A DNA stretch of 64,000 nucleotides, from the NCBI GenBank assembly GCA_919902505.1, contig CAKKRE010000006.1:62001-126000 (forward strand), read 5' to 3'. Below, piece after piece: positions 1 through 64,000 of the stretch; positions within the stretch are counted from its first letter, which is position 1, and every line of letters starts with the position of its first letter. The notes under the pieces are model-generated. The model did no database searches and was not told the origin of the DNA. It was given only the letters and a program-made list of their open reading frames with translations. Origin of the DNA: Nitrospiraceae bacterium (lineage in GTDB: Bacteria > Nitrospirota > Nitrospiria > Nitrospirales > Nitrospiraceae). Made by a program: the position numbers and the translations under genes.

Positions 1-1895
1 ATCGCGCCGCGATAGTCCCAATTGTCCATCGGCCGGTACGTATCGGAGAGATCTTCCGACGACTTGGGCGCCGGGATCGATTGTTCCAGAGCCTCGGTCT
101 CATCCTGACTGGGAATAGCCTCGCGACGAACGGCGAACAACTCGTCCATCCGCGCATAGAGGCGGTCCGCCAGGCGCACCGCTTCCTCGGCGGTGGCTCG
201 AGGATGGTAGATGGTCCGGCAAAGCGACCAGAGCTGATCGACTTCGCTTTTGACGGCGTCCGGAACTATGACCGTTCCGGCATCCGTGGTGGAGAACAGC
301 AGGAGCTGATCGACCACTAATTCGCGCACCGTCATGCCATGCGCAAGACTTCGAACGTTCACCGCGTCTTTGGCAACGGATGCCAGGTCGCGACTCAAAC
401 CGGGATACTCGGCGCGCAACAGGTACTCAACCCTGGCATCCTCCACCAGAGCCCAGAGGTCGCGAATCAGGCCGGGCTGCGGATACCGCGCAAACACATC
501 GCCCAACGTTCGGGCTTCCATTGGAGCGGAACGTCCATACCGCTGCGCAAGATCTTCCAGCAGATCCTGCAACCTGGCGATCGGCAAATCGAACGTCCCG
601 AACTCGAGATGTCCGGCCTCATGCGCCGCCATCACCATATAGAGCCGCACGTTTTCGTCATAGGTCGGATACCGCCTGACGAGGGACGGCAGCCCGATGC
701 TCTGCCCGTCTTCACTCACCGTGGCACGAGCCATCGGCTGGGTCGATTCGAGAGCGTCGGGGAGATCGTGAATGCGCACATCGCGGCCACAGAGCGCCTG
801 CGCGAACAATTTGACGCGCCGGGCGATCTGCCGCAACGGTACTCCGCTCATGGCCTGAGACACGGCGCCCAAGGCCTTCTCCGTTTCCATGGCGAAGTAA
901 GCCCGCCCGCCCTCCAGGCTGTACTCCAGCACTTCCATGCCGGAAGCAAACCAGGACTGGAACTTCTCCTGCGCTCCCTCACCGGATCCGATCAAGGCGA
1001 TCAATTCAGGGCAGCGTCGAAGATAGGCCAGCGCCGTATCAGCATCACGCTCGGCGACCAGCCGCCCGTAACGGAGCACCTGAGTCCGCCATTCCTCCGA
1101 AGGAAGACGGCGGAGCATCGCGGGCGCCTCCGCCAATACCGCAATACCCGATGCCGCCGAACGCTCGGCCATCTGCGCTCCGATGCCGATCACCTGATTG
1201 CGGTGTGACGGCCCGGGAATATCTTCCAGAATGGCCGGACTCGTTCTGAAGAATTCCAAGACGCCCAGGTAGTCCGGTTTGCCAAGACTATTCTCGACGA
1301 TGAGCTTCATGCCGAACCGCACCCAGGCACGAACGGCGTCGAGTGACAACACGCGTGCAATCGAGGGAATCTGCCGGATATATTCCACCGCCAGGGCAAA
1401 ATCGGTTTCCGTCAGTTCACAGGCCAGATCCATCCACACGGGCCAATCCGCCGGAGACAGGACACCGACCGCTTCCGGGGCAATCCGGATAAATTCCACC
1501 GCCACATTGGCCTGACGGTCTGCGAGTTCTAACCCTGCGGCCAGCACGATCCCTCTGCTGGAGGGGGCGAGGAGACCGAGTAGCAGCGGACTCTCCTTAA
1601 AAAATCTCAAGGCCAACGCACCGGAATCTGCCGCGATGGCCACCCCGAGATCGACCCATGGCAGCACATCCGCCAGCAGGCCGCGACGCTGCATATCGGC
1701 CAACGCATCGATCGCAGCCTTGGCCGCTTTCGGCGCCTCTTCCGTGAGCTCGTCCAACAACACCAGGACGCCATCAAGGGCATCCGGCCTGGCAGCCGAA
1801 TCGGCAATGGCCTTCACCACGGCAGCAGCCGCGTCAGGCCCGAGTTGTTCGGCCAGCAGGTCATACAGTTGTTCAGAGGAGCGCCCAGACGCCAT
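1..1895 (-). CDS. NorD/CbbO-type protein, N-terminal part (runs off left edge)
   Basis: Open reading frame from an ATG at 1895 to the left edge, 631 codons without a stop; the C-terminal part is outside the window. The first ~400 residues are a helical, repeat-like region (many 'L.F...P' units). A zinc-protease-like HEAGH motif lies at residues 425-429, followed by an 'LWALVEDARVEYLLRAEYPG' stretch typical of the NorD/CbbO (nitric oxide reductase or Rubisco activation) family. The family normally ends in a VWA domain with a MIDAS site, which would lie beyond position 1. Such proteins act with a CbbQ/NorQ AAA+ ATPase to remodel a metalloenzyme; one is encoded at 4729-5568 on the same strand. 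The client enzyme is not visible. The start is chosen from the first ATG; the ribosome site is weak. Confidence 0.8.
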   Translation of the reverse strand, partial: MASGRSSEQLYDLLAEQLGPDAAAAVVKAIADSAARPDALDGVLVLLDELTEEAPKAAKAAIDALADMQRRGLLADVLPWVDLGVAIAADSGALALRFFKESPLLLGLLAPSSRGIVLAAGLELADRQANVAVEFIRIAPEAVGVLSPADWPVWMDLACELTETDFALAVEYIRQIPSIARVLSLDAVRAWVRFGMKLIVENSLGKPDYLGVLEFFRTSPAILEDIPGPSHRNQVIGIGAQMAERSAASGIAVLAEAPAMLRRLPSEEWRTQVLRYGRLVAERDADTALAYLRRCPELIALIGSGEGAQEKFQSWFASGMEVLEYSLEGGRAYFAMETEKALGAVSQAMSGVPLRQIARRVKLFAQALCGRDVRIHDLPDALESTQPMARATVSEDGQSIGLPSLVRRYPTYDENVRLYMVMAAHEAGHLEFGTFDLPIARLQDLLEDLAQRYGRSAPMEARTLGDVFARYPQPGLIRDLWALVEDARVEYLLRAEYPGLSRDLASVAKDAVNVRSLAHGMTVRELVVDQLLLFSTTDAGTVIVPDAVKSEVDQLWSLCRTIYHPRATAEEAVRLADRLYARMDELFAVRREAIPSQDETEALEQSIPAPKSSEDLSDTYRPMDNWDYRGA

Positions 1896-2032
1896 AGTGC
1901 CAGAGTCCGTTTTGGGGGAAGTTGTGGATTGTAAAGGACACAATTTCGCTTGTAAACTGTGTCTTCGCGGCGGGCAGGGACCGATGGCGCACAGGCAACG
2001 ATTCACCGGGCAGTTGGAACGCGGGGGACAGG

Positions 2033-2479
2033 ATGGCTGAACCGAGCAAAGAAAGCCTCGACAAGATGTGGAAGTATGTAAAGGGCTTCGCCGAGAAGAG
2101 CGGGACCGCGATGCACCCGAATGAAGCCGTCACCAACGCGGTGGTCCTCGGCCTCGCCGCCCACGTCGACGAGTTGGGGAAGCCGTTGTGCCCCTGCAAC
2201 TTCTACCCCGACAAAGAGGCTGAGGCCAAGCTGCGACGCTGGATGTGCGCCTGCGACGAAATGCAGATCTACAAATACTGCCACTGCCTGCTGTTCGTCC
2301 GTGAAGACGGCATGCCGATCACCGAATATCTGCCGGAAGACCACGAAGGCCGCCAGTGTTACGGGCTCATCACCGATCCGACTCCGGAGAAAGGCCGCGC
2401 GCTCCGGCACAAGGCACTGCCGATGGCGCCGAAGGAAACCACTCCACCGACCGCCCCGGAATCCGCCCCGCAACCGTGA
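2033..2479 (+). CDS. Ferredoxin-thioredoxin reductase, catalytic (beta) chain
   Basis: 148 residues. The cysteine pattern of the FTR catalytic chain is present: CPC at 53-55, CAC at 72-74 and CHC at 83-85. It would supply the [4Fe-4S] ligands and the redox-active disulfide that passes electrons from ferredoxin to thioredoxin. The middle motif is CAC rather than the common CPC. The ATG at 2033 follows a GGGGGA ribosome site, so an in-frame upstream start at 1922 is not needed. The last ~25 residues are a proline/alanine-rich tail. No variable (alpha) chain is visible nearby, as in many non-cyanobacterial genomes. It is divergent from the NorD-like gene and sits 8 bp upstream of the M28 peptidase gene. 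Confidence 0.88.
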   Translation: MAEPSKESLDKMWKYVKGFAEKSGTAMHPNEAVTNAVVLGLAAHVDELGKPLCPCNFYPDKEAEAKLRRWMCACDEMQIYKYCHCLLFVREDGMPITEYLPEDHEGRQCYGLITDPTPEKGRALRHKALPMAPKETTPPTAPESAPQP

Positions 2480-2487
2480 TCGAGTCT

Positions 2488-3723
2488 ATGCCTCCCGGCC
2501 GCAATCCTGCCGTTACCCTCATGCTCTCCGCCCTGTCTCTCCTGCTCGGCCTGGCTTCTACCGGATGCCTCCGTACGATGGAGGCGATCGACCCGAGGAG
2601 CCTGCCGATTACCTCGACCTCCGGCCAACGCTTGCAGCACCACGTGTCGTTTCTCGCAAGCCCCGAGCTGTCAGGACGGCAGCCGGGCTCACCAGGGAAT
2701 CGCCAGGCTGCCCACTACATCGAGGAACAGTTTCGAGCCGTCGGACTCCAACCTCTGCCGTCACTCGGCGGCTACCGACAAACCATCTCGCCAACGATCG
2801 GCGACAACATGCTCGGCTTGATCCCTCCGGCTGCCGGCAACGTTCCCGCGCAATGGATTGTCATCGGGGCTCATTACGATCATCTGGGTTATCCATTCCT
2901 GGGTGCGGACGACAATGCTTCCTCGATCGCCATCCTCATTGAAACCGCACGACACATGACAGGCCTCCCCCACCACGGCCTCCTGTTTGTGGCCTTCAAC
3001 AGCGAAGAATCCCCGTATTTCGGCAAGGCTGAAATGGGATCGCAGTTCTTGTTTCACCACCTGCCGCCGGAAATCGGCCGTGCCGAGAATCTCCAGGCCG
3101 TCGTGATCATGGACCTCATGGGTGGCGTACAGTGGCCCCCTATCAAGGATGCGATGTTTGCCGCCGGCGCGGAAAAAAGTCCGGCGTTGTACCAACGCGT
3201 CAAGCAAGCCTCGGCACCATCGCTGACGGTCTTCCCTGTGGGGATGCACCTGGTCGAAGAGATTCCCGAAATCGGCCACAAAGCCTTCAGCGACTACGAC
3301 GTCTTCCGCAACCATGGACTGCCGTTTCTGTTTCTCTCCGCAGGACGCACCCCGCGGTACCACACCGCCGGAGACGTCACCAGCACCCTGCATTACGACC
3401 GCATGGCCGCCACCGTCGAATGGCTGCGACACTTGATTGCCCTGATCGGTCAGGATGAAGCGCCCTACGGATTTCAGGCCGATCGTGTGGAGTGGGCCGA
3501 TGAAGTGGCATCGTTCCGCGAAATCGTCAACCGGGCGGTACAAGACGAGACGCGGATTCCAGGCACGTCGCGATGGTCGTTGCATAAATTGAGGCAGGAT
3601 GCGGAATGGCTGCGGGATGCCGATCGTTCAGCGCCGACGCCGCAAGATCGTGATCGACTGGAGCGGATCTCGATCCGTGTGCAATGCCTGATGGCCGGCT
3701 ACTCGGGCTGCTTCACCTTTTGA
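2488..3723 (+). CDS. M28-family zinc metallopeptidase, probable lipoprotein
   Basis: 411 residues from the ATG at 2488; a GTG at 2476 overlapping the previous stop is an alternative start. A lipoprotein signal (hydrophobic stretch ending LASTGC) predicts a membrane-anchored periplasmic enzyme. The co-catalytic zinc ligands of family M28 can be read in order: AHYDH, GADDN, SEES, IMDLMG and YHTAGD. M28 enzymes are aminopeptidases or related amidohydrolases; the substrate is unknown. The C-terminal ~60 residues are charged and helical. It follows the FTR gene by 8 bp on the same strand, so the two may be co-transcribed, although no functional link is obvious. Confidence 0.85.
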   Translation: MPPGRNPAVTLMLSALSLLLGLASTGCLRTMEAIDPRSLPITSTSGQRLQHHVSFLASPELSGRQPGSPGNRQAAHYIEEQFRAVGLQPLPSLGGYRQTISPTIGDNMLGLIPPAAGNVPAQWIVIGAHYDHLGYPFLGADDNASSIAILIETARHMTGLPHHGLLFVAFNSEESPYFGKAEMGSQFLFHHLPPEIGRAENLQAVVIMDLMGGVQWPPIKDAMFAAGAEKSPALYQRVKQASAPSLTVFPVGMHLVEEIPEIGHKAFSDYDVFRNHGLPFLFLSAGRTPRYHTAGDVTSTLHYDRMAATVEWLRHLIALIGQDEAPYGFQADRVEWADEVASFREIVNRAVQDETRIPGTSRWSLHKLRQDAEWLRDADRSAPTPQDRDRLERISIRVQCLMAGYSGCFTF

Positions 3724-3763
3724 TCGGTCCGGCCTGTGCACGCGCAGAACATCAGATGCATCG

Positions 3764-4198
3764 TTATTGCCAGCCGGTCGTCTCATATCCTTTTTCTTTG
3801 AGACAACGTTCGACAAAGGCCGCATAGTCCGGCTCCGGCTGCAGTGGCTTGTAGGTCCCGGCAAGGAAACCCAACAGCCCCCCGACCGCGCCACCGGCCG
3901 CCGCCCCGATGGCGATACCCGTAGGCCCGCCGATCAACCCTGCGGACGCTCCCACCGCCGCCCCGCCGACAATCCCCAACGTGGCGCCGGCGCCGGCATT
4001 TCCGCTCCGATTGGTCCCGTGCTGCAAACCGGCGCGTTCCGCTTTCTCTCCGCACACCGCCGCGTCACGTGCCGCCTGGTCTTTGCCATACAGCTGTACG
4101 CGAGTGTTGGATTTCAGGATGGGCTCCGGCCCGGCACAGGCCGTCAAACCGATCACGACCAGGAGAATCAGGCTGCATGACGATCGCGACGCCTTCAC
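3764..4198 (-). CDS. Glycine-zipper lipoprotein
   Basis: About 144 residues when started at the GTG at 4198, which has a GAGG ribosome site 7 bases upstream and places the hydrophobic stretch and lipobox (IGLTAC) correctly. Upstream in-frame starts (4216, 4285) lack a good ribosome site. The middle contains a glycine zipper of repeated GxxxG/AxxxG units (GAGATLGIVGGAAVGASAG onward), typical of outer-membrane lipoproteins of the Rickettsia 17-kDa/SlyB type. The C-terminus (DYAAFVERCLKEKGYE) resembles small 'cysteine-containing tail' lipoproteins. Role: probably envelope integrity, by family only. It is convergent with the M28 gene (40 bp between stops). Confidence 0.65.
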   Translation of the reverse strand: MKASRSSCSLILLVVIGLTACAGPEPILKSNTRVQLYGKDQAARDAAVCGEKAERAGLQHGTNRSGNAGAGATLGIVGGAAVGASAGLIGGPTGIAIGAAAGGAVGGLLGFLAGTYKPLQPEPDYAAFVERCLKEKGYETTGWQ

Positions 4199-4345
4199 AT
4201 CCGCACCTCGCTGCATGCCGAACACCGGGTTTGTCCCCGCCGAATTGGACCTGTCTGCCCTGATAGCCATCCGATTACCTCGCATGCTTTTCCCCCGGGG
4301 GGACGCCTCCGGACAGCAAGGCTCGCGACCACCCCGCCGCCCATG

Positions 4346-4663
4346 TCATTCCAGGTGGAGTTGTGCGCGCACCTGTTCTACCGATCGCCCCTTGACCAAG
4401 ACGCGTTTCTGGCGACTTCCCGCGCCGCTCAGGATGTGAACCGCGCTTAACGGCACATCGCAGCGACGGGCGAGAAATCGGCACAATTCGTCGTTCGCCG
4501 CGCCGTCAGCCGGCGGCGCGGCGATGCGAATCTTCACCGCGTGCCCATGCAGGCCCGCACATTCACTGCGACAGGCTTTCGGCTGAACGTGGACTGAAAT
4601 GGTCACGCCCTCGGATGTGGCGCGAACGGCCTGTTCGCGTGGAGTGGCCTGGCGCTCTCGCAT
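4346..4663 (-). CDS. DUF167 (YggU/UPF0235) family protein
   Basis: 105 residues. It matches the DUF167 family: VTISVHVQPKA near residue 20, the conserved IAAPPADGAAN segment, and the GAGSRQKRVLVKG segment near the C-terminus. These proteins are small alpha/beta folds of unknown biochemical role. The first ~15 residues are charged and the ATG at 4663 lacks a clear ribosome site, so the true start may be slightly downstream. It lies 65 bp downstream of the CbbQ/NorQ gene on the same strand. Confidence 0.82.
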   Translation of the reverse strand: MRERQATPREQAVRATSEGVTISVHVQPKACRSECAGLHGHAVKIRIAAPPADGAANDELCRFLARRCDVPLSAVHILSGAGSRQKRVLVKGRSVEQVRAQLHLE

Positions 4664-4728
4664 GGGGGTGTGGCTGGTCGCCGAGCTCCTGCAAACACCG
4701 CCTCACCGCGTCGCAGCGGGCGGATGCG

Positions 4729-5568
4729 TCAGAATATCGCCTTCACGACTTCGATGATGCTGCGCAACATGTCCGGATCATCGGTAATAGGACGGGCAAT
4801 GGCGACATCGCAGGCTTGATCGGCCGGTACGCCCTGCCTGATCAATGTCGCCGCATAAATCAGCAGTCTGGTGCTCACGCCCTCTTCCAGTCCGTGATTC
4901 TTGAGGTTGCGAACTTTCTCCGCAATCTTGACGAGACGCTGCGCAACCTCGAGGCTCACGGCGGCTTCATGCGCCACCACCCGGCTCTCGACCTCGGGCA
5001 AGGGGTAGTCGAACTCGATCGCCATAAACCGTTGCTTGGTGCTCTGCTTGAGATCTTTCAGAATACTTTGGTAGCCGGGGTTGTAGGAAATCACGAGCAT
5101 GAAGTCATCGACGGCTTCAACGACCTGGCCCTTCTTTTCGATCGGCAGCAGGCGCCGGTCGTCACTCAAGGGATGGATAATGACGGTGGTGTCTTTCCTG
5201 GCTTCGACGATCTCGTCCAGGTAGACGATAGCCCCCTGCTTGACGCCGAGGGTCAGCGGGCCGTCCATCCAGACCGTTTCCTGTCCCTTCAACAGATACC
5301 GGCCGACGAGATCGGAGGCGGTGAGATCTTCATGGCAGGCCACGGTAATGAGCGGGCGCCCCAGGCGATAGGCCATATGCTGGACGAAGCGCGTCTTCCC
5401 GCATCCCGTCGGCCCCTTCAGCATCACCGGCATGCGACTCTGGGCTGCAATCGTGAACAGCCCGACCTCCCCCCGCACTTCAGCATAAAACGGCTCGCGC
5501 GCGATCCGATACCGATCGATCTCCTGTTCCTGCCCTTTCGGCGCCGATACCGTTCGCCCTTCGCTCAT
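4729..5568 (-). CDS. CbbQ/NirQ/NorQ-type AAA+ (MoxR) ATPase
   Basis: 279 residues. Walker [10 protein letters not shown] and Walker B VYLDEI are clear, followed by the CbbQ-type VISYNPGYQ and STKQRF (sensor/arginine finger) segments. The ATG at 5568 has a GGAGGAG ribosome site 7 bases upstream; an upstream in-frame start at 5613 would add 15 unlikely residues. CbbQ/NorQ ATPases form hexamers that, with a VWA partner (CbbO/NorD), remodel or metallate Rubisco, nitric oxide reductase or other oxidases. Its likely partner is the NorD/CbbO-like gene at 1-1895 on the same strand. The two are usually adjacent but here are separated by four genes. No Rubisco or NOR gene is in the window. Confidence 0.9.
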
Positions 5569-5688
5569 TCCGACACTCCTCCATTGAATTGAATAACCTG
5601 CATGGTGCGCCACGATAAACGGAAACGAGCGGGAAGTTCAAGCAGCCGGCTGAAGACAGGGGAAGCCCCGCGCTCTTGCGCGGTACGG

Positions 5689-8600
5689 TCAGGCGACTTT
5701 CGATCCATCGAGCACTTCTCGAACCTTTTGCGCCAGGGTCGTGGGCGTGAAGGGCTTCTGCAGGAAGGAATGCTCGGTATCGATCCCTCCCTTGGAAAAG
5801 GCCGGGTGATCCGGATAGCCCGACATGTACAGCACTTTGACCTGCGGGCGAACCGTCGCGAGTTTTTCGGCGACTTCCGGTCCGCTCATCTGCGGCATGA
5901 CCACGTCCGTGAGCAGCAAATGGATCGGACCGGCATGTTTGGCGCCGGTGAGCAACGCTTCAATCCCGTGCCGGGCCTCGAGCACCGTATATCCATGCAA
6001 GCGCAGCGTTTCATTGACCAACCGTCGAACACCCGGCTCGTCCTCCACCAACAACACCGTCTCGCGCCCTCTGACCGAGTCCCCTCCGACCACGACGGAT
6101 TCGGTCTCCGTTGCGGCCGACTCCACACGCGGGAAGTAAATCTTAAAGGTCGCCCCGCGTCCCGGCTTGCTCTCGACCTCGATACAGCCGCCACTTTGCT
6201 TGACGATGCCATAGACCGTCGAAAGACCGAGCCCCGTGCCCTTGCCCTTCTCTTTGGTCGTAAAAAACGGCTCGAAGACGTGCGACTGCGTATCCTCGTC
6301 CATGCCGTGGCCGGTATCGCGCACGATCAACGCAACGTAGGAACCGGGCTCGGCGCCCATCGGCGGACGGTTCCTGCGTTGCCCGAACTGCACATTGCTG
6401 GTTTCCACCGTCAGGCGGCCGCCATTCGGCATGGCATCACGAGCATTCACCGCGAGGTTCATGATGACCTGCTCCACCTGGCCGGGATCCGCCTTCAGCT
6501 GCCCGAGCCCAGGATCCAATACGGTGCAGAGCTCGACGATATCCTCGCCCAGCAATCGTCGCAACATCCCTTCCATATTGTGGATCACGGAATTCAGATC
6601 CAGCACTTTCGGCGCAATGAACTGCCGACGGCTGAACGCCAACAACTGACCGGTGAGGCCGGAGGCGCGATCCGCCGCCTTCTTCACTTCCTCCAGTTCC
6701 TTCCGGAACCCGTCCGCGGGCCCCAGACGGCTCAGCACCAGCTCGCTGTATCCGCGAATCACGGTCAGCATGTTGTTGAAGTCGTGCGCCACGCCGCCGG
6801 CCAGCCGTCCGACGGCTTCCATCTTTTGCGACTGCTGGAGCTGCGCTTCCGTGCGCCGCAACGCATCCTCAGCCCGCGCGCGTTCGCCGAACTGGCCGAT
6901 TTTCAGTCCGACGTCGGCCACCATCTTCAACAGCTGCTCGTCCGGCTGCTTGATCTCACGCCGGAACAACTCGATCACGCCCTCCACTTCGGTGCCGACC
7001 CGAACGGGAAATCCGAACGCCCCGTGCAACCCCACTCTTTTAGCGGCACCGGCACGGGGGAAGTTGGCCTCCTGGACCACGTCCTTAATCCACGTCGGTT
7101 CCCCGGCCTGCCAGATCCGCCCTGGAAGCCCCTTGCCGATCGCAAAGGAATGCTGCCAGGTGTCCAATACAAACTCTTCGGCATTCAGCGCAGGCGACTG
7201 CCAGACATCGAGGCAACGCAGCACACTTCCCTGCCGATCCAGCCGCCAGAATATTCCCAACTCCCATTCGAGACTTTCGCAGATGGCCTGCAGGATCTTC
7301 GGCCCCGCTTCTTCCAACGTCCGCGATTCCGCCAAGACGCGCGTGACCGCGTACTGAGACGCGAGTTGGCGCTCAGTCCGTTTCCGGGCCGTAATATCCC
7401 GGACGAACGCGCTGAAAATATAGGCATCGCCCAGCCGGGCGGGAGAAATGGTGATTTCAACGGGAAACTCATGGCCGTCGCGGTGGGATCCCATCATCTC
7501 AATCCGTCGATTGAAGAGTGCGCCCTGCCCGGTATCCAGGAAATGGCGCAACCCGCGCTCGTGCGCTTCCCGGTCGCGAAGAGGGATCACCGTCTCGGAC
7601 ACGCGGCGTCCGAGCGCTTCCTCCCGCTCCCACCCGAAAATATTGACCGCCTGCGCATTCCAATCCGTAATGATGCCGCCCGCATCCATGGAAATCACAG
7701 CATCCAGCGCCGTATCGACGATGACCCGGTTGCGTTCCTGGCTCTGCAACAACGCGGCCTCCGCCGCCCGCGCCCATTCACTTTCCTGCTGCGCCTGCCG
7801 ATGCTGTTCGCGCAATCGACCGGTGGCCCAGAGCAACAACCCGACCATCGGAAGCCACACGACGACGCCGGCCATGCCCAGCTTCCACATCATGGCTCGA
7901 ATCGGCAGGAGAATGACGTCGCGATCCATCCGCAACAGGATCGTCCACTGCAGCCCAAGATATTCACTATACCCGTTGGTTTGGGAATACCCCGTCACCA
8001 CCGGCACATGGCGTCGAGCGTGCATCTCTTCGACGTACCCCGCCTTGCCGGATCGGCTCAATTGCACCGAAGGCAGCCCGAGATCTTTCAGATTCACGCG
8101 ATCGACTCCGGGAGCGGCTGAATCCACAAACACGACCCCGCCCTTCGTCAGAAATTGATACTCGAAGGGACCGGCAGCATCATCGGTTTGTTGAATTTCG
8201 CGCACGGTTTCGATGAGCACATCCTCGAGCATCGGGAGTCCAACGCGGCTTGTGACCGCGCCGAGAAACTGCCCACTGAGGCTCATAATTGGTGCCGTAA
8301 AGGCCACGGACTCGATCTTATGATTCGATTCATGAATCTCGACTTCATCCACCTGCACGGTTCCGGTCTGCCGCACCCGATCGAACCAGCCGCTCCGACC
8401 GTAGTCCTGGCCGATTACGGAGGAGTCCGTCGCCGCCACCATCCGCCCATGGGCGTCCGTCACGCCCAGCCAGAGGTAGACCGGCGCATAGGTTTCCTTC
8501 ATCCACTGCAGGTATTCGTTGACGTATTTTTTGTCGAGGGCACTCTTCGAGAAGGCTCGAGCCATCATGCGAATATCGCCATGGCGCTCGAAGAGAAGCC

Positions 8601-8790
8601 GATCGAGTTTGTCCGCAATTTCAGCGGAGGCCAGCGTGAGATTTTCTCCGGTCGCCTCAACCATTCGCACTTCAATTGACCGCAGCATCACGATGCCGAT
8701 CACGAACGCGACAATCGTCATGCCGACGATCAAGACGGGCAACCATGGATAGGATCGGCGGAAGGGACCTGCGGGAGGCAAGGCGGTCAT
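5689..8790 (-). CDS. Membrane hybrid histidine kinase (Cache-PAS-GAF-HisKA-HATPase-REC)
   Basis: 1033 residues from the ATG at 8790 (GGAG ribosome site). A first membrane helix (~residues 15-40) is followed by a ~260-residue extracytoplasmic Cache-like sensor and a second helix near 300. A PAS domain follows (NRVIVDTALDAVISMDAGG), then a PAC segment and a GAF domain. The HisKA box GGVAHDFNNM has its phospho-accepting His near residue 668; HATPase motifs DTGHGMDE and KGKGTGLGLS follow. The C-terminal receiver domain has its Asp in LLLTDVVMPQ near residue 961. It can therefore run autophosphorylation and internal phosphotransfer, but no output regulator lies alongside. Its start overlaps the stop of the upstream gene by ATGA, indicating co-translation with the YkgJ/GNAT-like gene. 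Confidence 0.93.
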   Translation of the reverse strand: MTALPPAGPFRRSYPWLPVLIVGMTIVAFVIGIVMLRSIEVRMVEATGENLTLASAEIADKLDRLLFERHGDIRMMARAFSKSALDKKYVNEYLQWMKETYAPVYLWLGVTDAHGRMVAATDSSVIGQDYGRSGWFDRVRQTGTVQVDEVEIHESNHKIESVAFTAPIMSLSGQFLGAVTSRVGLPMLEDVLIETVREIQQTDDAAGPFEYQFLTKGGVVFVDSAAPGVDRVNLKDLGLPSVQLSRSGKAGYVEEMHARRHVPVVTGYSQTNGYSEYLGLQWTILLRMDRDVILLPIRAMMWKLGMAGVVVWLPMVGLLLWATGRLREQHRQAQQESEWARAAEAALLQSQERNRVIVDTALDAVISMDAGGIITDWNAQAVNIFGWEREEALGRRVSETVIPLRDREAHERGLRHFLDTGQGALFNRRIEMMGSHRDGHEFPVEITISPARLGDAYIFSAFVRDITARKRTERQLASQYAVTRVLAESRTLEEAGPKILQAICESLEWELGIFWRLDRQGSVLRCLDVWQSPALNAEEFVLDTWQHSFAIGKGLPGRIWQAGEPTWIKDVVQEANFPRAGAAKRVGLHGAFGFPVRVGTEVEGVIELFRREIKQPDEQLLKMVADVGLKIGQFGERARAEDALRRTEAQLQQSQKMEAVGRLAGGVAHDFNNMLTVIRGYSELVLSRLGPADGFRKELEEVKKAADRASGLTGQLLAFSRRQFIAPKVLDLNSVIHNMEGMLRRLLGEDIVELCTVLDPGLGQLKADPGQVEQVIMNLAVNARDAMPNGGRLTVETSNVQFGQRRNRPPMGAEPGSYVALIVRDTGHGMDEDTQSHVFEPFFTTKEKGKGTGLGLSTVYGIVKQSGGCIEVESKPGRGATFKIYFPRVESAATETESVVVGGDSVRGRETVLLVEDEPGVRRLVNETLRLHGYTVLEARHGIEALLTGAKHAGPIHLLLTDVVMPQMSGPEVAEKLATVRPQVKVLYMSGYPDHPAFSKGGIDTEHSFLQKPFTPTTLAQKVREVLDGSKVA

Positions 8791-10295
8791 CGTCGGGACT
8801 CCGTCACAACGTAGTTGGGCAACAATCGTGCGGGATGATACCACTGCTTGGAGCGAGCCAAACTCGGCAGGCCGGAATCATCCATCGTATTGATCCAACA
8901 TGCCCCTTTCGCGCGAGCTTGGCGACAGAATTCACGAAACACAAACGGCCCCAGCCCCACAATATCCCGATCAGCAATTTCCAGCAATACAGAAAACACC
9001 GAGGGGTTGAGCCACAGGCCCATCGTATAGGCCCGAATACGGCCCCCCACGCGAACCACCGCGCCGGTCAGTCCGAGTTCGGCAGCGTCAGACAATGCCG
9101 TCTCATGCGCGCCGGCGGCATCCTGCAGCAACGCGCTAGCCCAATCATCGGCGCCGGCCCGCTGCTTTTGCTCGCACCATTCATGAAACAGACTGACACA
9201 GGCCGTGGCGTCCCGCGGGGCATAGGGCTCCAGCACCCCGCCCCATTCCCGCACGAACCGATTGCACGCGGCACGCGGGGATTTCAACGACTCGCCGGAC
9301 AAGTCGGACAGAGCTGACGCGTCATAGAGATAGTCGGGCTCTTTCGCCGTCACACGGTAGCCCAGTGCGCGAACCTCATCGACACAGGCCTCCGGAACAT
9401 TCTCGACCCGCGTGACCCGGGAATCGCCGTTCCGCTCACGCATGAAACGAAAGGCCTCGGCCAACGGCTGCGCGAGAGGACCCGCCCCAAGCGGGGGCAG
9501 GGCCATGAACAGGCCATCGGGGCAGTCGGCGAACACACAGAGATGGTCGTGGAGAACGGCCCAGAAATAGGTCACGCGATGCCGCCAGATGTAATGATAG
9601 GCGAAGGCTGCGGCTGCGAGCGGCGTTCCCTGAACCCCGGCGCTGACGGCGAGCGCCGCGTCCATGCGCCCCCGATCCCCGAGCGCGAGGGCCTGCGTCC
9701 TCACCCGCATCCGACCCTGCTGCAGCCGTTCGGTCACGCGTTCGAGCGGCCGCAACACGATCACGTCCTCCTGAAATCGCCCGATGAGCCTGGGATACCG
9801 CACAAGCGTCTCCACCCTGGCATCCTGCTCGATCCATCCGGCAACCTCGTCGGCAGCCTGAGCCACGAGCGGTGAAGACTGGTCCCTCATATACGGACAC
9901 TTCGTGTCCCATCCCAACAGCACCTGCTCATGCCTGGCATCCCACATCAAGGCAAACGGGTAGAGCCGGCAATCGAGGGGACGAGCCTCATAGATGCGAC
10001 ACTGCGAGGTTGCGCAATCGAAGGCCGGACAGACGTACCCGTCCCCATCCGGATTCGGCGCCAGGTCGACTTGTGAACCATCGGGGTTTGGAAACAGTGC
10101 AGGGGGAAGCCCGGCCGCAGTTGCGGTCCCGATTTCATCGGCGGTAAAGAAGGGCCGCAGGAAACTGTCTCGCTCCGGAAACCGGCAACAGACATCGCAA
10201 CGGAGGCAGGCGGAACTCGGCACGATCTGCAGGAGAGCATCACCCCCGGAACGTGAAGGATGTGTCGGGACCATTGGCACGAATGGACTCGTCAT
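8787..10295 (-). CDS. YkgJ-type Cys-cluster domain fused to a GNAT-like (DUF2156-type) domain
   Basis: 502 residues. The N-terminal ~140 residues carry the YkgJ (UPF0153) cysteine pattern: CLRCDVCC near residue 33, CPAFDC, CRIYEARPLDCRLYPF and TKCPY. This is thought to bind a metal or Fe-S cluster. From ~residue 240 onward the sequence resembles the C-terminal acyltransferase half of phosphatidylglycerol lysyltransferases (DUF2156; 'YLYDASALSDLSGESLKSPRAACNRF', then the 'VRVGGRIRAYTMG' strand). The substrate is unknown; that domain class transfers aminoacyl or acyl groups. It overlaps the hybrid kinase by 4 bp and is divergent from the ATP-grasp-like gene. Confidence 0.72.
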   Translation of the reverse strand: MTSPFVPMVPTHPSRSGGDALLQIVPSSACLRCDVCCRFPERDSFLRPFFTADEIGTATAAGLPPALFPNPDGSQVDLAPNPDGDGYVCPAFDCATSQCRIYEARPLDCRLYPFALMWDARHEQVLLGWDTKCPYMRDQSSPLVAQAADEVAGWIEQDARVETLVRYPRLIGRFQEDVIVLRPLERVTERLQQGRMRVRTQALALGDRGRMDAALAVSAGVQGTPLAAAAFAYHYIWRHRVTYFWAVLHDHLCVFADCPDGLFMALPPLGAGPLAQPLAEAFRFMRERNGDSRVTRVENVPEACVDEVRALGYRVTAKEPDYLYDASALSDLSGESLKSPRAACNRFVREWGGVLEPYAPRDATACVSLFHEWCEQKQRAGADDWASALLQDAAGAHETALSDAAELGLTGAVVRVGGRIRAYTMGLWLNPSVFSVLLEIADRDIVGLGPFVFREFCRQARAKGACWINTMDDSGLPSLARSKQWYHPARLLPNYVVTESRR

Positions 10296-10443
10296 GAGCT
10301 GTAGCGCATTGTAGCACTAACAAGTGGAGCGTCCTACTATTCGGAACGTTTCACCTCCGCGTGGCCGCGCTCTCACGGGGCGGGAACGAGTCGCTCTTCG
10401 AACCGCTCCGGCGCTCCGCTGACTTGTACCGGTGTCAGAGGCC

Positions 10444-12036
10444 ATGGTACGATTTGCTTACCTCGAATCCAAACGCGAGTGCGAGGCATGCGACTGCGCT
10501 GCGAGTCTCGAGGATATTGCATTGGCACTGGCACAACATTCACGTGAGCCATTGAACTCCGACGAAGCCCGCCGACGTTGTCTCGCAATTCGTGATGTTC
10601 TCGTTCGCGCCGGGGTCTACGGCCCGGCCGAAACCGGCGACGGCGCGGCAACGACCGACTCCTCAATTCTGACGCCACGGTTCCGCCTGGCGCCAACGCC
10701 CTTTCCCCTCTCCTCCTCGGACATCACGTTTTTCCAGCAACTGGGACAGGACCTTCTCTCCTTCTATCGGGCGCTGAACCGTCTGTATCAAGACAGCACC
10801 CGCGGAACTCAGCCCGCCTGGGTGGCGGCCTATCTCGACCAGGGCAAGCCGGAATCGCTGATCACCTATAGCCGGATGAACCGTTTCCGCACCCTCATTC
10901 CCGGCATCATCCGACCCGACGTGATTCCAACCGCCGATGGGATGGTGATCACAGAACTCGATTCGGTACCGGGGGGGATCGGCCTGACCGGTTGCCTGAC
11001 TCGCGCCTATGATGATCAGTTCACCATCGAGCGCCAGCCCCCCGGTCTGCCGCCTGAGCGTTCTCCTCTGATCGCGGGGCGTGACGGGATGTTACAAGGA
11101 TTCGCCGCCATGCTGCGCGCCCAGCAAGGCGACCAGGAAGGGTGCCTTGCGATTGTCGTCTCCGATGAGGCCAAGGAATACCGGGCAGAGATGGAATGGA
11201 TGGCCCAACGATTGCGTGAGATCGGGTACCAGGCCTTCTGTGTCGAACCCCGGGCAATTCATTTCTCGGAAGAGGGCCTGTTTCTTCAGGAAGCAACCGG
11301 ACCACGGCCGATCGGTTTGCTGTACCGCTTCTTCGAACTGTTCGACTTGAAGAACATCCCCAAGGCTGAACTCGTGATGTATGCCGCCAAGAAGGGGCAG
11401 GTGACCGTGACCCCGCCCTACAAACCCGCGCTGGAAGAAAAGCTGGCGTTCGGTCTGTTTCACCATCCGGAACTGGCTCCGTTCTGGGAACAGACGTTGA
11501 GCCCCGAAACCACCCTGAGCTTGCGGCGATTGCTGCCGAGAACCTGGATCCTCGACCCGCAACCGGTGCCTCCTTCCGCGGTCATCCCGCACCTCACGAT
11601 CAGCGGTCGCGCGGTGTCGGACTTCCGGCGCTTAGCCCAGACCACCCAAAAGGAACGCCAGTTGGTGCTCAAACCATCAGGATTCTCTGAGCTGGCCTGG
11701 GGCAGCCGTGGCGTGTCCATCGGGCACGACCTGCCGCAGGTCGAGTGGGCTACTGCGTTGGAGCAGGCGCTCCAGGCGTTTCCGAGCACGCCCTATGTCC
11801 TTCAGGAATTCCACAAGGGCCGCTTGTTCGAGTTGTCCTATTTCGACGAACGGAGCGACACGGTGGTCCCGATGTCCGGGAGAGTCCGCTTGTCGCCCTA
11901 CTATTTCGTCGTCGGCGACAAGGCCGAACTCGGCGGGATTCTCGCGACCCTCTGCCCTGCCAACAAGAAAATCATCCACGGTATGGTCGACGCGATCATG
12001 GCGCCTTGTGCCATCGCGCCACACCTCGCTTCATAA
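10444..12036 (+). CDS. ATP-grasp-like protein of unknown function
   Basis: About 530 residues from the ATG at 10444; a GTG at 10432 is an alternative, and neither start has an ideally spaced ribosome site. I do not recognise a named family. The second half has features of a carboxylate-amine ligase fold: 'LVLKPSGFSELAWGSRGVSIG' (nucleotide-binding lysine and loop) around residue 405, then 'YVLQEFHKGRLFELSYFDE' and 'RVRLSPYYFV', as in glutathionylspermidine-synthase/ATP-grasp proteins. The middle (ITELDSVPGGIGLTG) also looks like a substrate loop of such enzymes. The short N-terminus contains ECEACDC. It lies between the divergent YkgJ/GNAT-like gene and a downstream glutaredoxin-like gene. 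Confidence 0.6.
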   Translation: MVRFAYLESKRECEACDCAASLEDIALALAQHSREPLNSDEARRRCLAIRDVLVRAGVYGPAETGDGAATTDSSILTPRFRLAPTPFPLSSSDITFFQQLGQDLLSFYRALNRLYQDSTRGTQPAWVAAYLDQGKPESLITYSRMNRFRTLIPGIIRPDVIPTADGMVITELDSVPGGIGLTGCLTRAYDDQFTIERQPPGLPPERSPLIAGRDGMLQGFAAMLRAQQGDQEGCLAIVVSDEAKEYRAEMEWMAQRLREIGYQAFCVEPRAIHFSEEGLFLQEATGPRPIGLLYRFFELFDLKNIPKAELVMYAAKKGQVTVTPPYKPALEEKLAFGLFHHPELAPFWEQTLSPETTLSLRRLLPRTWILDPQPVPPSAVIPHLTISGRAVSDFRRLAQTTQKERQLVLKPSGFSELAWGSRGVSIGHDLPQVEWATALEQALQAFPSTPYVLQEFHKGRLFELSYFDERSDTVVPMSGRVRLSPYYFVVGDKAELGGILATLCPANKKIIHGMVDAIMAPCAIAPHLAS

Positions 12037-12111
12037 GGTGACCCGATGATCGCTGCGGCACAACCGGTTCATGTACAGATGTTTGCTCAACCTTTTTCAT
12101 CATAGGTACTC

Positions 12112-12357
12112 ATGGCCCTGACGCTCTATCATGTCCAATGGTGCCCGGATTGTGCAGTCGTTCGGGACCGTCTGGACGAACTGAAACTCTCTTACGAAGA
12201 CGTGGTGGTTCCGGACTTTCGTCCGATGCGCACACAAGTCTTCGAGGTGTCGGGCCAATATTATGTCCCGGTCCTGCAAGACGGAGACACCGTCCTGACG
12301 GAAACCCACGACATTCTTGCTCACCTGCACACACAGTACAACAAGGCACGCCCGTGA
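12112..12357 (+). CDS. Glutaredoxin-like / GST N-terminal-like thiol protein
   Basis: 81 residues with a thioredoxin fold: beta strand ALTLYHVQWCPDC with a CPDC active-site motif at about residues 11-14, a cis-proline segment YYVPVLQDGD, and a final helix 'THDILAHLHTQY'. It is likely a dithiol glutaredoxin-like reductase. It starts 75 bp after the ATP-grasp-like gene on the same strand and may share its transcript. Confidence 0.8.
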   Translation: MALTLYHVQWCPDCAVVRDRLDELKLSYEDVVVPDFRPMRTQVFEVSGQYYVPVLQDGDTVLTETHDILAHLHTQYNKARP

Positions 12358-12526
12358 GGACCTCGCTCGGATCTGCCGCACGAGCGCCGATCGCAGACGG
12401 GCCCCGATCCCTCGGACAGGCGCCGGCCTGCGCGGCTCGACCACTTAGCAAGTTTTTGACAAACAGTTGTCGCCCGTGTGCTTCTCAGAGCCGGCTGCGA
12501 TCACATATTTCCATACGCATCACCTA

Positions 12527-12649
12527 CAGGCCGTTCAAAAAGGCCGCCCAGCAAGGCCGCAGCGAGCGAAACGGCGAATCGTACTCGTGCCGTACGGTGA
12601 GCCGCTGAGCGATGCGAGAACGCCGCTGGCGGACTTTTTCAACAGCTTG
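12527..12649. repeat. 123-bp inverted-repeat element, copy A
   Basis: This 123-bp segment is closely similar to 16988-17110 over its whole length, including the shared block AATCGTACTCGTGCCGTAC. Its ends are inverted repeats: CAGGCCGTTCAAAAAGGCCG on the left against the complement of CGGACTTTTTCAACAGCTTG on the right. It carries no gene; short frames through it are chance. It ends 17 bp before the GTG start of kamA. A 5-A run in the left arm is matched by a 5-T run in the right arm, where copy B has AGAAA and TTTCT, so the arms have changed together. Confidence 0.88.
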
Positions 12650-12666
12650 TTAGAAAGGATAGAGAC

Positions 12667-13800
12667 GTGGAGGACTGGAGACGCATCCTGGCTCAGAGCA
12701 TAGTCAAGCCGAAGGATTTGGCGGATCGGCTCGGTGTCGATCCGAAGGAAATCGAGGACATCGTGGGGGACTACCCCATGCGGATTACGCCGACCGTGCT
12801 GGCCACCATCAAGGAAAAGGGCGATGCGATCTGGAAGCAGGTCGTGCCCGATCGCGCGGAAATGGCCGATGCGGATGCGGAAGACGATCCGCTCGAAGAA
12901 GACCTGATGAGTCCCGTGCCCCACCTGGTTCACCGGTATCCCGACCGCGCGCTGCTCATGGTGACGAACCAGTGCCCGATTTATTGCCGGTTTTGCACGC
13001 GCAAACGGTTGGTCGGCAAGCCAGGCTTCCTCAAGAAAGGGGAGCTGGACCGAGCGATCGCCTATCTGCGCGACCACCAGGAAGTGCGGGATGTGATTTT
13101 GTCAGGGGGCGACCCGCTCCTGCTGCCCGATCACCTGCTGGAACGGATCCTCAAATCCCTTCGGACGATTCCCCATTTGGAACTGATCCGGATCGGCACA
13201 CGCGTACCGGGCAGCCTGCCGGAGCGCATCACACCGAAGCTCTGCGACATCATCAAGAAATATCATCCGTTCTATATGAACCTGCACTTCAACCACCCGG
13301 ACGAACTGACACCGGAGGTGAAACGCGCCTGCGGGATGCTGGCCGATGCCGGGGTTCCCCTCGGTGCACAGACTGTGTTACTGAAGGGGGTCAACGACGA
13401 CCCTGAGATCATGAAACGTCTGATGCATCAATTGTTACTGGCACGCGTGAAGCCCTATTACCTGTATCAAGCCGACCTGACGAAGGGGACGAATCATTTC
13501 CGGACGTCGGTGGAAACCGGCCTCAAGATCATCAAGTCCCTGCAGGGCCACACCAGCGGCATGGGCGTCCCCCACTTTGTCATCGATGCTCCCGGCGGCG
13601 GCGGCAAAATTCCACTGCTGCCCGCGGACTACCTGGTCAACCTGGACGAAGACAGCGCCGTGTTGAGAAATTACGAAAACAGGACCTTCCACTACCCCCA
13701 GCCCGGCTCCGCTCCAGGACGTGAACTGCCGATGGTCGGCGCCCATCCCTCCTGGGCCTCCACAGGAAACGGTTGCGACGGAGGGGGAGAACACCTGTGA
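12667..13800 (+). CDS. kamA: KamA-family radical SAM protein (lysine 2,3-aminomutase type)
   Basis: 377 residues. The radical SAM cluster motif CPIYCRFC (followed by TRKR) lies near residue 104, the SAM-binding ILSGGDPL follows, and the PLP lysine lies in DAPGGGGK near residue 315. The family interconverts L-lysine and beta-lysine; close relatives (EpmB/YjeK) modify elongation factor P. No epmA or efp gene is seen here, so the exact substrate is open. The GTG start at 12667 has a GAAAGGA ribosome site. The 123-bp repeat copy A ends 17 bp upstream. The stop overlaps the start of the next gene. Confidence 0.88.
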   Translation: MEDWRRILAQSIVKPKDLADRLGVDPKEIEDIVGDYPMRITPTVLATIKEKGDAIWKQVVPDRAEMADADAEDDPLEEDLMSPVPHLVHRYPDRALLMVTNQCPIYCRFCTRKRLVGKPGFLKKGELDRAIAYLRDHQEVRDVILSGGDPLLLPDHLLERILKSLRTIPHLELIRIGTRVPGSLPERITPKLCDIIKKYHPFYMNLHFNHPDELTPEVKRACGMLADAGVPLGAQTVLLKGVNDDPEIMKRLMHQLLLARVKPYYLYQADLTKGTNHFRTSVETGLKIIKSLQGHTSGMGVPHFVIDAPGGGGKIPLLPADYLVNLDEDSAVLRNYENRTFHYPQPGSAPGRELPMVGAHPSWASTGNGCDGGGEHL

Positions 13801-14948
13801 CCCGTGCTGCTTCTTCAAAAGGGATTCTGCCGTACCAGCACATCACGCAGCTGATTGCCCGTGGCTCCATCACATCGGACCATGCGATCGAGGACCGGCA
13901 AATCCAGCCGGCCAGTCTGGACTTGCGGCTCGGAAAGAAAGCGTACCGGCTGATCAGCAGCTTCCTGCCGGAGTTGTCGGCCATCAGCACCCGCCTCAAT
14001 GTGCTCGACTTTTATCAGTCCGACCTCGTGATGTATGAGATGGACCTCACGCAGGGCGCCATCCTCGAAAAGGGCCATGTGTATCTGGTTCCGCTCCTCG
14101 AACAACTGGACCTGCCGGCCACGCTCCGTGCCCGCGCCAATCCCAAAAGCACCACCGGACGGCTGGATGTCTTCACCCGCGTCGTCACCGACCTGAATGC
14201 CGGCTTCGATGAAATCCGGGCCGGCTACCGGGGCCCGCTCTATCTGGAAGTGGTGCCACGCTCCTTCGCCATCAAGGTGCGCACGGGTGACTCTCTGAAT
14301 CAGATTCGTTTCGTGCGCGGCGATGCCACGGTCTCCGACAGCGCCCTGCAGAAGCTGCATGGGACCGATCCGCTGCTCTTTCGTAATGCCTCACCTCCGA
14401 AGCCGCTGCCGCAGAAGGAGTTCCGCACGGAGCGCGGCCTCTTCTTGCGGATCGACCTCACCGGAAGTGCGCGGGAAGATGCGGTCATCGGCTACCGGGC
14501 CAAGAAGAACAGCCATGTCATCGATCTGGCCAAAATCGGACATTATGCGGCCCTGGACTTCTGGGAACCGCTGAAACGGCACCGGCAGGACAGCCTCCTC
14601 CTGGAACCGGAGGAGTTTTATATCCTGGCGTCGAAAGAACGCATTCGGGTCCCACCTGGGTATGCCGCCGAAATGGTCGCCTACGAAGCGGCCTGCGGTG
14701 AACTGCGCACCCACTATGCCGGCTTCTTCGACCCGGGCTTCGGGTACGGAGACGGCAAGATGCGGGGCACCCAGGTCGTCCTGGAAGTCCGCCCGCACGA
14801 TGTGCCGTTCCTCATTCATGACGGGCAAACCTTCTTCAAAGTAGTGTATGATCGAATGCTCACGGTGCCGACACAGGTATATGGAACGGCACTCGGCTCG
14901 TCATATCAACGACAAGCCCTCACCCTCAGCAAGCATTTTAAGGCCTAG
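13797..14948 (+). CDS. dCTP deaminase-family protein (long, two-domain form)
   Basis: 383 residues from the GTG at 13797, which overlaps the kamA stop as GTGA and follows a purine-rich GGAGGGGGAG site. It resembles the long bacterial '2'-deoxycytidine 5'-triphosphate deaminase' form: QIQPASLDLRLG near the N-terminus, RANPKSTTGRLDVFTR in place of the classical dCTP deaminase loop, and a second related half (RVPPGYAAEMVAYEAACGELRTHYAGFFDPGFGYG) containing a duplicated core. Expected role is dUTP/dCTP pool control. The altered loop means the activity should not be taken for granted. Confidence 0.78.
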   Translation: MTRAASSKGILPYQHITQLIARGSITSDHAIEDRQIQPASLDLRLGKKAYRLISSFLPELSAISTRLNVLDFYQSDLVMYEMDLTQGAILEKGHVYLVPLLEQLDLPATLRARANPKSTTGRLDVFTRVVTDLNAGFDEIRAGYRGPLYLEVVPRSFAIKVRTGDSLNQIRFVRGDATVSDSALQKLHGTDPLLFRNASPPKPLPQKEFRTERGLFLRIDLTGSAREDAVIGYRAKKNSHVIDLAKIGHYAALDFWEPLKRHRQDSLLLEPEEFYILASKERIRVPPGYAAEMVAYEAACGELRTHYAGFFDPGFGYGDGKMRGTQVVLEVRPHDVPFLIHDGQTFFKVVYDRMLTVPTQVYGTALGSSYQRQALTLSKHFKA

Positions 14949-14950
14949 AC

Positions 14951-15358
14951 ATGGCACCACCCAGCGACCTTCCAGATCCTTCGACCCGTCCGTCCAGGCC
15001 CCCGTTGCACCGCCCGGACGACGAAAGCAATGTAGACCGCCAGACGCATGTCGTCGGGATGATGGTCGGCACGGCCTTGATGTTCATCGGCTTTCTGGAC
15101 GTGTTCCTCTCCATCAGCGGTGGATTCGAGATCAACGTCGTGCCCCTGCTGATCTACTTCAGCGGCATCGCGGTCTGGGCCAATGCCGTGGTCGAAAATC
15201 CGACCATCCGTTACTCCTTGATGGCGGGATCGGTTCTGATCAGCCTGGCATTTTTTCACTATGGCGAAGTGTTGTTCTGGCATAAGCAGGTGGTGTTCTG
15301 GTCCACCGTCGTCGTGGTCATGTATTTCATGTTCAACGAGCCGAAACAGGCAACCTGA
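14951..15358 (+). CDS. Small four-helix membrane protein
   Basis: 135 residues. A ~30-residue polar N-terminus is followed by four hydrophobic segments (roughly residues 35-55, 62-80, 88-105 and 110-128). No recognised family. It starts 2 bp after the dCTP-deaminase-like stop, so it is probably in the kamA operon. Confidence 0.65.
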   Translation: MAPPSDLPDPSTRPSRPPLHRPDDESNVDRQTHVVGMMVGTALMFIGFLDVFLSISGGFEINVVPLLIYFSGIAVWANAVVENPTIRYSLMAGSVLISLAFFHYGEVLFWHKQVVFWSTVVVVMYFMFNEPKQAT

Positions 15359-15423
15359 AGCACTCCGTGCCCTGCCCATTCTGAGATCGGGCCGGTGAAT
15401 TCATCGCTCCTCCTCCCGCGCCG

Positions 15424-16152
15424 ATGACCATTGCCGTCATCATCCCGGTGTTCAATGAAGCCTGCGGTATCGGGCAGACGCTCTCACACACAGCTACGCT
15501 CGGATTCGACGAGCTCATCATCGTGGACGGCGGCAGTTCGGATCGGACCTGCGCCATCGTCGAGGCGTTTGAAGACCGACTTCGAACCGGGTCCGACTCA
15601 AGGCCCGCACCAGCCTCGCCGGCTATCCGTCTTCTGAAGGCGGCCGCGGGACGTGCGCGCCAGCTCAACACCGGTGCAGCCGGCAGCCGCTGCGAGGTGC
15701 TCCTGTTCCTTCACGCCGATACGTACCTCCCCACCAACGCCCGACAGGCCATCTCCACCGCGCTGTCCGACGAGGCTTGCGTCGGCGGACGCTTCGACGT
15801 CCGCTTCGACTCCCCACGTCCGATAGCCCGCCTCGTCGGACACATGATGAATCTGCGTTCCCGCTGGAGCGGCATTGCCACAGGCGACCAAGCCCTCTTC
15901 GTCCGACGGGATGTCTTCGAGCGGATCGGACGGTTTGCAGAGATTCCGCTGATGGAAGACATCGAGTTCTCCCGTCGCCTCAAACGAGCAGGACGCCTCG
16001 CCCCATTGCGTCATCAGGTCGTCACCGCCTTCCGTCGATGGGAACGGAACGGCCCCGTCCGCACAATTCTATTGATGTGGACCCTCCGCTTCCTGTACTG
16101 GATCGGAGTCAGCCCCTCTCGACTTCAACATTTTTATAGCATTGTGAGATAA
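15424..16152 (+). CDS. Family 2 glycosyltransferase, TIGR04283-type
   Basis: 242 residues. The GT-A start IAVIIPVFNEACGIGQTL, DELIIVDGGSSDRT and the DxD-like LFLHADTYLP are clear, followed by GGRFDVRFDS and a QALFVRRDVFERIG segment. It pairs with the DUF2064 protein that follows by 4 bp. This pair is commonly named TIGR04283/TIGR04282 and has been linked by annotation to arsenosugar biosynthesis, but no arsenic genes are visible here. It is cytosolic, possibly membrane-associated at the C-terminus (WTLRFLYWIG). Confidence 0.85.
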   Translation: MTIAVIIPVFNEACGIGQTLSHTATLGFDELIIVDGGSSDRTCAIVEAFEDRLRTGSDSRPAPASPAIRLLKAAAGRARQLNTGAAGSRCEVLLFLHADTYLPTNARQAISTALSDEACVGGRFDVRFDSPRPIARLVGHMMNLRSRWSGIATGDQALFVRRDVFERIGRFAEIPLMEDIEFSRRLKRAGRLAPLRHQVVTAFRRWERNGPVRTILLMWTLRFLYWIGVSPSRLQHFYSIVR

Positions 16153-16156
16153 ATCC

Positions 16157-16909
16157 ATGAGTGCTCTCCCGTCGGACCGCAAACAGCCCGCATCGGCCGC
16201 CCTGGTGCTCTTCGCTAAAGCTCCGATCCCGGGACAGGTCAAAACACGCCTCTGCCCGGGCCTGACCGAAGACGAAGCCGCCACACTTCACGGCAGCTTC
16301 GTCCTCGACACCCTCGAACGCACGAAAGCGGCGGTGCATCAGTTCAAGCTTCCTGTCGATCGTTTTCTGGCCTGTGCCCCCTCAAGCACCCATGTCTTTT
16401 TCAGAATCATGGAAGCGCGCCACGGCGTCACGCTCCTCGATCAACAAGGCGACAACCTCGGGGACAGGATGGCGCAGGCGTTCAGCACGCTCTTTGCCCG
16501 TGGGTATCGGCACGTTTTCCTGGTGGGAACCGACGTACCGTCTCTGCCGCTGACACATTATCGCGATGCCGTGCAGTCACTTGTCCGGCACGACCTGATC
16601 CTCGGTCCGGCGAAAGACGGCGGCTACTACCTGATCGGCATGACGGCGCCACACCCCGACCTGTTCTCGGATATTCCCTGGTCGACGGACCAGGTCACGG
16701 GACTCACACAGCAGAAAGCTGCGGCGGCGGGATTGAAGACCGCCCTGCTCCCCGCCTGGAGCGACGTGGACACCCTCGACGATCTTCACGCCTTGATCGA
16801 TGATTGCGCAGCGGACAAACAACGCCCCAAACAGGAACGAGTGTATTCGCAACGAACGGCCGGTACGCTGGAGTTGCTCGCGAAACGCCTGCGCACGCGT
16901 GAGGCCTAA
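16157..16909 (+). CDS. DUF2064 / TIGR04282-type glycosyltransferase-like protein
   Basis: 250 residues. Nucleotidyl/glycosyl-transferase start LVLFAKAPIPGQVKTRL, then GDNLGDRMAQAF, the metal-binding LVGTDVPSLP and GPAKDGGYYLIGM, all marks of DUF2064. It functions as the partner of the preceding glycosyltransferase by family association. The downstream stretch to the SDR gene holds an 18-bp palindrome and repeat copy B. Confidence 0.86.
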   Translation: MSALPSDRKQPASAALVLFAKAPIPGQVKTRLCPGLTEDEAATLHGSFVLDTLERTKAAVHQFKLPVDRFLACAPSSTHVFFRIMEARHGVTLLDQQGDNLGDRMAQAFSTLFARGYRHVFLVGTDVPSLPLTHYRDAVQSLVRHDLILGPAKDGGYYLIGMTAPHPDLFSDIPWSTDQVTGLTQQKAAAAGLKTALLPAWSDVDTLDDLHALIDDCAADKQRPKQERVYSQRTAGTLELLAKRLRTREA

Positions 16910-16927
16910 TAGTTTGTCGACAAACTA
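16910..16927. promoter_or_regulatory. 18-bp perfect palindrome
   Basis: TAGTTTGTCGACAAACTA reads the same on both strands (9+9). It starts at the base after the DUF2064 stop codon and lies 60 bp before repeat copy B. It could be a protein-binding operator or a weak transcription end; there is no T-run. Confidence 0.5.
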
Positions 16928-16987
16928 AATGACGACCCCGGAAATGGAGTTGTGCCCCTCATGCACAGACAGAGCCGGAATACCCCG

Positions 16988-17110
16988 CAGGCTGTTCAGA
17001 AAGGCCGTCCAGCAAGGCCGCAGCAAGCGAAGAGGCGAATCGTACTCGTGCCGTACGGTGAGCCTCGGCGCGATGCGAGAACGCCGCTGGCGGACTTTCT
17101 CAACAGCCTG
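16988..17110. repeat. 123-bp inverted-repeat element, copy B
   Basis: Same length as copy A (12527-12649) and largely identical in its centre. Terminal inverted repeats: CAGGCTGTTCAGAAAGGCCG on the left and the complement of CGGACTTTCTCAACAGCCTG on the right, nearly perfect. It lacks any coding capacity and ends 14 bp before the ATG of the SDR gene, so it forms most of that gene's 5' region. It is MITE- or REP-like in organisation. No clear target duplication was seen. Confidence 0.88.
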
Positions 17111-17124
17111 CTCACGGAGTCCCT

Positions 17125-17859
17125 ATGACGAATAACGTTGCCCTCATCACCGGCGGCGCAAAGGGAATCGGCCGCGCCATCGCGCTCGATCTCGCCGCGC
17201 AACAATGGTCCGTGGCAATCTGCTACCGCACCAGCAAAGCAGCCGCGGATGAAACCAGCGCGGCCATCGTGGCACGCGGCGGGCAAGCCTTGGCGGTGCA
17301 ATGCGACGTGTCCGACCCGAAGGCCGCCGGCGACTTGGTCTCACAGGTCGAAACCCGGTGGGGTAGGATCGACGCGCTGATCAATGGCGCCGGCCCCTAT
17401 CACCGCGTCAATCTCTTCGACGAGACGCCGACGGGTTGGCGTGAAATGTTCGAGGGAAACTTACACCCGATTTTTTATCTTGGGCAGGCGGTCGCACCCG
17501 GGATGAAGGCACGGAAGCAGGGACGCATCATCAACTTCAGCATGGCCAATGCGGACCAGATGGTGGCCCAGCCGGAGGTGACGGGGCACTATATCGCCAA
17601 AGCCGGCGTGTTAATTCTCACCAGGACACTGGCAAAACTGCTCGCCCCCTACGGCATTACCGTCAACGCCATCTCCCCCGGATTCATCGATTCAGGCAGC
17701 GCGCCGCCCGATGAACTGGCCGGTGTGGTCAAACGAATTCCCGCCGGATACGTCGGGAGCGTGGGAGATACGGTCGCAGCCGTGCGATACTTGCTCAGCG
17801 AGGAGGCGCGGTACGTCAACGGCGCCAACCTGCACCTCAGCGGCGGATGGGGCATCTGA
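17125..17859 (+). CDS. Short-chain dehydrogenase/reductase (FabG-like)
   Basis: 244 residues. NAD(P)-binding TGGAKGIG at residues 9-16, a NGAGP motif (NNAG variant), and the catalytic YIAK near residue 155. The C-terminus (YVNGANLHLSGGWGI) is that of classical SDRs. Substrate unknown; some relatives are pteridine or 3-oxoacyl reductases. The 5' region consists of repeat copy B. Its stop lies 9 bp from the convergent HAD-UbiA gene. Confidence 0.85.
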   Translation: MTNNVALITGGAKGIGRAIALDLAAQQWSVAICYRTSKAAADETSAAIVARGGQALAVQCDVSDPKAAGDLVSQVETRWGRIDALINGAGPYHRVNLFDETPTGWREMFEGNLHPIFYLGQAVAPGMKARKQGRIINFSMANADQMVAQPEVTGHYIAKAGVLILTRTLAKLLAPYGITVNAISPGFIDSGSAPPDELAGVVKRIPAGYVGSVGDTVAAVRYLLSEEARYVNGANLHLSGGWGI

Positions 17860-17868
17860 CTCGACGGT

Positions 17869-19305
17869 TTACCTGGCAAAGAAGAGAATGGCTCCGATGA
17901 TCGCCGCCATGAGATAACTTTTTGAATCCTTGACCGCGAACACCACCGGATCGTCGTCCATGCGGTTCCGATAGGCCAACATCCAGACTCGACTGATCCA
18001 GTAGAGCATCACCGGACAGACCAACCACAATACGTCCGCATGCGTGTACAGCAGCAGCACTTCTTTACTGCTGATGTAGAGTGCCAGCACCAACACCGCC
18101 AACAATCCGCTCGCCGTGCCGATACTCGATATATGCTCGAGATCCGTTACCCAATATCCTCGTCCGTGCAGTCCTTTGCCCTCGGCTTGGCTCATGAGCC
18201 GCAATTCGGTAAACCGTTTTACCAGAGCAAGGCTGAGGAAAAGAAACAACGAAAACGTCAACAGCCAATGGGAGGGAGCCACCCCCGTCGCAGCTCCACC
18301 ACCATACACCCGCACGGTGTAGAGTTGGGCCAACACAATCACATCCAGCAACACGAACTGTTTCAGATAGAAGGAATACCCCGTGGTCAGCACCAGATAG
18401 GCCGCCAGCACGAGCAGAAATGACGAAGGCAAGGCCAGGGCCAGGAGAATTCCTCCGACAAGACAACCTGCAGCCAAGAGGAGTCCGAACGGAATCGAGA
18501 GGCTGCCGGAAGCAAAGGGGCGGTATTTTTTCCGGGGATGCCGGCGGTCGGAAGCGAGGTCGAGACAGTCATTGACGATATAGACGGAAGACGCTGAGAA
18601 ACTGAATGACAGAAACGCGAGGGTGGCCTGCAGCATCAGGGCTCGGTTGGTGATTTGATGCGAGGCGACCACCGGGATAAACACCAGCACGTTCTTCGCC
18701 CACTGATGCACGCGCAAGGCCTTGGCCACCTGCTTCAGCCATTTCACCGGCTCGCTGAACACACGACTCACCGGGGTCAGCGTTTGCGCGCGGCTCACCA
18801 ATCCGGCGGAGGCATTCACGACGATCGCTTCGTTGGCCTCGGCCCACACGGGCAAATCGGCGGTCGAATTCCCCGCATAGGCAAACCGACGAGCCCCGTA
18901 CCGCTCAACCAGGAGGGCAACCTTGCGTGCGCCTTTGAGGTTGGTCGAAGCATCGCTCCCGAACACCCGCTCGTCGAACAGCCCGAGATGAGCCGCGACG
19001 GCACGGGCAAAGCTCTCATGACTGGCTGTGGCCAGCACCAGCTCACGGCCAGACCGGCGTTCATTGGAGAGAAACTCGACCAGGGCCGGGTCGTAGGGCA
19101 GCGTACTCGCGTCGAGCGTCACCCGGCGGGCGATTTCATGCTTGAAAGAGGCTTTGCCTTTCAGCAACCAGAAGGGAAGCTGACAGATCGAGAGCGGACT
19201 CTGCTTGATTAGCGCCAGCAGCGATTCCCACAGCAGATCGGTCCTGATGAGCGTGCCATCAAGATCGACACAAAGCGGACTTTTTCCTTGGAGATCCTCA
19301 CCCAT
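17869..19305 (-). CDS. HAD phosphatase domain fused to UbiA-family prenyltransferase
   Basis: 478 residues from the ATG at 19305 (a TTG at 19356 is possible). The N-terminal ~190 residues are HAD-like: CVDLDGTLI with the nucleophile Asp, LATAS, and YAGNSTADLPVW. From ~200 the protein is a multi-helix membrane enzyme of the UbiA family: KNVLVFIPVVASH, then the metal-binding NDCLDLASDRRHPRKKYRP and a second Asp-poor segment. This architecture resembles decaprenyl-phosphate phosphoribosyltransferase-like proteins with an attached phosphatase, so a role in polyprenyl-phosphate sugar synthesis is plausible. Confidence 0.85.
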   Translation of the reverse strand: MGEDLQGKSPLCVDLDGTLIRTDLLWESLLALIKQSPLSICQLPFWLLKGKASFKHEIARRVTLDASTLPYDPALVEFLSNERRSGRELVLATASHESFARAVAAHLGLFDERVFGSDASTNLKGARKVALLVERYGARRFAYAGNSTADLPVWAEANEAIVVNASAGLVSRAQTLTPVSRVFSEPVKWLKQVAKALRVHQWAKNVLVFIPVVASHQITNRALMLQATLAFLSFSFSASSVYIVNDCLDLASDRRHPRKKYRPFASGSLSIPFGLLLAAGCLVGGILLALALPSSFLLVLAAYLVLTTGYSFYLKQFVLLDVIVLAQLYTVRVYGGGAATGVAPSHWLLTFSLFLFLSLALVKRFTELRLMSQAEGKGLHGRGYWVTDLEHISSIGTASGLLAVLVLALYISSKEVLLLYTHADVLWLVCPVMLYWISRVWMLAYRNRMDDDPVVFAVKDSKSYLMAAIIGAILFFAR

Positions 19306-19409
19306 AGTCGCAGGAAGGATTCTATCGGCAAGAGGGCAGTCGGGCAAGAAAATCAACAGAAGGCGTGTCCGCTGAATGAGCTACCCTATTGCGGGCCGCC
19401 CTAACCCGC

Positions 19410-19736
19410 TTATTCAGCTCCGAACGCCTTCTTCAGCAGCGGCACCATTTCGCCCTTGGCTTCCATGGGGTCCAGAATATCCGTGTCGCCGTAAAACTGC
19501 CCGTCGATGAATACCTTCGGCAAAGTCGGCCAATTTGTCAGCTTCGTCAACGCCTCGCGTTTGGCGGGCTGGGACAACACGTCGATGAGTTCGTAGGGAT
19601 AGCCGTATTTCTCAAAAAAGTGCATGGTCTCCCTCGTGAACCCGCACATCGGCATGGCTTTGGTCCCCTTGCCGTAAATCAAAATTTTGTTCGCCTTGAT
19701 TTCTTGTTGAATCTCTTCTTCGATCGGGTCAGCCAT
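19410..19736 (-). CDS. Monothiol glutaredoxin (Grx4-type) with CGFT active site
   Basis: 108 residues: ILIYGKGTKAMPMCGFTRETM, WPTLPKVFIDGQFYGDTDIL. This is the Grx4/GrxD architecture that binds a [2Fe-2S] cluster with glutathione. The usual active site is CGFS; here it reads CGFT. It is 20 bp downstream of bolA on the same strand, its classical partner in Fe-S trafficking. Confidence 0.9.
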   Translation of the reverse strand: MADPIEEEIQQEIKANKILIYGKGTKAMPMCGFTRETMHFFEKYGYPYELIDVLSQPAKREALTKLTNWPTLPKVFIDGQFYGDTDILDPMEAKGEMVPLLKKAFGAE

Positions 19737-19756
19737 CTGTCCCTCCTCTACTATTA

Positions 19757-20002
19757 CTATGTGTTCACTTCTTCCGGTGTCTTAGCTGTAATCTCCAGGG
19801 CATGAATACGTCCGTCTTTCATCGGAGCGGCCAGGGCTTGGTAGACCATCCGATGTCGGTCCAGAAGATTCTTGCCGAGAAATCCGCCCGAGGTCACCCG
19901 CACGATCAAATGGTCCTGCGTGCCGGTCTTATCGATCACGGTCACGGCAGCATCAGGAAACACCTGACGAATGAATGCAGTCACAGCCTCGGCGGTAATC
20001 AT
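19757..20002 (-). CDS. bolA: BolA-family protein
   Basis: 81 residues from the ATG at 20002; an in-frame start at 20095 would add an atypical basic/hydrophobic leader of 31 residues. It has the BolA core: HLIVRVTSGGFLGKNLLDRHRMVYQAL and the conserved GRIHALEITAKTPEE ending. BolA proteins bind Fe-S glutaredoxins through a conserved His (here in DRHR). It forms a two-gene unit with the Grx gene. Confidence 0.88.
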   Translation of the reverse strand: MITAEAVTAFIRQVFPDAAVTVIDKTGTQDHLIVRVTSGGFLGKNLLDRHRMVYQALAAPMKDGRIHALEITAKTPEEVNT

Positions 20003-20182
20003 CTGCTCGGAGAATAACGCATACGGGACGCCGAAGGCAATCTGAACCACCACCGATTTCATCGCTGAGCAGGACAACATGCGTCTCGAACGCATGGATA
20101 TTTAAAGGACAGCCCGCTACACCGCGCCGTTGCGCACATACATTCGGACCTCGCACTCACCCAGGATGAAAGGAGAAGACTC

Positions 20183-20545
20183 ATGGCCCAGCCGAATTCT
20201 CGTCGCCCGCGTCGCCTGTCACGGATCACTCTGTGCGTCGTACTGCTTGTCCTCGGATGCCAGGCAACTTTATCGGTGCGACCGACCGCAGCCGCAGGCT
20301 TCGGATCGGAAGCCATTCAGGGCTTGGGAAGTTACTTCCTGACCTTGCCGTATGGCGGGATCAAAATGGCCGTCGCCGTGCTCGGTACGGTCGCTGGAGG
20401 AATGGGAGTTACCTTCACCGGCGGTGAAAAAGTGACGTCCGAAAAGATCTGGAGCCCGGCCCTGGGCGGCGAATATGTCGTCACCCCTGCCCATCTCCGG
20501 GGCGAGAAGGACCTCCATTTCTTCGGCAACACCCCGGCTAAGTAG
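20183..20545 (+). CDS. Small exported protein of unknown function
   Basis: 120 residues. A twin-arginine-rich start and a hydrophobic stretch (LCVVLLVLGC, a possible lipobox) suggest export. The mature part has a second hydrophobic glycine-rich stretch (GIKMAVAVLGTVAGGMGVTF) and ends in a soluble tail. No family recognised. It lies divergently from bolA and is followed by a hairpin at 20559. Confidence 0.6.
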   Translation: MAQPNSRRPRRLSRITLCVVLLVLGCQATLSVRPTAAAGFGSEAIQGLGSYFLTLPYGGIKMAVAVLGTVAGGMGVTFTGGEKVTSEKIWSPALGGEYVVTPAHLRGEKDLHFFGNTPAK

Positions 20546-20558
20546 CGCCTCTTTTCAG

Positions 20559-20578
20559 GGACCGGTTTCGACCGGTCC
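20559..20578 (+). terminator. GC-rich hairpin after the small exported protein gene
   Basis: Stem GGACCGGT / ACCGGTCC (8 bp) with a TTCG loop, 13 bases after the stop codon. No T-run follows, so it may be a weak terminator or a 3'-end stabiliser. Confidence 0.5.
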
Positions 20579-20649
20579 GCGCCACAACCACCGGCCTGCT
20601 GAATCGTTCCCGTTCCAAATCTGATCGAGGCGCCGGTGGTGCATTTCAC

Positions 20650-20680
20650 CCGGTCTGGTGGTTCCCAACCACCAGACCGG
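20650..20680. promoter_or_regulatory. 14-bp perfect hairpin in the leader of the signalling locus
   Basis: CCGGTCTGGTGGTT, loop CCC, then the exact complement. It lies about 140 bases before the response-regulator start, has no following T-run, and could be a second terminator for the upstream gene or an RNA element in the leader. Confidence 0.5.
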
Positions 20681-20822
20681 ACCTGCTCCTCGCCGACTTT
20701 CCCTATGTGACTGAAATCACGCGTCTCTTCCGCGTTTCCCCCTTGGCATGCCTGTTGCTGTAACTCAACGGCAAGTACGGCAGATGGCATCAACAATCGG
20801 CACAACCATCAAGGAGGGGATC

Positions 20823-21257
20823 ATGGGAGAATTTAAATCGGGTTTCTTCATGAGTGAGTCTGCCTGCAACGGCCGGGTGCTCGTGGTCGACGATGAACCG
20901 GACATTCGCAAGGTCGTTCGAATGACACTGCAGAAGGCCGGGTACGAGGTCATCGAGGCAGAGAATGGCGAAAAAGCCATCGAAGCCATCAACACCGGAG
21001 AAAACCGGCTGTTGCTGGACGTCCTCATCTGCGACATCCGCATGCCGAAGATCAATGGGGTTGAGGCCATTGCCTACTTCCAACAGGAATGGCCGCGGGT
21101 CCCGATCATTGTGCTGACCGGCTTCCCCGACACCGACATGGCCACCTCCTTTTTGCGAAGCGGCGTGGTCGACTATCTCGTGAAACCGGTCGAGGGAGAA
21201 AAGCTCCGCACGGCCGTGGCCAGGGCGATGGAACAGCGAGAGCTTGCCCAACTCTAG
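20823..21257 (+). CDS. Single-domain response regulator (receiver only)
   Basis: 144 residues from the ATG at 20823 (AAGGAGGGG ribosome site). Receiver domain: VLVVDDEPD near residue 20, phospho-acceptor Asp71 in LICDIRMPK, the conserved Thr in VLTGFPDTD, and Lys in LVKPVEG. There is no output domain, so it would signal by protein contact or serve in a phosphorelay. It is the first gene of a co-directional set with two histidine kinases and an exported haem protein (to 25493). Confidence 0.93.
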   Translation: MGEFKSGFFMSESACNGRVLVVDDEPDIRKVVRMTLQKAGYEVIEAENGEKAIEAINTGENRLLLDVLICDIRMPKINGVEAIAYFQQEWPRVPIIVLTGFPDTDMATSFLRSGVVDYLVKPVEGEKLRTAVARAMEQRELAQL

Positions 21258-21388
21258 TGTCGTCCATACCGCCAGGCAGCGCCACACCCTCCACGTCGGG
21301 GAGGTCGCCCAGGCCTCTCCGACGAACAGGTGCGAGTCAGTGGGGCTCACTGCCGACCGGACCTCGCAACACACCACGGAATGCGACC

Positions 21389-22438
21389 ATGAAACTCTGC
21401 GCGACGAGAATTGCTATCATCGGTGCCGGAAAAGGCGGCACCGCCCTACTGGATCTCCTCCATCAGATCCCGGATGTGGAGATCGTCGGCATTGCGGACA
21501 AGGATCCGACGGCTCCTGGACTCAAGCGGGCGCGAGACCTGAATGTGCTGGTCGCGGAACGGGTGCAGGACCTCATCCAGAATCATGGTGTCAACCTGAT
21601 CATGGATGTGACCGGCGCCCCATCCATGGAACCGCTCATCCACACCCTGAAGCGTCCCGGCGCCGAGGTCCTGAGCGGGGCCGCCACCAGGCTACTCTGG
21701 AAACTCGTCCAACATCAGTCGAAATTGGAAGCCGAATTGTTCCAGGCCGACAAACTCGCCGGGCTGGGGTCTTTCGCGGCCGGCATCGCGCACGACATCA
21801 ACAATCCGCTGCAGTTGATTCTCGGACTGGCCGAAAATCTGGAAGAAGAGCAGGACCTGGCGGTCGTCCACGAGCAGGCTCGCGACATCACGCAGGCCGT
21901 CAAACGCACCAGCGCCATCTGTCGCGACCTGACCCGCTACGCCAGACGCAACGGCGCCGGCGAAGAGGTCATGGTCAACCTCAACACCAAACTGGACGAA
22001 GCGCTGAGAATCGCCCGGTATGCCGTGACGCTGCAAGATGTCACGGTCGTCAAACGGTATGCGGAAGACGCCAGCGTGATGGGCAATCCCGACGAACTCC
22101 TTCATGTCTTCGTCAACCTGATCACGAACGCGGTCCAAGCCATCAAGGATCACGGCACATTGACGCTCCAAACCACGGTCGGGCCGGACGGACTGGTCAG
22201 CGCCTCGGTCAGCGATACGGGGTGCGGCATCCCCAAGGAAGCCTTCTCCAAAATCTTTGAACCGCTCTACACCACCAAACCTCCCGGGAAAGGCACGGGA
22301 TTGGGGTTGTACAATGTGATGTCGGTGATCTCGAAAATGGACGGTCACATTTGCGTCGAAAGCGACGTGGGCGTGGGCACGACCTTCCGCATCGAATTTC
22401 CACAGGTGCAGCCGACCATATCATGCGCGCCCCTATGA
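21389..22438 (+). CDS. Histidine kinase with N-terminal Rossmann (NAD(P)-binding-like) domain
   Basis: 349 residues from the ATG at 21389. The first ~110 residues form a dinucleotide-binding fold (RIAIIGAGKGGTALLDLL, then VEIVGIADKDP and NLIMDVTGAPSM), as in dehydrogenases. The kinase core follows: HisKA AGIAHDINNPLQL with His near residue 134, the N-box NLITNAVQAI, DTGCGIP, and GKGTGLGL. There is no membrane segment, so it is cytosolic. I infer it may read nucleotide redox state or another ligand. It follows the response regulator after a 131-bp gap and overlaps the next kinase by ATGA. Confidence 0.85.
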   Translation: MKLCATRIAIIGAGKGGTALLDLLHQIPDVEIVGIADKDPTAPGLKRARDLNVLVAERVQDLIQNHGVNLIMDVTGAPSMEPLIHTLKRPGAEVLSGAATRLLWKLVQHQSKLEAELFQADKLAGLGSFAAGIAHDINNPLQLILGLAENLEEEQDLAVVHEQARDITQAVKRTSAICRDLTRYARRNGAGEEVMVNLNTKLDEALRIARYAVTLQDVTVVKRYAEDASVMGNPDELLHVFVNLITNAVQAIKDHGTLTLQTTVGPDGLVSASVSDTGCGIPKEAFSKIFEPLYTTKPPGKGTGLGLYNVMSVISKMDGHICVESDVGVGTTFRIEFPQVQPTISCAPL

Positions 22439-24915
22439 CGAGTACAGCGCGGCCCTTCTCGAGCGCCCTCGGGTGGGGCCTGAAACGCAAGCTCATCGTG
22501 TCCATGCTGATGGTCGGCGTGGTGCCCCTCCTGCTCGGCCTCAGCCTGGCCTTTCTGCAAGGCTCGAAAGAAATCCAGGTCGTCAGCGGGGAAAGCTTTC
22601 AGGCGCTGGCCACGGAGGCGGCCCGCAAATTGGACCTCCTCGTGGCGGAGGAGGTGGCCAGAACTTCCCGCATCGCGGTCCACCCGGATATCGTGCGTGC
22701 GCTGGAACACCGTCGCGACGCGCTCCATGCCTCCGATCAGAACGCGACGTTGCCGACTCTCGTGCAACAACGGGCCCACTGGGCGGCAAGAGACCCGGCT
22801 GCAGTCAAAGCGATTACGGGAAATTCCACCGCTCTTCTCTTACAGAGTTTTTACGCCGGCTCGCAGAACGAATCGGACCAACTCCTGCCGCAGGTCGTAC
22901 GCGCCGCCACCAAGAAGCTGTTCATCACGGATGTGCAAGGCAACCTCTTTGCCGCCCTGACGACCAAGCCCGGATTCTCCCATGCCGAGGCTGCCTGGTG
23001 GAAAGGCACCTTCAACAAAGGAGTCGGCCAGCTCTACATCGAAGATCTCCATTTCGACGAACAGGCCGATGCCTACGTCTTCAGCATTTCTCTGCCGGTC
23101 ATGGACAGCCTTCGCTATGAAGTGGTGGGCGTGGTCCACCGGGTCATCGATGCCAAGGAATTCTTCTCTCCCTCGACCCACACCATTCGGTTCGGCAAGA
23201 CCGGCCATGTGATGTTGATCGACAGCCGAGGCATGGTCCTCAGCTGCCCGATCCTTCCCACCGGCGTTCAGCTCTCAGGCGCATCGCTGATTCCCCAGGT
23301 GACGGTGCGGCAACCGGGCTGGGTCACTGCCGACAGTGACGGGCACGGTGGCCAGGGTACCGCCATCATCGGATTCGCGCCCCTTCCAGAAACCAGTCGT
23401 GCCACGAACGGCGCGCTGGAAAACGGCGCCTGGCACACCTTCGTCTGGCAATCCTCCGACGAGCTGTTCGCCCCGATCCGGCATCTCATGATGTGGATGA
23501 TGATTCTTGCGACGGTGGCGCTCACCCTGCTCGCCACATTGGGGTATTTCGCGGCCAGCCGGATCGTCACTCCGGTCAGGCGGCTGCAGGAGGCCGCGCG
23601 CCTCATCGGACGGGGAGAACTACGGGAGCCGATCCAGATTCACACGGGAGATGAGCTGGAGGAGCTGGCGGTCGAATTCAACCGCATGAACACGCAACTC
23701 GAAGCCGCCTTTGCCGGATTGAGCACCCAGGTGGAAGAAAAAACACAGGAGGTGCAGTACCTCCAAAAATCGACGGATCAGGTGCTCGACGCCGTCCCGA
23801 CCCCGATCATCATGATCGACCAGCAAGGCCTCGTCCAATATATGAACCGCGCGTCCCGGGATGCGCTTCAAACGCAGGAGAACAGCTGGTCCAGCCGCCC
23901 GCTGTTCGATCTGCTCCCGCTGGACGACGATCACCTCCAGGCCTTGCGGCGCGACCTACGACTCGTGGAAGAAAACAAACCGACCGCGCTCCCCAGCCCG
24001 GACCAGGAGCCCGCCCTGAAAGAGGCGCGCGACCCGCTCAATCAAACCCTCAGTCAGGCGTCCCGCTCAGCCCGACGGGAATTACGGATCGGCTCGCATC
24101 TGTACCACTATGAATGGTTTCCGCTGGAAAGTCGCAGCGGGGCAGGCAAGCGATTCGGACTCGTGCTGCGCGATACCACCGACGAAAGCCGGCTGCAGGA
24201 CCAGCTGATCCAAGCTGAAAAATCAGGCAGCCTCGATGTGCTGACCGCCGGCATCGGTCACGAACTGAACAACCCGTTGTTTGGGATTCTCGGCCTCGGG
24301 GAGGCGATCCAGGAAGAAGAAGACCTGGCCCGCGCCAAGGGCTATGCGCAGGACATCGTCGGCCACGGCCGGAAGATGGCGGCCATCATTCGGGACTTCA
24401 CCGGAGTGGCCGCCCGTGAATCGAAAAGCCAACGGGTGCCGGTGGATGTGACCGCCCAGTTGGAACAAGCCCTGGCCATTGTGCAGACTTCGCACGACTG
24501 CCTCGGGCTGAACGTCCAGAAACACTATGTGACAGTGTCGCCGGTGACGGCGCTGCCCGACCAACTTCGTCTGGCGTTTATCAACGTCCTCACCAATGCC
24601 ATTCAGGCCATGAGCGGGCGAGGCGACCTGTGGCTGACCACCGAAGAACAGGACGACCTGATTACGATCACGATACGGGACAACGGTCCCGGCATTCCCA
24701 AACAACATCTCGGCAAAGTCTTCGATCCGTTCTACACTACCAAGGGACAGGGAGAAGGCTCGGGACTCGGCCTCACCGTCGCACAGCGGCTGATCAAGAA
24801 ATTCGGCGGCGAGATTCGCCTGGAGAGTCCGGAGGGCCAGGGCACGACCTGCGTCATCACCCTGCCGGCGGACAAGGCCGGGGTACGAAAGGAGGAGCCA
24901 TGCGTCTCATCCTGA
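22435..24915 (+). CDS. Membrane histidine kinase (Cache-HAMP-PAS-HisKA-HATPase)
   Basis: 826 residues. A first membrane helix (residues ~17-40) is followed by a ~300-residue extracytoplasmic Cache-like sensor with 'FGKTGHVMLIDSRGMVLSCP'. A second helix (~360-380) precedes a HAMP segment (SRIVTPVRRLQEAARLIGRGEL) and a coiled coil. A PAS-like domain (VLDAVPTPIIMIDQQG), the HisKA box GIGHELNNPLFG (His near 607) and HATPase motifs follow. It starts within the stop of the Rossmann kinase gene (ATGA) and its last 16 bases overlap the haem protein gene, so the three are translationally coupled. Confidence 0.9.
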   Translation: MTSTARPFSSALGWGLKRKLIVSMLMVGVVPLLLGLSLAFLQGSKEIQVVSGESFQALATEAARKLDLLVAEEVARTSRIAVHPDIVRALEHRRDALHASDQNATLPTLVQQRAHWAARDPAAVKAITGNSTALLLQSFYAGSQNESDQLLPQVVRAATKKLFITDVQGNLFAALTTKPGFSHAEAAWWKGTFNKGVGQLYIEDLHFDEQADAYVFSISLPVMDSLRYEVVGVVHRVIDAKEFFSPSTHTIRFGKTGHVMLIDSRGMVLSCPILPTGVQLSGASLIPQVTVRQPGWVTADSDGHGGQGTAIIGFAPLPETSRATNGALENGAWHTFVWQSSDELFAPIRHLMMWMMILATVALTLLATLGYFAASRIVTPVRRLQEAARLIGRGELREPIQIHTGDELEELAVEFNRMNTQLEAAFAGLSTQVEEKTQEVQYLQKSTDQVLDAVPTPIIMIDQQGLVQYMNRASRDALQTQENSWSSRPLFDLLPLDDDHLQALRRDLRLVEENKPTALPSPDQEPALKEARDPLNQTLSQASRSARRELRIGSHLYHYEWFPLESRSGAGKRFGLVLRDTTDESRLQDQLIQAEKSGSLDVLTAGIGHELNNPLFGILGLGEAIQEEEDLARAKGYAQDIVGHGRKMAAIIRDFTGVAARESKSQRVPVDVTAQLEQALAIVQTSHDCLGLNVQKHYVTVSPVTALPDQLRLAFINVLTNAIQAMSGRGDLWLTTEEQDDLITITIRDNGPGIPKQHLGKVFDPFYTTKGQGEGSGLGLTVAQRLIKKFGGEIRLESPEGQGTTCVITLPADKAGVRKEEPCVSS

Positions 24916-25493
24916 CAGTCATTCGGGCACGGCCGCTGTGGCTCGCACTGGCACTGGCCTGCGCCTCGACCTATTCGTTGCAGGCCAAAGATGCCGCGCC
25001 GCCGCCGGGCATTCCTCCGGAAAAGGTCGCGGACTTCGTGCACGCGGTTCTGGATGCCGATCGAACCATCTATACGAACCAGGTCGTCAACCGGATGCAG
25101 GCCAAAGGTATCGTCTCCGCCGCGGAACATTGGGAACACGAAAATGCCCTGCCGCTGCCCGCCCAGTTCCTTCAACATTCGGGCAAACTCGTGGCCGAGT
25201 CCGGACGAGGCATTCGCTATCGCCTCATCAGCCTCTGGCCCATCTACCAGCGGAATGCCCCCGCCACCGACTTGGAACGCCGGGCGCTGGAGAGTTTTGC
25301 GCAGACCCCCGACCGGCCCTTTACAGGCATCGTGACCAGCGGCCGCAAACAATACTTTCAGGCCATCTATTCCGATCGGGCCGTCTCTGCCGCCTGCGTG
25401 AAGTGTCACAACAGCCACCCGCTGAGCCCCAAACGTGACTTCGCGTTGAATGACGTGATGGGGGGCATGACGATTACCATTCCCCTCGACTGA
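24900..25493 (+). CDS. Exported DUF3365 (Tll0287-like) CxxCH haem protein
   Basis: 197 residues from the ATG at 24900, inside the end of the kinase gene and preceded by GGAGGAG. A Sec signal peptide (residues ~8-29) predicts a periplasmic protein. It matches DUF3365/Tll0287-like haem-binding sensor domains: the N-VVNRMQAKG segment, then 'RLISLWPIYQRNAP' and a single CVKCH c-type haem motif at residues 166-170. It probably senses redox state or a small ligand and hands the signal to the neighbouring kinases; that part is inference. Confidence 0.82.
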   Translation: MRLILTVIRARPLWLALALACASTYSLQAKDAAPPPGIPPEKVADFVHAVLDADRTIYTNQVVNRMQAKGIVSAAEHWEHENALPLPAQFLQHSGKLVAESGRGIRYRLISLWPIYQRNAPATDLERRALESFAQTPDRPFTGIVTSGRKQYFQAIYSDRAVSAACVKCHNSHPLSPKRDFALNDVMGGMTITIPLD

Positions 25494-25516
25494 GAGACCG
25501 GCGGTTAAACGACTGG

Positions 25517-26599
25517 TTACGATGCGGCCGGCGGGGCCGGAAGATGCTGCTGGTAGTCGTCCCGGTAGATCTGCAGAGCGGTCAAGAACAGCCCGACGAG
25601 AATCGGCCCCAGGAACAATCCGAGAATCCCGTAGACCGCCAGGCCTCCGAGCACACTGAAGGTCAGGAGCAACACGGGAATCTCCGCGCCCTGCCCGATG
25701 AACAGCGGCTTGAGGATTTGATCGATCGTGGACACGACCCCGATTCCCCAGGCCAGCATGACCAGCCCCTTCCCCACCGTACCGGCCCAGAGGAGATAGA
25801 GGGCCACAGGCCCCCAGATGAGCGCCGTCCCGCCGAACGGGAGCGGAGCCAGGAGAATCGTCAGGGCCATCAACACCATGGGAAACGGCACACCCAGCAC
25901 CGCATAGGCCGCTCCGGCGAGTAGCCCCTGTGCAATGGCCGTCAGCACGATCCCTTTCACCACGGCGCGAATGGTCTGATCCAGGCGAGCCAGGATCTTG
26001 TCCTTGTGCGAGGCTTCCAGCGGGATCAAGGCATACAGCGACGCCAGCCAGTGGCGGCCATCCTTGAAGAAGAAAAACAGGGTAAACATCATGACGAGAA
26101 AGTCGGCGACCAACATAAAAACGTCCCGCACAAGATCGCTCAACTCGCCCACGATGAATCTGCTGAAGGTCTTCGCGCTCGAGAGCACGAATTGTTCGAG
26201 GTCACTCTCCCTCCCGGTGAACCGCTCCAGCCACTCCCTCACCACATGGCCTCCCGGCAGCCCGGACAACCGATCGGGCAGCTGCTGAACGCCTCCTGAG
26301 GCAATCCATTCCCGCACCGCGCGGTCAGCGGATCCGGCCTCCTTCACCAGCATCACACTGAGCACTACCAGCGGTACCACGACCAGGGCCAGCGCAGCCA
26401 ATGTCAGAAGCACCGCCGAATGCGACTCTCGTCCTCCCAACCAGGCGGTGAGCCGGATGTGCAGGGGGAAACAGAGATGCGCCAGGATCACCGCCCAGAG
26501 GACCGGAAACACGAAGGGGCGAAACATCAGCCCCATCTGATACAGCAACGCCAGCAGCACGCCGAAAAAGCAGAGCGCAAAGATCTGTTGTCGATTCAT
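25517..26599 (-). CDS. AI-2E family (PerM/YdiK-like) membrane permease
   Basis: 360 residues. Paired hydrophobic helices at the N-terminus (LCFFGVLLALLYQMG, VLWAVILAHLCFPLHIRL), a soluble middle region, and a C-terminal bundle with PLPFGGTALIWGPVALYL and the terminal FLGPILVGLFLTAL segment are characteristic of the AI-2E/PerM superfamily. Members export signals, ions or are of unknown substrate. Same strand as bactofilin and PBP upstream. Confidence 0.88.
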   Translation of the reverse strand: MNRQQIFALCFFGVLLALLYQMGLMFRPFVFPVLWAVILAHLCFPLHIRLTAWLGGRESHSAVLLTLAALALVVVPLVVLSVMLVKEAGSADRAVREWIASGGVQQLPDRLSGLPGGHVVREWLERFTGRESDLEQFVLSSAKTFSRFIVGELSDLVRDVFMLVADFLVMMFTLFFFFKDGRHWLASLYALIPLEASHKDKILARLDQTIRAVVKGIVLTAIAQGLLAGAAYAVLGVPFPMVLMALTILLAPLPFGGTALIWGPVALYLLWAGTVGKGLVMLAWGIGVVSTIDQILKPLFIGQGAEIPVLLLTFSVLGGLAVYGILGLFLGPILVGLFLTALQIYRDDYQQHLPAPPAAS

Positions 26600-26774
26600 A
26601 GTCGTGAAGAATAACCGCGTTGCAGCCGTTGATAACAGAACCTGCCCGGGATGTCACGCGTCGGTCTGACGACCGCTGTGCCTGAACAGAGGACTGCCGC
26701 CAGGCTGGGAGGTCATGCAGAAGGCCGGAAGGCACACGAAGGTCGCGTGCATGAGGGCGGGAGAAGAAACCCGA

Positions 26775-27215
26775 TCAGGCGTTTTCACCCAGCATGGCGA
26801 CGGCCTTGGGACGCTGCGAGGAAATATCGCGCACATTGCCGGGGAGTTTCTGGGCTTCATCACCCCAGGAAGCGACGCCCATATCCGACATCCCTTGAAA
26901 CTTCGCCCCGTCTTCCATGGAGAAGGCGGGCGCGTGAACTTCGCCGACGAGCAGACCGGTCTTCAGCAATTGGAGCCGTTCCGTCGCCCGCACCGTCGCC
27001 TTGATCTTTCCGCTGCTGATAATGGTCCCGGCTGTGATGGTTCCCTGCACGATGCCGTCTTCGCCGATCACGACGGTCCCCGTGGTGTGAAGATCGCCTT
27101 CCAACCGCCCGTCGATACGGACCGTGCCTTCAACGCGAATCTCGCCTCTGAGCAAGACACCTTTGGCCAACAGGGTGATATTGTCGGTTGCCACAAAGCC
27201 GGACTTCTTCATCAT
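26775..27215 (-). CDS. Bactofilin family cytoskeletal protein
   Basis: 146 residues from the ATG at 27215 (GAAGGAG site; an in-frame start at 27269 lacks one). The DUF583/bactofilin beta-helix core is clear: ITLLAKGVLLRGEIRVEGTV, RIDGRLEGDL, VVIGEDGIVQGTITAG and IKATVRATERLQLLKTG. Bactofilins polymerise without nucleotide and often localise peptidoglycan enzymes. The next upstream gene on this strand is a class A penicillin-binding protein, which fits that role. Confidence 0.92.
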   Translation of the reverse strand: MMKKSGFVATDNITLLAKGVLLRGEIRVEGTVRIDGRLEGDLHTTGTVVIGEDGIVQGTITAGTIISSGKIKATVRATERLQLLKTGLLVGEVHAPAFSMEDGAKFQGMSDMGVASWGDEAQKLPGNVRDISSQRPKAVAMLGENA

Positions 27216-27301
27216 CACGCGCTCCTTCTCCCAGGCAGTGTCCGATGAACTGGAGGACCATCCCAACATGAGCCGAGCCTACACCAGCTTGTGCATCGCA
27301 C

Positions 27302-29596
27302 CTAGGAAAAACCAAAACTGCGCTTGACTCGTTCCCAGAAGCCGCTGCCGTGTACTTCACAGTAGATCGAAGGCTCCGTACCTTCGATAAACAACTCCGC
27401 CGACCGCTGCGGACACTTCGAGGTCGCCAACTGGGCCGACTGGGGATCGATGTCGCGCGTCACCACGGCAGGCGGCATCGCAAACTCGTGCGTCGCAGCC
27501 GGCGAGATCCGGCGCACGAACTCCACCCACATCGGTAACGCGGCCTGGGCCCCGGTCAGATGCAACGCCTCCTCGTCATCGAACCCCACCCACACGCCGA
27601 CCACCACGTCCGGCGTATAGCCGACGAACCAGGCATCGCGATACCCGTCCGTCGTCCCTGTTTTCCCTGCGACATTCCCACGCAGACCCATCGCCTTCGC
27701 CTTGGCCGCGGTGCCGCGCTCGACCACACCCCTGAGCAACGAGGTCATGACATAGGCCGCTTGCGGGGACACCGCTTGATGCCGAGCGGGCGTATGATGC
27801 CAGGCGGGATCCCCTTCCGGAGTCATCACGGCCTGCAACGCCGAGGGAGCCACATAGAGCCCCCCTTGTGCCAGGGCCCCGTAGGCCGAGGTGATCTCCA
27901 ACAGCGAGACGCCGGACGTCCCCAAGGCAATGGACAGATTATCGGCCAGCGGGCTGCGAATCCCCAGCTTCTCTGCCATCTGGAGAATTCGCTTCGTCCC
28001 CACGGCTTGTGCGATCTTCACGGCGGGAATATTCAGCGATTGTTCGATCGCCGTCCGCACGGACACCGTGCCGTGGAACCGATGGTCGTAATTCTGCGGT
28101 GCCCACACCCCGGCCCCCGACTCAAACGTCACCGGTTCATCGACGATCGAGGTCGCCGCCGTAATCGGTTGTCCACCGCTTAATTCGCGGCGAGCCTCCA
28201 ACGCCGCGAGGTACACCAACGGCTTAAACAACGAGCCGGGCTGGCGTTTCGACTGCACGGCCCGGTTATACTGACTGGTGCGATAATCACGACTGCCCAC
28301 CATCGCAAGAATGCCGCCCGTTGCGGGATCGAGCGCCACCAGCGCGGCTTGCACCGGACTACTGTGGCCGGTCAGCGCCGGATAGGCCGCTTCCAGTTTG
28401 CCCAGTTCACTCTCCAGCGTCTGAGTGGCCAGTCGTTGCAACACAGGGTCGAGCGTCGTGTAGGCCCTGACGCCGTCCGGCAAGGGCGCACCGGTCGTCT
28501 CTTCGACCTGCCTGAGGAGATGGTCGACAAAAAAGGGCGCATCGGCCAACGTATCCTGCGGCGGCATCACCCTGACCGGCGTCATCACCGCCTGCTTCCA
28601 CGCGTCGTCGCTCACGAGCCCCTGCTCGTGCAACCGGCCCAGCACCACATCGCGCCGTTGCTTGGCCAGGACCGGATTTCTCAAAGGCGAATAGGTATTC
28701 GGCCCCTTGATCATGCCGACCAGCAGCGCGGTCTCCTCCAAGCTCAATGCATCCACGCGTTTGCCGAAATACCGGTGCGCGGCCTCCCCGACTCCATACA
28801 TCGACACAGACCCGACCTGCCCGAGATAAATCTCGTTCGCGTAACTTTCGAGGATCGCCTGTTTGCGGTATTTCGCCTCCAGGACCAACGCGGCAATCGA
28901 CTCCTTGAGCTTCCGCCCGAACGTGCGTTGCGGAGAATAAAACAGGTTCTTCGCCAACTGCTGCGTGATCGTACTGCCGCCTTGAATGACCGTGCCCCGG
29001 GTGACATTCGTCCAGACCGCGCGGCCCACGGCAATGGGATCGATGCCGGGATGGCTGAAGAATCGCCGGTCTTCGATCGCCAGCAACACATCGAGAAATC
29101 GCGCCGGCAGATCGTCGTACGACACCCATTCCCGCACCTGCCGCGAGGCGCCGCGCAACCCGCTGATCAATTGCGGTTCCAGATAGGCGGGGAATAACTC
29201 ATCTCCCCCCTGAATCGACAGGACCTTCGTCACTCGCCCCTGGTCGAGCACCAAACGGGCCTGCACCGGTCGCAGGTGAAAATCGGCAAACTCGTGCAAG
29301 TAGATATCGATCCCGGCAGGGGCGACACGATACTCGCCGGGGGTGCGCACGGCCGTCTCGACCGCGCGATACCCGAGCCGGTTGAGGCGCTCGATCAGAT
29401 GAGCGGAGGCAATATCCAGATCAGGCTTCAACAGAAACGGGGCGCCGTAGATCAGGCGGGGGGGATGCTCGTCGCCGGCCGGCAACGCCAGACTGGCCGA
29501 GAGGTAGAGCCCGTAGGCCACCGCACTTCCTGCGGCAAGGACCACGACGCCGGCCAATAGCAGAAGCCCCCGCACGATCCAGCGTCTGACGAACAT
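27302..29596 (-). CDS. Class A penicillin-binding protein (PBP1B-like)
   Basis: 764 residues from the ATG at 29596. One N-terminal membrane helix, then a UB2H-like region, a GT51 transglycosylase (IEDRRFFSHPGID with the catalytic Glu, QGGSTITQQLAKN) and a transpeptidase with all three motifs: SLFK (in QPGSLFKPLVY), SLN (in IEQSLNIPAV) and KTG (in AGKTGTTDGY). It polymerises and cross-links peptidoglycan in the periplasm. A short Cys-containing tail follows the transpeptidase domain. Bactofilin lies 86 bp downstream. Confidence 0.95.
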   Translation of the reverse strand: MFVRRWIVRGLLLLAGVVVLAAGSAVAYGLYLSASLALPAGDEHPPRLIYGAPFLLKPDLDIASAHLIERLNRLGYRAVETAVRTPGEYRVAPAGIDIYLHEFADFHLRPVQARLVLDQGRVTKVLSIQGGDELFPAYLEPQLISGLRGASRQVREWVSYDDLPARFLDVLLAIEDRRFFSHPGIDPIAVGRAVWTNVTRGTVIQGGSTITQQLAKNLFYSPQRTFGRKLKESIAALVLEAKYRKQAILESYANEIYLGQVGSVSMYGVGEAAHRYFGKRVDALSLEETALLVGMIKGPNTYSPLRNPVLAKQRRDVVLGRLHEQGLVSDDAWKQAVMTPVRVMPPQDTLADAPFFVDHLLRQVEETTGAPLPDGVRAYTTLDPVLQRLATQTLESELGKLEAAYPALTGHSSPVQAALVALDPATGGILAMVGSRDYRTSQYNRAVQSKRQPGSLFKPLVYLAALEARRELSGGQPITAATSIVDEPVTFESGAGVWAPQNYDHRFHGTVSVRTAIEQSLNIPAVKIAQAVGTKRILQMAEKLGIRSPLADNLSIALGTSGVSLLEITSAYGALAQGGLYVAPSALQAVMTPEGDPAWHHTPARHQAVSPQAAYVMTSLLRGVVERGTAAKAKAMGLRGNVAGKTGTTDGYRDAWFVGYTPDVVVGVWVGFDDEEALHLTGAQAALPMWVEFVRRISPAATHEFAMPPAVVTRDIDPQSAQLATSKCPQRSAELFIEGTEPSIYCEVHGSGFWERVKRSFGFS

Positions 29597-29718
29597 CACC
29601 ACCACGTCCCCATCTGCCGAGCATACGCGATCCGGAGAATGAAATCACATGCGCACTCACCGTCTCCGGACGCCCCGCCGTGCTCTCACGCTTGACAAAG
29701 CTCCGTGCCTTCCCTTAG

Positions 29719-29816
29719 GGAAGGTCTGACTAATTGGAAGAACGAGACAGCGACGAGTTAGATTCCCTGTGTTTTAGGCGCTGACTGATCAAAATTGGGA
29801 ATTAATCAGACCTTCC
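29719..29816. mobile_element. 98-bp IS5-type MITE with TTAG target duplication
   Basis: Terminal inverted repeats GGAAGGTCTGACTAATT / complement of AATTAATCAGACCTTCC flank a 98-bp segment with no gene. Both sides carry TTAG (29715-29718 and 29817-29820). The ends and the target are the same as those of the IS5-family element at 47885-50571, so this is probably its non-autonomous derivative. It sits in the 382-bp intergenic space between the divergent PBP and FadL genes, which is otherwise empty. Confidence 0.9.
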
Positions 29817-29978
29817 TTAGATGAGCGCCACATTGCCGAATTTCTACGCCCTTGCACCTGTCAGGACGCCCGGAATACGCGTCGGCTCTGCGCGTCACAC
29901 CCGTACAACGTTACTCGCACACGCCACGCGCCCGGACAGGCTGATTGCGTTACTGACAGACTCATCCACACGAGGAAC

Positions 29979-31469
29979 ATGACAGTGAGCACTCTACGCC
30001 TTCTTGATGCCGGTGATTCACAGGAACCCTGCCTGCCCGCGACACAGCCAGCGCACCACGAAAGAACTCGACCGCGGCGCCGGTGGAAACGACACAATGC
30101 CCCCTTTCCCCGGATACTCATCGCCTGTTGCGCGCTGATCTCCATGATCACCCTCCTCCCATCGGCAGCCCGGGCGGGAAGTTTTCGCATCTACGATCAC
30201 AGTGCTTCGGCAACCGGCCAGGCGTCGGCATTCACGGCGCAAGCCGACGATGCCTCCGCCGGGTACTATAATCCGGCCGGCATGACACAACTCCGCGGGG
30301 TGCAGTTCTCAGCCGGCACCACGCTCATCGCCGGCGGCTTCTCGTTTCAGAACGGCGCGGGCACCCAGGCCAACGGCGATCTTCGCGGGAGTGTGGCGGT
30401 TCCACCTCCGTCGAACGTCTACATTACGGCCAATCTCAAGGACCTCGGCATCGGCTCCTCCGACAGCACCGCCATCGGCTTGGCGGTCTTCAGTCCGTTC
30501 GGCACCTTGACGCGCTGGCCGGACAGCAGTCCCTTTTCCACGGCGACCACGAAAGCCGCGTTCGAATTGATCGACATTCGCCCCTCCATCGCCTTCCGGC
30601 CGCTACCGGATCTGGCGATCGGGTTGGGAGCGGATATCTACACCTTTTCCGGAGCCTTCGGAGAAGGGCAGGTTGAGCGACAATTTCGCTGGCCCGGCGG
30701 GCTCGGCATCCCGGCCGGCACCGGCATGGAATTAAATGGGCGCGACACGGCCGCAGGCTTCAATGCCAGCCTGCTCTATACCCCGCTGCGCAATGAAGAC
30801 GGACGTCCGCTCGTGAACATCGGCCTCATCTACCGCAGTCAGGCGACGCTGCATCTCGACGGGCAATTGCTCGCCGGCGGCACGCGTGTGGCAGACGCCC
30901 GCACGACCTTTGTGGTCCCGCAGGTTCTCACCGGCGGCATCGCGCTCTGGCCCGTCCGGGATAAAGAACGGGAATGGAAACTGGAATTGGACGTGGACTA
31001 CACCGGCTGGAAATCGGTCCGCAATCTGGATACGACCCTGTCCAACGGTCTCGCCATCGCCACCCCCGCCAACTGGGCCAGCGGCTACACCGTCATGGTC
31101 GGCACGGAATACAAGTGGCTGAACCCCGCACCGCTGCCCGATTGGGACGTCGCCCTACGCGCAGGCTACTGGCATTCCCAGAAGGCGATTCCCGATCAGA
31201 CCTTCAGCCCTGCCATTCCCGACGGCGACAACCATGCCGTCTCCACCGGCTTCGGATTCATGTGCCGGGAACACGGCAAGTTTCTCGGGGTCATCCCCTG
31301 CGGAGGATCGGATAAAGCCCTTAGCCCCAAAGGCCTCGGCATCGATCTGGCCTACCAGGCCATTCTGTACGAAGGCAGAACCGTCGCCGGGAACGTGAAT
31401 CCTACCGTCAACGGAACGTATCGCACGACCTTACATGTGGGCTCCATCAATCTCCGTGTGAATTTTTGA
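29979..31469 (+). CDS. OmpP1/FadL-family outer-membrane transporter
   Basis: 496 residues. An unusually long basic N-region (~45 residues) precedes a hydrophobic signal and cleavage at AARAGS. The mature protein begins GSFRIYDHSASATGQASAFTAQADDASAGYYNPAGM, the FadL signature (NPAG), and continues as a long run of amphipathic beta strands to a C-terminal Phe. It would form an outer-membrane barrel that passes hydrophobic substrates. The ATG at 29979 has a GAGGAA site; a later start inside the signal peptide remains possible. Confidence 0.88.
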   Translation: MTVSTLRLLDAGDSQEPCLPATQPAHHERTRPRRRWKRHNAPFPRILIACCALISMITLLPSAARAGSFRIYDHSASATGQASAFTAQADDASAGYYNPAGMTQLRGVQFSAGTTLIAGGFSFQNGAGTQANGDLRGSVAVPPPSNVYITANLKDLGIGSSDSTAIGLAVFSPFGTLTRWPDSSPFSTATTKAAFELIDIRPSIAFRPLPDLAIGLGADIYTFSGAFGEGQVERQFRWPGGLGIPAGTGMELNGRDTAAGFNASLLYTPLRNEDGRPLVNIGLIYRSQATLHLDGQLLAGGTRVADARTTFVVPQVLTGGIALWPVRDKEREWKLELDVDYTGWKSVRNLDTTLSNGLAIATPANWASGYTVMVGTEYKWLNPAPLPDWDVALRAGYWHSQKAIPDQTFSPAIPDGDNHAVSTGFGFMCREHGKFLGVIPCGGSDKALSPKGLGIDLAYQAILYEGRTVAGNVNPTVNGTYRTTLHVGSINLRVNF

Positions 31470-31497
31470 TGCCCGGCCTTCCAACGATCATGATAGA

Positions 31498-31511
31498 GTA
31501 AGTTTACTTAC
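31498..31511. promoter_or_regulatory. 14-bp palindrome upstream of hybrid kinase gene
   Basis: GTAAGTTTACTTAC is a perfect 6+2+6 inverted repeat, 74 bp before the kinase start and 28 bp after the FadL stop. It is a candidate operator; no factor can be named. Confidence 0.35.
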
Positions 31512-31585
31512 GAGACACGCGCGCATCGTGATCCTGCCATCGGTGCTCTGTGCGCGGTGAACCTGCTTCAGAGCGAGGCCTTCGT

Positions 31586-33946
31586 ATGGATCGCCCATCC
31601 CACACCGATCCGGCCCCGGATCTGCACACCCTACAAGTTCAGGTCTTGTACCGCAATATGCCTACCGGCGTGGTGGCGAGCGCCATCAATGCCGCCGTTC
31701 TCGCGGCGGTGGAATGGTCCGTCGTTCCGCATACGCCCCTGCTCCTCTGGGTCGCCGGTCTGTGGATGGTCGCCGCCGCGCGGGCACTCCTGATTTTCAG
31801 TTATCGGCGAGCGCGGCCAGCTTCCTGGAGCAGCGCAGACTGGCACCGTTGGATGTTGGTGACCACCAGCATGGCGGGATTCGGATGGGGCAGCAGCGTG
31901 TATTTTCTGACGCTGGACATTCCCCTCCCCTATGAATTGGTCCAACTGTTCGTGCTCGGCGGCATGACGGCCGGCGCGGTGTCCGTCCTCTCTGTCTCCT
32001 TTCCTTTGTTTTTGTGGTACGCGGTTCCGTTGACACTTCCGATCCTCGGACACCTCTTTCTCAGCGGACACGAATTCCATATGGTCATGGGAGGCATGGG
32101 CGTCCTGTTTCTCCTGGCCACCATCCACTCGGCCTGGAACTTCAACCGCGTGCTGCTCTCCTCGACGCGCCTGCAACTGGAGAAGGTGGCCCTGGCACAG
32201 TCGCTGACGACCCGCACGGAAGCGGTGGAACGGCTGAATCAGGACATCACCACAGAGATCCACGATCGCCGCGTCATCGAAGAGCAACTACGCACCGCGC
32301 AGACCGATCTGGAACAACGCATCACCGAACGCACGGCCGACCTGGCCCAGGCCAACGCGCGGCTGCAGAATGAAGTCCGGGAACACCGGCGGACGGAAGG
32401 CGCGCGGCTCTCGAGCGAAAAGCGATTCAACTATCTCACGGATAATCTCAACCAGGGCGTGTGGTTTGCGCAGGCGAATCCGCCGCAGGTCCTGTACGTC
32501 AATCCGGCCTTCGAGCGGATCTGGGGATTGCCTGCCGCGCGATTCTATGAAAATCCGAGGCTCTGGCGGAACTTTATCCACCCGGACCACCAACAGGTCG
32601 TCAGCGAGGTCTACGATGCGGAGATTGCGAATCCGACCGGACGCGACCTGCACCTGCTGTATCGGATCGTACGGCCGGACGGGCAGGTCCGATGGATTCA
32701 CGACCGGATGGTCATCCACCATACCGCGACGGGGGAAGTCGATAGTCTGAGCGGGATCACGGAAGACATTACGGAAGCCCGCGAACTGGAAGACCAGTTG
32801 CGGCAGGCCCAAAAAATGGAGGCCGTCGGGCGATTGGCGGGAGGCGTGGCGCACGACTTCAACAATGTGATGACCGTCATCCTCGGCTATAGCGCGGTCC
32901 TGCTCCAGGAACTGAGCCAGAACTCTTCGGCCCGCTACTTCGTGCAGGAAATTCAACGCGCGGGGGAACGCTGTGCGGCATTGACCGGCCAGTTACTGGC
33001 CTTCAGCAGGAAACAAATGCTCCACCCGGTCTCACTGGACCTTCACCGGGTGATTCGTGACCTCATGGCGTTGCTGAAGAGCCTGATCGGTGAACACATC
33101 TCGATCATCCTGCAACTCGACCCTCTTCCGCTCTGGGTCAAAGCCGACGCCGTCCAACTCGAACAGGTCCTGCTTAACCTGGCCGTCAATGCCCGCGACG
33201 CCATGCCGCATGGAGGCACGCTGACCATCGATACCCGTGAGGTTTCCCGGGAAGAGGTCTGGGGAGCGGATCATGACACGCGCACCGCCCGCACCTATGT
33301 GCGTCTGCGGGTGCACGATACGGGAACCGGCATCGACCCGGCCGCGAAGGCCAAAATCTTCGAGCCCTTTTTCACGACCAAACCGCCGGGCCGCGGAACC
33401 GGTCTCGGCCTCTCGACGGTGTATGGCATCGTGCACCAAAGCGGCGGGACCATTACGGTCGAAAGCGCGGTGGGCCAGGGCACCACCATGACCGTGTTTC
33501 TGCCGGAAGTCGTCCCCCCACACACCGCCCTCCCCCCGGTTCAATCTGAACCGGCCCACACGACGGGGACAGAAATCATCCTGCTGGTGGAAGACGAGCC
33601 GGCGGTGCGCCTGCTGACGCAGCATATTCTGCGCACACATGGCTACACCGTGCACGAAGCGGAGGACGGCTTCCAGGCCCTGGATCTGATCCGACGAAAT
33701 GCGCTGCACATCGACCTGCTGCTGACGGATCTCGTGATGCCCGGCATGAACGGCAAAGAGTTGGCCATGCGCCTCCGCAGTCACTTCGCGGAGCTGAAAG
33801 TTCTCTACATGTCCGGGTACAGCGATAACCCGCCCGTCACCGGAGATGAAGCCCAGGGCCACACGACATTTCTGCAAAAGCCCTTCTCGCCCGAGGACTT
33901 GATCCGTATGGTACGCGAGATTCTTCACTCGGTCTCGCCCGCATAA
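31586..33946 (+). CDS. Membrane hybrid histidine kinase (7TM-like sensor-PAS-HisKA-HATPase-REC)
   Basis: 786 residues from the ATG at 31586 (GAGG site; a GTG at 31550 is less likely). The N-terminal ~190 residues hold about six hydrophobic helices resembling MASE-type sensors. A coiled coil, a PAS-PAC region (NYLTDNLNQGVWFAQAN; GEVDSLSGITEDITEA) and the HisKA box GGVAHDFNNVMTV (His near 423) follow, then HATPase motifs and a C-terminal receiver with Asp in LLTDLVMPG near 714. It is closely similar in its kinase and receiver parts to the 5689-8790 kinase, so the two share an ancestor. Confidence 0.92.
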   Translation: MDRPSHTDPAPDLHTLQVQVLYRNMPTGVVASAINAAVLAAVEWSVVPHTPLLLWVAGLWMVAAARALLIFSYRRARPASWSSADWHRWMLVTTSMAGFGWGSSVYFLTLDIPLPYELVQLFVLGGMTAGAVSVLSVSFPLFLWYAVPLTLPILGHLFLSGHEFHMVMGGMGVLFLLATIHSAWNFNRVLLSSTRLQLEKVALAQSLTTRTEAVERLNQDITTEIHDRRVIEEQLRTAQTDLEQRITERTADLAQANARLQNEVREHRRTEGARLSSEKRFNYLTDNLNQGVWFAQANPPQVLYVNPAFERIWGLPAARFYENPRLWRNFIHPDHQQVVSEVYDAEIANPTGRDLHLLYRIVRPDGQVRWIHDRMVIHHTATGEVDSLSGITEDITEARELEDQLRQAQKMEAVGRLAGGVAHDFNNVMTVILGYSAVLLQELSQNSSARYFVQEIQRAGERCAALTGQLLAFSRKQMLHPVSLDLHRVIRDLMALLKSLIGEHISIILQLDPLPLWVKADAVQLEQVLLNLAVNARDAMPHGGTLTIDTREVSREEVWGADHDTRTARTYVRLRVHDTGTGIDPAAKAKIFEPFFTTKPPGRGTGLGLSTVYGIVHQSGGTITVESAVGQGTTMTVFLPEVVPPHTALPPVQSEPAHTTGTEIILLVEDEPAVRLLTQHILRTHGYTVHEAEDGFQALDLIRRNALHIDLLLTDLVMPGMNGKELAMRLRSHFAELKVLYMSGYSDNPPVTGDEAQGHTTFLQKPFSPEDLIRMVREILHSVSPA

Positions 33947-33947
33947 C

Positions 33948-35411
33948 TCATTCCGACGGCGTGGGGAGAGACGGACGACCCGCAGGGCCTTCGAGTCCAG
34001 CCGGATGCTCGATCCATTGCGGCAGCAAAGACCCGGCCACCATCCCCACAACTGCGGCCAGCAGGCCCAGGACCTGCGGCGGCCAGATCTGATCGAGCGT
34101 GACGGTCAGCTCCGATCCACACCAGGTCCCGAGCCCCACAGTGATAGCCAGCACCGCCCCTTGCGTCGTGGCCCTTGGCCAGTACAATCCGGCGAGCAAC
34201 GGCACGAAGGCTGCCACCAACGTGACCTTGTACGCACTCTCGACCATCTTAAAAATACTGGCCTCTGAATTGAGCGCAAACAGCAGGACCGTGGCCGCAA
34301 ATCCGACGAGGACGGTTCGCATCACCCGTAACAGCCCTTGATCGCTGATCGTGGGCACCCAGCCCTTCACGATATTTTCACTGAACGCCACCGACGGCGC
34401 GAGCAGCGTGGCGGACGAGCAACTCATGATGGCGGACAGCAGCGCGCCGAAAAAAATGATCTGCGCCACGATCGGGGTGTGCTGCACGATCAGGCTGGGA
34501 AGGATGAGTTGGGAATCCCGTTCCAATAGCTGCGCCACCTGCGCCGGATCGACCAAGGTGGCCGAATAGGCGAGAAACATCGGCACAAACGCGAAGAAGA
34601 AATAGAGCGTCCCGCCCAGCACCGATCCCCGCACCGCCGTGCGCTCGTCCCGCGCCGATGTGATGCGCTGAAACACATCCTGCTGCGGAATCGAGCCGAG
34701 CATCATCGTGACCCAGGCGCCGAGAAACGGAATCCACGCCTCCATCCGCGCCGGCGGAAAAAAATCCAGTTTGCCCGCCATGGCCGCATGCGTGATCACC
34801 CGTTCCACCCCGCCGGCTAATCCGCTGATCACCGAGCCGATGTAGAGCATGCCGCCCATGATGATGGTGATCTGCACAAAATCAAGAATCGCCACCGAAA
34901 ACATGCCCCCGAACGTGGTGTAGGTCAGGACAATGACCGCTCCCAGCACCATGCCGACCGACTGGCTCATCGCGCCATCCGTCACGACGTTGAAGACCAG
35001 CCCGAGGGCCTTGATCTGGGCCGACACCCAACCGAGGTACGACGCGACGATGCAGAGGGTGCAGAGGACTTCGACCGTGCGATTGTACCGCAGCCGATAA
35101 AAGTCACCGATGGTGAGCAGGTTCAATCGATACAGTCGACGGGCAAATAACAACCCGGCGAGAATCAAACAGAGGCTCGATCCGAAGGGATCGGCCACGA
35201 CCGCTCGCAACCCGTCTTTGACAAAGGTGGCGGAGATGCCGAGCACAGTCTCGGCGCCGAACCAGGTCGCAAACACGGTGGCGGTCACTACCGGCAGGGG
35301 CAGACAGCGCCCCGCAACGGCGAAGTCTTTGGCGTTATGCACGCGGGTCGCCGCGTAGAGCCCGATCCCGACCGAGCAGGCAAGATAGAGAATCACGAAG
35401 GATAGGAGCAT
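33948..35411 (-). CDS. Sodium:solute symporter family (SSS) protein
   Basis: 487 residues from the ATG at 35411; in-frame starts further upstream would add a basic, non-membrane leader. Thirteen or so hydrophobic helices with SSS features: DFAVAGRCLPLPVVTATVFATWFGAETVLG near the start, and SAIMSCSSATLLAPSVAFSENI for the sodium-site region. Solute unknown (family includes proline, pantothenate and carboxylate carriers). Convergent with the hybrid kinase gene, with only 1 bp between stops. Confidence 0.88.
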   Translation of the reverse strand: MLLSFVILYLACSVGIGLYAATRVHNAKDFAVAGRCLPLPVVTATVFATWFGAETVLGISATFVKDGLRAVVADPFGSSLCLILAGLLFARRLYRLNLLTIGDFYRLRYNRTVEVLCTLCIVASYLGWVSAQIKALGLVFNVVTDGAMSQSVGMVLGAVIVLTYTTFGGMFSVAILDFVQITIIMGGMLYIGSVISGLAGGVERVITHAAMAGKLDFFPPARMEAWIPFLGAWVTMMLGSIPQQDVFQRITSARDERTAVRGSVLGGTLYFFFAFVPMFLAYSATLVDPAQVAQLLERDSQLILPSLIVQHTPIVAQIIFFGALLSAIMSCSSATLLAPSVAFSENIVKGWVPTISDQGLLRVMRTVLVGFAATVLLFALNSEASIFKMVESAYKVTLVAAFVPLLAGLYWPRATTQGAVLAITVGLGTWCGSELTVTLDQIWPPQVLGLLAAVVGMVAGSLLPQWIEHPAGLEGPAGRPSLPTPSE

Positions 35412-35600
35412 GGAGTCATTCGCGCGTCGGTGAGACCACACCCATCGGCGGGTGACGAGCGAGGGAGATTGTACCGGCAGGGAAGCGCCTGCGCAATGGC
35501 AGGTGGAACACGGCAGGCGCTCACGCGGTCGGCTACGGGGCGGCCTGCCCATGCGTCATCCCCATGCGCAGGCCGGTCGCGCCGCATCGACAGAACGAAT

Positions 35601-35876
35601 CTATTCCGTCTTCGCTTTCAGTTCCTTGACCTTGCCCTTGGCCTTCTCCATGGCCGCGCTCCCCTTGCCTTTGGCGCGCTCCACTTCCGCCTGAACCTTA
35701 TTCCCCTTGGCTTCTTCGACGGCGGCCTTGGCCTCCCCCTTCATCTCTTCAACCTTCGCCTTTGTGTCGCCCTTCATCTCCTCCATCTTGGCCTTCATCT
35801 CACCGGCCCAGCCGGTAGACACGAGGCCGAACAGAGCCCATACGATGGTTGCGGTGGGAATAGACATCCTGCTCAT
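35601..35876 (-). CDS. Exported LEA-like amphipathic 11-mer repeat protein
   Basis: 91 residues from the ATG at 35876 (AGGAGG site). A signal peptide (to GWAG) is followed almost entirely by Lys/Glu/Ala helices built from an 11-residue repeat: KAKMEEMKGDT, KAKVEEMKGEA, KAAVEEAKGN and degenerate later units. Such repeats are found in late-embryogenesis-abundant and CsbD-like stress proteins. It likely acts in the periplasm, as a stress protectant by analogy only. Confidence 0.7.
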   Translation of the reverse strand: MSRMSIPTATIVWALFGLVSTGWAGEMKAKMEEMKGDTKAKVEEMKGEAKAAVEEAKGNKVQAEVERAKGKGSAAMEKAKGKVKELKAKTE

Positions 35877-35964
35877 GGGGAGTCCTCCTTCCTGAGCGAC
35901 AGGAACAGACGGCAAAAAACAACCGTTTCGTTGACATCTCCTGTCGCTATGGTACGAATAGGCC

Positions 35965-36195
35965 ATGCGATATTCATTCTACTTCGCATGGGTGGTGGCC
36001 GTCCTGTCGATCTGCGTCCTGACGACGCTGGCCTCGTTTCCGGTGCTCGTGAACAGCGAGCGCCCTCCCGAGCCGAGAATCACGGCAGGAACGGAGAAGC
36101 TTCGGACGATCAAGATCCACCGCCTGCGCTGCAATCCCTTCACGCCCTCGTGTCAGCTCTCCAGGCACAAGCCGCAGCACAAAGTGCCGGCCTAG
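35965..36195 (+). CDS. Small exported or membrane-anchored hypothetical protein
   Basis: 76 residues with one N-terminal hydrophobic helix (FYFAWVVAVLSICVLTTLASF) and a basic, Cys-containing tail (HRLRCNPFTPSCQL). Unrecognised. It is divergent from the LEA-like gene and convergent with the NmrA-like gene. A conserved-length check in relatives would be needed for certainty. Confidence 0.4.
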   Translation: MRYSFYFAWVVAVLSICVLTTLASFPVLVNSERPPEPRITAGTEKLRTIKIHRLRCNPFTPSCQLSRHKPQHKVPA

Positions 36196-36212
36196 TTAAC
36201 GGGAGCACTCCA

Positions 36213-37163
36213 CTAGGACAAGGGAATCTGACTCTTGTTCGCCTCCAACCACTGCGCGAAGGTCTGCAGCCCGGGATTCAGCGTCCGGGCGATCACCGGA
36301 TCGCGCGCACCGCAAAACATCGCATTGAAGTCGCGTTTGAACTGAAACATGTTACCCAGATCATCGGCTCCGGGGAACCCGAATGCCCGGTACACCTCCG
36401 GCGGCACGGCGTTGTAGCGCACCTCCTGGCCCAGCGCTTTGGTCAACGCAGCGGCCATTTGTGATCCGGTCAGATGCTCCCCTGCGATCCCGACGGTCTT
36501 CCCCAGATACGCATCCCGTTTTTTCAACAGCCCCAACGCGCACTTCCCGATATCCTCCGCCGCAATACCTGGCAACCTCGCCTCACCCATGGGAAGCGTG
36601 AACGCCAGCGTACCGTCCGTCCCCTTCTTCGGGCCCATACCGAAATGGATGAGGTTATCCCAATAAAACGACGTGAGCAGAAAGGTCGTCGGCACACCGA
36701 GTTGCCTGAACACCTGATCCGCTTCGCCCTTCGCATCGAAATGCGGCACCTTGTACTTGCCCATCAGTGTCGGCATCCGGTTATCCGAGAGCGGAACCCA
36801 TCGACGCGTGTCTTCGAGGGTCGACCAAATCACATGTGGTACCCCTGCCGACTTGGCGGCCTGAGCCATTGCTTCGGCTTCAGCAAATTCCTTTTCGGGA
36901 GAAAAATGCGCCCAGAAAAAGGTCACACAAAACACCCCGGCAGCGCCCGCGAACGCACGTTTCAAACTCTCGCCATCGTGCACGTCGGCCGCGACCACTT
37001 CCGCACCGAGTCGAGAGAGCTCCCTGGCCTTGTCCGAATTCACATCTCTCGTCAACGCGCGCACCGTCATGCCGCTGCCTGGATCGGCCAAAATCGCCCG
37101 CACCAACCCGCCCCCCTGCATACCCGTCGCCCCGACCACCGCAATCACCTGTTTCTGTCCCAT
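36213..37163 (-). CDS. NmrA-like NAD(P)-binding protein
   Basis: 316 residues. It starts with the atypical-SDR nucleotide motif VVGATGMQGGGLVRAIL and has LSRLGAEVVAADVHD and an FFWAHFSPEKEFAEAEAMAQAAKSAGV segment usual in NmrA/HSCARG proteins. No Tyr-Lys catalytic pair is seen, so it may be a redox sensor or an unusual reductase. Its start is divergent from the next gene. Confidence 0.88.
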   Translation of the reverse strand: MGQKQVIAVVGATGMQGGGLVRAILADPGSGMTVRALTRDVNSDKARELSRLGAEVVAADVHDGESLKRAFAGAAGVFCVTFFWAHFSPEKEFAEAEAMAQAAKSAGVPHVIWSTLEDTRRWVPLSDNRMPTLMGKYKVPHFDAKGEADQVFRQLGVPTTFLLTSFYWDNLIHFGMGPKKGTDGTLAFTLPMGEARLPGIAAEDIGKCALGLLKKRDAYLGKTVGIAGEHLTGSQMAAALTKALGQEVRYNAVPPEVYRAFGFPGADDLGNMFQFKRDFNAMFCGARDPVIARTLNPGLQTFAQWLEANKSQIPLS

Positions 37164-37329
37164 GTCTCCCCCTCTCCTTTCCGTTACCAGTTACCGCCGC
37201 CCAGCATCCTTTCCCTGCGGCCCGTTGTCAACCGATCCGCGCGTGGTTCGTTTCATGAGATAAGCCAGGACCTGGTCTTCGCCGCCAGGGGAATGGTAGG
37301 CTGTAGCTAGCTAGCCAGGGAGGCACGTC

Positions 37330-37821
37330 ATGGTACGTCTCACGACTGATCGAATGAAATCTCCTCGGCCATGGTTCGGCTCACTCGCACTCGGGCTCAG
37401 CATTGCTCTCTTTGCCCTCCCCGTTCATGCCGCCGACTCTTCCGGCCCCTGGGAATGTTCAAGCTACACGGGTGATGCGCACACGCGATGCCTGCAGGCG
37501 TTGATCGAGATCCAGCGCGACAAAATTTCGAAACTGGAAGCGGAGGTCCATGTCCAGCAAAACGCCGTCGGCCAGCTGAAAGAGCAGGCTGATCGGCAAA
37601 ATGCCATGACCGCCGACCTTCAACGTCAAATGGCCGAACAATCCTCTTCCGTATCCACCTACAATTATGTTGCGCCCGGATTGCTCTACGGATATCCGTC
37701 TGTGGGTTTTGGCCTGTACCTCGGACGTCCATGGCTCTATGGCTCACCGTTCTACGGCCGGCCCTACGCCTGGGGACCACGGTACTATCGGCCATACTAC
37801 GGACGCTGGCATAGACGTTAG
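37330..37821 (+). CDS. Exported coiled-coil protein with Tyr/Gly/Pro-rich tail
   Basis: 163 residues from the ATG at 37330 (GGGAGG site). A signal peptide ends near PVHAADSS. Two Cys residues (ECSSYTGDAHTRC) precede a ~60-residue coiled coil (QRDKISKLEAEVHVQQNAVGQLKEQADRQ region), followed by a tail rich in Tyr, Gly, Pro and Arg (YGYPSVGFGLYLGRPWLYG). Unknown family; the tail resembles those of some surface or outer-membrane-associated proteins. Confidence 0.65.
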   Translation: MVRLTTDRMKSPRPWFGSLALGLSIALFALPVHAADSSGPWECSSYTGDAHTRCLQALIEIQRDKISKLEAEVHVQQNAVGQLKEQADRQNAMTADLQRQMAEQSSSVSTYNYVAPGLLYGYPSVGFGLYLGRPWLYGSPFYGRPYAWGPRYYRPYYGRWHRR

Positions 37822-38060
37822 CCAACAGGGGTCGCCGCTACCTCTCCTGACCCTGGCCGATGGGACGGAGGCGCCGCTGACGAGGCGGCGTCGGCATGTT
37901 GCACTTGAGGTCCGTCTGCCCCTGCCATTTCCCCCTTCCTCACTCCCTCGCCGGACGTCGCTTCCATGCCCCATTCGATGCAGTAGGGCTACGGCAAGCC
38001 GCGTTTCTCACGAAATCGATCCGACTCCGATCAGCAAACTCAGGTGACGTGAATGAGGAC

Positions 38061-38078
38061 TGTATGGTAAACCATACA
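38061..38078. promoter_or_regulatory. 18-bp palindrome before the ankyrin gene
   Basis: TGTATGGTAAACCATACA is an 8+2+8 perfect inverted repeat, 37 bases before the GTG start of the ankyrin protein. It is a plausible operator or 5' RNA hairpin. The rest of 37822-38060 has no gene that I can support. Confidence 0.45.
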
Positions 38079-38115
38079 CCGCCTCAGAACCTCTTGAGTT
38101 GCTTATTGGGGACCC

Positions 38116-40140
38116 GTGTTTCGCTTGCACCACAGCACCGGCGTTACCTGCGCCTTCCTGCTTCTCATGTTCGGACTCCCGTCCGTCAGTGACGCTCGTC
38201 CCGACCACCCACAAGCCAAGCGCGCCACATCCGCAGCCCGTTCAGAGCGATCGATTCATAAGGCGCTGACAGAGGGAGCGCTGCCCCATGCCCAGCAACT
38301 GATCAACCAGGGCACAAACATCGAAGCGCGAAATAGCCAGGGCGCAACGCCACTCATTACAGCGGCAGGGCGAGGCAATCTGACACTCGTCACTCTGCTG
38401 CTGAACCAAGAGGCGCGGGTTGAGGCTACGGATCAGGCCGGCAATACGGCTCTGCACGAAGCCAGTTTCTATGGTCGGGCGGATTGCGTCGAAGTGCTCC
38501 TGGCGGCAGGGGCACAGACTTCGACCCGTAATGCTCTCGCCTTCACCCCGCTCCATCAGGCCGTCCGGCGATTCTGGGAACTATCCGATGAATCCCGGGC
38601 GGACCGTCTGACGCGACAAGCCAACGTGATCGACGTGCTCCTTCGCCATGGAGCCGATCCAAACCTCAGAGATACCGGCGGAAGAACTCCGATCACTCTA
38701 GCAACTGAAAGTAGCAACGGTTCACTCAGGCACGCATTTAACAGAACACCCGTGCGGGCCATACCAGCCGCCGAGATACCGACGACTCCCCAATCGCCCG
38801 CCGCGACGGCAGAGAGTTCGCAGGCAGCTCCCGGCATGGCGGCTCCGGATCTGGGTGCGGCCTCAAGCGCAACCCCGAGTAACCCTCCTGTGCCCGCTCA
38901 AACCGTTGACCGGCTACCGACCGTACCGTCGCTCAGGCCACCGGCAAACCTATCGGTGCAGGAAGACAGGCAACCGGTTATCGCGATCAGCCCTATTCCA
39001 GCCCCTGCCTCGACGGAAAACTCCACCGATCCATCCACGGCAAAATCCTTATCGCCCGTACCGGAGGGGGCTTCAGCCACTGGCTCGGTTGACGCCACTT
39101 CCGCGCCGCACACATTTCCGATTCCAACATCCCCGATCACGACAGGTCCCACAATAGCTACCGACCCCCATTCGACAACGCCCTCACAACCCATACGTAC
39201 CGAATCTCAACCACAGGCTGAGACCATCAAGCCAGCGCCCCCGCAGTTATCCGACATGCCGCCGGCCGAGTCGTTCACACCGCAGAAGACGATACCTCCT
39301 CCAACTGCGCCGCCATCAGCGCCGACTCCGCTGATCGCCGCAGCCGACACCCAGGTGGAGACCAACGCTGTAGGGCTACCGTTGCCGGATCCACAGCGCC
39401 GTAGCATCGCAACCGGAATCGAGTCTGCCGTGGAAATTCGAAGGCCGCGGCAACCGCCCCAGCTCACTCCCTCCACTGATTCGACGCGCCCTCAATCCGC
39501 TCCGCTTGTCGCTTCAGCCGACTCCTCCCCTGCGGCAGCTCTTGCTCCGCAGGCAGGCGCGACAGGTCCCCCGACTGACCGCACACCTCTACCGCCCCTG
39601 GCTCCCGCCACGGACAAGAAGGAGGATCCGCCGGACAGGGAAGCTGAACGTCCATGGATGTTTCAGCGCCTCGGCTTCGGGCTCGGCCTCGGATGGACAC
39701 ATAATCTCGGCCCCCGGCGGGTGGATTCCGTGACCGTGGTGAACCGCATCGTGCGCATCGACAATGAACGCAACGATCTGGTGCGCTTCATGCCGGAAAT
39801 GCATGTCTGGATCGACCGATGGGATGAGCAACGATGGAGTTGGGGGCCGTTTCTGACGGTCGCGCCTGGGTCGCGGATCATCGACGCCGTGGGGTTCGGC
39901 CTGATGATGGGATACCGGCCGCATCGACATGACCAATACAGTTTCAATGTCGGTATCGGCGGCACGCTCGATCTCGATGCTCGAGTCCTGGGCGACGGCC
40001 TCATCGCGAACGAGCCCCTGCCGGCGCGGGAAACCACGGCCCGCACGAAGCAGACCACCGCCGCCGGGCTCCTCGTACTCTTTTCCGTCGGATGGGACCT
40101 CGCAGCGCCACACCATCCCGCACACACCGACGCGAAATGA
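38116..40140 (+). CDS. Exported ankyrin-repeat protein with proline-rich linker and beta-rich C-terminal domain
   Basis: 674 residues from the GTG at 38116 (GGGG site). A signal peptide (~1-27) is followed by four ankyrin repeats (roughly residues 45-190; 'GATPLITAAGRGNLTLVTLLLNQEARVEATDQ', 'GNTALHEASFYGRADCVEVLLAAGAQ'). A Pro/Ser/Thr/Ala-rich linker spans ~205-515. The final ~155 residues are beta-rich, with alternating hydrophobic strands (FQRLGFGLGLGWTHNLG ... GWDL), like an outer-membrane or surface domain. The combination suggests a cell-envelope protein with a protein-binding head and a flexible stalk. No homologue family is named. Confidence 0.72.
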   Translation: MFRLHHSTGVTCAFLLLMFGLPSVSDARPDHPQAKRATSAARSERSIHKALTEGALPHAQQLINQGTNIEARNSQGATPLITAAGRGNLTLVTLLLNQEARVEATDQAGNTALHEASFYGRADCVEVLLAAGAQTSTRNALAFTPLHQAVRRFWELSDESRADRLTRQANVIDVLLRHGADPNLRDTGGRTPITLATESSNGSLRHAFNRTPVRAIPAAEIPTTPQSPAATAESSQAAPGMAAPDLGAASSATPSNPPVPAQTVDRLPTVPSLRPPANLSVQEDRQPVIAISPIPAPASTENSTDPSTAKSLSPVPEGASATGSVDATSAPHTFPIPTSPITTGPTIATDPHSTTPSQPIRTESQPQAETIKPAPPQLSDMPPAESFTPQKTIPPPTAPPSAPTPLIAAADTQVETNAVGLPLPDPQRRSIATGIESAVEIRRPRQPPQLTPSTDSTRPQSAPLVASADSSPAAALAPQAGATGPPTDRTPLPPLAPATDKKEDPPDREAERPWMFQRLGFGLGLGWTHNLGPRRVDSVTVVNRIVRIDNERNDLVRFMPEMHVWIDRWDEQRWSWGPFLTVAPGSRIIDAVGFGLMMGYRPHRHDQYSFNVGIGGTLDLDARVLGDGLIANEPLPARETTARTKQTTAAGLLVLFSVGWDLAAPHHPAHTDAK

Positions 40141-40237
40141 TCGTCGTTCGCGGCAACGCGACACCGCGCGGCCCCATCGACAATTGACGAGCCCCCTTGA
40201 TTCTGACTAAGGTAGAACTCCCAAGGAGAATCGTGCA

Positions 40238-41182
40238 ATGAGGGCACAGCCCCAGTTTCCGAACGAACAGACCGACACCGGCGAATTCAAACGGCAGTCC
40301 GACGCGTTTCGCCATTGGGTCACCGAGGACGGCCGCTCCGGATATCCTGCCGCAGCCGGGCGGTATCATCTCTACGTCTCCCTCGCCTGCCCCTGGGCAC
40401 ATCGCACCATCATCGTCCGTGCGCTCAAAGGGCTCACCGGGGCCGTCGGCATGACCGTGGTCGACCCGATCCGCGATGAACAGGGCTGGGCCTTTCGCAA
40501 CGGCCCCGGCCACTCACTCGATGCCACCAACGGATTTCACTTTCTCAGCGAAGCCTATCGTGCCACCGACCCCCACTATCGCGGGCGCGTGACGGTTCCG
40601 GTGTTGTGGGACACGGTTACAAAACGAATCGTGACCAACTCCGACGATGACCTCATGCGCATCTTCAACAGTGAGTTCAATCGCTTCATCACCAGCCCGC
40701 TGGACTTATACCCGGCCGGGCTCCGTCCGCAAATCGATGAGATGAACGATTTTCTCTATGAACGTGTGAACGACGGTGTGTACCGGGCCGGATTCGCGAC
40801 CTCTCAACAGGCGTATGAACGCGCCGCACGCTCGGTCTTCATAGCGTTGGATCAACTCGACACGAGACTCCGCGACCGGCGCTATCTCTTCGGTACGCAG
40901 TTTGTCGAGTCCGATTGGCGGTTGTTCGTCACGCTGCTCCGGTTCGATGCCGTGTACCACGGGCATTTCAAATGCAACCTCCGGCGCATCGTCGACTACC
41001 CCCATCTCTCCGGCTACCTTCGGGACCTCTACCAGGTGAAGGGTATCGCGGAGACCGTGGATTTCGATCACATCAAGCGGCACTACTACGTCACCCATGA
41101 CGACATCAACCCCACCCGCATCGTTCCCATCGGACCGCAACTGGATCTGGAGAGCCCGCACGGACGAGACGCACTCTCCTGA
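40238..41182 (+). CDS. Glutathionyl-hydroquinone reductase (Omega/Xi-class GST, YqjG-like)
   Basis: 314 residues. The catalytic motif SLACPWAHR (Cys near residue 49) and following segments GWAFRNGPGHSLDATNGFHFLSEAY, TVPVLWDTVTKRIVTNSDDDLMRIFNSEFN and CNLRRIVDYPHLSGYLRDLYQ are those of YqjG/Ecm4 proteins, which reduce glutathionyl-hydroquinones. AAGGAG site before the ATG. It is monocistronic as far as can be seen. Confidence 0.95.
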   Translation: MRAQPQFPNEQTDTGEFKRQSDAFRHWVTEDGRSGYPAAAGRYHLYVSLACPWAHRTIIVRALKGLTGAVGMTVVDPIRDEQGWAFRNGPGHSLDATNGFHFLSEAYRATDPHYRGRVTVPVLWDTVTKRIVTNSDDDLMRIFNSEFNRFITSPLDLYPAGLRPQIDEMNDFLYERVNDGVYRAGFATSQQAYERAARSVFIALDQLDTRLRDRRYLFGTQFVESDWRLFVTLLRFDAVYHGHFKCNLRRIVDYPHLSGYLRDLYQVKGIAETVDFDHIKRHYYVTHDDINPTRIVPIGPQLDLESPHGRDALS

Positions 41183-41326
41183 ACAGGTCCCGGCAAATCC
41201 CCCAGCCTCGACAGAGAACGACACCGGCGACCATTTCAACCGCCAACACCAAGAATTTTCTTGAGCCGCATGGGCTCCCTGGCATATGGTGGGCGTAGTC
41301 AGGCTTTTCATCAGAAAGGATCGTCT

Positions 41327-42004
41327 ATGCGTCATGTGACCGGTGCCGTCTCCGCAGTGGTGCTCCTCATGTCCTCACTCACCTGGGCCGCCGCCCCTGA
41401 GCCGGCCAACGACGAGCAGAAAACGCTCTATGCCCTCGGTGCGGCCATCAGCCAATCACTCGGCCCGTTTACCCTGAACGAATCCGAACTCGAATTCGTC
41501 AAAGCCGGTCTGGTCGATGGTGTCTTGAAACATCCCCCAAAAGTCGATTTGCAAGTGTACGGCCCGAAGATTCAACAGATGCAGCAGGTGCGCGCCACTG
41601 CGCTGGCCGAAGTCGAAAAGAAAGCCGGGGCAGGGTTCCTGACCAAGGCCGCAACGGAGCCGGGCGCGAAGAAAACGGAATCGGGCGCCATCGTCACCGT
41701 GATCAAGGAAGGCAAGGGCGCCACCCCGAAGGCCACCGATACGGTAAAGGTCCACTACCACGGGACACTGACCGATGGAACGGTCTTCGACAGCTCTGTC
41801 AAACGCGGCGAACCGGCCACCTTCCCGCTGAACCAGGTCATCAAGTGCTGGACCGAAGCAGTACAGCTGATCAAGGTCGGCGGCAAGAGCAAACTGGTCT
41901 GCCCGTCGGGCATCGCCTACGGGGACCGTGGTTCACCCCCGGTCATCAAGCCGGGCGCCACATTGGTTTTTGAAGTGGAACTGCTCGACATCGTCAAACA
42001 ATAG
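41327..42004 (+). CDS. FKBP-type peptidyl-prolyl isomerase, exported
   Basis: 225 residues from the ATG at 41327 (AAAGGA site; an upstream frame start at 41261 is unlikely). A signal peptide ends at TWAAA. Residues ~25-110 resemble the FKBP N-terminal dimerisation helices; the catalytic FKBP domain follows with VKVHYHGTLTDGTVFDSS, FPLNQVIKCWTEAVQLIKVGGKSKLVCPSGIAYGDRG and the closing VFEVELLDI. Predicted periplasmic folding factor. A strong hairpin follows the stop. Confidence 0.95.
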   Translation: MRHVTGAVSAVVLLMSSLTWAAAPEPANDEQKTLYALGAAISQSLGPFTLNESELEFVKAGLVDGVLKHPPKVDLQVYGPKIQQMQQVRATALAEVEKKAGAGFLTKAATEPGAKKTESGAIVTVIKEGKGATPKATDTVKVHYHGTLTDGTVFDSSVKRGEPATFPLNQVIKCWTEAVQLIKVGGKSKLVCPSGIAYGDRGSPPVIKPGATLVFEVELLDIVKQ

Positions 42005-42012
42005 CCTTCTCC

Positions 42013-42060
42013 CTGAGGAGGACTCTGCCGGACAAGAACGCCGGGCGGAGTCCTCCTCAG
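42013..42060. terminator. Long hairpin terminator after FKBP gene
   Basis: CTGAGGAGGACTCTGCC pairs with GGCGGAGTCCTCCTCAG over 17 bp (one T-G wobble), around a 14-base loop. It lies 9 bases after the stop and 96 bp before the end of the convergent DUF4832 gene. No T-run, but the stem is very stable and could stop both directions. Confidence 0.75.
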
Positions 42061-42156
42061 CAAATACGATCCCCCCGCTCGAACAGCGCCAGAACCACTC
42101 CCGGCAGAAATGATCACATCTCGCCAGCCTGGATCTACGGCTTCGTCGGAGATGAC

Positions 42157-43557
42157 TCACCGGATCGCCACGCGCGACACCGGATACCACCGGTCCTCTC
42201 GTTTACCCTCGATCGCCAACTCGACATGGGCGGAGCGGGCATCCTCGGAGAGGGTCGCAACATCGAGAACATAGGAACCGGCAGGAACGGTCTCCGGCAC
42301 CACCACCGTATCCACCACTCGGTGTGCAGGCCCCGGCAGCCATTGCTTCAGATCGGCAGGACTGGTCCACTGCGCCACGACCTGATCCGAACTCGATCGT
42401 AGCCGATAGGCCAACGGCCAGGCGTGGTAGATCGGCGCCACCCCTTTATTCTCCCAACGCGACTGAAAGACGAGCGGCCCGCCGGGATGACTCTCCGCTG
42501 TATGCGTCAGTTCGCGCAGGACGAAGCGATACCCGATCTTTTTGAGAAATTTATCGAACTGCGGTCGCCAGGCGGCAGGCACCGGCTTTGACTTGGCGTT
42601 GAGTACCGAGACATGCCACTCCAAGCCCTGATTCAGAATACGGTCGAGATCGAACCCGCGATCGTACCACTCGTGAATGTACCCGCAGACCTCCATCTGA
42701 ACCGGCCCACGCTTCCAGGCATCGGCAATGATCGGTTCTTCAAGCACCGGGAGATAGGCATGCTCCATATGGTTCCAGTCAGGGCTGAAATACCCGTAGT
42801 CGCCGAAACAGTCCGCACGCCATCCGGCTCCGTGCGACGCCGCATACTTCAGTTGTCCGCCGTGGAGCATCACCAACGGAGTCCCTGCGAAATATTTCAG
42901 GTACCAGTCGGTGATGGCGATCTGGTTAGCCTCAGTCGGATAGAACTCCTTGCACTGGACTTCGACACCTATACAACAGGCCGTATTCCACTCGCCCCAA
43001 CAGCCGACGGAGCCGATGTCGACATGGTCGATATCGACGGAGCGGCCGTACCGTTCCCCGAATGCACGGATGAGCCGTTCGTGGTAGTCGAGAAAAACGG
43101 GATGGTTGTAGTCGGGGAAAATGCCGTCCGACTCCTTCACACTGCGGACTCCCTTGTCGAGCAGCCACTGCGGCGTGCCGGTCTTGTATTCGGACACGAT
43201 CCGGATGGCGAGCGTCTCCCCCTTGGCCTTGGCCTGCTCGATTACACGATCCACGAGGGCGAAATTGTACTGACCTTCCTTCGGTTCGAGTTCCGCCCAT
43301 GGCCAACGAAAATAGGCGACGGTCGTATGAGGATACTCTTCGGGTGCCGGCGGATGCCCGAACCCGAAATGGAAATCGGCGAAGCCCATTCCAGGGTTGT
43401 ACAACACGTCGTCGATTTCACGAGGCTGCACGGTAACGGTCTGCCCGGTCCCCTTCGCCCCCTCCGACCCCAACATGCCGCTCAGTGAATCGACACAGCC
43501 GGCCGTGCCCAGCAAGAGCATCACCAACGTCGCAGCGCACCACATCGGTCTATGCAT
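42157..43557 (-). CDS. DUF4832 / glycoside-hydrolase-like lipoprotein
   Basis: 466 residues from the ATG at 43557 (AAGGAGG site). A lipobox (LLLGTAGC) predicts a lipoprotein. The body looks like a TIM-barrel GH42-type fold: VDRVIEQAKAKGETLAIRIV, IDHVDIGSVGCWGEWN with candidate acid residues, then HGGQLKYAASHGAGWRADCFGDY. The last ~100 residues form a beta-sandwich (DUF4832 features: RWENKGVAPIYHAWPLAYRL). The sugar substrate is unknown. It is divergent from the SDR gene. Confidence 0.8.
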   Translation of the reverse strand: MHRPMWCAATLVMLLLGTAGCVDSLSGMLGSEGAKGTGQTVTVQPREIDDVLYNPGMGFADFHFGFGHPPAPEEYPHTTVAYFRWPWAELEPKEGQYNFALVDRVIEQAKAKGETLAIRIVSEYKTGTPQWLLDKGVRSVKESDGIFPDYNHPVFLDYHERLIRAFGERYGRSVDIDHVDIGSVGCWGEWNTACCIGVEVQCKEFYPTEANQIAITDWYLKYFAGTPLVMLHGGQLKYAASHGAGWRADCFGDYGYFSPDWNHMEHAYLPVLEEPIIADAWKRGPVQMEVCGYIHEWYDRGFDLDRILNQGLEWHVSVLNAKSKPVPAAWRPQFDKFLKKIGYRFVLRELTHTAESHPGGPLVFQSRWENKGVAPIYHAWPLAYRLRSSSDQVVAQWTSPADLKQWLPGPAHRVVDTVVVPETVPAGSYVLDVATLSEDARSAHVELAIEGKREDRWYPVSRVAIR

Positions 43558-43722
43558 AGGTCCTCCTTAGACGAATTCCCGCCCGATCCTCAGTCACCCC
43601 TGCCGGCAAAGCACGACAAGGCAACTGCCGATACTCACGCCACCCGCCCGATGAAACCGGGAGTAGGGTCGCACCGTAAATTATGATAGGGTACGCGACC
43701 GGCCGGAAAGAACCGCCTCGAT

Positions 43723-44607
43723 ATGCTGAATTGGTTTTCACAATCGCCGCAATCCGATTCCGTCGTCATCACCGGCGCCTCCACCGGCATCGGGGCCGCT
43801 TGCGCGTTGGCGCTCGATAAGCTGGGGTACCGTGTCTTCGCCGGCGTTCGTCATCCTGCCGACGGTGAGCGGCTCCAACAGCAAGCCGGACCGCGACTCA
43901 TGCCGATTCGCCTCGATGTCACCGATGCCGCCTCCATCTCGGCAGCCAGTCATACCGTGGCAGCCATGGTCGGAGAACGCGGCCTCGCCGGTCTAGTGAA
44001 CAATGCCGGAATCGGCGTCGCGGGGCCGATCGAACTCTTGCCCCTCGCCGACTGGCGGCGGCAATTCGAGGTCAACGTGTTCGGGCTCATCGCAGTGACT
44101 CAAACCTTTCTGCCATTGATCCGTCAAGGACGAGGACGCATCATCAATATGGGCTCCATCGCCGGACGAGCCTCCATGCCGTTCATGGCCCCCTACGCCG
44201 CATCGAAACATGCGCTGGAAGCGATCACCGATGCCTTGCGTCTGGAACTGCAACCCTGGGGCATCCGCGTCGCGCTCATTGCACCCGGCGCCATTGCCAC
44301 GCCCATTTGGAAAAAGACCAGAAAAGAAGTCGATGCCTGGGACGCAGCCTGGGGTGGGGAATTCAAGAGCATGTATCAGGAGGGCTTCACCCGTATCAAA
44401 GACGCGGCCACTGCGGCCGGTGAACAGGCACAACCCGCGAGCGTCGTGGCCGAAGCCGTGGCGCATGCCCTGCGGTCGAGGTGGCCGAAAACACGCTATC
44501 TCATTGGCTCGGACGCCGCGATCCGTGCCTACCTGGCGCTGCTCCTGCCGGATCGCCTGAACGATTGGCTGATCACCCGCATCGTGAAACTTCCCTCGCG
44601 CCGGTGA
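43723..44607 (+). CDS. Short-chain dehydrogenase/reductase
   Basis: 294 residues. TGASTGIG at the nucleotide site, LVNNAGIG, and catalytic YAASK near residue 165. The extended C-terminus (LLLPDRLNDWLITRIVKLPSR) resembles retinol-dehydrogenase-like SDRs. Substrate unknown. Its stop lies 6 bp from the end of the convergent lipoprotein gene. Confidence 0.9.
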   Translation: MLNWFSQSPQSDSVVITGASTGIGAACALALDKLGYRVFAGVRHPADGERLQQQAGPRLMPIRLDVTDAASISAASHTVAAMVGERGLAGLVNNAGIGVAGPIELLPLADWRRQFEVNVFGLIAVTQTFLPLIRQGRGRIINMGSIAGRASMPFMAPYAASKHALEAITDALRLELQPWGIRVALIAPGAIATPIWKKTRKEVDAWDAAWGGEFKSMYQEGFTRIKDAATAAGEQAQPASVVAEAVAHALRSRWPKTRYLIGSDAAIRAYLALLLPDRLNDWLITRIVKLPSRR

Positions 44608-44613
44608 CGTTGT

Positions 44614-45396
44614 TCAACGCCGGGGCGCTTTCACCATATCGATCACCTGCCCCTGCGCATCAAGATACACCGCCACCACCTCATTGGGATTCAGCTGTTC
44701 GATTCCCGGCTGGAGCAAGGGGAGCACGGGAAAGGATTGAATGTCATCAATCTTCATGCGAAGACGCATCCGCCCGTCGCCGATGGTCACGAAGGCCCCT
44801 TCGAGGCGACGCTGCGGTGCGCGCGGCGAAGACTCAAACGCCAGTTCACGGGGTTTGCCCAACGAAAACACATCGACGAGGAGATACGCTCGATCGACGG
44901 CAAAATCGGCCGTCTCGCCGACCTCAAGGGCCGCCAGTTTCTCCATGGCGACCGTACGCGCATAGAACCCCACATCCCGCCCCGTATCGAGACGAATCGT
45001 CACCCGTTCCTTCTCAGGGTTGAACGGTCTCCCCAGCGAGCCGCGGAAAATTTTCGTCGGCGGCTGATCGTCCGGTCGCTGATAGGCCACAATCTCGTCG
45101 CGATCATTGACCATGATCTCCACGGCCCCGCCCGGCTGCAGTCCACGCGCCTCGTCTCCGCCGGCTTCGAGTGACAGGTAGCGCGGAGCCCGCTCCCCCG
45201 TCTGAACTTCCACACGATCGCCGGAGAAACTGCTGATCGTGCCCCGGATCAGCCTCGCACCGGGCAGGATGCCCGGCACCGGCTTCAATTCTTCGATGCT
45301 GAGTCCGGACATGAGTTTTGCGGAACTCCCGCAACCGGCCCCGGAGACGACCATGACGATCGCACCGACTAACGCACACCACCCCATTTGCCTCAT
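44614..45396 (-). CDS. Lipoprotein of unknown function
   Basis: 260 residues from the ATG at 45396 (GGAGGGA site; the longer frame to 45516 has a non-signal leader). A lipobox (VSGAGC) follows the hydrophobic stretch. The mature part is soluble and beta-rich, with several short repeated strands (GDRVEVQTGERAPRYLSLEAG; VTIRLDTGRDVGFYARTVAMEKLAALEVGE). No family recognised. Divergent from the PiT gene. Confidence 0.62.
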   Translation of the reverse strand: MRQMGWCALVGAIVMVVSGAGCGSSAKLMSGLSIEELKPVPGILPGARLIRGTISSFSGDRVEVQTGERAPRYLSLEAGGDEARGLQPGGAVEIMVNDRDEIVAYQRPDDQPPTKIFRGSLGRPFNPEKERVTIRLDTGRDVGFYARTVAMEKLAALEVGETADFAVDRAYLLVDVFSLGKPRELAFESSPRAPQRRLEGAFVTIGDGRMRLRMKIDDIQSFPVLPLLQPGIEQLNPNEVVAVYLDAQGQVIDMVKAPRR

Positions 45397-45577
45397 GCCA
45401 TCGTCCCTCCGGCTATCTCTCGGTGGATCATAAAACAAACCGCTGCCTGGAGGCGAGTGTCCGTCCTCCACAGTTAACGCGATCTTAATCCGGCTTGCAG
45501 CGACGTGTAACGACACCCTGCCAGCCTATCAGGCCGTTAACGGTTCGGCCTCGGCTCTCCGCAGAAAGGAACCCTGC

Positions 45578-47185
45578 ATGACACCTCCCCCCGTCGAAAC
45601 CGCCGTCGTCGATTCATTCGAGCCGACCCTTGAAGGGGGCACGTCGCAAATCGGCCTTTTCCTCATCCTGATCCTTCTCACGATCGGCGGAATCTACATC
45701 GCCGGTGAATTGACCTCGGATCTCTCCGATGTTCGCGCCTCCTCAGTCTGGCCGTTTATCCTGCTCGGGTTTGCCCTGCTGATCGCGCTGGGTTTCGAAT
45801 TCGTCAACGGGTTTCACGACACGGCGAACGCCGTCGCGACCGTCATCTATACGCATTCCATGCCGCCGCATCTCGCCGTGGCCTGGTCCGGTATATGGAA
45901 CTTTATCGGCGTCATGCTCGCATCCGGGGCCGTCGCGTTCGGAATCGTCGCCCTGCTGCCGGTCGAACTGATTCTGCAAGTCAGCGCCGGAGCCGGGTTC
46001 GCCATGGTCTTTGCGCTGCTGATTGCCGCCATTTTGTGGAATCTCGGCACGTGGTATTTAGGACTTCCCTCATCGAGTTCGCATGCACTAATCGGCTCCG
46101 TCATCGGCGTCGGAATCACCAACCAATTGATGGCCGCCGGCGGTACGAATACCAGCGGCGTCGATTGGACCCAGGCCCTCAACGTAGGCAAGTCCCTCTT
46201 GTTTTCCCCGCTGATCGGATTCTCTGCCGCCGCGTTCCTCCTCTTGATCGCCATGAAGGCCGTCCCCGTCGAGAAGTTATACAAACCGCCGCGCGGCAAG
46301 ACACCGCCACCCCTGTGGATACGGGGTCTGCTCATTCTCACCTGCACGGGTGTCAGCTTTGCCCACGGGTCCAATGACGGGCAAAAGGGCATGGGTCTCA
46401 TTATGCTGATCCTCATCGGAACCGTGCCGACGGTCTATGCGCTCAATCGCACCGTGGACATTTCATACACACCTGCCTTTGTGGAAGCGTCGAGCAAATC
46501 GGAAGCCGTATTCCAGCGCCACAGCAAGACACCCATCACCCCGGCGGACCCACGACGGACCGTCGCAGAATACCTTCGCACCCACGAGGTTCGCCCGGAT
46601 ACATTGCCGGCCCTTCGCGCATTAAGCGGCATAGTGCGCACACAGATTGCCTCCTATGCCACCGTCGCCCAGATACCGACGGAGCACACCTCCAACGTGC
46701 GGAACGACATGTACCTGCTGGGAGAATCCCTGCGTTGGATGGATAAAACTCGCGAGCCGGCCTTTTCAAGATCGGATCGAGACCTCTTGCTCCACTATAA
46801 ATCCATGTTGGATAACGCCACCAAATACATCCCTGTGTGGGTCAAAGCTGCCGTGGCGATCGCGCTGGGGCTGGGCACCATGGTCGGATGGAAACGCATC
46901 GTCGTGACGGTCGGGGAGAAGATCGGAAAAACGCATCTGTCGTACGGCCAGGGCGCCAGCGCTGAATTGGTTGCGATGACGACCATCGGCGCAGCGGATC
47001 TCTTCGGGCTGCCGGTCAGCACGACACAAGTGCTGTCCTCCGGCGTAGCGGGAACCATGGCGGCCAATCGGTCTGGTTTGCAGTGGCAGACCGTCCGACA
47101 TCTTGCACTGGCATGGGTCCTGACCCTCCCGGCGTCCATCGTCTTGGCCGGATCTCTGTATTGGATGTTTCGACATTTCACATAA
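45578..47185 (+). CDS. PiT-family inorganic phosphate transporter
   Basis: 535 residues. Ten-plus membrane helices with both PiT signatures: GFEFVNGFHDTANAVATVI near residue 70 and SFAHGSNDGQKGMGLIML near 265. A cytoplasmic loop of ~130 residues separates the halves and the second half ends with LPVSTTQVLSSGVAGTMAANR. It takes up phosphate (or metal-phosphate) with a proton gradient. I see no Pho box in the 181-bp divergent upstream region. Confidence 0.93.
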   Translation: MTPPPVETAVVDSFEPTLEGGTSQIGLFLILILLTIGGIYIAGELTSDLSDVRASSVWPFILLGFALLIALGFEFVNGFHDTANAVATVIYTHSMPPHLAVAWSGIWNFIGVMLASGAVAFGIVALLPVELILQVSAGAGFAMVFALLIAAILWNLGTWYLGLPSSSSHALIGSVIGVGITNQLMAAGGTNTSGVDWTQALNVGKSLLFSPLIGFSAAAFLLLIAMKAVPVEKLYKPPRGKTPPPLWIRGLLILTCTGVSFAHGSNDGQKGMGLIMLILIGTVPTVYALNRTVDISYTPAFVEASSKSEAVFQRHSKTPITPADPRRTVAEYLRTHEVRPDTLPALRALSGIVRTQIASYATVAQIPTEHTSNVRNDMYLLGESLRWMDKTREPAFSRSDRDLLLHYKSMLDNATKYIPVWVKAAVAIALGLGTMVGWKRIVVTVGEKIGKTHLSYGQGASAELVAMTTIGAADLFGLPVSTTQVLSSGVAGTMAANRSGLQWQTVRHLALAWVLTLPASIVLAGSLYWMFRHFT

Positions 47186-47280
47186 TCCGCGCCGCCGTTC
47201 GTGAAGCGACGTGGAACGCGCGCACTGGACGGCCAGGCCCTCTCCTGGTCGACCGCGTAGCATTCAATCGGAAGGGGCAG

Positions 47281-47480
47281 GGCCTTGAGCACCCGTTCCA
47301 CTTCAGGCCGGAATCTGTGATTTCAGGCAGAGGGATAATGAGGCTGTTCGACGTGGCGAACCGCGTCGAGATGCGCACGCGCTTCGCCCGATCGGCCCGG
47401 CTCGATGACGAGTCTGGCCAGGATGAGTCCCCGCTGCCGCACGCCGCAGCATAGAGAACATGGGCCTGGGCGTTCACTTT
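47281..47480 (-). pseudogene. Degenerate copy of the TPR gene at 63350-64000
   Basis: Read on the minus strand this segment gives NAQAHVLYAAACGS, then directly LILARLVIEPGRSGEARAHLDAVRHVEQPHYPSA, an in-frame stop, and HRFRPEVERVLKAL. The same words, in order, occur in the intact protein at the right edge (NAQAHFLYAAARGS ... LILARLLIKQGRRAEARVHLDAV ... FRPEAERLLKAL), where ~220 bp lie between the first two. This copy therefore has an internal deletion plus a stop and frame changes. It fills the space between the PiT and DUF3562 genes. Confidence 0.82.
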
Positions 47481-47481
47481 T

Positions 47482-47784
47482 TCACGGACCCATTCCATCG
47501 TGGGCAGGAAGGGGATGGTTCTGATCGGTCGGTTCATGTCGAAGGGGTACACGCCAGCTTAGTCTTAGCAGCTCCTTTACCTGCTTGATGGCCAGGAGTG
47601 GAATACAAGCTTTGATCTGCGCTTCTCGCTCGAGCTGATGTCTTTCTTGGCTCAGCATCTCTTCGACATCGGATATGAGGCAGGAAAACTCTTCGGCTAT
47701 GTCCCTTGCGATGCTGTGCCAATCGAACTCCTTGCGGTCGAATGCCGCGCTCCCTTCCATTGGATTGCTGATAGTTCCATCCAT
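47482..47784 (-). CDS. DUF3562-type small protein, copy 1
   Basis: 100 residues from the ATG at 47784 (AGGAG site). Core: WHSIARDIAEEFSCLISDVEEMLSQERHQLEREAQIK, then PLLAIKQVKELLR, helical and charged, as in DUF3562. It is clearly paralogous to the 57413-57670 gene (same WHS, FSC, HQLE and IKQVK words). The last ~25 residues (after LLRLSWRVPL) have no counterpart in copy 2 and run into the TPR remnant, so its end may be altered. Function unknown. Confidence 0.7.
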   Translation of the reverse strand: MDGTISNPMEGSAAFDRKEFDWHSIARDIAEEFSCLISDVEEMLSQERHQLEREAQIKACIPLLAIKQVKELLRLSWRVPLRHEPTDQNHPLPAHDGMGP

Positions 47785-47946
47785 AGAAAAGCTCCTGTCC
47801 CGCTAGAGGGCTCAGACCTTCGGCCACGTCATAGGCACCCCAGCCAAATCCTAAGCACACCAGTGCAGGCATCAAGTCACTTAGGGAAGGTCTGATTCAT
47901 TCACGTTTGCGCTGAGCAATCAGTTCCTGGGGTGGTCAACAAGGGC

Positions 47947-49251
47947 GGCGCTTCCGGGTTTAGCATGGGTACAGATCGAGCCCTCCGCAGCGAAAGTAGA
48001 TCGCCGTCTTGAAGTGCTCGATGTTGCGGAAGCCGCAGGCCATGCTCTTGATCTTCTGAATCTGGCTGTTGAGCCCCTCGCTCATCGCGTTAGTCACCGG
48101 ATGTTGGTAGTAGGTCAGGATGTTCTCGATGTGCCGGCGGACCGTCTCCGCCGCCTTGCGAATCGGCTCCAGGCGGCTGTGCGTCGCCCAGAAGTACCAC
48201 CGTTTCCAAAACTTCCAGCCTGACGCCGGGTAGACGTAGTGCCAGAGACACCGCAGGGCCTCTTTGATCGCCCACGCCCGTCCCACCTTGAGTGCCTGGC
48301 GCCTCAGTGCGGCAAACTCCGCTCGCCGTCGCTCCGGCACGTGCTCTTGGCTATAGAGCCACAGGTACTTGCTGCCCTTGAGCGTCTCGTCGCCAGACGC
48401 CATCAACGCTCGGTGCTCCTGTTTCCGTACCGTGTCCACGGCCTTGCCGATGTGGCCCATGACATGGAAGCGGTCGAAGACGATCTTCTCCGCCGCCTCA
48501 GGCACCTGCGCCCGCGTCGCCTGGATGTAGGGCGCCCACATGTCCATCGCCACCGCTTCGATGCCGTCGAGTTGCTCCTGTGTCAGCCCCGCGTAGTAAC
48601 CGTCGAGACTCTCCTGCGTGCGGTCTTCGGCGATGTGCTCCACCGTGCCCTCGTCCAAGTCGCAGACCAGCGTCAGGTACTTGTGCCCCTTGGCCGCCGC
48701 CTTCTCATCGACGCCGATTCGGCGCACGACCCGCGCCTGCTTGCGGGCTCGACCACGCGTGACCGCCCGCGGCATGAGCCCCCACGCCTCATCCCAGCTG
48801 ATCCGCAAGATCCGCGTGGCGTTGCTGACGTCGCATTGGCGCAGCACGTCGATGGCGAGACGCTCGAACAACAGCGTGAACCGCGACCGGGGCTCCGCCC
48901 ACGGCACCGTGACCTGGACCACCCCGTGTTCACCGCAGGCCACCCGTGGGATGCGCGCGTGCAGGTGGGTCTGGAACTGGCAACTGTCCAGATGCCGCCA
49001 GGTCCGCTCCTCGGCGTGATCGTACAGCGGCAGCGTCTTGGTACAGTGGGGACACGCCCACGCCACGTCCTCCGGGTGCTCGGCCCATACGTCCACGCGC
49101 TGTCCGTTGACGTCCAGGTTCACACGGCTCACGGTCCACGGCGACTGCAGGCCCAATAGGTATTGATACAGCGCGGTGTCTTGCATGGTCAGCCCCTCCT
49201 TGGCCGACCATCCTATCCGTTCAGTCTACCCATGGGAAACCCGGAAGCACC
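47947..49251 (-). mobile_element. ISL3-family insertion sequence nested in the IS5 element
   Basis: 1305 bp. Inverted ends GGCGCTTCCGGGTTTAGC / GGTGCTTCCGGGTTTCCC (the latter read from the right), and a perfect 8-bp target duplication ACAAGGGC at 47939-47946 and 49252-49259. The 8-bp duplication is the length expected for ISL3. It inserted in the non-coding 3' flank of the IS5 element and looks complete. Confidence 0.93.
47960..49186 (-). CDS. ISL3-family transposase
   Basis: 408 residues, intact. N-terminal zinc-finger-like CPHC segment (WACPHCTKTLPLYDH) and a later Cys, then helix-turn-helix region, and DDE catalytic core with RIGVDEKAAAKGHKYLTLVCDLDEG, VAMDMWAPYIQA and DRFHVMGHIGKAVD, all diagnostic of ISL3. 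The stop codon lies inside the left inverted repeat. It is likely active because the element's ends and target duplication are undamaged. Confidence 0.95.
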   Translation of the reverse strand: MQDTALYQYLLGLQSPWTVSRVNLDVNGQRVDVWAEHPEDVAWACPHCTKTLPLYDHAEERTWRHLDSCQFQTHLHARIPRVACGEHGVVQVTVPWAEPRSRFTLLFERLAIDVLRQCDVSNATRILRISWDEAWGLMPRAVTRGRARKQARVVRRIGVDEKAAAKGHKYLTLVCDLDEGTVEHIAEDRTQESLDGYYAGLTQEQLDGIEAVAMDMWAPYIQATRAQVPEAAEKIVFDRFHVMGHIGKAVDTVRKQEHRALMASGDETLKGSKYLWLYSQEHVPERRRAEFAALRRQALKVGRAWAIKEALRCLWHYVYPASGWKFWKRWYFWATHSRLEPIRKAAETVRRHIENILTYYQHPVTNAMSEGLNSQIQKIKSMACGFRNIEHFKTAIYFRCGGLDLYPC

Positions 49252-49349
49252 ACAAGGGCTATCCGTAAGGACTACACTGGTTCGGGAGCGTCTTGGTCGG
49301 GATTCGCCCGCCGTCGGGCCGCCCGTCACCTCGTTCGCACACACACCCG

Positions 49350-50309
49350 CTAGACCACCGCCAACAGGCGCCGTCGAGCCACGTACAGATTCGCCAACCC
49401 GCAGATGATGAACAGCCAGTGGGTATTCTTCGCCAGCCCGCGGTAACGGACTTTGGACCATCCAAAGATCCGCTTGATCACCAAGAACACATGCTCGACT
49501 TTGGCACGGACTTTCGACTTCGTACGACTGCGGGCACGCTCCGCCCCGCTCAAGGGCCGATGGCGATGGGCTTTGGTCTGGATCCAATTGGCGGCATGGG
49601 GGGCGTGGTGCTGAATCACGTCGCGTTGCCCGCTGTAAGCCGCATCGCCCCACACGCGGGGCTCCTGTCCATGCAGCAGCTGGGGCAACACTTGGCTGTC
49701 ATGCACATTCGCCGCGGTGGCCGCCACTGAATGAATCAGCTTGGTCCGGCTGTCGACTCCAATATGGGCCTTCATGCCGAAATACCACTGGCTCCCCTTC
49801 TTCGTCTGATGCATCTCTGGATCCCGCTCCTTCGCGCGATTCTTCGTAGAACTGGGCGCCGCAATAATGGTGGCATCCACGATGGTCCCTCGGCTCACCT
49901 GCAGGCCCTGCTTCGCCAGATACTCCCCGATCTGCGCAAAGAGCTGTTCGCCCAGCTGGTGGGTTTCCAGCGGATGGCGAAACTTGCAAATCGTGGTCTC
50001 ATCGGGTACGGGCTCGCGGCCCAGATCAATCCCAAAAAACTTCCGCAGGGCCCGTGAGTCATACAAGGCCTCCTCCACGGCGGGGCCCGACAGGTTGAAT
50101 CACTGTTGGAGGCAATGCAACCGCAGCATGCGCTTGACGCCCACCGGCGGACGCCCGGGGCCCTCGGCCGCCTTGGGATAGACCGGCTCGATTGCCGCCA
50201 CCAGGGCCGCCCATGGCACGACACGGTTCATTTCATCGAGGAACCGCTCGCGTCGAGTGGGCTTGCGATACTGCTCAAACGTGACCTTGGCAAACGTCTG
50301 TTGCGGCAT
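49350..50309 (-). pseudogene. IS5-family transposase with premature stop
   Basis: Starting at 50309, 69 codons run to a TGA at 50100-50102 and the frame continues without shift to 49350 (a further 249 codons including the stop). The stop replaces what should be Trp in LHCLQQ-W-FNLS, conserved in IS5 transposases; TGG to TGA is a single change. The downstream part keeps the DDE residues (VDATIIAAPSS, WGDAAYSG, AKVEHVFLVIKRIFGW). Therefore the protein is truncated unless the codon is read through. Confidence 0.88.
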
Positions 50310-50575
50310 GGGGACGCCTCCAGTTCGGTGCTGCGCTACCCCCAGCCCGCATTATTCGTGACGGTTCGTCGCGAAAGTGCGGAGTCGCGAAGCGAGACGG
50401 GCGCGCGGAGCCGGGAGGGAGGAAGGCATCCGTGAACAGGATGTCGACCGACCGAGCGGCGAGCCCGCCCGCCGACAGGCTGGTCGCAGCTGCGAATCCG
50501 CGATTGCAGCAGAAGCGCTCATGAATAATGCGGGCTAGCACATCACGAACGGACAATAAATCAGACCTTCCTTAG

Positions 50576-50994
50576 CTTGGAGGTACTGAAGAGAGATCGG
50601 AATGAACGCTGCAAATGTGGAGCCAGTCAGAGCAGGAGATAGAGGTGCCTCGGTGACGGGCCGCCTGCGCTGCATTCGCATGAATGGCCGTGATGATCTG
50701 AACGCCCCAGGAATAGATCAAAATTGTTCGTACTCCACCTTACAGCATGAGAGTTTATTGTTTGCCTTATGGATCGTTACCAATGATTGTTGAACTCGCC
50801 AAAGATGGTGGTCCTGGGCTGTTGAGGGGAATCCTCATTACCTGTGACAACAGGTCCCATCCGAGTGCTGTTTTGGAGACCCAGCACTACATATAACGGC
50901 TTGGTTTCATGAAGCATCACAAACGGAGGAATAAGTTTTCCGTTTCTTAACAACATTGAAAGCGTAAATTTTCTTCACTGCACTACAGTACGAA
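50576..50994. other. Intergenic stretch between IS5 and polyamine cassette, no supported gene
   Basis: About 420 bp that hold only short frames (e.g. a 63-codon frame from 50602 without a good ribosome site or recognisable product). The base composition is more AT-rich than the core genes by eye. It probably contains the promoter of the polyamine genes; I cannot place one with confidence. Confidence 0.4.
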
Positions 50995-51012
50995 CCCTCC
51001 TGAAAAGGGAGG
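50995..51012 (+). promoter_or_regulatory. Hairpin sequestering a ribosome-site-like GGGAGG
   Basis: CCCTCC, loop TGAAAA, then GGGAGG. The 3' arm is an anti-16S-like sequence just before a short ATG frame (51015). The pairing could hide that ribosome site. It is 83 bases before the homospermidine synthase start. Confidence 0.4.
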
Positions 51013-51014
51013 CC

Positions 51015-51077
51015 ATGATTGTCGGAGCTTATTATCGCTGGCCACCCGACGGCGTTCTCGATATCCACAGATCCTGA
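51015..51077 (+). CDS. Possible 20-residue leader peptide of the polyamine genes
   Basis: Short frame MIVGAYYRWPPDGVLDIHRS with a purine-rich site AAAAGGGAGG (very close to the ATG), ending 17 bases before the ATG of homospermidine synthase, i.e. just ahead of that gene's GGGAGG. It contains a diproline (PPD) of the kind that slows ribosomes. A leader role is a hypothesis; it may also be chance. Confidence 0.25.
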   Translation: MIVGAYYRWPPDGVLDIHRS

Positions 51078-51094
51078 GATTGGGAGGTTAACAG

Positions 51095-52555
51095 ATGCTG
51101 GTATTTCCGAATCGCATCTTGTTCGTTGGTTTTGGGGCTGTCGCGCGATGCACGTTGCCGATTTTGCTGAAGCACATTAGCGTCAATCCCAAACTCATAA
51201 CTATCGTAGACTTTGAGCCCAACGAGGCGGCTTTGCAACCCTGGATCAAGCAAGGTGTGACCTTTGTTAAGGATCGCGTGACGCCGGAGAACCTGGGCAC
51301 GCTACTGGGCCAACACGCCTCGGTCGGGGACCTCATCATCGACCTGGCATGGAACATCGATTGCTGCGAGATCGTCCAGTGGTGCCACGACCGAGGCGTG
51401 CTGTACGTCAACACATCGGTGGAACTCTGGGATCCCTATGGCGGGGGAGACGACAAGCACCCTACTGAGCGGACACTTTACTGGCGGCACATGAATCTAC
51501 GAAGGATGATTGCCAGGTGGAGCGAGCCGGGGCCGACGGCGGTGGTCGAACACGGAGCGAACCCAGGTCTGATCAGCCATTTCACCAAGCAGGCTCTATT
51601 GGACATTACTCGGCAGGCTCTGGAGGATAAAAGGTTCAGTGCTGCTCAGGCAGAAAAGGTCGCGCATCACGCCCAGGCTCAGGAGTTCAACCACCTGGCC
51701 CACCAGCTCGGGGTCCGGGTCATTCATTGCAGCGAGCGCGATACGCAGATCACTGATCAGCCCAAACAGGTGGACGAGTTCGTCAATACGTGGAGCGTCG
51801 AGGGTTTTCGCGAGGAAGGGACGACCACGGCTGAGATGGGCTGGGGTACTCATGAAAAACAGCTGCCGCCCTTCGCCTACGAGCACCCAGACGGGCCCAA
51901 AAGCCAGATCTGCCTAGCGCGGATGGGCATGAACACGTTCGTGGCCAGCTGGGTGCCGCCGGACCACAACATTATCGGTATGGTCGTCCGCCACGGCGAA
52001 GCGTTCAGCATTACTGAAAAGCTAACCGTTTGGGAAGGCGACAGGGCAATCTACCGACCAACGGTTCACTACGCGTATTGCCCCTGCGATTGCGCTATCG
52101 CTTCACTCCACGAGCTACGCGGATCCGACTACAGACTGCAATCCCGTATCCGTATCATGACCGACGAAATTACCAGCGGGGCCGACATTCTGGGCGTCCT
52201 GGTGATGGGGCACACGTACCAATCATGGTGGTGCGGCTCCCACCTAGACATTGAGGAGTCGCGTCGCTTGGTGCCGCATCAGAACGCCACCACCATGCAG
52301 GTTGCCATCTCTGTCGTTGCTGCCTGCCTGTGGATGCTTGAAAACCCACGCAGGGGGTTGTGCGTGCCCGATAACCTACCCCACGACTATGTGCTCAAAG
52401 TCAGCAAGCCATACTTGGGGAAGTTCATCTCCGCTCCCACAGACTGGAACCCGCTGAAACACTACTCCAACTTCTTCCGCGGCTACAACCAGCCCCAACT
52501 CGACAGGTCCGACCCGTGGCAGTTCAAAAATTTTCTGATTATGGAAGGAGACTAA
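51095..52555 (+). CDS. hss: Homospermidine synthase
   Basis: 486 residues; ATG with GGGAGG site. The N-terminus is a NAD-binding fold (ILFVGFGAVARCTLPILLKHI), followed by IDLAWNIDCCEIVQWCHDRGVLYVNTSVELWDP, HGANPGLISHFTKQALLDI and EEGTTTAEMGWGTHEKQLP. These are features of the bacterial homospermidine synthase family (saccharopine-dehydrogenase-related). The enzyme joins two putrescines with NAD to sym-homospermidine and ammonia. The decarboxylase downstream would supply putrescine. The region between IS elements suggests recent acquisition or rearrangement. Confidence 0.9.
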   Translation: MLVFPNRILFVGFGAVARCTLPILLKHISVNPKLITIVDFEPNEAALQPWIKQGVTFVKDRVTPENLGTLLGQHASVGDLIIDLAWNIDCCEIVQWCHDRGVLYVNTSVELWDPYGGGDDKHPTERTLYWRHMNLRRMIARWSEPGPTAVVEHGANPGLISHFTKQALLDITRQALEDKRFSAAQAEKVAHHAQAQEFNHLAHQLGVRVIHCSERDTQITDQPKQVDEFVNTWSVEGFREEGTTTAEMGWGTHEKQLPPFAYEHPDGPKSQICLARMGMNTFVASWVPPDHNIIGMVVRHGEAFSITEKLTVWEGDRAIYRPTVHYAYCPCDCAIASLHELRGSDYRLQSRIRIMTDEITSGADILGVLVMGHTYQSWWCGSHLDIEESRRLVPHQNATTMQVAISVVAACLWMLENPRRGLCVPDNLPHDYVLKVSKPYLGKFISAPTDWNPLKHYSNFFRGYNQPQLDRSDPWQFKNFLIMEGD

Positions 52556-52576
52556 ATCGGCCAGCACGAGATTGAT

Positions 52577-52605
52577 ACATCTGAGACATGTTGTGTCGCA
52601 GATGT
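52577..52605 (+). promoter_or_regulatory. Hairpin between hss and the decarboxylase gene
   Basis: ACATCTG / CAGATGT plus GACA / TGTC form a 12-bp stem (one A-G mismatch) with a 5-base loop. It lies between the two cassette genes and ends 30 bases before the GTG start, so it may tune the second gene's expression or RNA decay. The 80-bp gap contains nothing else. Confidence 0.45.
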
Positions 52606-52635
52606 CAGAGGATATCGCAATCGAAAGGGGGATCC

Positions 52636-53787
52636 GTGGACCAAAAGACGCTGCTTCAACTGGCCAAGATTCATAGCACGCCGCTGGTCGTGGTGGATCA
52701 TAAAGTGCTGCGAGAGAACTATGAGCAGTTCCTTAAGCACCTGCCGCGCGTGCAGGTCTACTATGCGGTCAAGGCGAATAGTGATCCGGCAATCGTGCAG
52801 ACGTTCTACGACGTGGGGGCCAGCTTTGACGTCGCCAGCATGGCCGAGTTTTTGATCGTGCACGAGAAGATACAGCACCTGCCGGCGCAGGAGCGGCAGG
52901 ACTTCATTTGGGATCGCATCATCTACGCCAACCCCATCAAGGCAATTGAGACGCTCAAGCAGTTAGATCAATACAAGCCATTGATCACCTACGACAACCA
53001 CGAGGAGGTGCTCAAGATCGCCCGCTACGCCCCCCACTCGGGTCTCGTGTTACGGTTGGGCGTGCCCAACACTGGCTCGATGGTAGAGCTGTCGAGCAAG
53101 TTCGGCGCTTTGCCGGGCGAGGCCGTGGACCTGATCGCTTTCGCTCACAACAACAAGCTCCAGGTCGAGGGACTGAGCTTTCATGTCGGCAGCCAATGCA
53201 CGAACGTGCAAAACTACATCCAGGCTTTGCACCTGGCCGCCGGCATCTTCTCTGAGGCCAAAGACCGCGGCTTCGATCTTAAGCTGCTCGACATCGGTGG
53301 CGGTTTCCCTGCCCACTACGATGACTCCGTTCCTGCCTTCAAGAGCCTGGCCAAAACAATCAATACCGAACTGGACCGCCTTTTTCCGGAGCCGATTGAG
53401 ATTCTCGCCGAGCCGGGGCGGTTCCTGGTCGCCTCCGCCGTCACCGCCGTGGCACAAATTATCGGCAAGGCTGTCCGGGGTGGCAAGCTCTGCTATTATC
53501 TCGATGACGGCGTCTATCACACCTACAGTGGCGTGATCTTCGACCACTGCCAGTACCACTTAAAAAGCTTCAGAAAAGACCCCACGCAGCTCTGCGCCGT
53601 CTTTGGCCCTACTTGCGACGCCCTCGATACCATCAGCCTGGTCGAGCAGCTCCCTGACCTGGATCGGGGCGAATTGGTTTACGCCGAGAACATGGGCGCT
53701 TACTGTGCCGCCAGCAGCACGTACTTCAACGGTTTCCCGCCGGCCAAGGTCGTGCATGTGAACCGTGATCCCACGTCGAACGGATAG
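52636..53787 (+). CDS. Fold-III PLP decarboxylase (ornithine/lysine type)
   Basis: 383 residues from the GTG at 52636 (AGGGGG site); the ATG at 52588 would give an atypical leader. PLP lysine in VYYAVKANSD (near residue 41), HVGSQ, the phosphate-binding GGGFPAHYD, EPGR, and the active-site Cys/Asp in GPTCDALD near residue 333. This is the ornithine/arginine-type decarboxylase fold (family III). I expect ornithine to putrescine, because the partner is homospermidine synthase; lysine or carboxynorspermidine are alternatives. The end is followed by IS3 debris. Confidence 0.88.
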   Translation: MDQKTLLQLAKIHSTPLVVVDHKVLRENYEQFLKHLPRVQVYYAVKANSDPAIVQTFYDVGASFDVASMAEFLIVHEKIQHLPAQERQDFIWDRIIYANPIKAIETLKQLDQYKPLITYDNHEEVLKIARYAPHSGLVLRLGVPNTGSMVELSSKFGALPGEAVDLIAFAHNNKLQVEGLSFHVGSQCTNVQNYIQALHLAAGIFSEAKDRGFDLKLLDIGGGFPAHYDDSVPAFKSLAKTINTELDRLFPEPIEILAEPGRFLVASAVTAVAQIIGKAVRGGKLCYYLDDGVYHTYSGVIFDHCQYHLKSFRKDPTQLCAVFGPTCDALDTISLVEQLPDLDRGELVYAENMGAYCAASSTYFNGFPPAKVVHVNRDPTSNG

Positions 53788-53929
53788 GTAATCCAGTGCG
53801 ACCCGGCCGCTGCAATAGGTTCATTGCTTTGCTCCCGGTTCTTACACCACAGCCAAAGAAGTGGCTCCTTTGCCAGATGGGCCCATTTGATAGGTGCTGA
53901 TTAACTCCTGGAGTGTCACAACCTCAATG

Positions 53930-54090
53930 GTCCTGAGCGTCGGGTCTTAATTGTATTCCTGTCGCCAGGCTTCAATCACGAGCTGCGGTTCCTGTACCGT
54001 CAGAAGCCAGCGCTCATTGCGACATTCCTAAACTTGCCATTCAAGCTTTCAATTAACGCGTACTGCGACGGATCCCTCTGTTGGATGAAA
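53930..54090 (-). pseudogene. Remnant of an IS3-family transposase (OrfB end)
   Basis: In the minus strand the words QQRDPSQYALIESLNGKFRN, then (after a frame change) NERWLLTVQEPQLVIEAWRQEYN, are readable; intact IS3-family OrfB has the IESFNGKLRDE...NERWF...IEAWR..YN order. A frame break and a stop are present and no inverted ends remain. The rest of 53788-54130 has no gene that I can support. Confidence 0.75.
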
Positions 54091-54130
54091 TGCAACCGCA
54101 CCACATGCCAACTGCCGGAGGTTCTTTTGG

Positions 54131-54298
54131 TTATGCCGCTTCCTGGACAGTTTCAAGAACATCTGTATGGGTAGCAGTTGGGCGCCCCTCCGATCTCATT
54201 GTCACCCGCCGCCTCTCCGAATCGCACTCTCGTGCCAGGCTCTCAACGAGTACCCATACTAACGCCGTCATCGTCACCACTCCGATCATCGTTACCAT
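54131..54298 (-). CDS. Small single-helix membrane protein
   Basis: 55 residues from the ATG at 54298, which follows GGAGG by 5 bases. One hydrophobic helix (MIGVVTMTALVWVLVESLA) and a basic tail. Unknown. Upstream, 54299-54666 has no supported gene; short frames on either strand look accidental. Confidence 0.4.
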   Translation of the reverse strand: MVTMIGVVTMTALVWVLVESLARECDSERRRVTMRSEGRPTATHTDVLETVQEAA

Positions 54299-54666
54299 TT
54301 CGCCCTCCAATTCGATACATATGACGGTCCAAGTGCCGCCTGACAACAAACTGTCAATGCAATGGAGGTGCCACAGAGCGCCTCCGGTGTCTGTAACTCA
54401 TTCTTCACGAAGGCTTAATCGTACGGAAATCGCGCGGGCAAATTTTCACGCTGAAGGCGACGCGATCCTGCGTTGGTAGCGAAGGCGCATCTACAGGGCT
54501 GTTCAATTTCTGACGGGAGGGCGTCACTAATGACGATGAATGATCCTGGACATGTGACCTCAGCCTCTTGAACGGTTTCAAGCCTTACGTGAGGAATAGT
54601 GTGGGCCAGAAAGGTCATCTGCTCTTATCTTTCGCCGACCGTCGGATGTCCTTCGCCAGCAAGCGG

Positions 54667-54774
54667 CTACTCGTGCGGGGACAAGAAGAACACGACGCGC
54701 AAGATATAGACGATGCCCAGAAACACAAACCCTCCAAACGCGAGGTGGAGGAAAAAATCGACCAATTCAGCCAT
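54667..54774 (-). CDS. Tiny membrane protein (35 residues)
   Basis: Start chosen at the second ATG (54774), which has GGAG 6 bases upstream; another ATG lies at 54786. One hydrophobic helix: LHLAFGGFVFLGIVYILRVV, then FFLSPHE. Shape resembles small stress or respiratory-subunit membrane proteins but no family can be named. Confidence 0.45.
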   Translation of the reverse strand: MAELVDFFLHLAFGGFVFLGIVYILRVVFFLSPHE

Positions 54775-55030
54775 GTGGCGCTCCATGTATGATGATAGTG
54801 CTGAGACTCTACTCACGTCATGTTACGGCGGGGTTTCGGTGCACTCAAAAAACCTTAACGAGAAGGAGGACACAGGTTGGAGGGTGAGGGGTGGCTTGCA
54901 CGGAAGGCCGATGACCGTTCGAGCGGTGGAGACTGTATTCCCGGTCCGGTCATGTCGTGATTGATCCCGTTTCGACAGAGACTGCATTCAGTTGCTTGTG
55001 GGGCGGAGTCCTGCCAGAATGCTTCGCTAA

Positions 55031-55396
55031 ATGGCGACTCCGACATCATCTCTCACGCAGTGTCCCGATGTGCTCGTACCGTTAATGGCCAACATCCTGG
55101 CCTCGAGGCCAATCATCGACCGCCTGCACAGCGACCCGCGGGCACGGCGAACCCAACCCTCAAGCTCCACGATGCAGTGCCTTCATCGACAGATGGTAGC
55201 GCTCACCCGCGAGGAGTATGACGAGCTGATGATGTTGTTTAACCGAACCATGGGGCAACCCTTCACAGTTCCACTTGAGCCGTCTCAGAAAATCTGTACG
55301 GTGACTTTTGCCACCCCGCCCCTCCTCGCCAGGCAACTGGTCCACATCAGCCTTCGAAAACTTGCTTCGACCAGAATTAAGCTAGCGCACCAATAA
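55031..55396 (+). CDS. Hypothetical protein, weakly supported
   Basis: 121 residues from an ATG at 55031 without a clear ribosome site. The middle (MVALTREEYDELMMLFNRTMGQPF) is helical and charged; nothing is recognised. Codon pattern is not obviously coding. The stretches 54787-55030 and 55397-55584 contain no supported gene. Confidence 0.3.
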   Translation: MATPTSSLTQCPDVLVPLMANILASRPIIDRLHSDPRARRTQPSSSTMQCLHRQMVALTREEYDELMMLFNRTMGQPFTVPLEPSQKICTVTFATPPLLARQLVHISLRKLASTRIKLAHQ

Positions 55397-55784
55397 CAGT
55401 GCAATCGCACACGAGATGGACCTGTAGGACTGGGCGATGTCCTCAGAGGGGAAGATGCTCGCTCAGAGCCCGGGGGCTTGTCCCCTCGCCGGGCAGGAAG
55501 GGACAAGGCGCCCGGAGCCAGGTGCGTGAGAGATGCGCAGCTGGCCCCGAAGTACGGGCACGCTGGAAACGCACATCGCATAAATTAATTTTGCATGGTG
55601 TCTTTCTCGGCAAGGGAAAGGCAGGGAACGCACAACAGCGCATCGGGTTGAACCTGAAGCCGTTCGTAGGGAATGTCCTCGCGGCAGCGGCGGCACCAAC
55701 CATAGTCGCTTGTACAAATCAATTGCAGCGCGCGTTCGATGCGACGGAGTTTGGCAATCGTCCGGACCTTCGCCAGCATGGCTA

Positions 55785-56922
55785 GTGTAGTGTCTCAGTA
55801 ATATCTTTCCAATAGTGGTTGGTTCTGGTATCGTCCGGGGTATGTGGAAACCAACCGACTCGTTGCCGATGACGGGAGCACAGAAACAGACATTGGAGGC
55901 GTGGATGCGGGCGAAGACCAGTCCCCAGCGGGTGGTGCTGCGGGCGCGGATCTGCCTGCGGGCGGCCGAGGGAAAATCCAACCACGCCATCGCTCAGCAG
56001 TTGGGGACCTCGCGTCCGACCGTGCTGCTGTGGCGGAAACGGTTCCACGACGCGGGACCGTCGGGGCTGTCCGAGGATGCCCCGCATGGGCCCAGTGCCC
56101 AACGTCTGTCGCCCCGAACAGTCCGGGCCATCGTGGAAGCCACCCTGCACACCACGCCGCCAGACGCAACCCACTGGAGTACGCGGACCATGGCGCACGC
56201 CCAGGGGGTCAGCCATGCCAGCGTGGCGCGGATCTGGGACGCGCACGGCTTGCAACCGCACCGGATCGAGACCTTCAAGCTGTCGAAGGACAAGCGGTTT
56301 GTGGAGAAGTTGACGGATGTGGTGGGCGTCTACCTCACCCCCCCCGGACAAGGCGCTGGTGCTGTGTGTGGATGAGAAATCCCAGGTCCAAGCGTTGGAT
56401 CGGACACAACCGGGCTTGCCCATGAAGAAGGGGCGATGCGGCACCCTGACGCATGATTACAAGCGCCACGGGACCACCTGTCTGTTCGCGGCGCTCAATG
56501 TGCTCGACGGCACCGTGATCGGCACCTGTTACCCGCGGCATCGGAACGAGGAGTTTCTGAAGTTCCTGCGGACCCTCGACCGAGACACGTCGCCAGGGCT
56601 GGCCCTCCACCTGATCCTGGACAACTACGGGACGCACCACCACCCCAATGTCAAGACGTGGCTGGCGAACCATCCACGATTTCATCTGCACGTTACCCCG
56701 ACGAGCGCCTCGTGGCTGAACCTCGTCGAGCGGTGGTTCGGTGAAATCACGCGCAAGCGCATTCGGCGAGGCGTCTTTAAGAGCGTGCCGGAGCTGGTCG
56801 CGGCGATTGAGGAGTTCATTCGGTGCAACAACCGGAACCCCAAACCGTTCGTGTGGACCAAAACAGTCGAAGAGATTCTGGAGAAGACCAAGCATTGTAA
56901 AGCCGTGATTGAGACACCACAC
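55785..56922 (+). mobile_element. IS630-family insertion sequence in the DksA/TraR-type gene
   Basis: 1138 bp. Inverted ends GTGTAGTGTCTCA and the complement of TGAGACACCACAC (12 of 13). A TA dinucleotide lies on each side (55783-55784 and 56923-56924), the classic IS630 target duplication. The transposase reads in the plus direction, opposite to the disrupted gene. Confidence 0.93.
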
Positions 56923-56925
56923 TAG
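55842..56925 (+). pseudogene. IS630-family transposase, two frames joined at a C8 run
   Basis: Frame 1 (ATG at 55842, or a GTG at 55815) holds the helix-turn-helix (NHAIAQQLGTSRPTVLLWRKRF) and runs to YLTPP, then ends out of frame. Frame 2 picks up at [21 protein letters not shown] and contains the catalytic DDE parts ([28 protein letters not shown]). The junction is eight Cs (ending at 56345); removing one C gives [18 protein letters not shown] in a single frame. Either an indel or programmed +1 slippage explains it. The stop codon uses the TA target bases. Confidence 0.8.
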
Positions 56926-57337
56926 ACCTTTCTCCCGATCGACCGACGCTTGGTCGGTGGGATCGGGACAGGCCTCGAACTCTGCATCAGTCGTTAAAGA
57001 GGATTTCGAGCTGACTAAAAGAAGCGTCCGCTGACGTGTCAGTTCAGCCCACAATTCTGTTTTCTGAAAGGGCGATCGTGTCCGACCTGAAGATGCGAGC
57101 CTCCCGGCGATCTGGAGTGACGACTGTTGTCGCGATGGCCTGGTACGAGACATAGGGTCCTCCCTTTTTGTAGGAAGGAGAATAACGCAGGATTGTGCGC
57201 TCCTTCGTAACGGTTCGATCAATTCTCTGTAACAGACAAGTCGAAACTATCCCTCTCTCCTTTTGCCGCGGAATGAGGAGACGAGTAGCGTCGCCTTAAT
57301 AAGGGATCTGAAATGCCGGAAAGCTAATGGTCCGCTT

Positions 57338-57375
57338 ACGTGAGTATCGCCTGCGAATTGATGCGATACTCACGT
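57338..57375. promoter_or_regulatory. 13-bp perfect inverted repeat between DUF3562 copy 2 and the DksA-type gene
   Basis: ACGTGAGTATCGC is followed after 12 bases by its exact complement. It lies 37 bp past the stop of the minus-strand DUF3562 gene and 185 bp before the DksA-type start, so it could be a terminator (no T-run) or operator. The remainder of 57154-57412 has no gene. Confidence 0.5.
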
Positions 57376-57412
57376 GTTGGCTCGGAGTGATGGCTGGATC
57401 AGAAAGTCGTGT

Positions 57413-57670
57413 TCAAAGGGGGAGGGATTGATGCGCTCTCAGAAGGTCTTTCACCTGCTTAATGACCAGGAGGGGAACAAAATCTTTGATGTGTGCCTCT
57501 TGCTCGAGCTGGTGCATTTCGGCGCACAGCATCTTTTCAATTTCGGACACTGGACAAGAAAACGCTCCGGCTATGTCCTGCGCGACGCTGTGCCAGTTTA
57601 ATTGCTGACGGTCGACCACGGCTCTCTCTTCCATTAGATCACTAGTTGATGGATCTATAGCACGTCCCAT
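57413..57670 (-). CDS. DUF3562-type small protein, copy 2
   Basis: About 85 residues if started at the ATG at 57670; a TTG at 57721 would add 17. Core WHSVAQDIAGAFSCPVSEIEKMLCAEMHQLEQEAHIK, PLLVIKQVKDLLR, matching copy 1 at 47482-47784. The alignment of the two N-termini favours the ATG. Function unknown; DUF3562 proteins are short helical proteins. Confidence 0.7.
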   Translation of the reverse strand: MGRAIDPSTSDLMEERAVVDRQQLNWHSVAQDIAGAFSCPVSEIEKMLCAEMHQLEQEAHIKDFVPLLVIKQVKDLLRAHQSLPL

Positions 57671-57890
57671 GTCTGGTAGAAGTTCTTTGGCCGCTTTAAG
57701 CGCTCTTTTTAGACTAACCAACTATACTGACCGGATCAAGTGTTCCAGACAAGTGACGGCGCTCTTGGTCCCTATGCCCATGCTTTTTGCCCTTGCTTCT
57801 TCAGCTTGGTCCAAGCTTTTGAAAGCCCCGCCCGTACCTTCCGGCACCGCTCGCACTGTCGCTCGATGAGTCGTCCTAGTGAGAATGCCG

Positions 57891-59222
57891 CTAACCCGCT
57901 GTGGCTTGACCAAGGAGTTTTCGTAATCGCTGCTCGGTCACCACAGCATCATGATGGTCACCCAGGAGGTCTTGAAACACTTTGGCGCGACGAAGGAAGC
58001 GCCTGGCCGGTTTGCCGACGCAAGTTTGAGCCAGCTCACCTGCGTAGCGCGCCCGCTTGCCCTTGATGCGTATCCGGTGGAGCACCGTATCACTCGCATC
58101 CAGTCCGCTTGTCTTTATGGCTCGGCGGAGTTTTTTGAATTCTGCGCGGGCAATATCCGCCAAGGACACTGCGGCATCGCCCACGGCTGGTGACAGGACA
58201 CCGGTCTCCAGTCCTTCGAGCAACGCCAGGTAGCGATCACTTTCGAGGGCCTCCAGGAGCGTCACCCGCGCCGCCATTCGCTGTTGTTGAAGCCGTTCCA
58301 GCAGTCCTTCAACGGCGCGGCGCTCGGGCACTCGGAGAATACTGCATTCTTTATCGAGGTGCCCCAACAGGACATCTAGATCGCGGACTGGCCCCAGTGT
58401 GCTGGACAGCCAGGCCACCTCGGTCCGGATGTGTTCTGGCCAGTTCGGAACGAGCATTGATTGCGCGGCTCGGAGGTACGCGCGAAGCCGTCGCGTGGCA
58501 ACCCGCATCTTGTGGAGTTCCTCGGGATCGGTGCCGAGCCTGGTTCCCGGATCGTGCGCCAGGATCAGCTTCACCTGAGTTCGCAACGAGGCCTTGAAAT
58601 GTTCAATCGGCGGAGATGATGAGGGTAGCACCGAGTCAATTGGAACCGGTAGCCCCAGCCCTAATACCTGAAAGACCTTGGGTCTCGGATCGCCATCCAG
58701 AGCCCCGGCCTCGCGCAAGGTCTTTTCGATCCGTCGAAGGTCCGTATCATTACCGCCCAGGAGCTCGACTTCAAGCTCATACAGGCGACACTTCACCCGT
58801 CGCCCCTCCAGTGCGACGACCGAGTCCACCACTACATCAGCCGAGGGCTTTTTGAGCCCACTTACGCGAATCCAAGTCCGCCGCGTGCGCAGCCTGGCAA
58901 CCGGCTTTATGGACTGCCCCCGGAGATGCGCAAAGAGGAGCTTTATGAGGGAATCCGGTGGCTGCGTCAGGTCGCCAGCAAACTCTAATTCCAATCGGGC
59001 CGTGTCTTGAGGGAGCTTGAGTTGCCACGTCCCCTCGCGCGCTTTGGCTCGATACCGGAGCGTAATGCCGGCCTGTGCCAGTTGATAGTTCTCCGTATCA
59101 AAGTAGGTGGAGGTAAATACTTGGGGAGGCAACGGCTCTCCGGGGATTTGAGGCAAGACAAAGTCTCGCTTTACACTGAGCTTAACCTCGCGCTCAAGCG
59201 TTTGTTTGTCTGGTAGGGGCAT
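57891..59222 (-). CDS. CYTH-CHAD domain protein
   Basis: 443 residues. N-terminal CYTH tunnel domain with LEREVKLSVK and later Lys/Arg/Glu strands (TLRYRAKAREGTWQLKLP; YELEVELLGG), then a CHAD domain from ~residue 210 with EELHKMRVATRRLRAYLRAAQ and RIRIKGKRARYAGELA. CYTH domains hydrolyse triphosphates and CHAD domains bind polyphosphate. Upstream on the same strand is the atypical pyruvate kinase gene, with a 360-bp gap. Confidence 0.93.
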   Translation of the reverse strand: MPLPDKQTLEREVKLSVKRDFVLPQIPGEPLPPQVFTSTYFDTENYQLAQAGITLRYRAKAREGTWQLKLPQDTARLELEFAGDLTQPPDSLIKLLFAHLRGQSIKPVARLRTRRTWIRVSGLKKPSADVVVDSVVALEGRRVKCRLYELEVELLGGNDTDLRRIEKTLREAGALDGDPRPKVFQVLGLGLPVPIDSVLPSSSPPIEHFKASLRTQVKLILAHDPGTRLGTDPEELHKMRVATRRLRAYLRAAQSMLVPNWPEHIRTEVAWLSSTLGPVRDLDVLLGHLDKECSILRVPERRAVEGLLERLQQQRMAARVTLLEALESDRYLALLEGLETGVLSPAVGDAAVSLADIARAEFKKLRRAIKTSGLDASDTVLHRIRIKGKRARYAGELAQTCVGKPARRFLRRAKVFQDLLGDHHDAVVTEQRLRKLLGQATAG

Positions 59223-59582
59223 TGAAATATCGCCTTAGCCGGATGGGAATGGGTCCTAAGTGACGTGGCACTGCTGGACCCGTCACATGGCATACTATCG
59301 TCGCAGAGGTTCCTTTGTCACGAGACAGTCCGGAGAATGTTGGGGTGGTTTACACAACAGATCTGTTGGATAAGCGGCCCCGATCGAGTATGGGCCAAGC
59401 GGGGGACGTTCTGAATCTGGTCGCCCTGGCTGGGCAGGCACTGTCCGAAGCGGAAATCCCGCACGAGTAGATGCAGTTCATCCTGCACTGCAAGCGATCG
59501 GACGATTTGTCCAGAAGTTCAACCGTGGGGACTCATAACGCATCCGGACTGGCCGCCACGTCTTCGACGGTCACTCGGGGCA
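59223..59582. other. Gap between pyruvate kinase and CYTH-CHAD genes
   Basis: Only a 40-codon plus-strand open stretch (about 59345-59469; VVYTTDLLDK...) is seen, with no start or family that I can support. It may hold the CYTH-CHAD promoter. GTGACG and CGTCAC near 59260-59285 are weak inverted copies. Confidence 0.35.
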
Positions 59583-61466
59583 TTAGGACTGCATCCTTGA
59601 GTTGGTGAATATTCCATACTGGGGAGTGATCTCCCGGAAGACTTCTCGTTTTTTTAGATGGTATGGCTCTTCTGCCTTGAGCAGGTGAGCGAGAGTTTTC
59701 ACTGCATCGAGCACATGCTCTCCCTTGTTGAGCATGACACATTCTGCCCGGTGGCCCATGGCTGCGTCCGTGATTTCCGCTCGCGCAGGTAAGCCGCTCT
59801 TGGCCAAGGTTTCGAGCACTTGCGTGGCCCATATCACCGGAATATGCGCCGCCTCGCAAAGGCAGAGGATGTCCTCCTGAACACGCGCGAGACGCTCAAA
59901 ACCTACCTCTACTGCCAAGTCGCCGCGCGCGATCATGACACCGAAGTTGGGCAACCCAAGCCCCGCAAGTAGCAACTGCGCCAATTGGTGGACCGTCCCC
60001 TGAGTCTCCACCTTGAGCACTATTCCCAAGTCAGGAACTTCCAGCTCCTTCAAGGCATCACGGAGGTCGTACAGATCTTCGGGACGATGGACGAACGAGA
60101 GGCCGACCGCATTCGCATGCTTGACGACAAACGATAAGTCCCCTCGATCCCGCGCCGTGAGCGCCGGCAAATTCAATGAAGAGTCCGGGAAGTTCAACCC
60201 TTTGTCGGACCTGATACGCGCTGGAATAGCGCACGGAGCTGTGATTTCTAGATCCAAATAGTGCTCGTGGATGGCCACGACGGTCGCTGCGATTTTGCCG
60301 TCATCAATATAGACCCGGTCTCCGGTCTTCACGGAGGGCAGCGCTTCCGGGAGGGTACAACTGATGCCGGCCGGCATACCGTCACGGGCGAGGCACCCCG
60401 GCTGTTCGGGGTTGCGATACAAGTGCAGTCGGTCTCTCGCCTGTACGCGGAGATCCACCGGCTGCGGCGTCACTGGACCAACGGTGAGGTTCAATCCCTG
60501 TTCGCCTCGCAGCAAGATGCCCTCCTGCAGGTAGGCCGTCCGCTCAAGGCCGACCCGGACTTGCGTTGGACTGATACGCTCAAGCACGTAGAGGGTACGA
60601 GGGCGGTTTCTGGCGTCTTCAAATTGGAGGGTTTCGCCAAGACGCAATCCTTCTACATTGTCTGGCTCCTGTATGGCGATCACGAACTGAAGGCTCTCCT
60701 CCGGGCGTCGGACCCACCCCGTATACCGAGCCCTGACATCGAGGCGGCCCTCAAGCAATCGACTGGGCCGTCCTGCCGCATCCTTTGGAACCGAGAATTT
60801 TAGCGGACGAGTCTCGTGCTCCAGGGGTCCTGTGCGCACCTTGGGACCCGCCAAATCCATCAAGATCCGACACCGTCGTCCCACGCTCCGCCCACCCTGT
60901 GTCAGCCGCCCCTCAGCAGACCGGATCGATTTGATGATCTGTTCCCATTCAGGTTCGGTATCGTGAGCGCAATTGATTCGGGCGATATCCATCCCTTCGA
61001 GCAACAATTGGTCAAGCAATTCTGCCTGGTGAATGATGGCCGCATCCAGAGTCACCATAATCCTGGTTCTTCGGTCGGCACGGGGGCGACCGAGAAGCGC
61101 TCGGCTGCGCTGTGCCAAGAGGGAGGAGGCCTTCTTGAGGTCTGGGAGGGACAGGGTTGTGTCAGCCGGCATGGCCCCTACATAACCCATGACGTGTTGC
61201 AGGCTGGCCATGACACTTCCTTCGAGACGTCCCAAAGAAGACAGGCCGCGATCTGCCAGCTCAAACTGAAGGTCTTGCAAATCGTGGTCGCGTAGCGCGA
61301 GGTACGCGAGCAAATTGTCACGGCTGCACGCACTGTCAGAATCGCATGACCGGAAGTCGGAGTCTACCGACTCCACTCGGTCTAGGATCTCCGAGTAGAG
61401 AATCTCAAGCTTCCGGGCGAGCGGGCTCTGCTGCGGGTCTGTCGCTGGACGGCGCTTGCTGGTCAC
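59583..61466 (-). CDS. Pyruvate-kinase-like protein with ~125-residue N-terminal extension
   Basis: 627 residues from a GTG at 61466 (GAGGTG site). The catalytic (beta/alpha)8 motifs are there: RINCAHD, MDLAGPKVRTG, the Lys in IVLKVETQGTVHQL, MIARGDLAVEVGFERL and PVIWATQVLETLAKSGLPARAEITDAA. The first 125 residues (helical, acidic; SDSACS segment) and a long insertion between the strands are unusual. The regulatory C-terminal domain of classical PykF/PykA is missing. I infer a distinct subfamily; activity is likely but untested. Confidence 0.82.
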   Translation of the reverse strand: MTSKRRPATDPQQSPLARKLEILYSEILDRVESVDSDFRSCDSDSACSRDNLLAYLALRDHDLQDLQFELADRGLSSLGRLEGSVMASLQHVMGYVGAMPADTTLSLPDLKKASSLLAQRSRALLGRPRADRRTRIMVTLDAAIIHQAELLDQLLLEGMDIARINCAHDTEPEWEQIIKSIRSAEGRLTQGGRSVGRRCRILMDLAGPKVRTGPLEHETRPLKFSVPKDAAGRPSRLLEGRLDVRARYTGWVRRPEESLQFVIAIQEPDNVEGLRLGETLQFEDARNRPRTLYVLERISPTQVRVGLERTAYLQEGILLRGEQGLNLTVGPVTPQPVDLRVQARDRLHLYRNPEQPGCLARDGMPAGISCTLPEALPSVKTGDRVYIDDGKIAATVVAIHEHYLDLEITAPCAIPARIRSDKGLNFPDSSLNLPALTARDRGDLSFVVKHANAVGLSFVHRPEDLYDLRDALKELEVPDLGIVLKVETQGTVHQLAQLLLAGLGLPNFGVMIARGDLAVEVGFERLARVQEDILCLCEAAHIPVIWATQVLETLAKSGLPARAEITDAAMGHRAECVMLNKGEHVLDAVKTLAHLLKAEEPYHLKKREVFREITPQYGIFTNSRMQS

Positions 61467-61700
61467 GAGTGCACCTCATATAGAAATATCTGCCTGTAAA
61501 CTCATCCTTGTCACCCTGTTTCTGACGAAACGGGAATGCCTTGCTCGACAGTCAGGTGCAGGTCGAACACGTTCCCTATCACGGCTGTTCTCTCAATCGT
61601 GAATGCTTCTTCGTTAGACAAGCAGCGGCAAAATCACTTCCCAGGAATAGAATACCGGCTAGGTCGCTGGAGGAGAAATCAGGTCCCTGTCAACCAAACG

Positions 61701-61874
61701 TCATGAAACCTTAGAATGTTGCGTGTGAACGACCACAAAGGCGCCACATTCACAGCACCTCAATGTATCGGCTTTGTTGCCGTGAGAATCACAGATATTT
61801 TCGAGCATGCGACTATGCAAGCAGTTCGATGCAGGGCGGGTCGGCAGAGTCGCGACTACCTTATCGACTTTCAT
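61701..61874 (-). CDS. Small Cys-rich (zinc-ribbon-like) protein
   Basis: 57 residues from an ATG at 61874 with GGGGG 6 bases upstream. C-terminal CDSHGNKADTLRCCECGAFVVVH suggests zinc binding. Unknown. The gap 61467-61700 contains no supported gene. Confidence 0.5.
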   Translation of the reverse strand: MKVDKVVATLPTRPASNCLHSRMLENICDSHGNKADTLRCCECGAFVVVHTQHSKVS

Positions 61875-62000
61875 CTTCATCCCCCTTTGCGACATTGGTG
61901 CTCCGATTGACGATCAGTCAATACGCGATCTATCGGTTGAACCGGTTGCGTTGGCGACGCACACTCTCCCCAGACCTTGCACCAAGTGCGGCCCCCGGCA

Positions 62001-62966
62001 TTAGTCCAACCAACCCTTCTTTCGGAAATACACATAGGGGGCGGCACCGGCGAGAATCATAAAGAACAGGGCAGCCGGATAGCCCCAGCCCCACTTTAGT
62101 TCCGGCATATTTTCAAAATTCATTCCATAGACACTCGCTACCAGCGTGGGCGGAAGAAAGACCACCGCCACAATGGAGAATATTTTGATAATCTTGTTCT
62201 GCTCCAGATTAATCATGCCGAGGAGAGCATCCATCAAGAAATTGATCTTGTCGAAAATAAACCCCGTATGCCCGGTCAAGGAATCGATATCGCGGAGGAC
62301 CCCTTTGACCCTCTGTGTTTGTTCGGGCGAAAGCACACGACTCCGCAATAGAAAGGAGAGTGCCCGCCTGTTATCAATCAAGTCCAATCGCACTTTGGAG
62401 TTCAGATCCTCTTGCGCCGCAATACGTTCCACGTTCTCACGCATGACACGAGAAGTGATGTGCCCCTTCCGACTCAGCACCACGGCCCCGACTTCATCCA
62501 AAGCTCCATAAATCTGTTCCAAGACATCCGCGTCCCGTTCCACTCCGAGCTCATAACATCCGAGCAAGATGTCGCCTGCATCGCTGACCACCCGCCGCCC
62601 TGACCGCGCTTGCATGCGAAAGAGCCGTAATACGCTCAAATCGTCATCGTGCACCGTTAACAATCGCCCTTGATGCAGGCTGAAGGACATGGTGACGATC
62701 GACGCAATATCTTCGACCGTCTGGACGAACGTCGAGCGAATGTGCACACCATGTTGATCCTGGTAATACCGCGCGCTGGCTTCCAGATCTTGCAATTCTT
62801 CGTCTTCGGGAAGTTCGAGTGGAAACACAGATTGCACCAGCTCGCGCTCCTGTTCGCTCGGATAGGCCAAATCGACCCAAATCAAATCTTTTCGAGTCAG
62901 GTCTTGCCTGTCATCGATTCGAGCCTGGATCACCCGCCCCTCATCTAAGACAAATGCGCCAACCAT
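62001..62966 (-). CDS. corA: CorA-family magnesium/cobalt transporter
   Basis: 321 residues. A large cytoplasmic domain, then two C-terminal helices with the signature YGMNFENMPE (GMN motif) and a basic end (YFRKKGWLD). Forms a pentameric cation channel. An ATG at 62966 is used; the purine-rich site is ~12 bases away. Confidence 0.95.
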   Translation of the reverse strand: MVGAFVLDEGRVIQARIDDRQDLTRKDLIWVDLAYPSEQERELVQSVFPLELPEDEELQDLEASARYYQDQHGVHIRSTFVQTVEDIASIVTMSFSLHQGRLLTVHDDDLSVLRLFRMQARSGRRVVSDAGDILLGCYELGVERDADVLEQIYGALDEVGAVVLSRKGHITSRVMRENVERIAAQEDLNSKVRLDLIDNRRALSFLLRSRVLSPEQTQRVKGVLRDIDSLTGHTGFIFDKINFLMDALLGMINLEQNKIIKIFSIVAVVFLPPTLVASVYGMNFENMPELKWGWGYPAALFFMILAGAAPYVYFRKKGWLD

Positions 62967-63017
62967 AATGCGGATTCACTCCCTGTATGCGGCTGCTCTG
63001 CTTAGAATCAGGTTGCT

Positions 63018-63218
63018 TCATGAGAGAGCATGTTTTCGACGACGGGTCGCGCACGTGAGACGAGGTTCCTTGCGTTTCGGCGGCGGCCATTTTCGCTGCA
63101 CATCCATTCGTGACTCCCTGACGGCGCCACAGTTGATACAGCGCCGAATGAACAGGTCTCCCTCCGGGCCAGTGTATTGATCGCTCACAACCAATCCGGA
63201 ACAGCGCGCGCAGGACAT
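63018..63218 (-). CDS. Small zinc-ribbon protein
   Basis: 66 residues from the ATG at 63218 (GGAGGAGG site). Two CxxC pairs: CARC near residue 3 and CINC near residue 27, then a basic tail (KWPPPKRKEPR). It is probably a nucleic-acid or metal-binding accessory protein. Role unknown. Confidence 0.65.
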   Translation of the reverse strand: MSCARCSGLVVSDQYTGPEGDLFIRRCINCGAVRESRMDVQRKWPPPKRKEPRLTCATRRRKHALS

Positions 63219-63349
63219 ATCGACCTCCTCCATGAGCAAGGATGATGCAACGCAAGGTGCGACAGAACACTCAGGGGACTCTTAAGCGAATGTAAATTTG
63301 CTTTGTCCCAGTCACGCTGGAGTCCGGGCAGGAATTTTCAGAAATGATC

Positions 63350-64000
63350 CTAAGGGGAAAGCGCCTTCAGCAATCGTTCCGCTTCCGGACGGAATGTGCG
63401 CCTCCAGGCATAAGGATAATGTGGATGCTCGACCTGAAGCACCGCGTCCAGATGGACACGGGCTTCCGCCCGGCGGCCCTGCTTGATGAGGAGCCGCGCC
63501 AGAATGAGATGGGCATTGGTATACCGTCCGTCCGCCGCAATCGCGCGCCGCAGATACGATTCGGCCTCTTGCTCGCTTCCGCCCAACAGCCAGGGCAACT
63601 CCGCATAGAGGCCTCCCATCATTTGCAGCGCCTGCGCATGCCCCGGATCGAGCTCGATCGCCCGACGGACATGCTCCTTGATTTCCCCCAACACCAGCCC
63701 GGCATTGGCAATGCCCTTCAATCGCTCCGCGCTCCCGCGAGCCGCCGCGTACAGAAAATGGGCCTGGGCGTTCCGTTCCTCCATCTGTACGGCGCGCTTC
63801 GCCATCTCCGCTGCCGCCTCATAGGCCAGACGCTTCTGCGCGTCGTCCTCGAACAGGTCATCGGCAATGTCCAGGTAGAGCTCGGCCCCGGAGATCAGCC
63901 GGTCGAACCTGACACCCTGTGTGGCGATCTTCGCTTGCAGGGCGGCCAGCTCACGCTCCAGCGAGTCGGGATAGTCCGGCGGCAGGGATTCGTGCTCCGC
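63350..64000 (-). CDS. TPR-repeat protein, C-terminal part (runs off right edge)
   Basis: The frame is open to position 64000 (no stop), so the start lies beyond the window. It has several TPR-like helix pairs: AEHESLPPDYPDSLERELAALQ, NAQAHFLYAAARGS, GHAQALQMMGGLYAELPWLLGGSEQEAESYLRRAIAADGRYTNAHLILARLLIKQGRRAEA. The family resembles RMD-like TPR proteins. Its degenerate partial copy lies at 47281-47480, on the other side of the accessory block. Confidence 0.85.
   Translation of the reverse strand, partial: AEHESLPPDYPDSLERELAALQAKIATQGVRFDRLISGAELYLDIADDLFEDDAQKRLAYEAAAEMAKRAVQMEERNAQAHFLYAAARGSAERLKGIANAGLVLGEIKEHVRRAIELDPGHAQALQMMGGLYAELPWLLGGSEQEAESYLRRAIAADGRYTNAHLILARLLIKQGRRAEARVHLDAVLQVEHPHYPYAWRRTFRPEAERLLKALSP

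Follow-up and report, generated by a model that had tools for sequence, protein, structure and literature searches.

A predicted ornithine-to-homospermidine operon in Nitrospira, probably acquired across phyla and held at changing chromosomal sites

The window analyzed here, 64,000 nucleotides of the 4.24-Mb genome G000 of a member of the genus Nitrospira (contig C6, 62001-126000), contains two adjacent, co-directional genes lying among insertion sequence (IS) elements, which raises the question as to what these genes make, from where they came, and whether the neighboring elements carried them there. The first-pass annotation had called them a homospermidine synthase gene and a fold-III decarboxylase gene, and matches to Pfam and the PDB bore this out, except that the start of the decarboxylase had to be corrected. 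We consider it probable that the pair is a functional operon (hss-odc), which reached Nitrospira in a single event from a Planctomycetota-like source and has been kept there by selection, without the IS elements having been its vehicle.

The first gene, hss (51095-52555, + strand), is complete; its product, of 486 aa, is a full-length homospermidine synthase (HSS) of the bacterial type, assigned from Pfam and PDB matches. It consists of the domains Sacchrp_dh_NADP (PF03435, residues 8-150) and Sacchrp_dh_C (PF16653, residues 154-444). At E<=1e-3 it matches 14 PDB structures, every one a homospermidine synthase, the best at 8e-107, and the alignment to them spans residues 2-481. For the enzyme of Blastochloris viridis (BvHSS), roles have been reported for N162, E237, H296, E298, and a conserved tryptophan (PMC4725965), the number W229 for the latter being derived from the numbering of the same helix in that paper. 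In the alignment to 4PLP, these five residues (N162, W229, E237, H296, and E298) correspond to N156, W233, E241, H300, and E302 of the window HSS. Domain layout, length, and the five catalytic equivalents are the same as in BvHSS (PDB 4PLP/4TVB) and in PDB 2PH5. Unlike BvHSS, however, the window enzyme has a glutamate at the position equivalent to S236, and its closest relatives are from Planctomycetota and not from Proteobacteria. Judged by this family membership, the enzyme would form sym-homospermidine from two putrescines, using bound NAD.

The second gene, odc (52636-53787, + strand), encodes a PLP-dependent ornithine-type decarboxylase of fold III (alanine-racemase fold), with an Orn_Arg_deC_N and a C-terminal domain (Pfam). 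Its true start is GTG 52636, resulting in a protein of 383 aa, because ATG occupies this position in the five other Nitrospira copies; ATG 52588 is not conserved. The active-site motifs YAVKAN (lysine 46), GPTCDxxD (cysteine 327), and LDDGVYH (with its aspartate) are present. Among solved structures (PDB), it is closest to lysine/ornithine decarboxylases and ornithine decarboxylases, with E values as low as 9e-71, and the fold-III PLP architecture with its GPTCD motif is shared with the lysine/ornithine decarboxylases 2PLJ and 5GJM and with eukaryotic ornithine decarboxylase, from all of which odc differs in being partnered with an HSS. Diaminopimelate decarboxylase was ruled out as an assignment because the protein scored 161 bits against the lysA model, which is below the cut-off of 298 bits; a separate lysA (425 aa) is present elsewhere in the same genome. 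The HSS partner and the aspartate kept in LDDGVYH suggest that the substrate is ornithine rather than lysine, and the enzyme would thus convert ornithine (possibly also lysine) to putrescine. That odc is mainly a lysine decarboxylase or a bifunctional lysine/ornithine decarboxylase, with the operon leading to cadaverine-derived polyamines, is an improbable reading: the nearest solved structures are indeed bifunctional enzymes of this kind, but the pairing of odc with HSS is conserved, BvHSS has one substrate site with high specificity for putrescine, and no cadaverine was seen at the active site of that enzyme (PMC4725965).

The arrangement of hss and odc as an operon is widespread. Outside Nitrospira, odc was near hss in 75 of 79 loci, and directly downstream of it in 74, the loci spanning Planctomycetota, Verrucomicrobiota, Acidobacteriota, Gemmatimonadota, Elusimicrobiota, Myxococcota, Lentisphaerota, and others. 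In the window, the two genes have the order, orientation, and tight spacing of the pair in Planctomycetota, Verrucomicrobiota, and their neighbors (74/79 loci); in contrast to the pair of those hosts, that of Nitrospira is accessory and located at three different sites (designated A, B, and C, site A being that of the window). Ahead of hss lies a leader of ∼165 bp (50930-51094, + strand) that is common to the window and the copies at site B, the block of homology to loci L117, L118, and L121 starting at 50929-50930. Conserved in it are AATAAGTTTTCC.TTTCTTAA and CACTA.AGT, as well as GGGAGG ahead of the start codon. The leader presumably holds the promoter of the operon; no RNA element was found in it by Rfam search of 46000-64000. 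Across all Nitrospira pairs, dN/dS of both genes was 0.04-0.10 (0.04-0.07 for hss), except for one ODC pair (0.17). Given the catalytic residues and the strong purifying selection on both genes, the pair is very probably functional.

Of the 29 genomes of the genus, 6 contain hss, whereas searching 71 other genomes of the order turned up no copy. The six copies occupy three chromosomal sites, which have only the gene pair in common (plus, for A and B, the leader). Site B, carried by G015, G025, and G006, is beside genes for a molybdate-type ABC transporter; site C, carried by G026 and G017 (L119/L120), is beside a CHAD-like gene. Syntenic comparison with stretches of G018, G023, and G027 was used to look for empty B and C sites, the B flanks being covered in G027 only. 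In this relative of the B genomes, which lacks hss, the flanks enclose a different segment of ∼18 kb. That segment (G027:C10, ∼89045-107452; L315, L316) encodes several very large proteins of unknown function, all in one direction.

The copies of HSS and ODC from Nitrospira form one clade, with a support of 98 in each gene tree and of 100/100 in the concatenated tree. In both gene trees, this clade is nested among Planctomycetota sequences plus one metagenome-assembled genome (MAG) of Acidobacteriota, and its nearest neighbor, with modest support, is a Planctomycetaceae MAG; as the nearest outside sequences are from MAGs, their taxonomic labels may be wrong. A foreign origin, which the first-pass annotation had proposed, is supported because the cassette is patchy in the genus, absent from the rest of the order, and nested among Planctomycetota copies, and because the two genes are also neighbors in 74 of 79 loci outside the genus. 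Cross-phylum entry into Nitrospira thus appears well supported.

Within the Nitrospira clade, the branching order is (A,(B,C)), with a support of 99/96 and a p-AU of 0.02 for both alternatives. Rooted DNA trees of the cassette gave the same order, and so did the concatenated core genes, of which alaS was not trusted on its own because it conflicted with the other markers. Compared with other core genes of lineage C, its alaS (L195, G026) lies far nearer to lineage B, which suggests exchange of alaS. At fourfold sites, divergence between A and B was 0.33-0.44 for the cassette versus 0.48-0.61 for core genes, which favors some later exchange, and between A and C, and B and C, it was close to that of the core. 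Because synonymous divergence is core-like and the branching order species-like, entry of the cassette is not recent. Comparing gene trees with the species tree, suggested earlier as a test that could refute transfer, gave an answer in two parts: the two genes depart from the species tree between phyla but follow it within Nitrospira.

On the 20-genome tree, a single entry requires nine losses, compared with three independent gains, so that parsimony favors single entry no more than it does repeated exchange within Nitrospira. That the cassette was gained three separate times, at sites A, B, and C, through exchange among Nitrospira lineages and unsampled relatives is a possibility that we rate somewhat short of an even chance. 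Beside parsimony, it draws on the different chromosomal contexts of the three sites, on the flanks of site A being joined without the insert in near sister species and in B-lineage genomes, and on the low synonymous divergence between A and B. However, the six copies form a single clade in which the order of the species is reproduced with support, the A-C and B-C divergences are core-like, and part of the site-A insert is left in G010, so that loss may also happen there. According to the explanation we prefer, a single entry from a Planctomycetota-like source would have occurred at or before the split of the three carrier lineages; afterward, selection would have retained the cassette in a minority of species, while it was also lost, moved to other positions, or handed on to other members of Nitrospira, so that it came to lie in strain-variable places, the insert of the window among them.

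This insert (15.9 kb, 47428-63351) is strain-variable and lies between pitA and the next core gene. Its flanks (to 47427 and from ∼63352) are directly joined in seven relatives, of which four lack hss and three have it at another site. The ends of the insert bear two pairs of imperfect direct repeats, ∼47272-47427/63352-63508 (77% over 158 bp) and 47428-47475/63726-63773 (83% over 48 bp), which are too diverged for a mechanism to be named. Beside pitA of G010, only the right part of the insert is present (a CHAD remnant, a pyruvate-kinase-like gene, and corA), on a contig without hss, and a large part of the core neighboring the insert is missing from G023 and G014. Because of this partial insert and these gaps, the spot beside pitA is regarded as a site of repeated gain and loss. 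GC content is 57.3% for hss, 57.8% for odc, and 57.5% for the insert, compared with 60.9% in window positions 1-47427, and 57-60% for the hss-odc copies at the other sites. The more AT-rich composition reported by the first-pass annotation is therefore real but small (3-4 points below the window core).

The right part of the insert (57413-63239, − strand) encodes a DUF3562 protein, a CHAD/CYTH protein, a protein with a pyruvate-kinase barrel, CorA, and a small zinc-ribbon-like ORF (Pfam). The barrel is the sole Pfam match of a protein of 627 aa (59583-61466), with its best stretch at residues 364-580. Two DUF3562 genes (47482-47784 and 57413-57721; direct repeats, 72% over 237 nt) bracket the half of the insert containing the IS elements and hss-odc. 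A 190-bp sequence downstream in the insert (61700-61889) recurs with 77-80% identity in L117 (7986-8175) and in oriented L121 (8102-8290), where it sits just upstream of hss at site B.

The mobile elements reported around the pair were also found. Upstream is an IS5-family element (47885-50571, − strand) with perfect 13-bp ends and a TTAG duplication, whose transposase frame (49350-50078) lacks the N-terminus (NF033581 matched from profile position 55). It is interrupted by an apparently intact ISL3-family element (47947-49251, − strand; NF033550) with 25-bp inverted ends and the 8-bp duplication ACAAGGGC, and by a MITE-like element of 193 bp (50344-50536) with 45-nt inverted ends. A relative of the latter (82%) occurs elsewhere in G018 (oriented L225, 13558-13751). 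Downstream are a weak relic of an IS3-family orfB (53900-54090, − strand), recognized by eye from the short, frameshifted translated motif IESLNGKFR and ERWLLTVQEPQLVIEAWRQEYN, and an IS630-family transposase in two overlapping frames (55815-56925, + strand; NF033545 on both).

This setting had been taken to suggest transfer, but the IS elements are not supported as carriers. It is very unlikely that an IS-based composite transposon or an integrase-borne island brought the cassette here: elements on either side, the lower GC content, and the imperfect direct repeats bounding the insert would fit it, but the flanking elements are of different families, IS5 and ISL3 each have their own target duplication, no IS end coincides with the edge of the block common to the hss copies, and the repeats are just 77-83% identical. 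In addition, a Pfam scan of ORFs around site B (G015 copy) revealed no transposase, and the IS630 adjoining the G026 copy at site C (L119, 3616-4780) is missing from the otherwise colinear locus of G017 (L120) and is a later insertion. Such a vehicle is thus largely contradicted. The pair thus gains and loses neighboring IS elements, given that Pfam revealed no transposase near the G015 copy and that the IS630 is in G026 but not in G017, and in the preferred explanation those of the window would be later or bystander insertions in a variable spot. As to specific vehicles, a composite transposon was rejected since there is no same-family IS pair (IS5/ISL3 on the left, the IS3 relic and IS630 on the right) and the copies at site B appear IS-free. 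A genomic island was rejected since no integrase was found among the insert ORFs scanned with Pfam, no tRNA gene was found in the window, and the ends carry imperfect repeats only. Plasmid and phage were rejected with best matches of 49% and 29% identity, respectively.

Both HSS and its spread by horizontal transfer are well-established topics, and a 2010 study reportedly dealt with multifarious transfer of the homospermidine pathway. The operon and the type of transfer are already known, and the cassette is a clear, well-resolved example of this kind; its presence in Nitrospira seems to be unreported, as no report of hss in the genus was found in the literature searched. It documents a history in two steps, cross-phylum entry followed by patchy retention at changing sites within the genus. 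A 2023 survey of 70 nitrifier genomes listed no gene for ornithine decarboxylase, speC, and for Nitrospira speA and speB (PMC10753782); the cassette places a predicted ornithine-to-homospermidine operon in nitrifying bacteria.

Whether homospermidine would be new to the cell is doubtful. A SpeD-family gene is present in 27 of 29 genomes of the genus. Pyruvoyl-dependent ornithine decarboxylase (SpeDC) is diagnosed by the spacing of Ser63, His68, and Cys83 and by Gln, Thr, Phe, and Tyr at four positions (PMC10407285). In the SpeD-family protein of the window genome (L175), the processing spacing of Ser, His, and Cys is intact, and VQLIETSLISGHFAN...AYLDIFSC matches the diagnostic residues in order, a correspondence that refers to their order and not to exact logo columns. 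Each of the 28 genus genomes searched for a deoxyhypusine-synthase (DHS)-like gene has one, and the sequences read show the catalytic-lysine motif SWGK. Because the DHS family, which includes the homospermidine synthase SpeY and also caldomycin synthase (PMC10981699), has several products, and because the protein reaches no NCBIfam cut-off, the product of this gene is uncertain. The SpeDC plus SpeY route (PMC10407285) has the same predicted product as the cassette, and likely homologs of both enzymes are in the genus, but they are non-homologous to those of hss-odc and unlinked to it. Because the genus carries SpeDC-like and DHS/SpeY-like genes, the cassette may duplicate, with unrelated enzymes, a homospermidine route already there. 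More tentatively, there might be two complete, non-homologous routes from ornithine to homospermidine, a genus-core SpeDC/SpeY-like one and the acquired PLP/HSS operon, the latter strongly selected and perhaps condition-specific. The locus is thus a compact system in which to ask why a cell retains two further, unrelated enzymes for a metabolite that it may already make.

For the carboxyspermidine route, no gene above the nspC cut-off was found in the genus, nor was a canonical spermidine synthase (SpeE); the window genome has only a fused MFS/spermidine-synthase-type protein (L176, 892-2523; G000:C36). This fused protein occurs throughout the genus, although the SpeD-family gene resembles that of an ornithine rather than an AdoMet decarboxylase. 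G017 carries two DHS-like genes of the same type (L275, L271), one of them near-identical to that of G005, which indicates either contamination of the bin or recent transfer.
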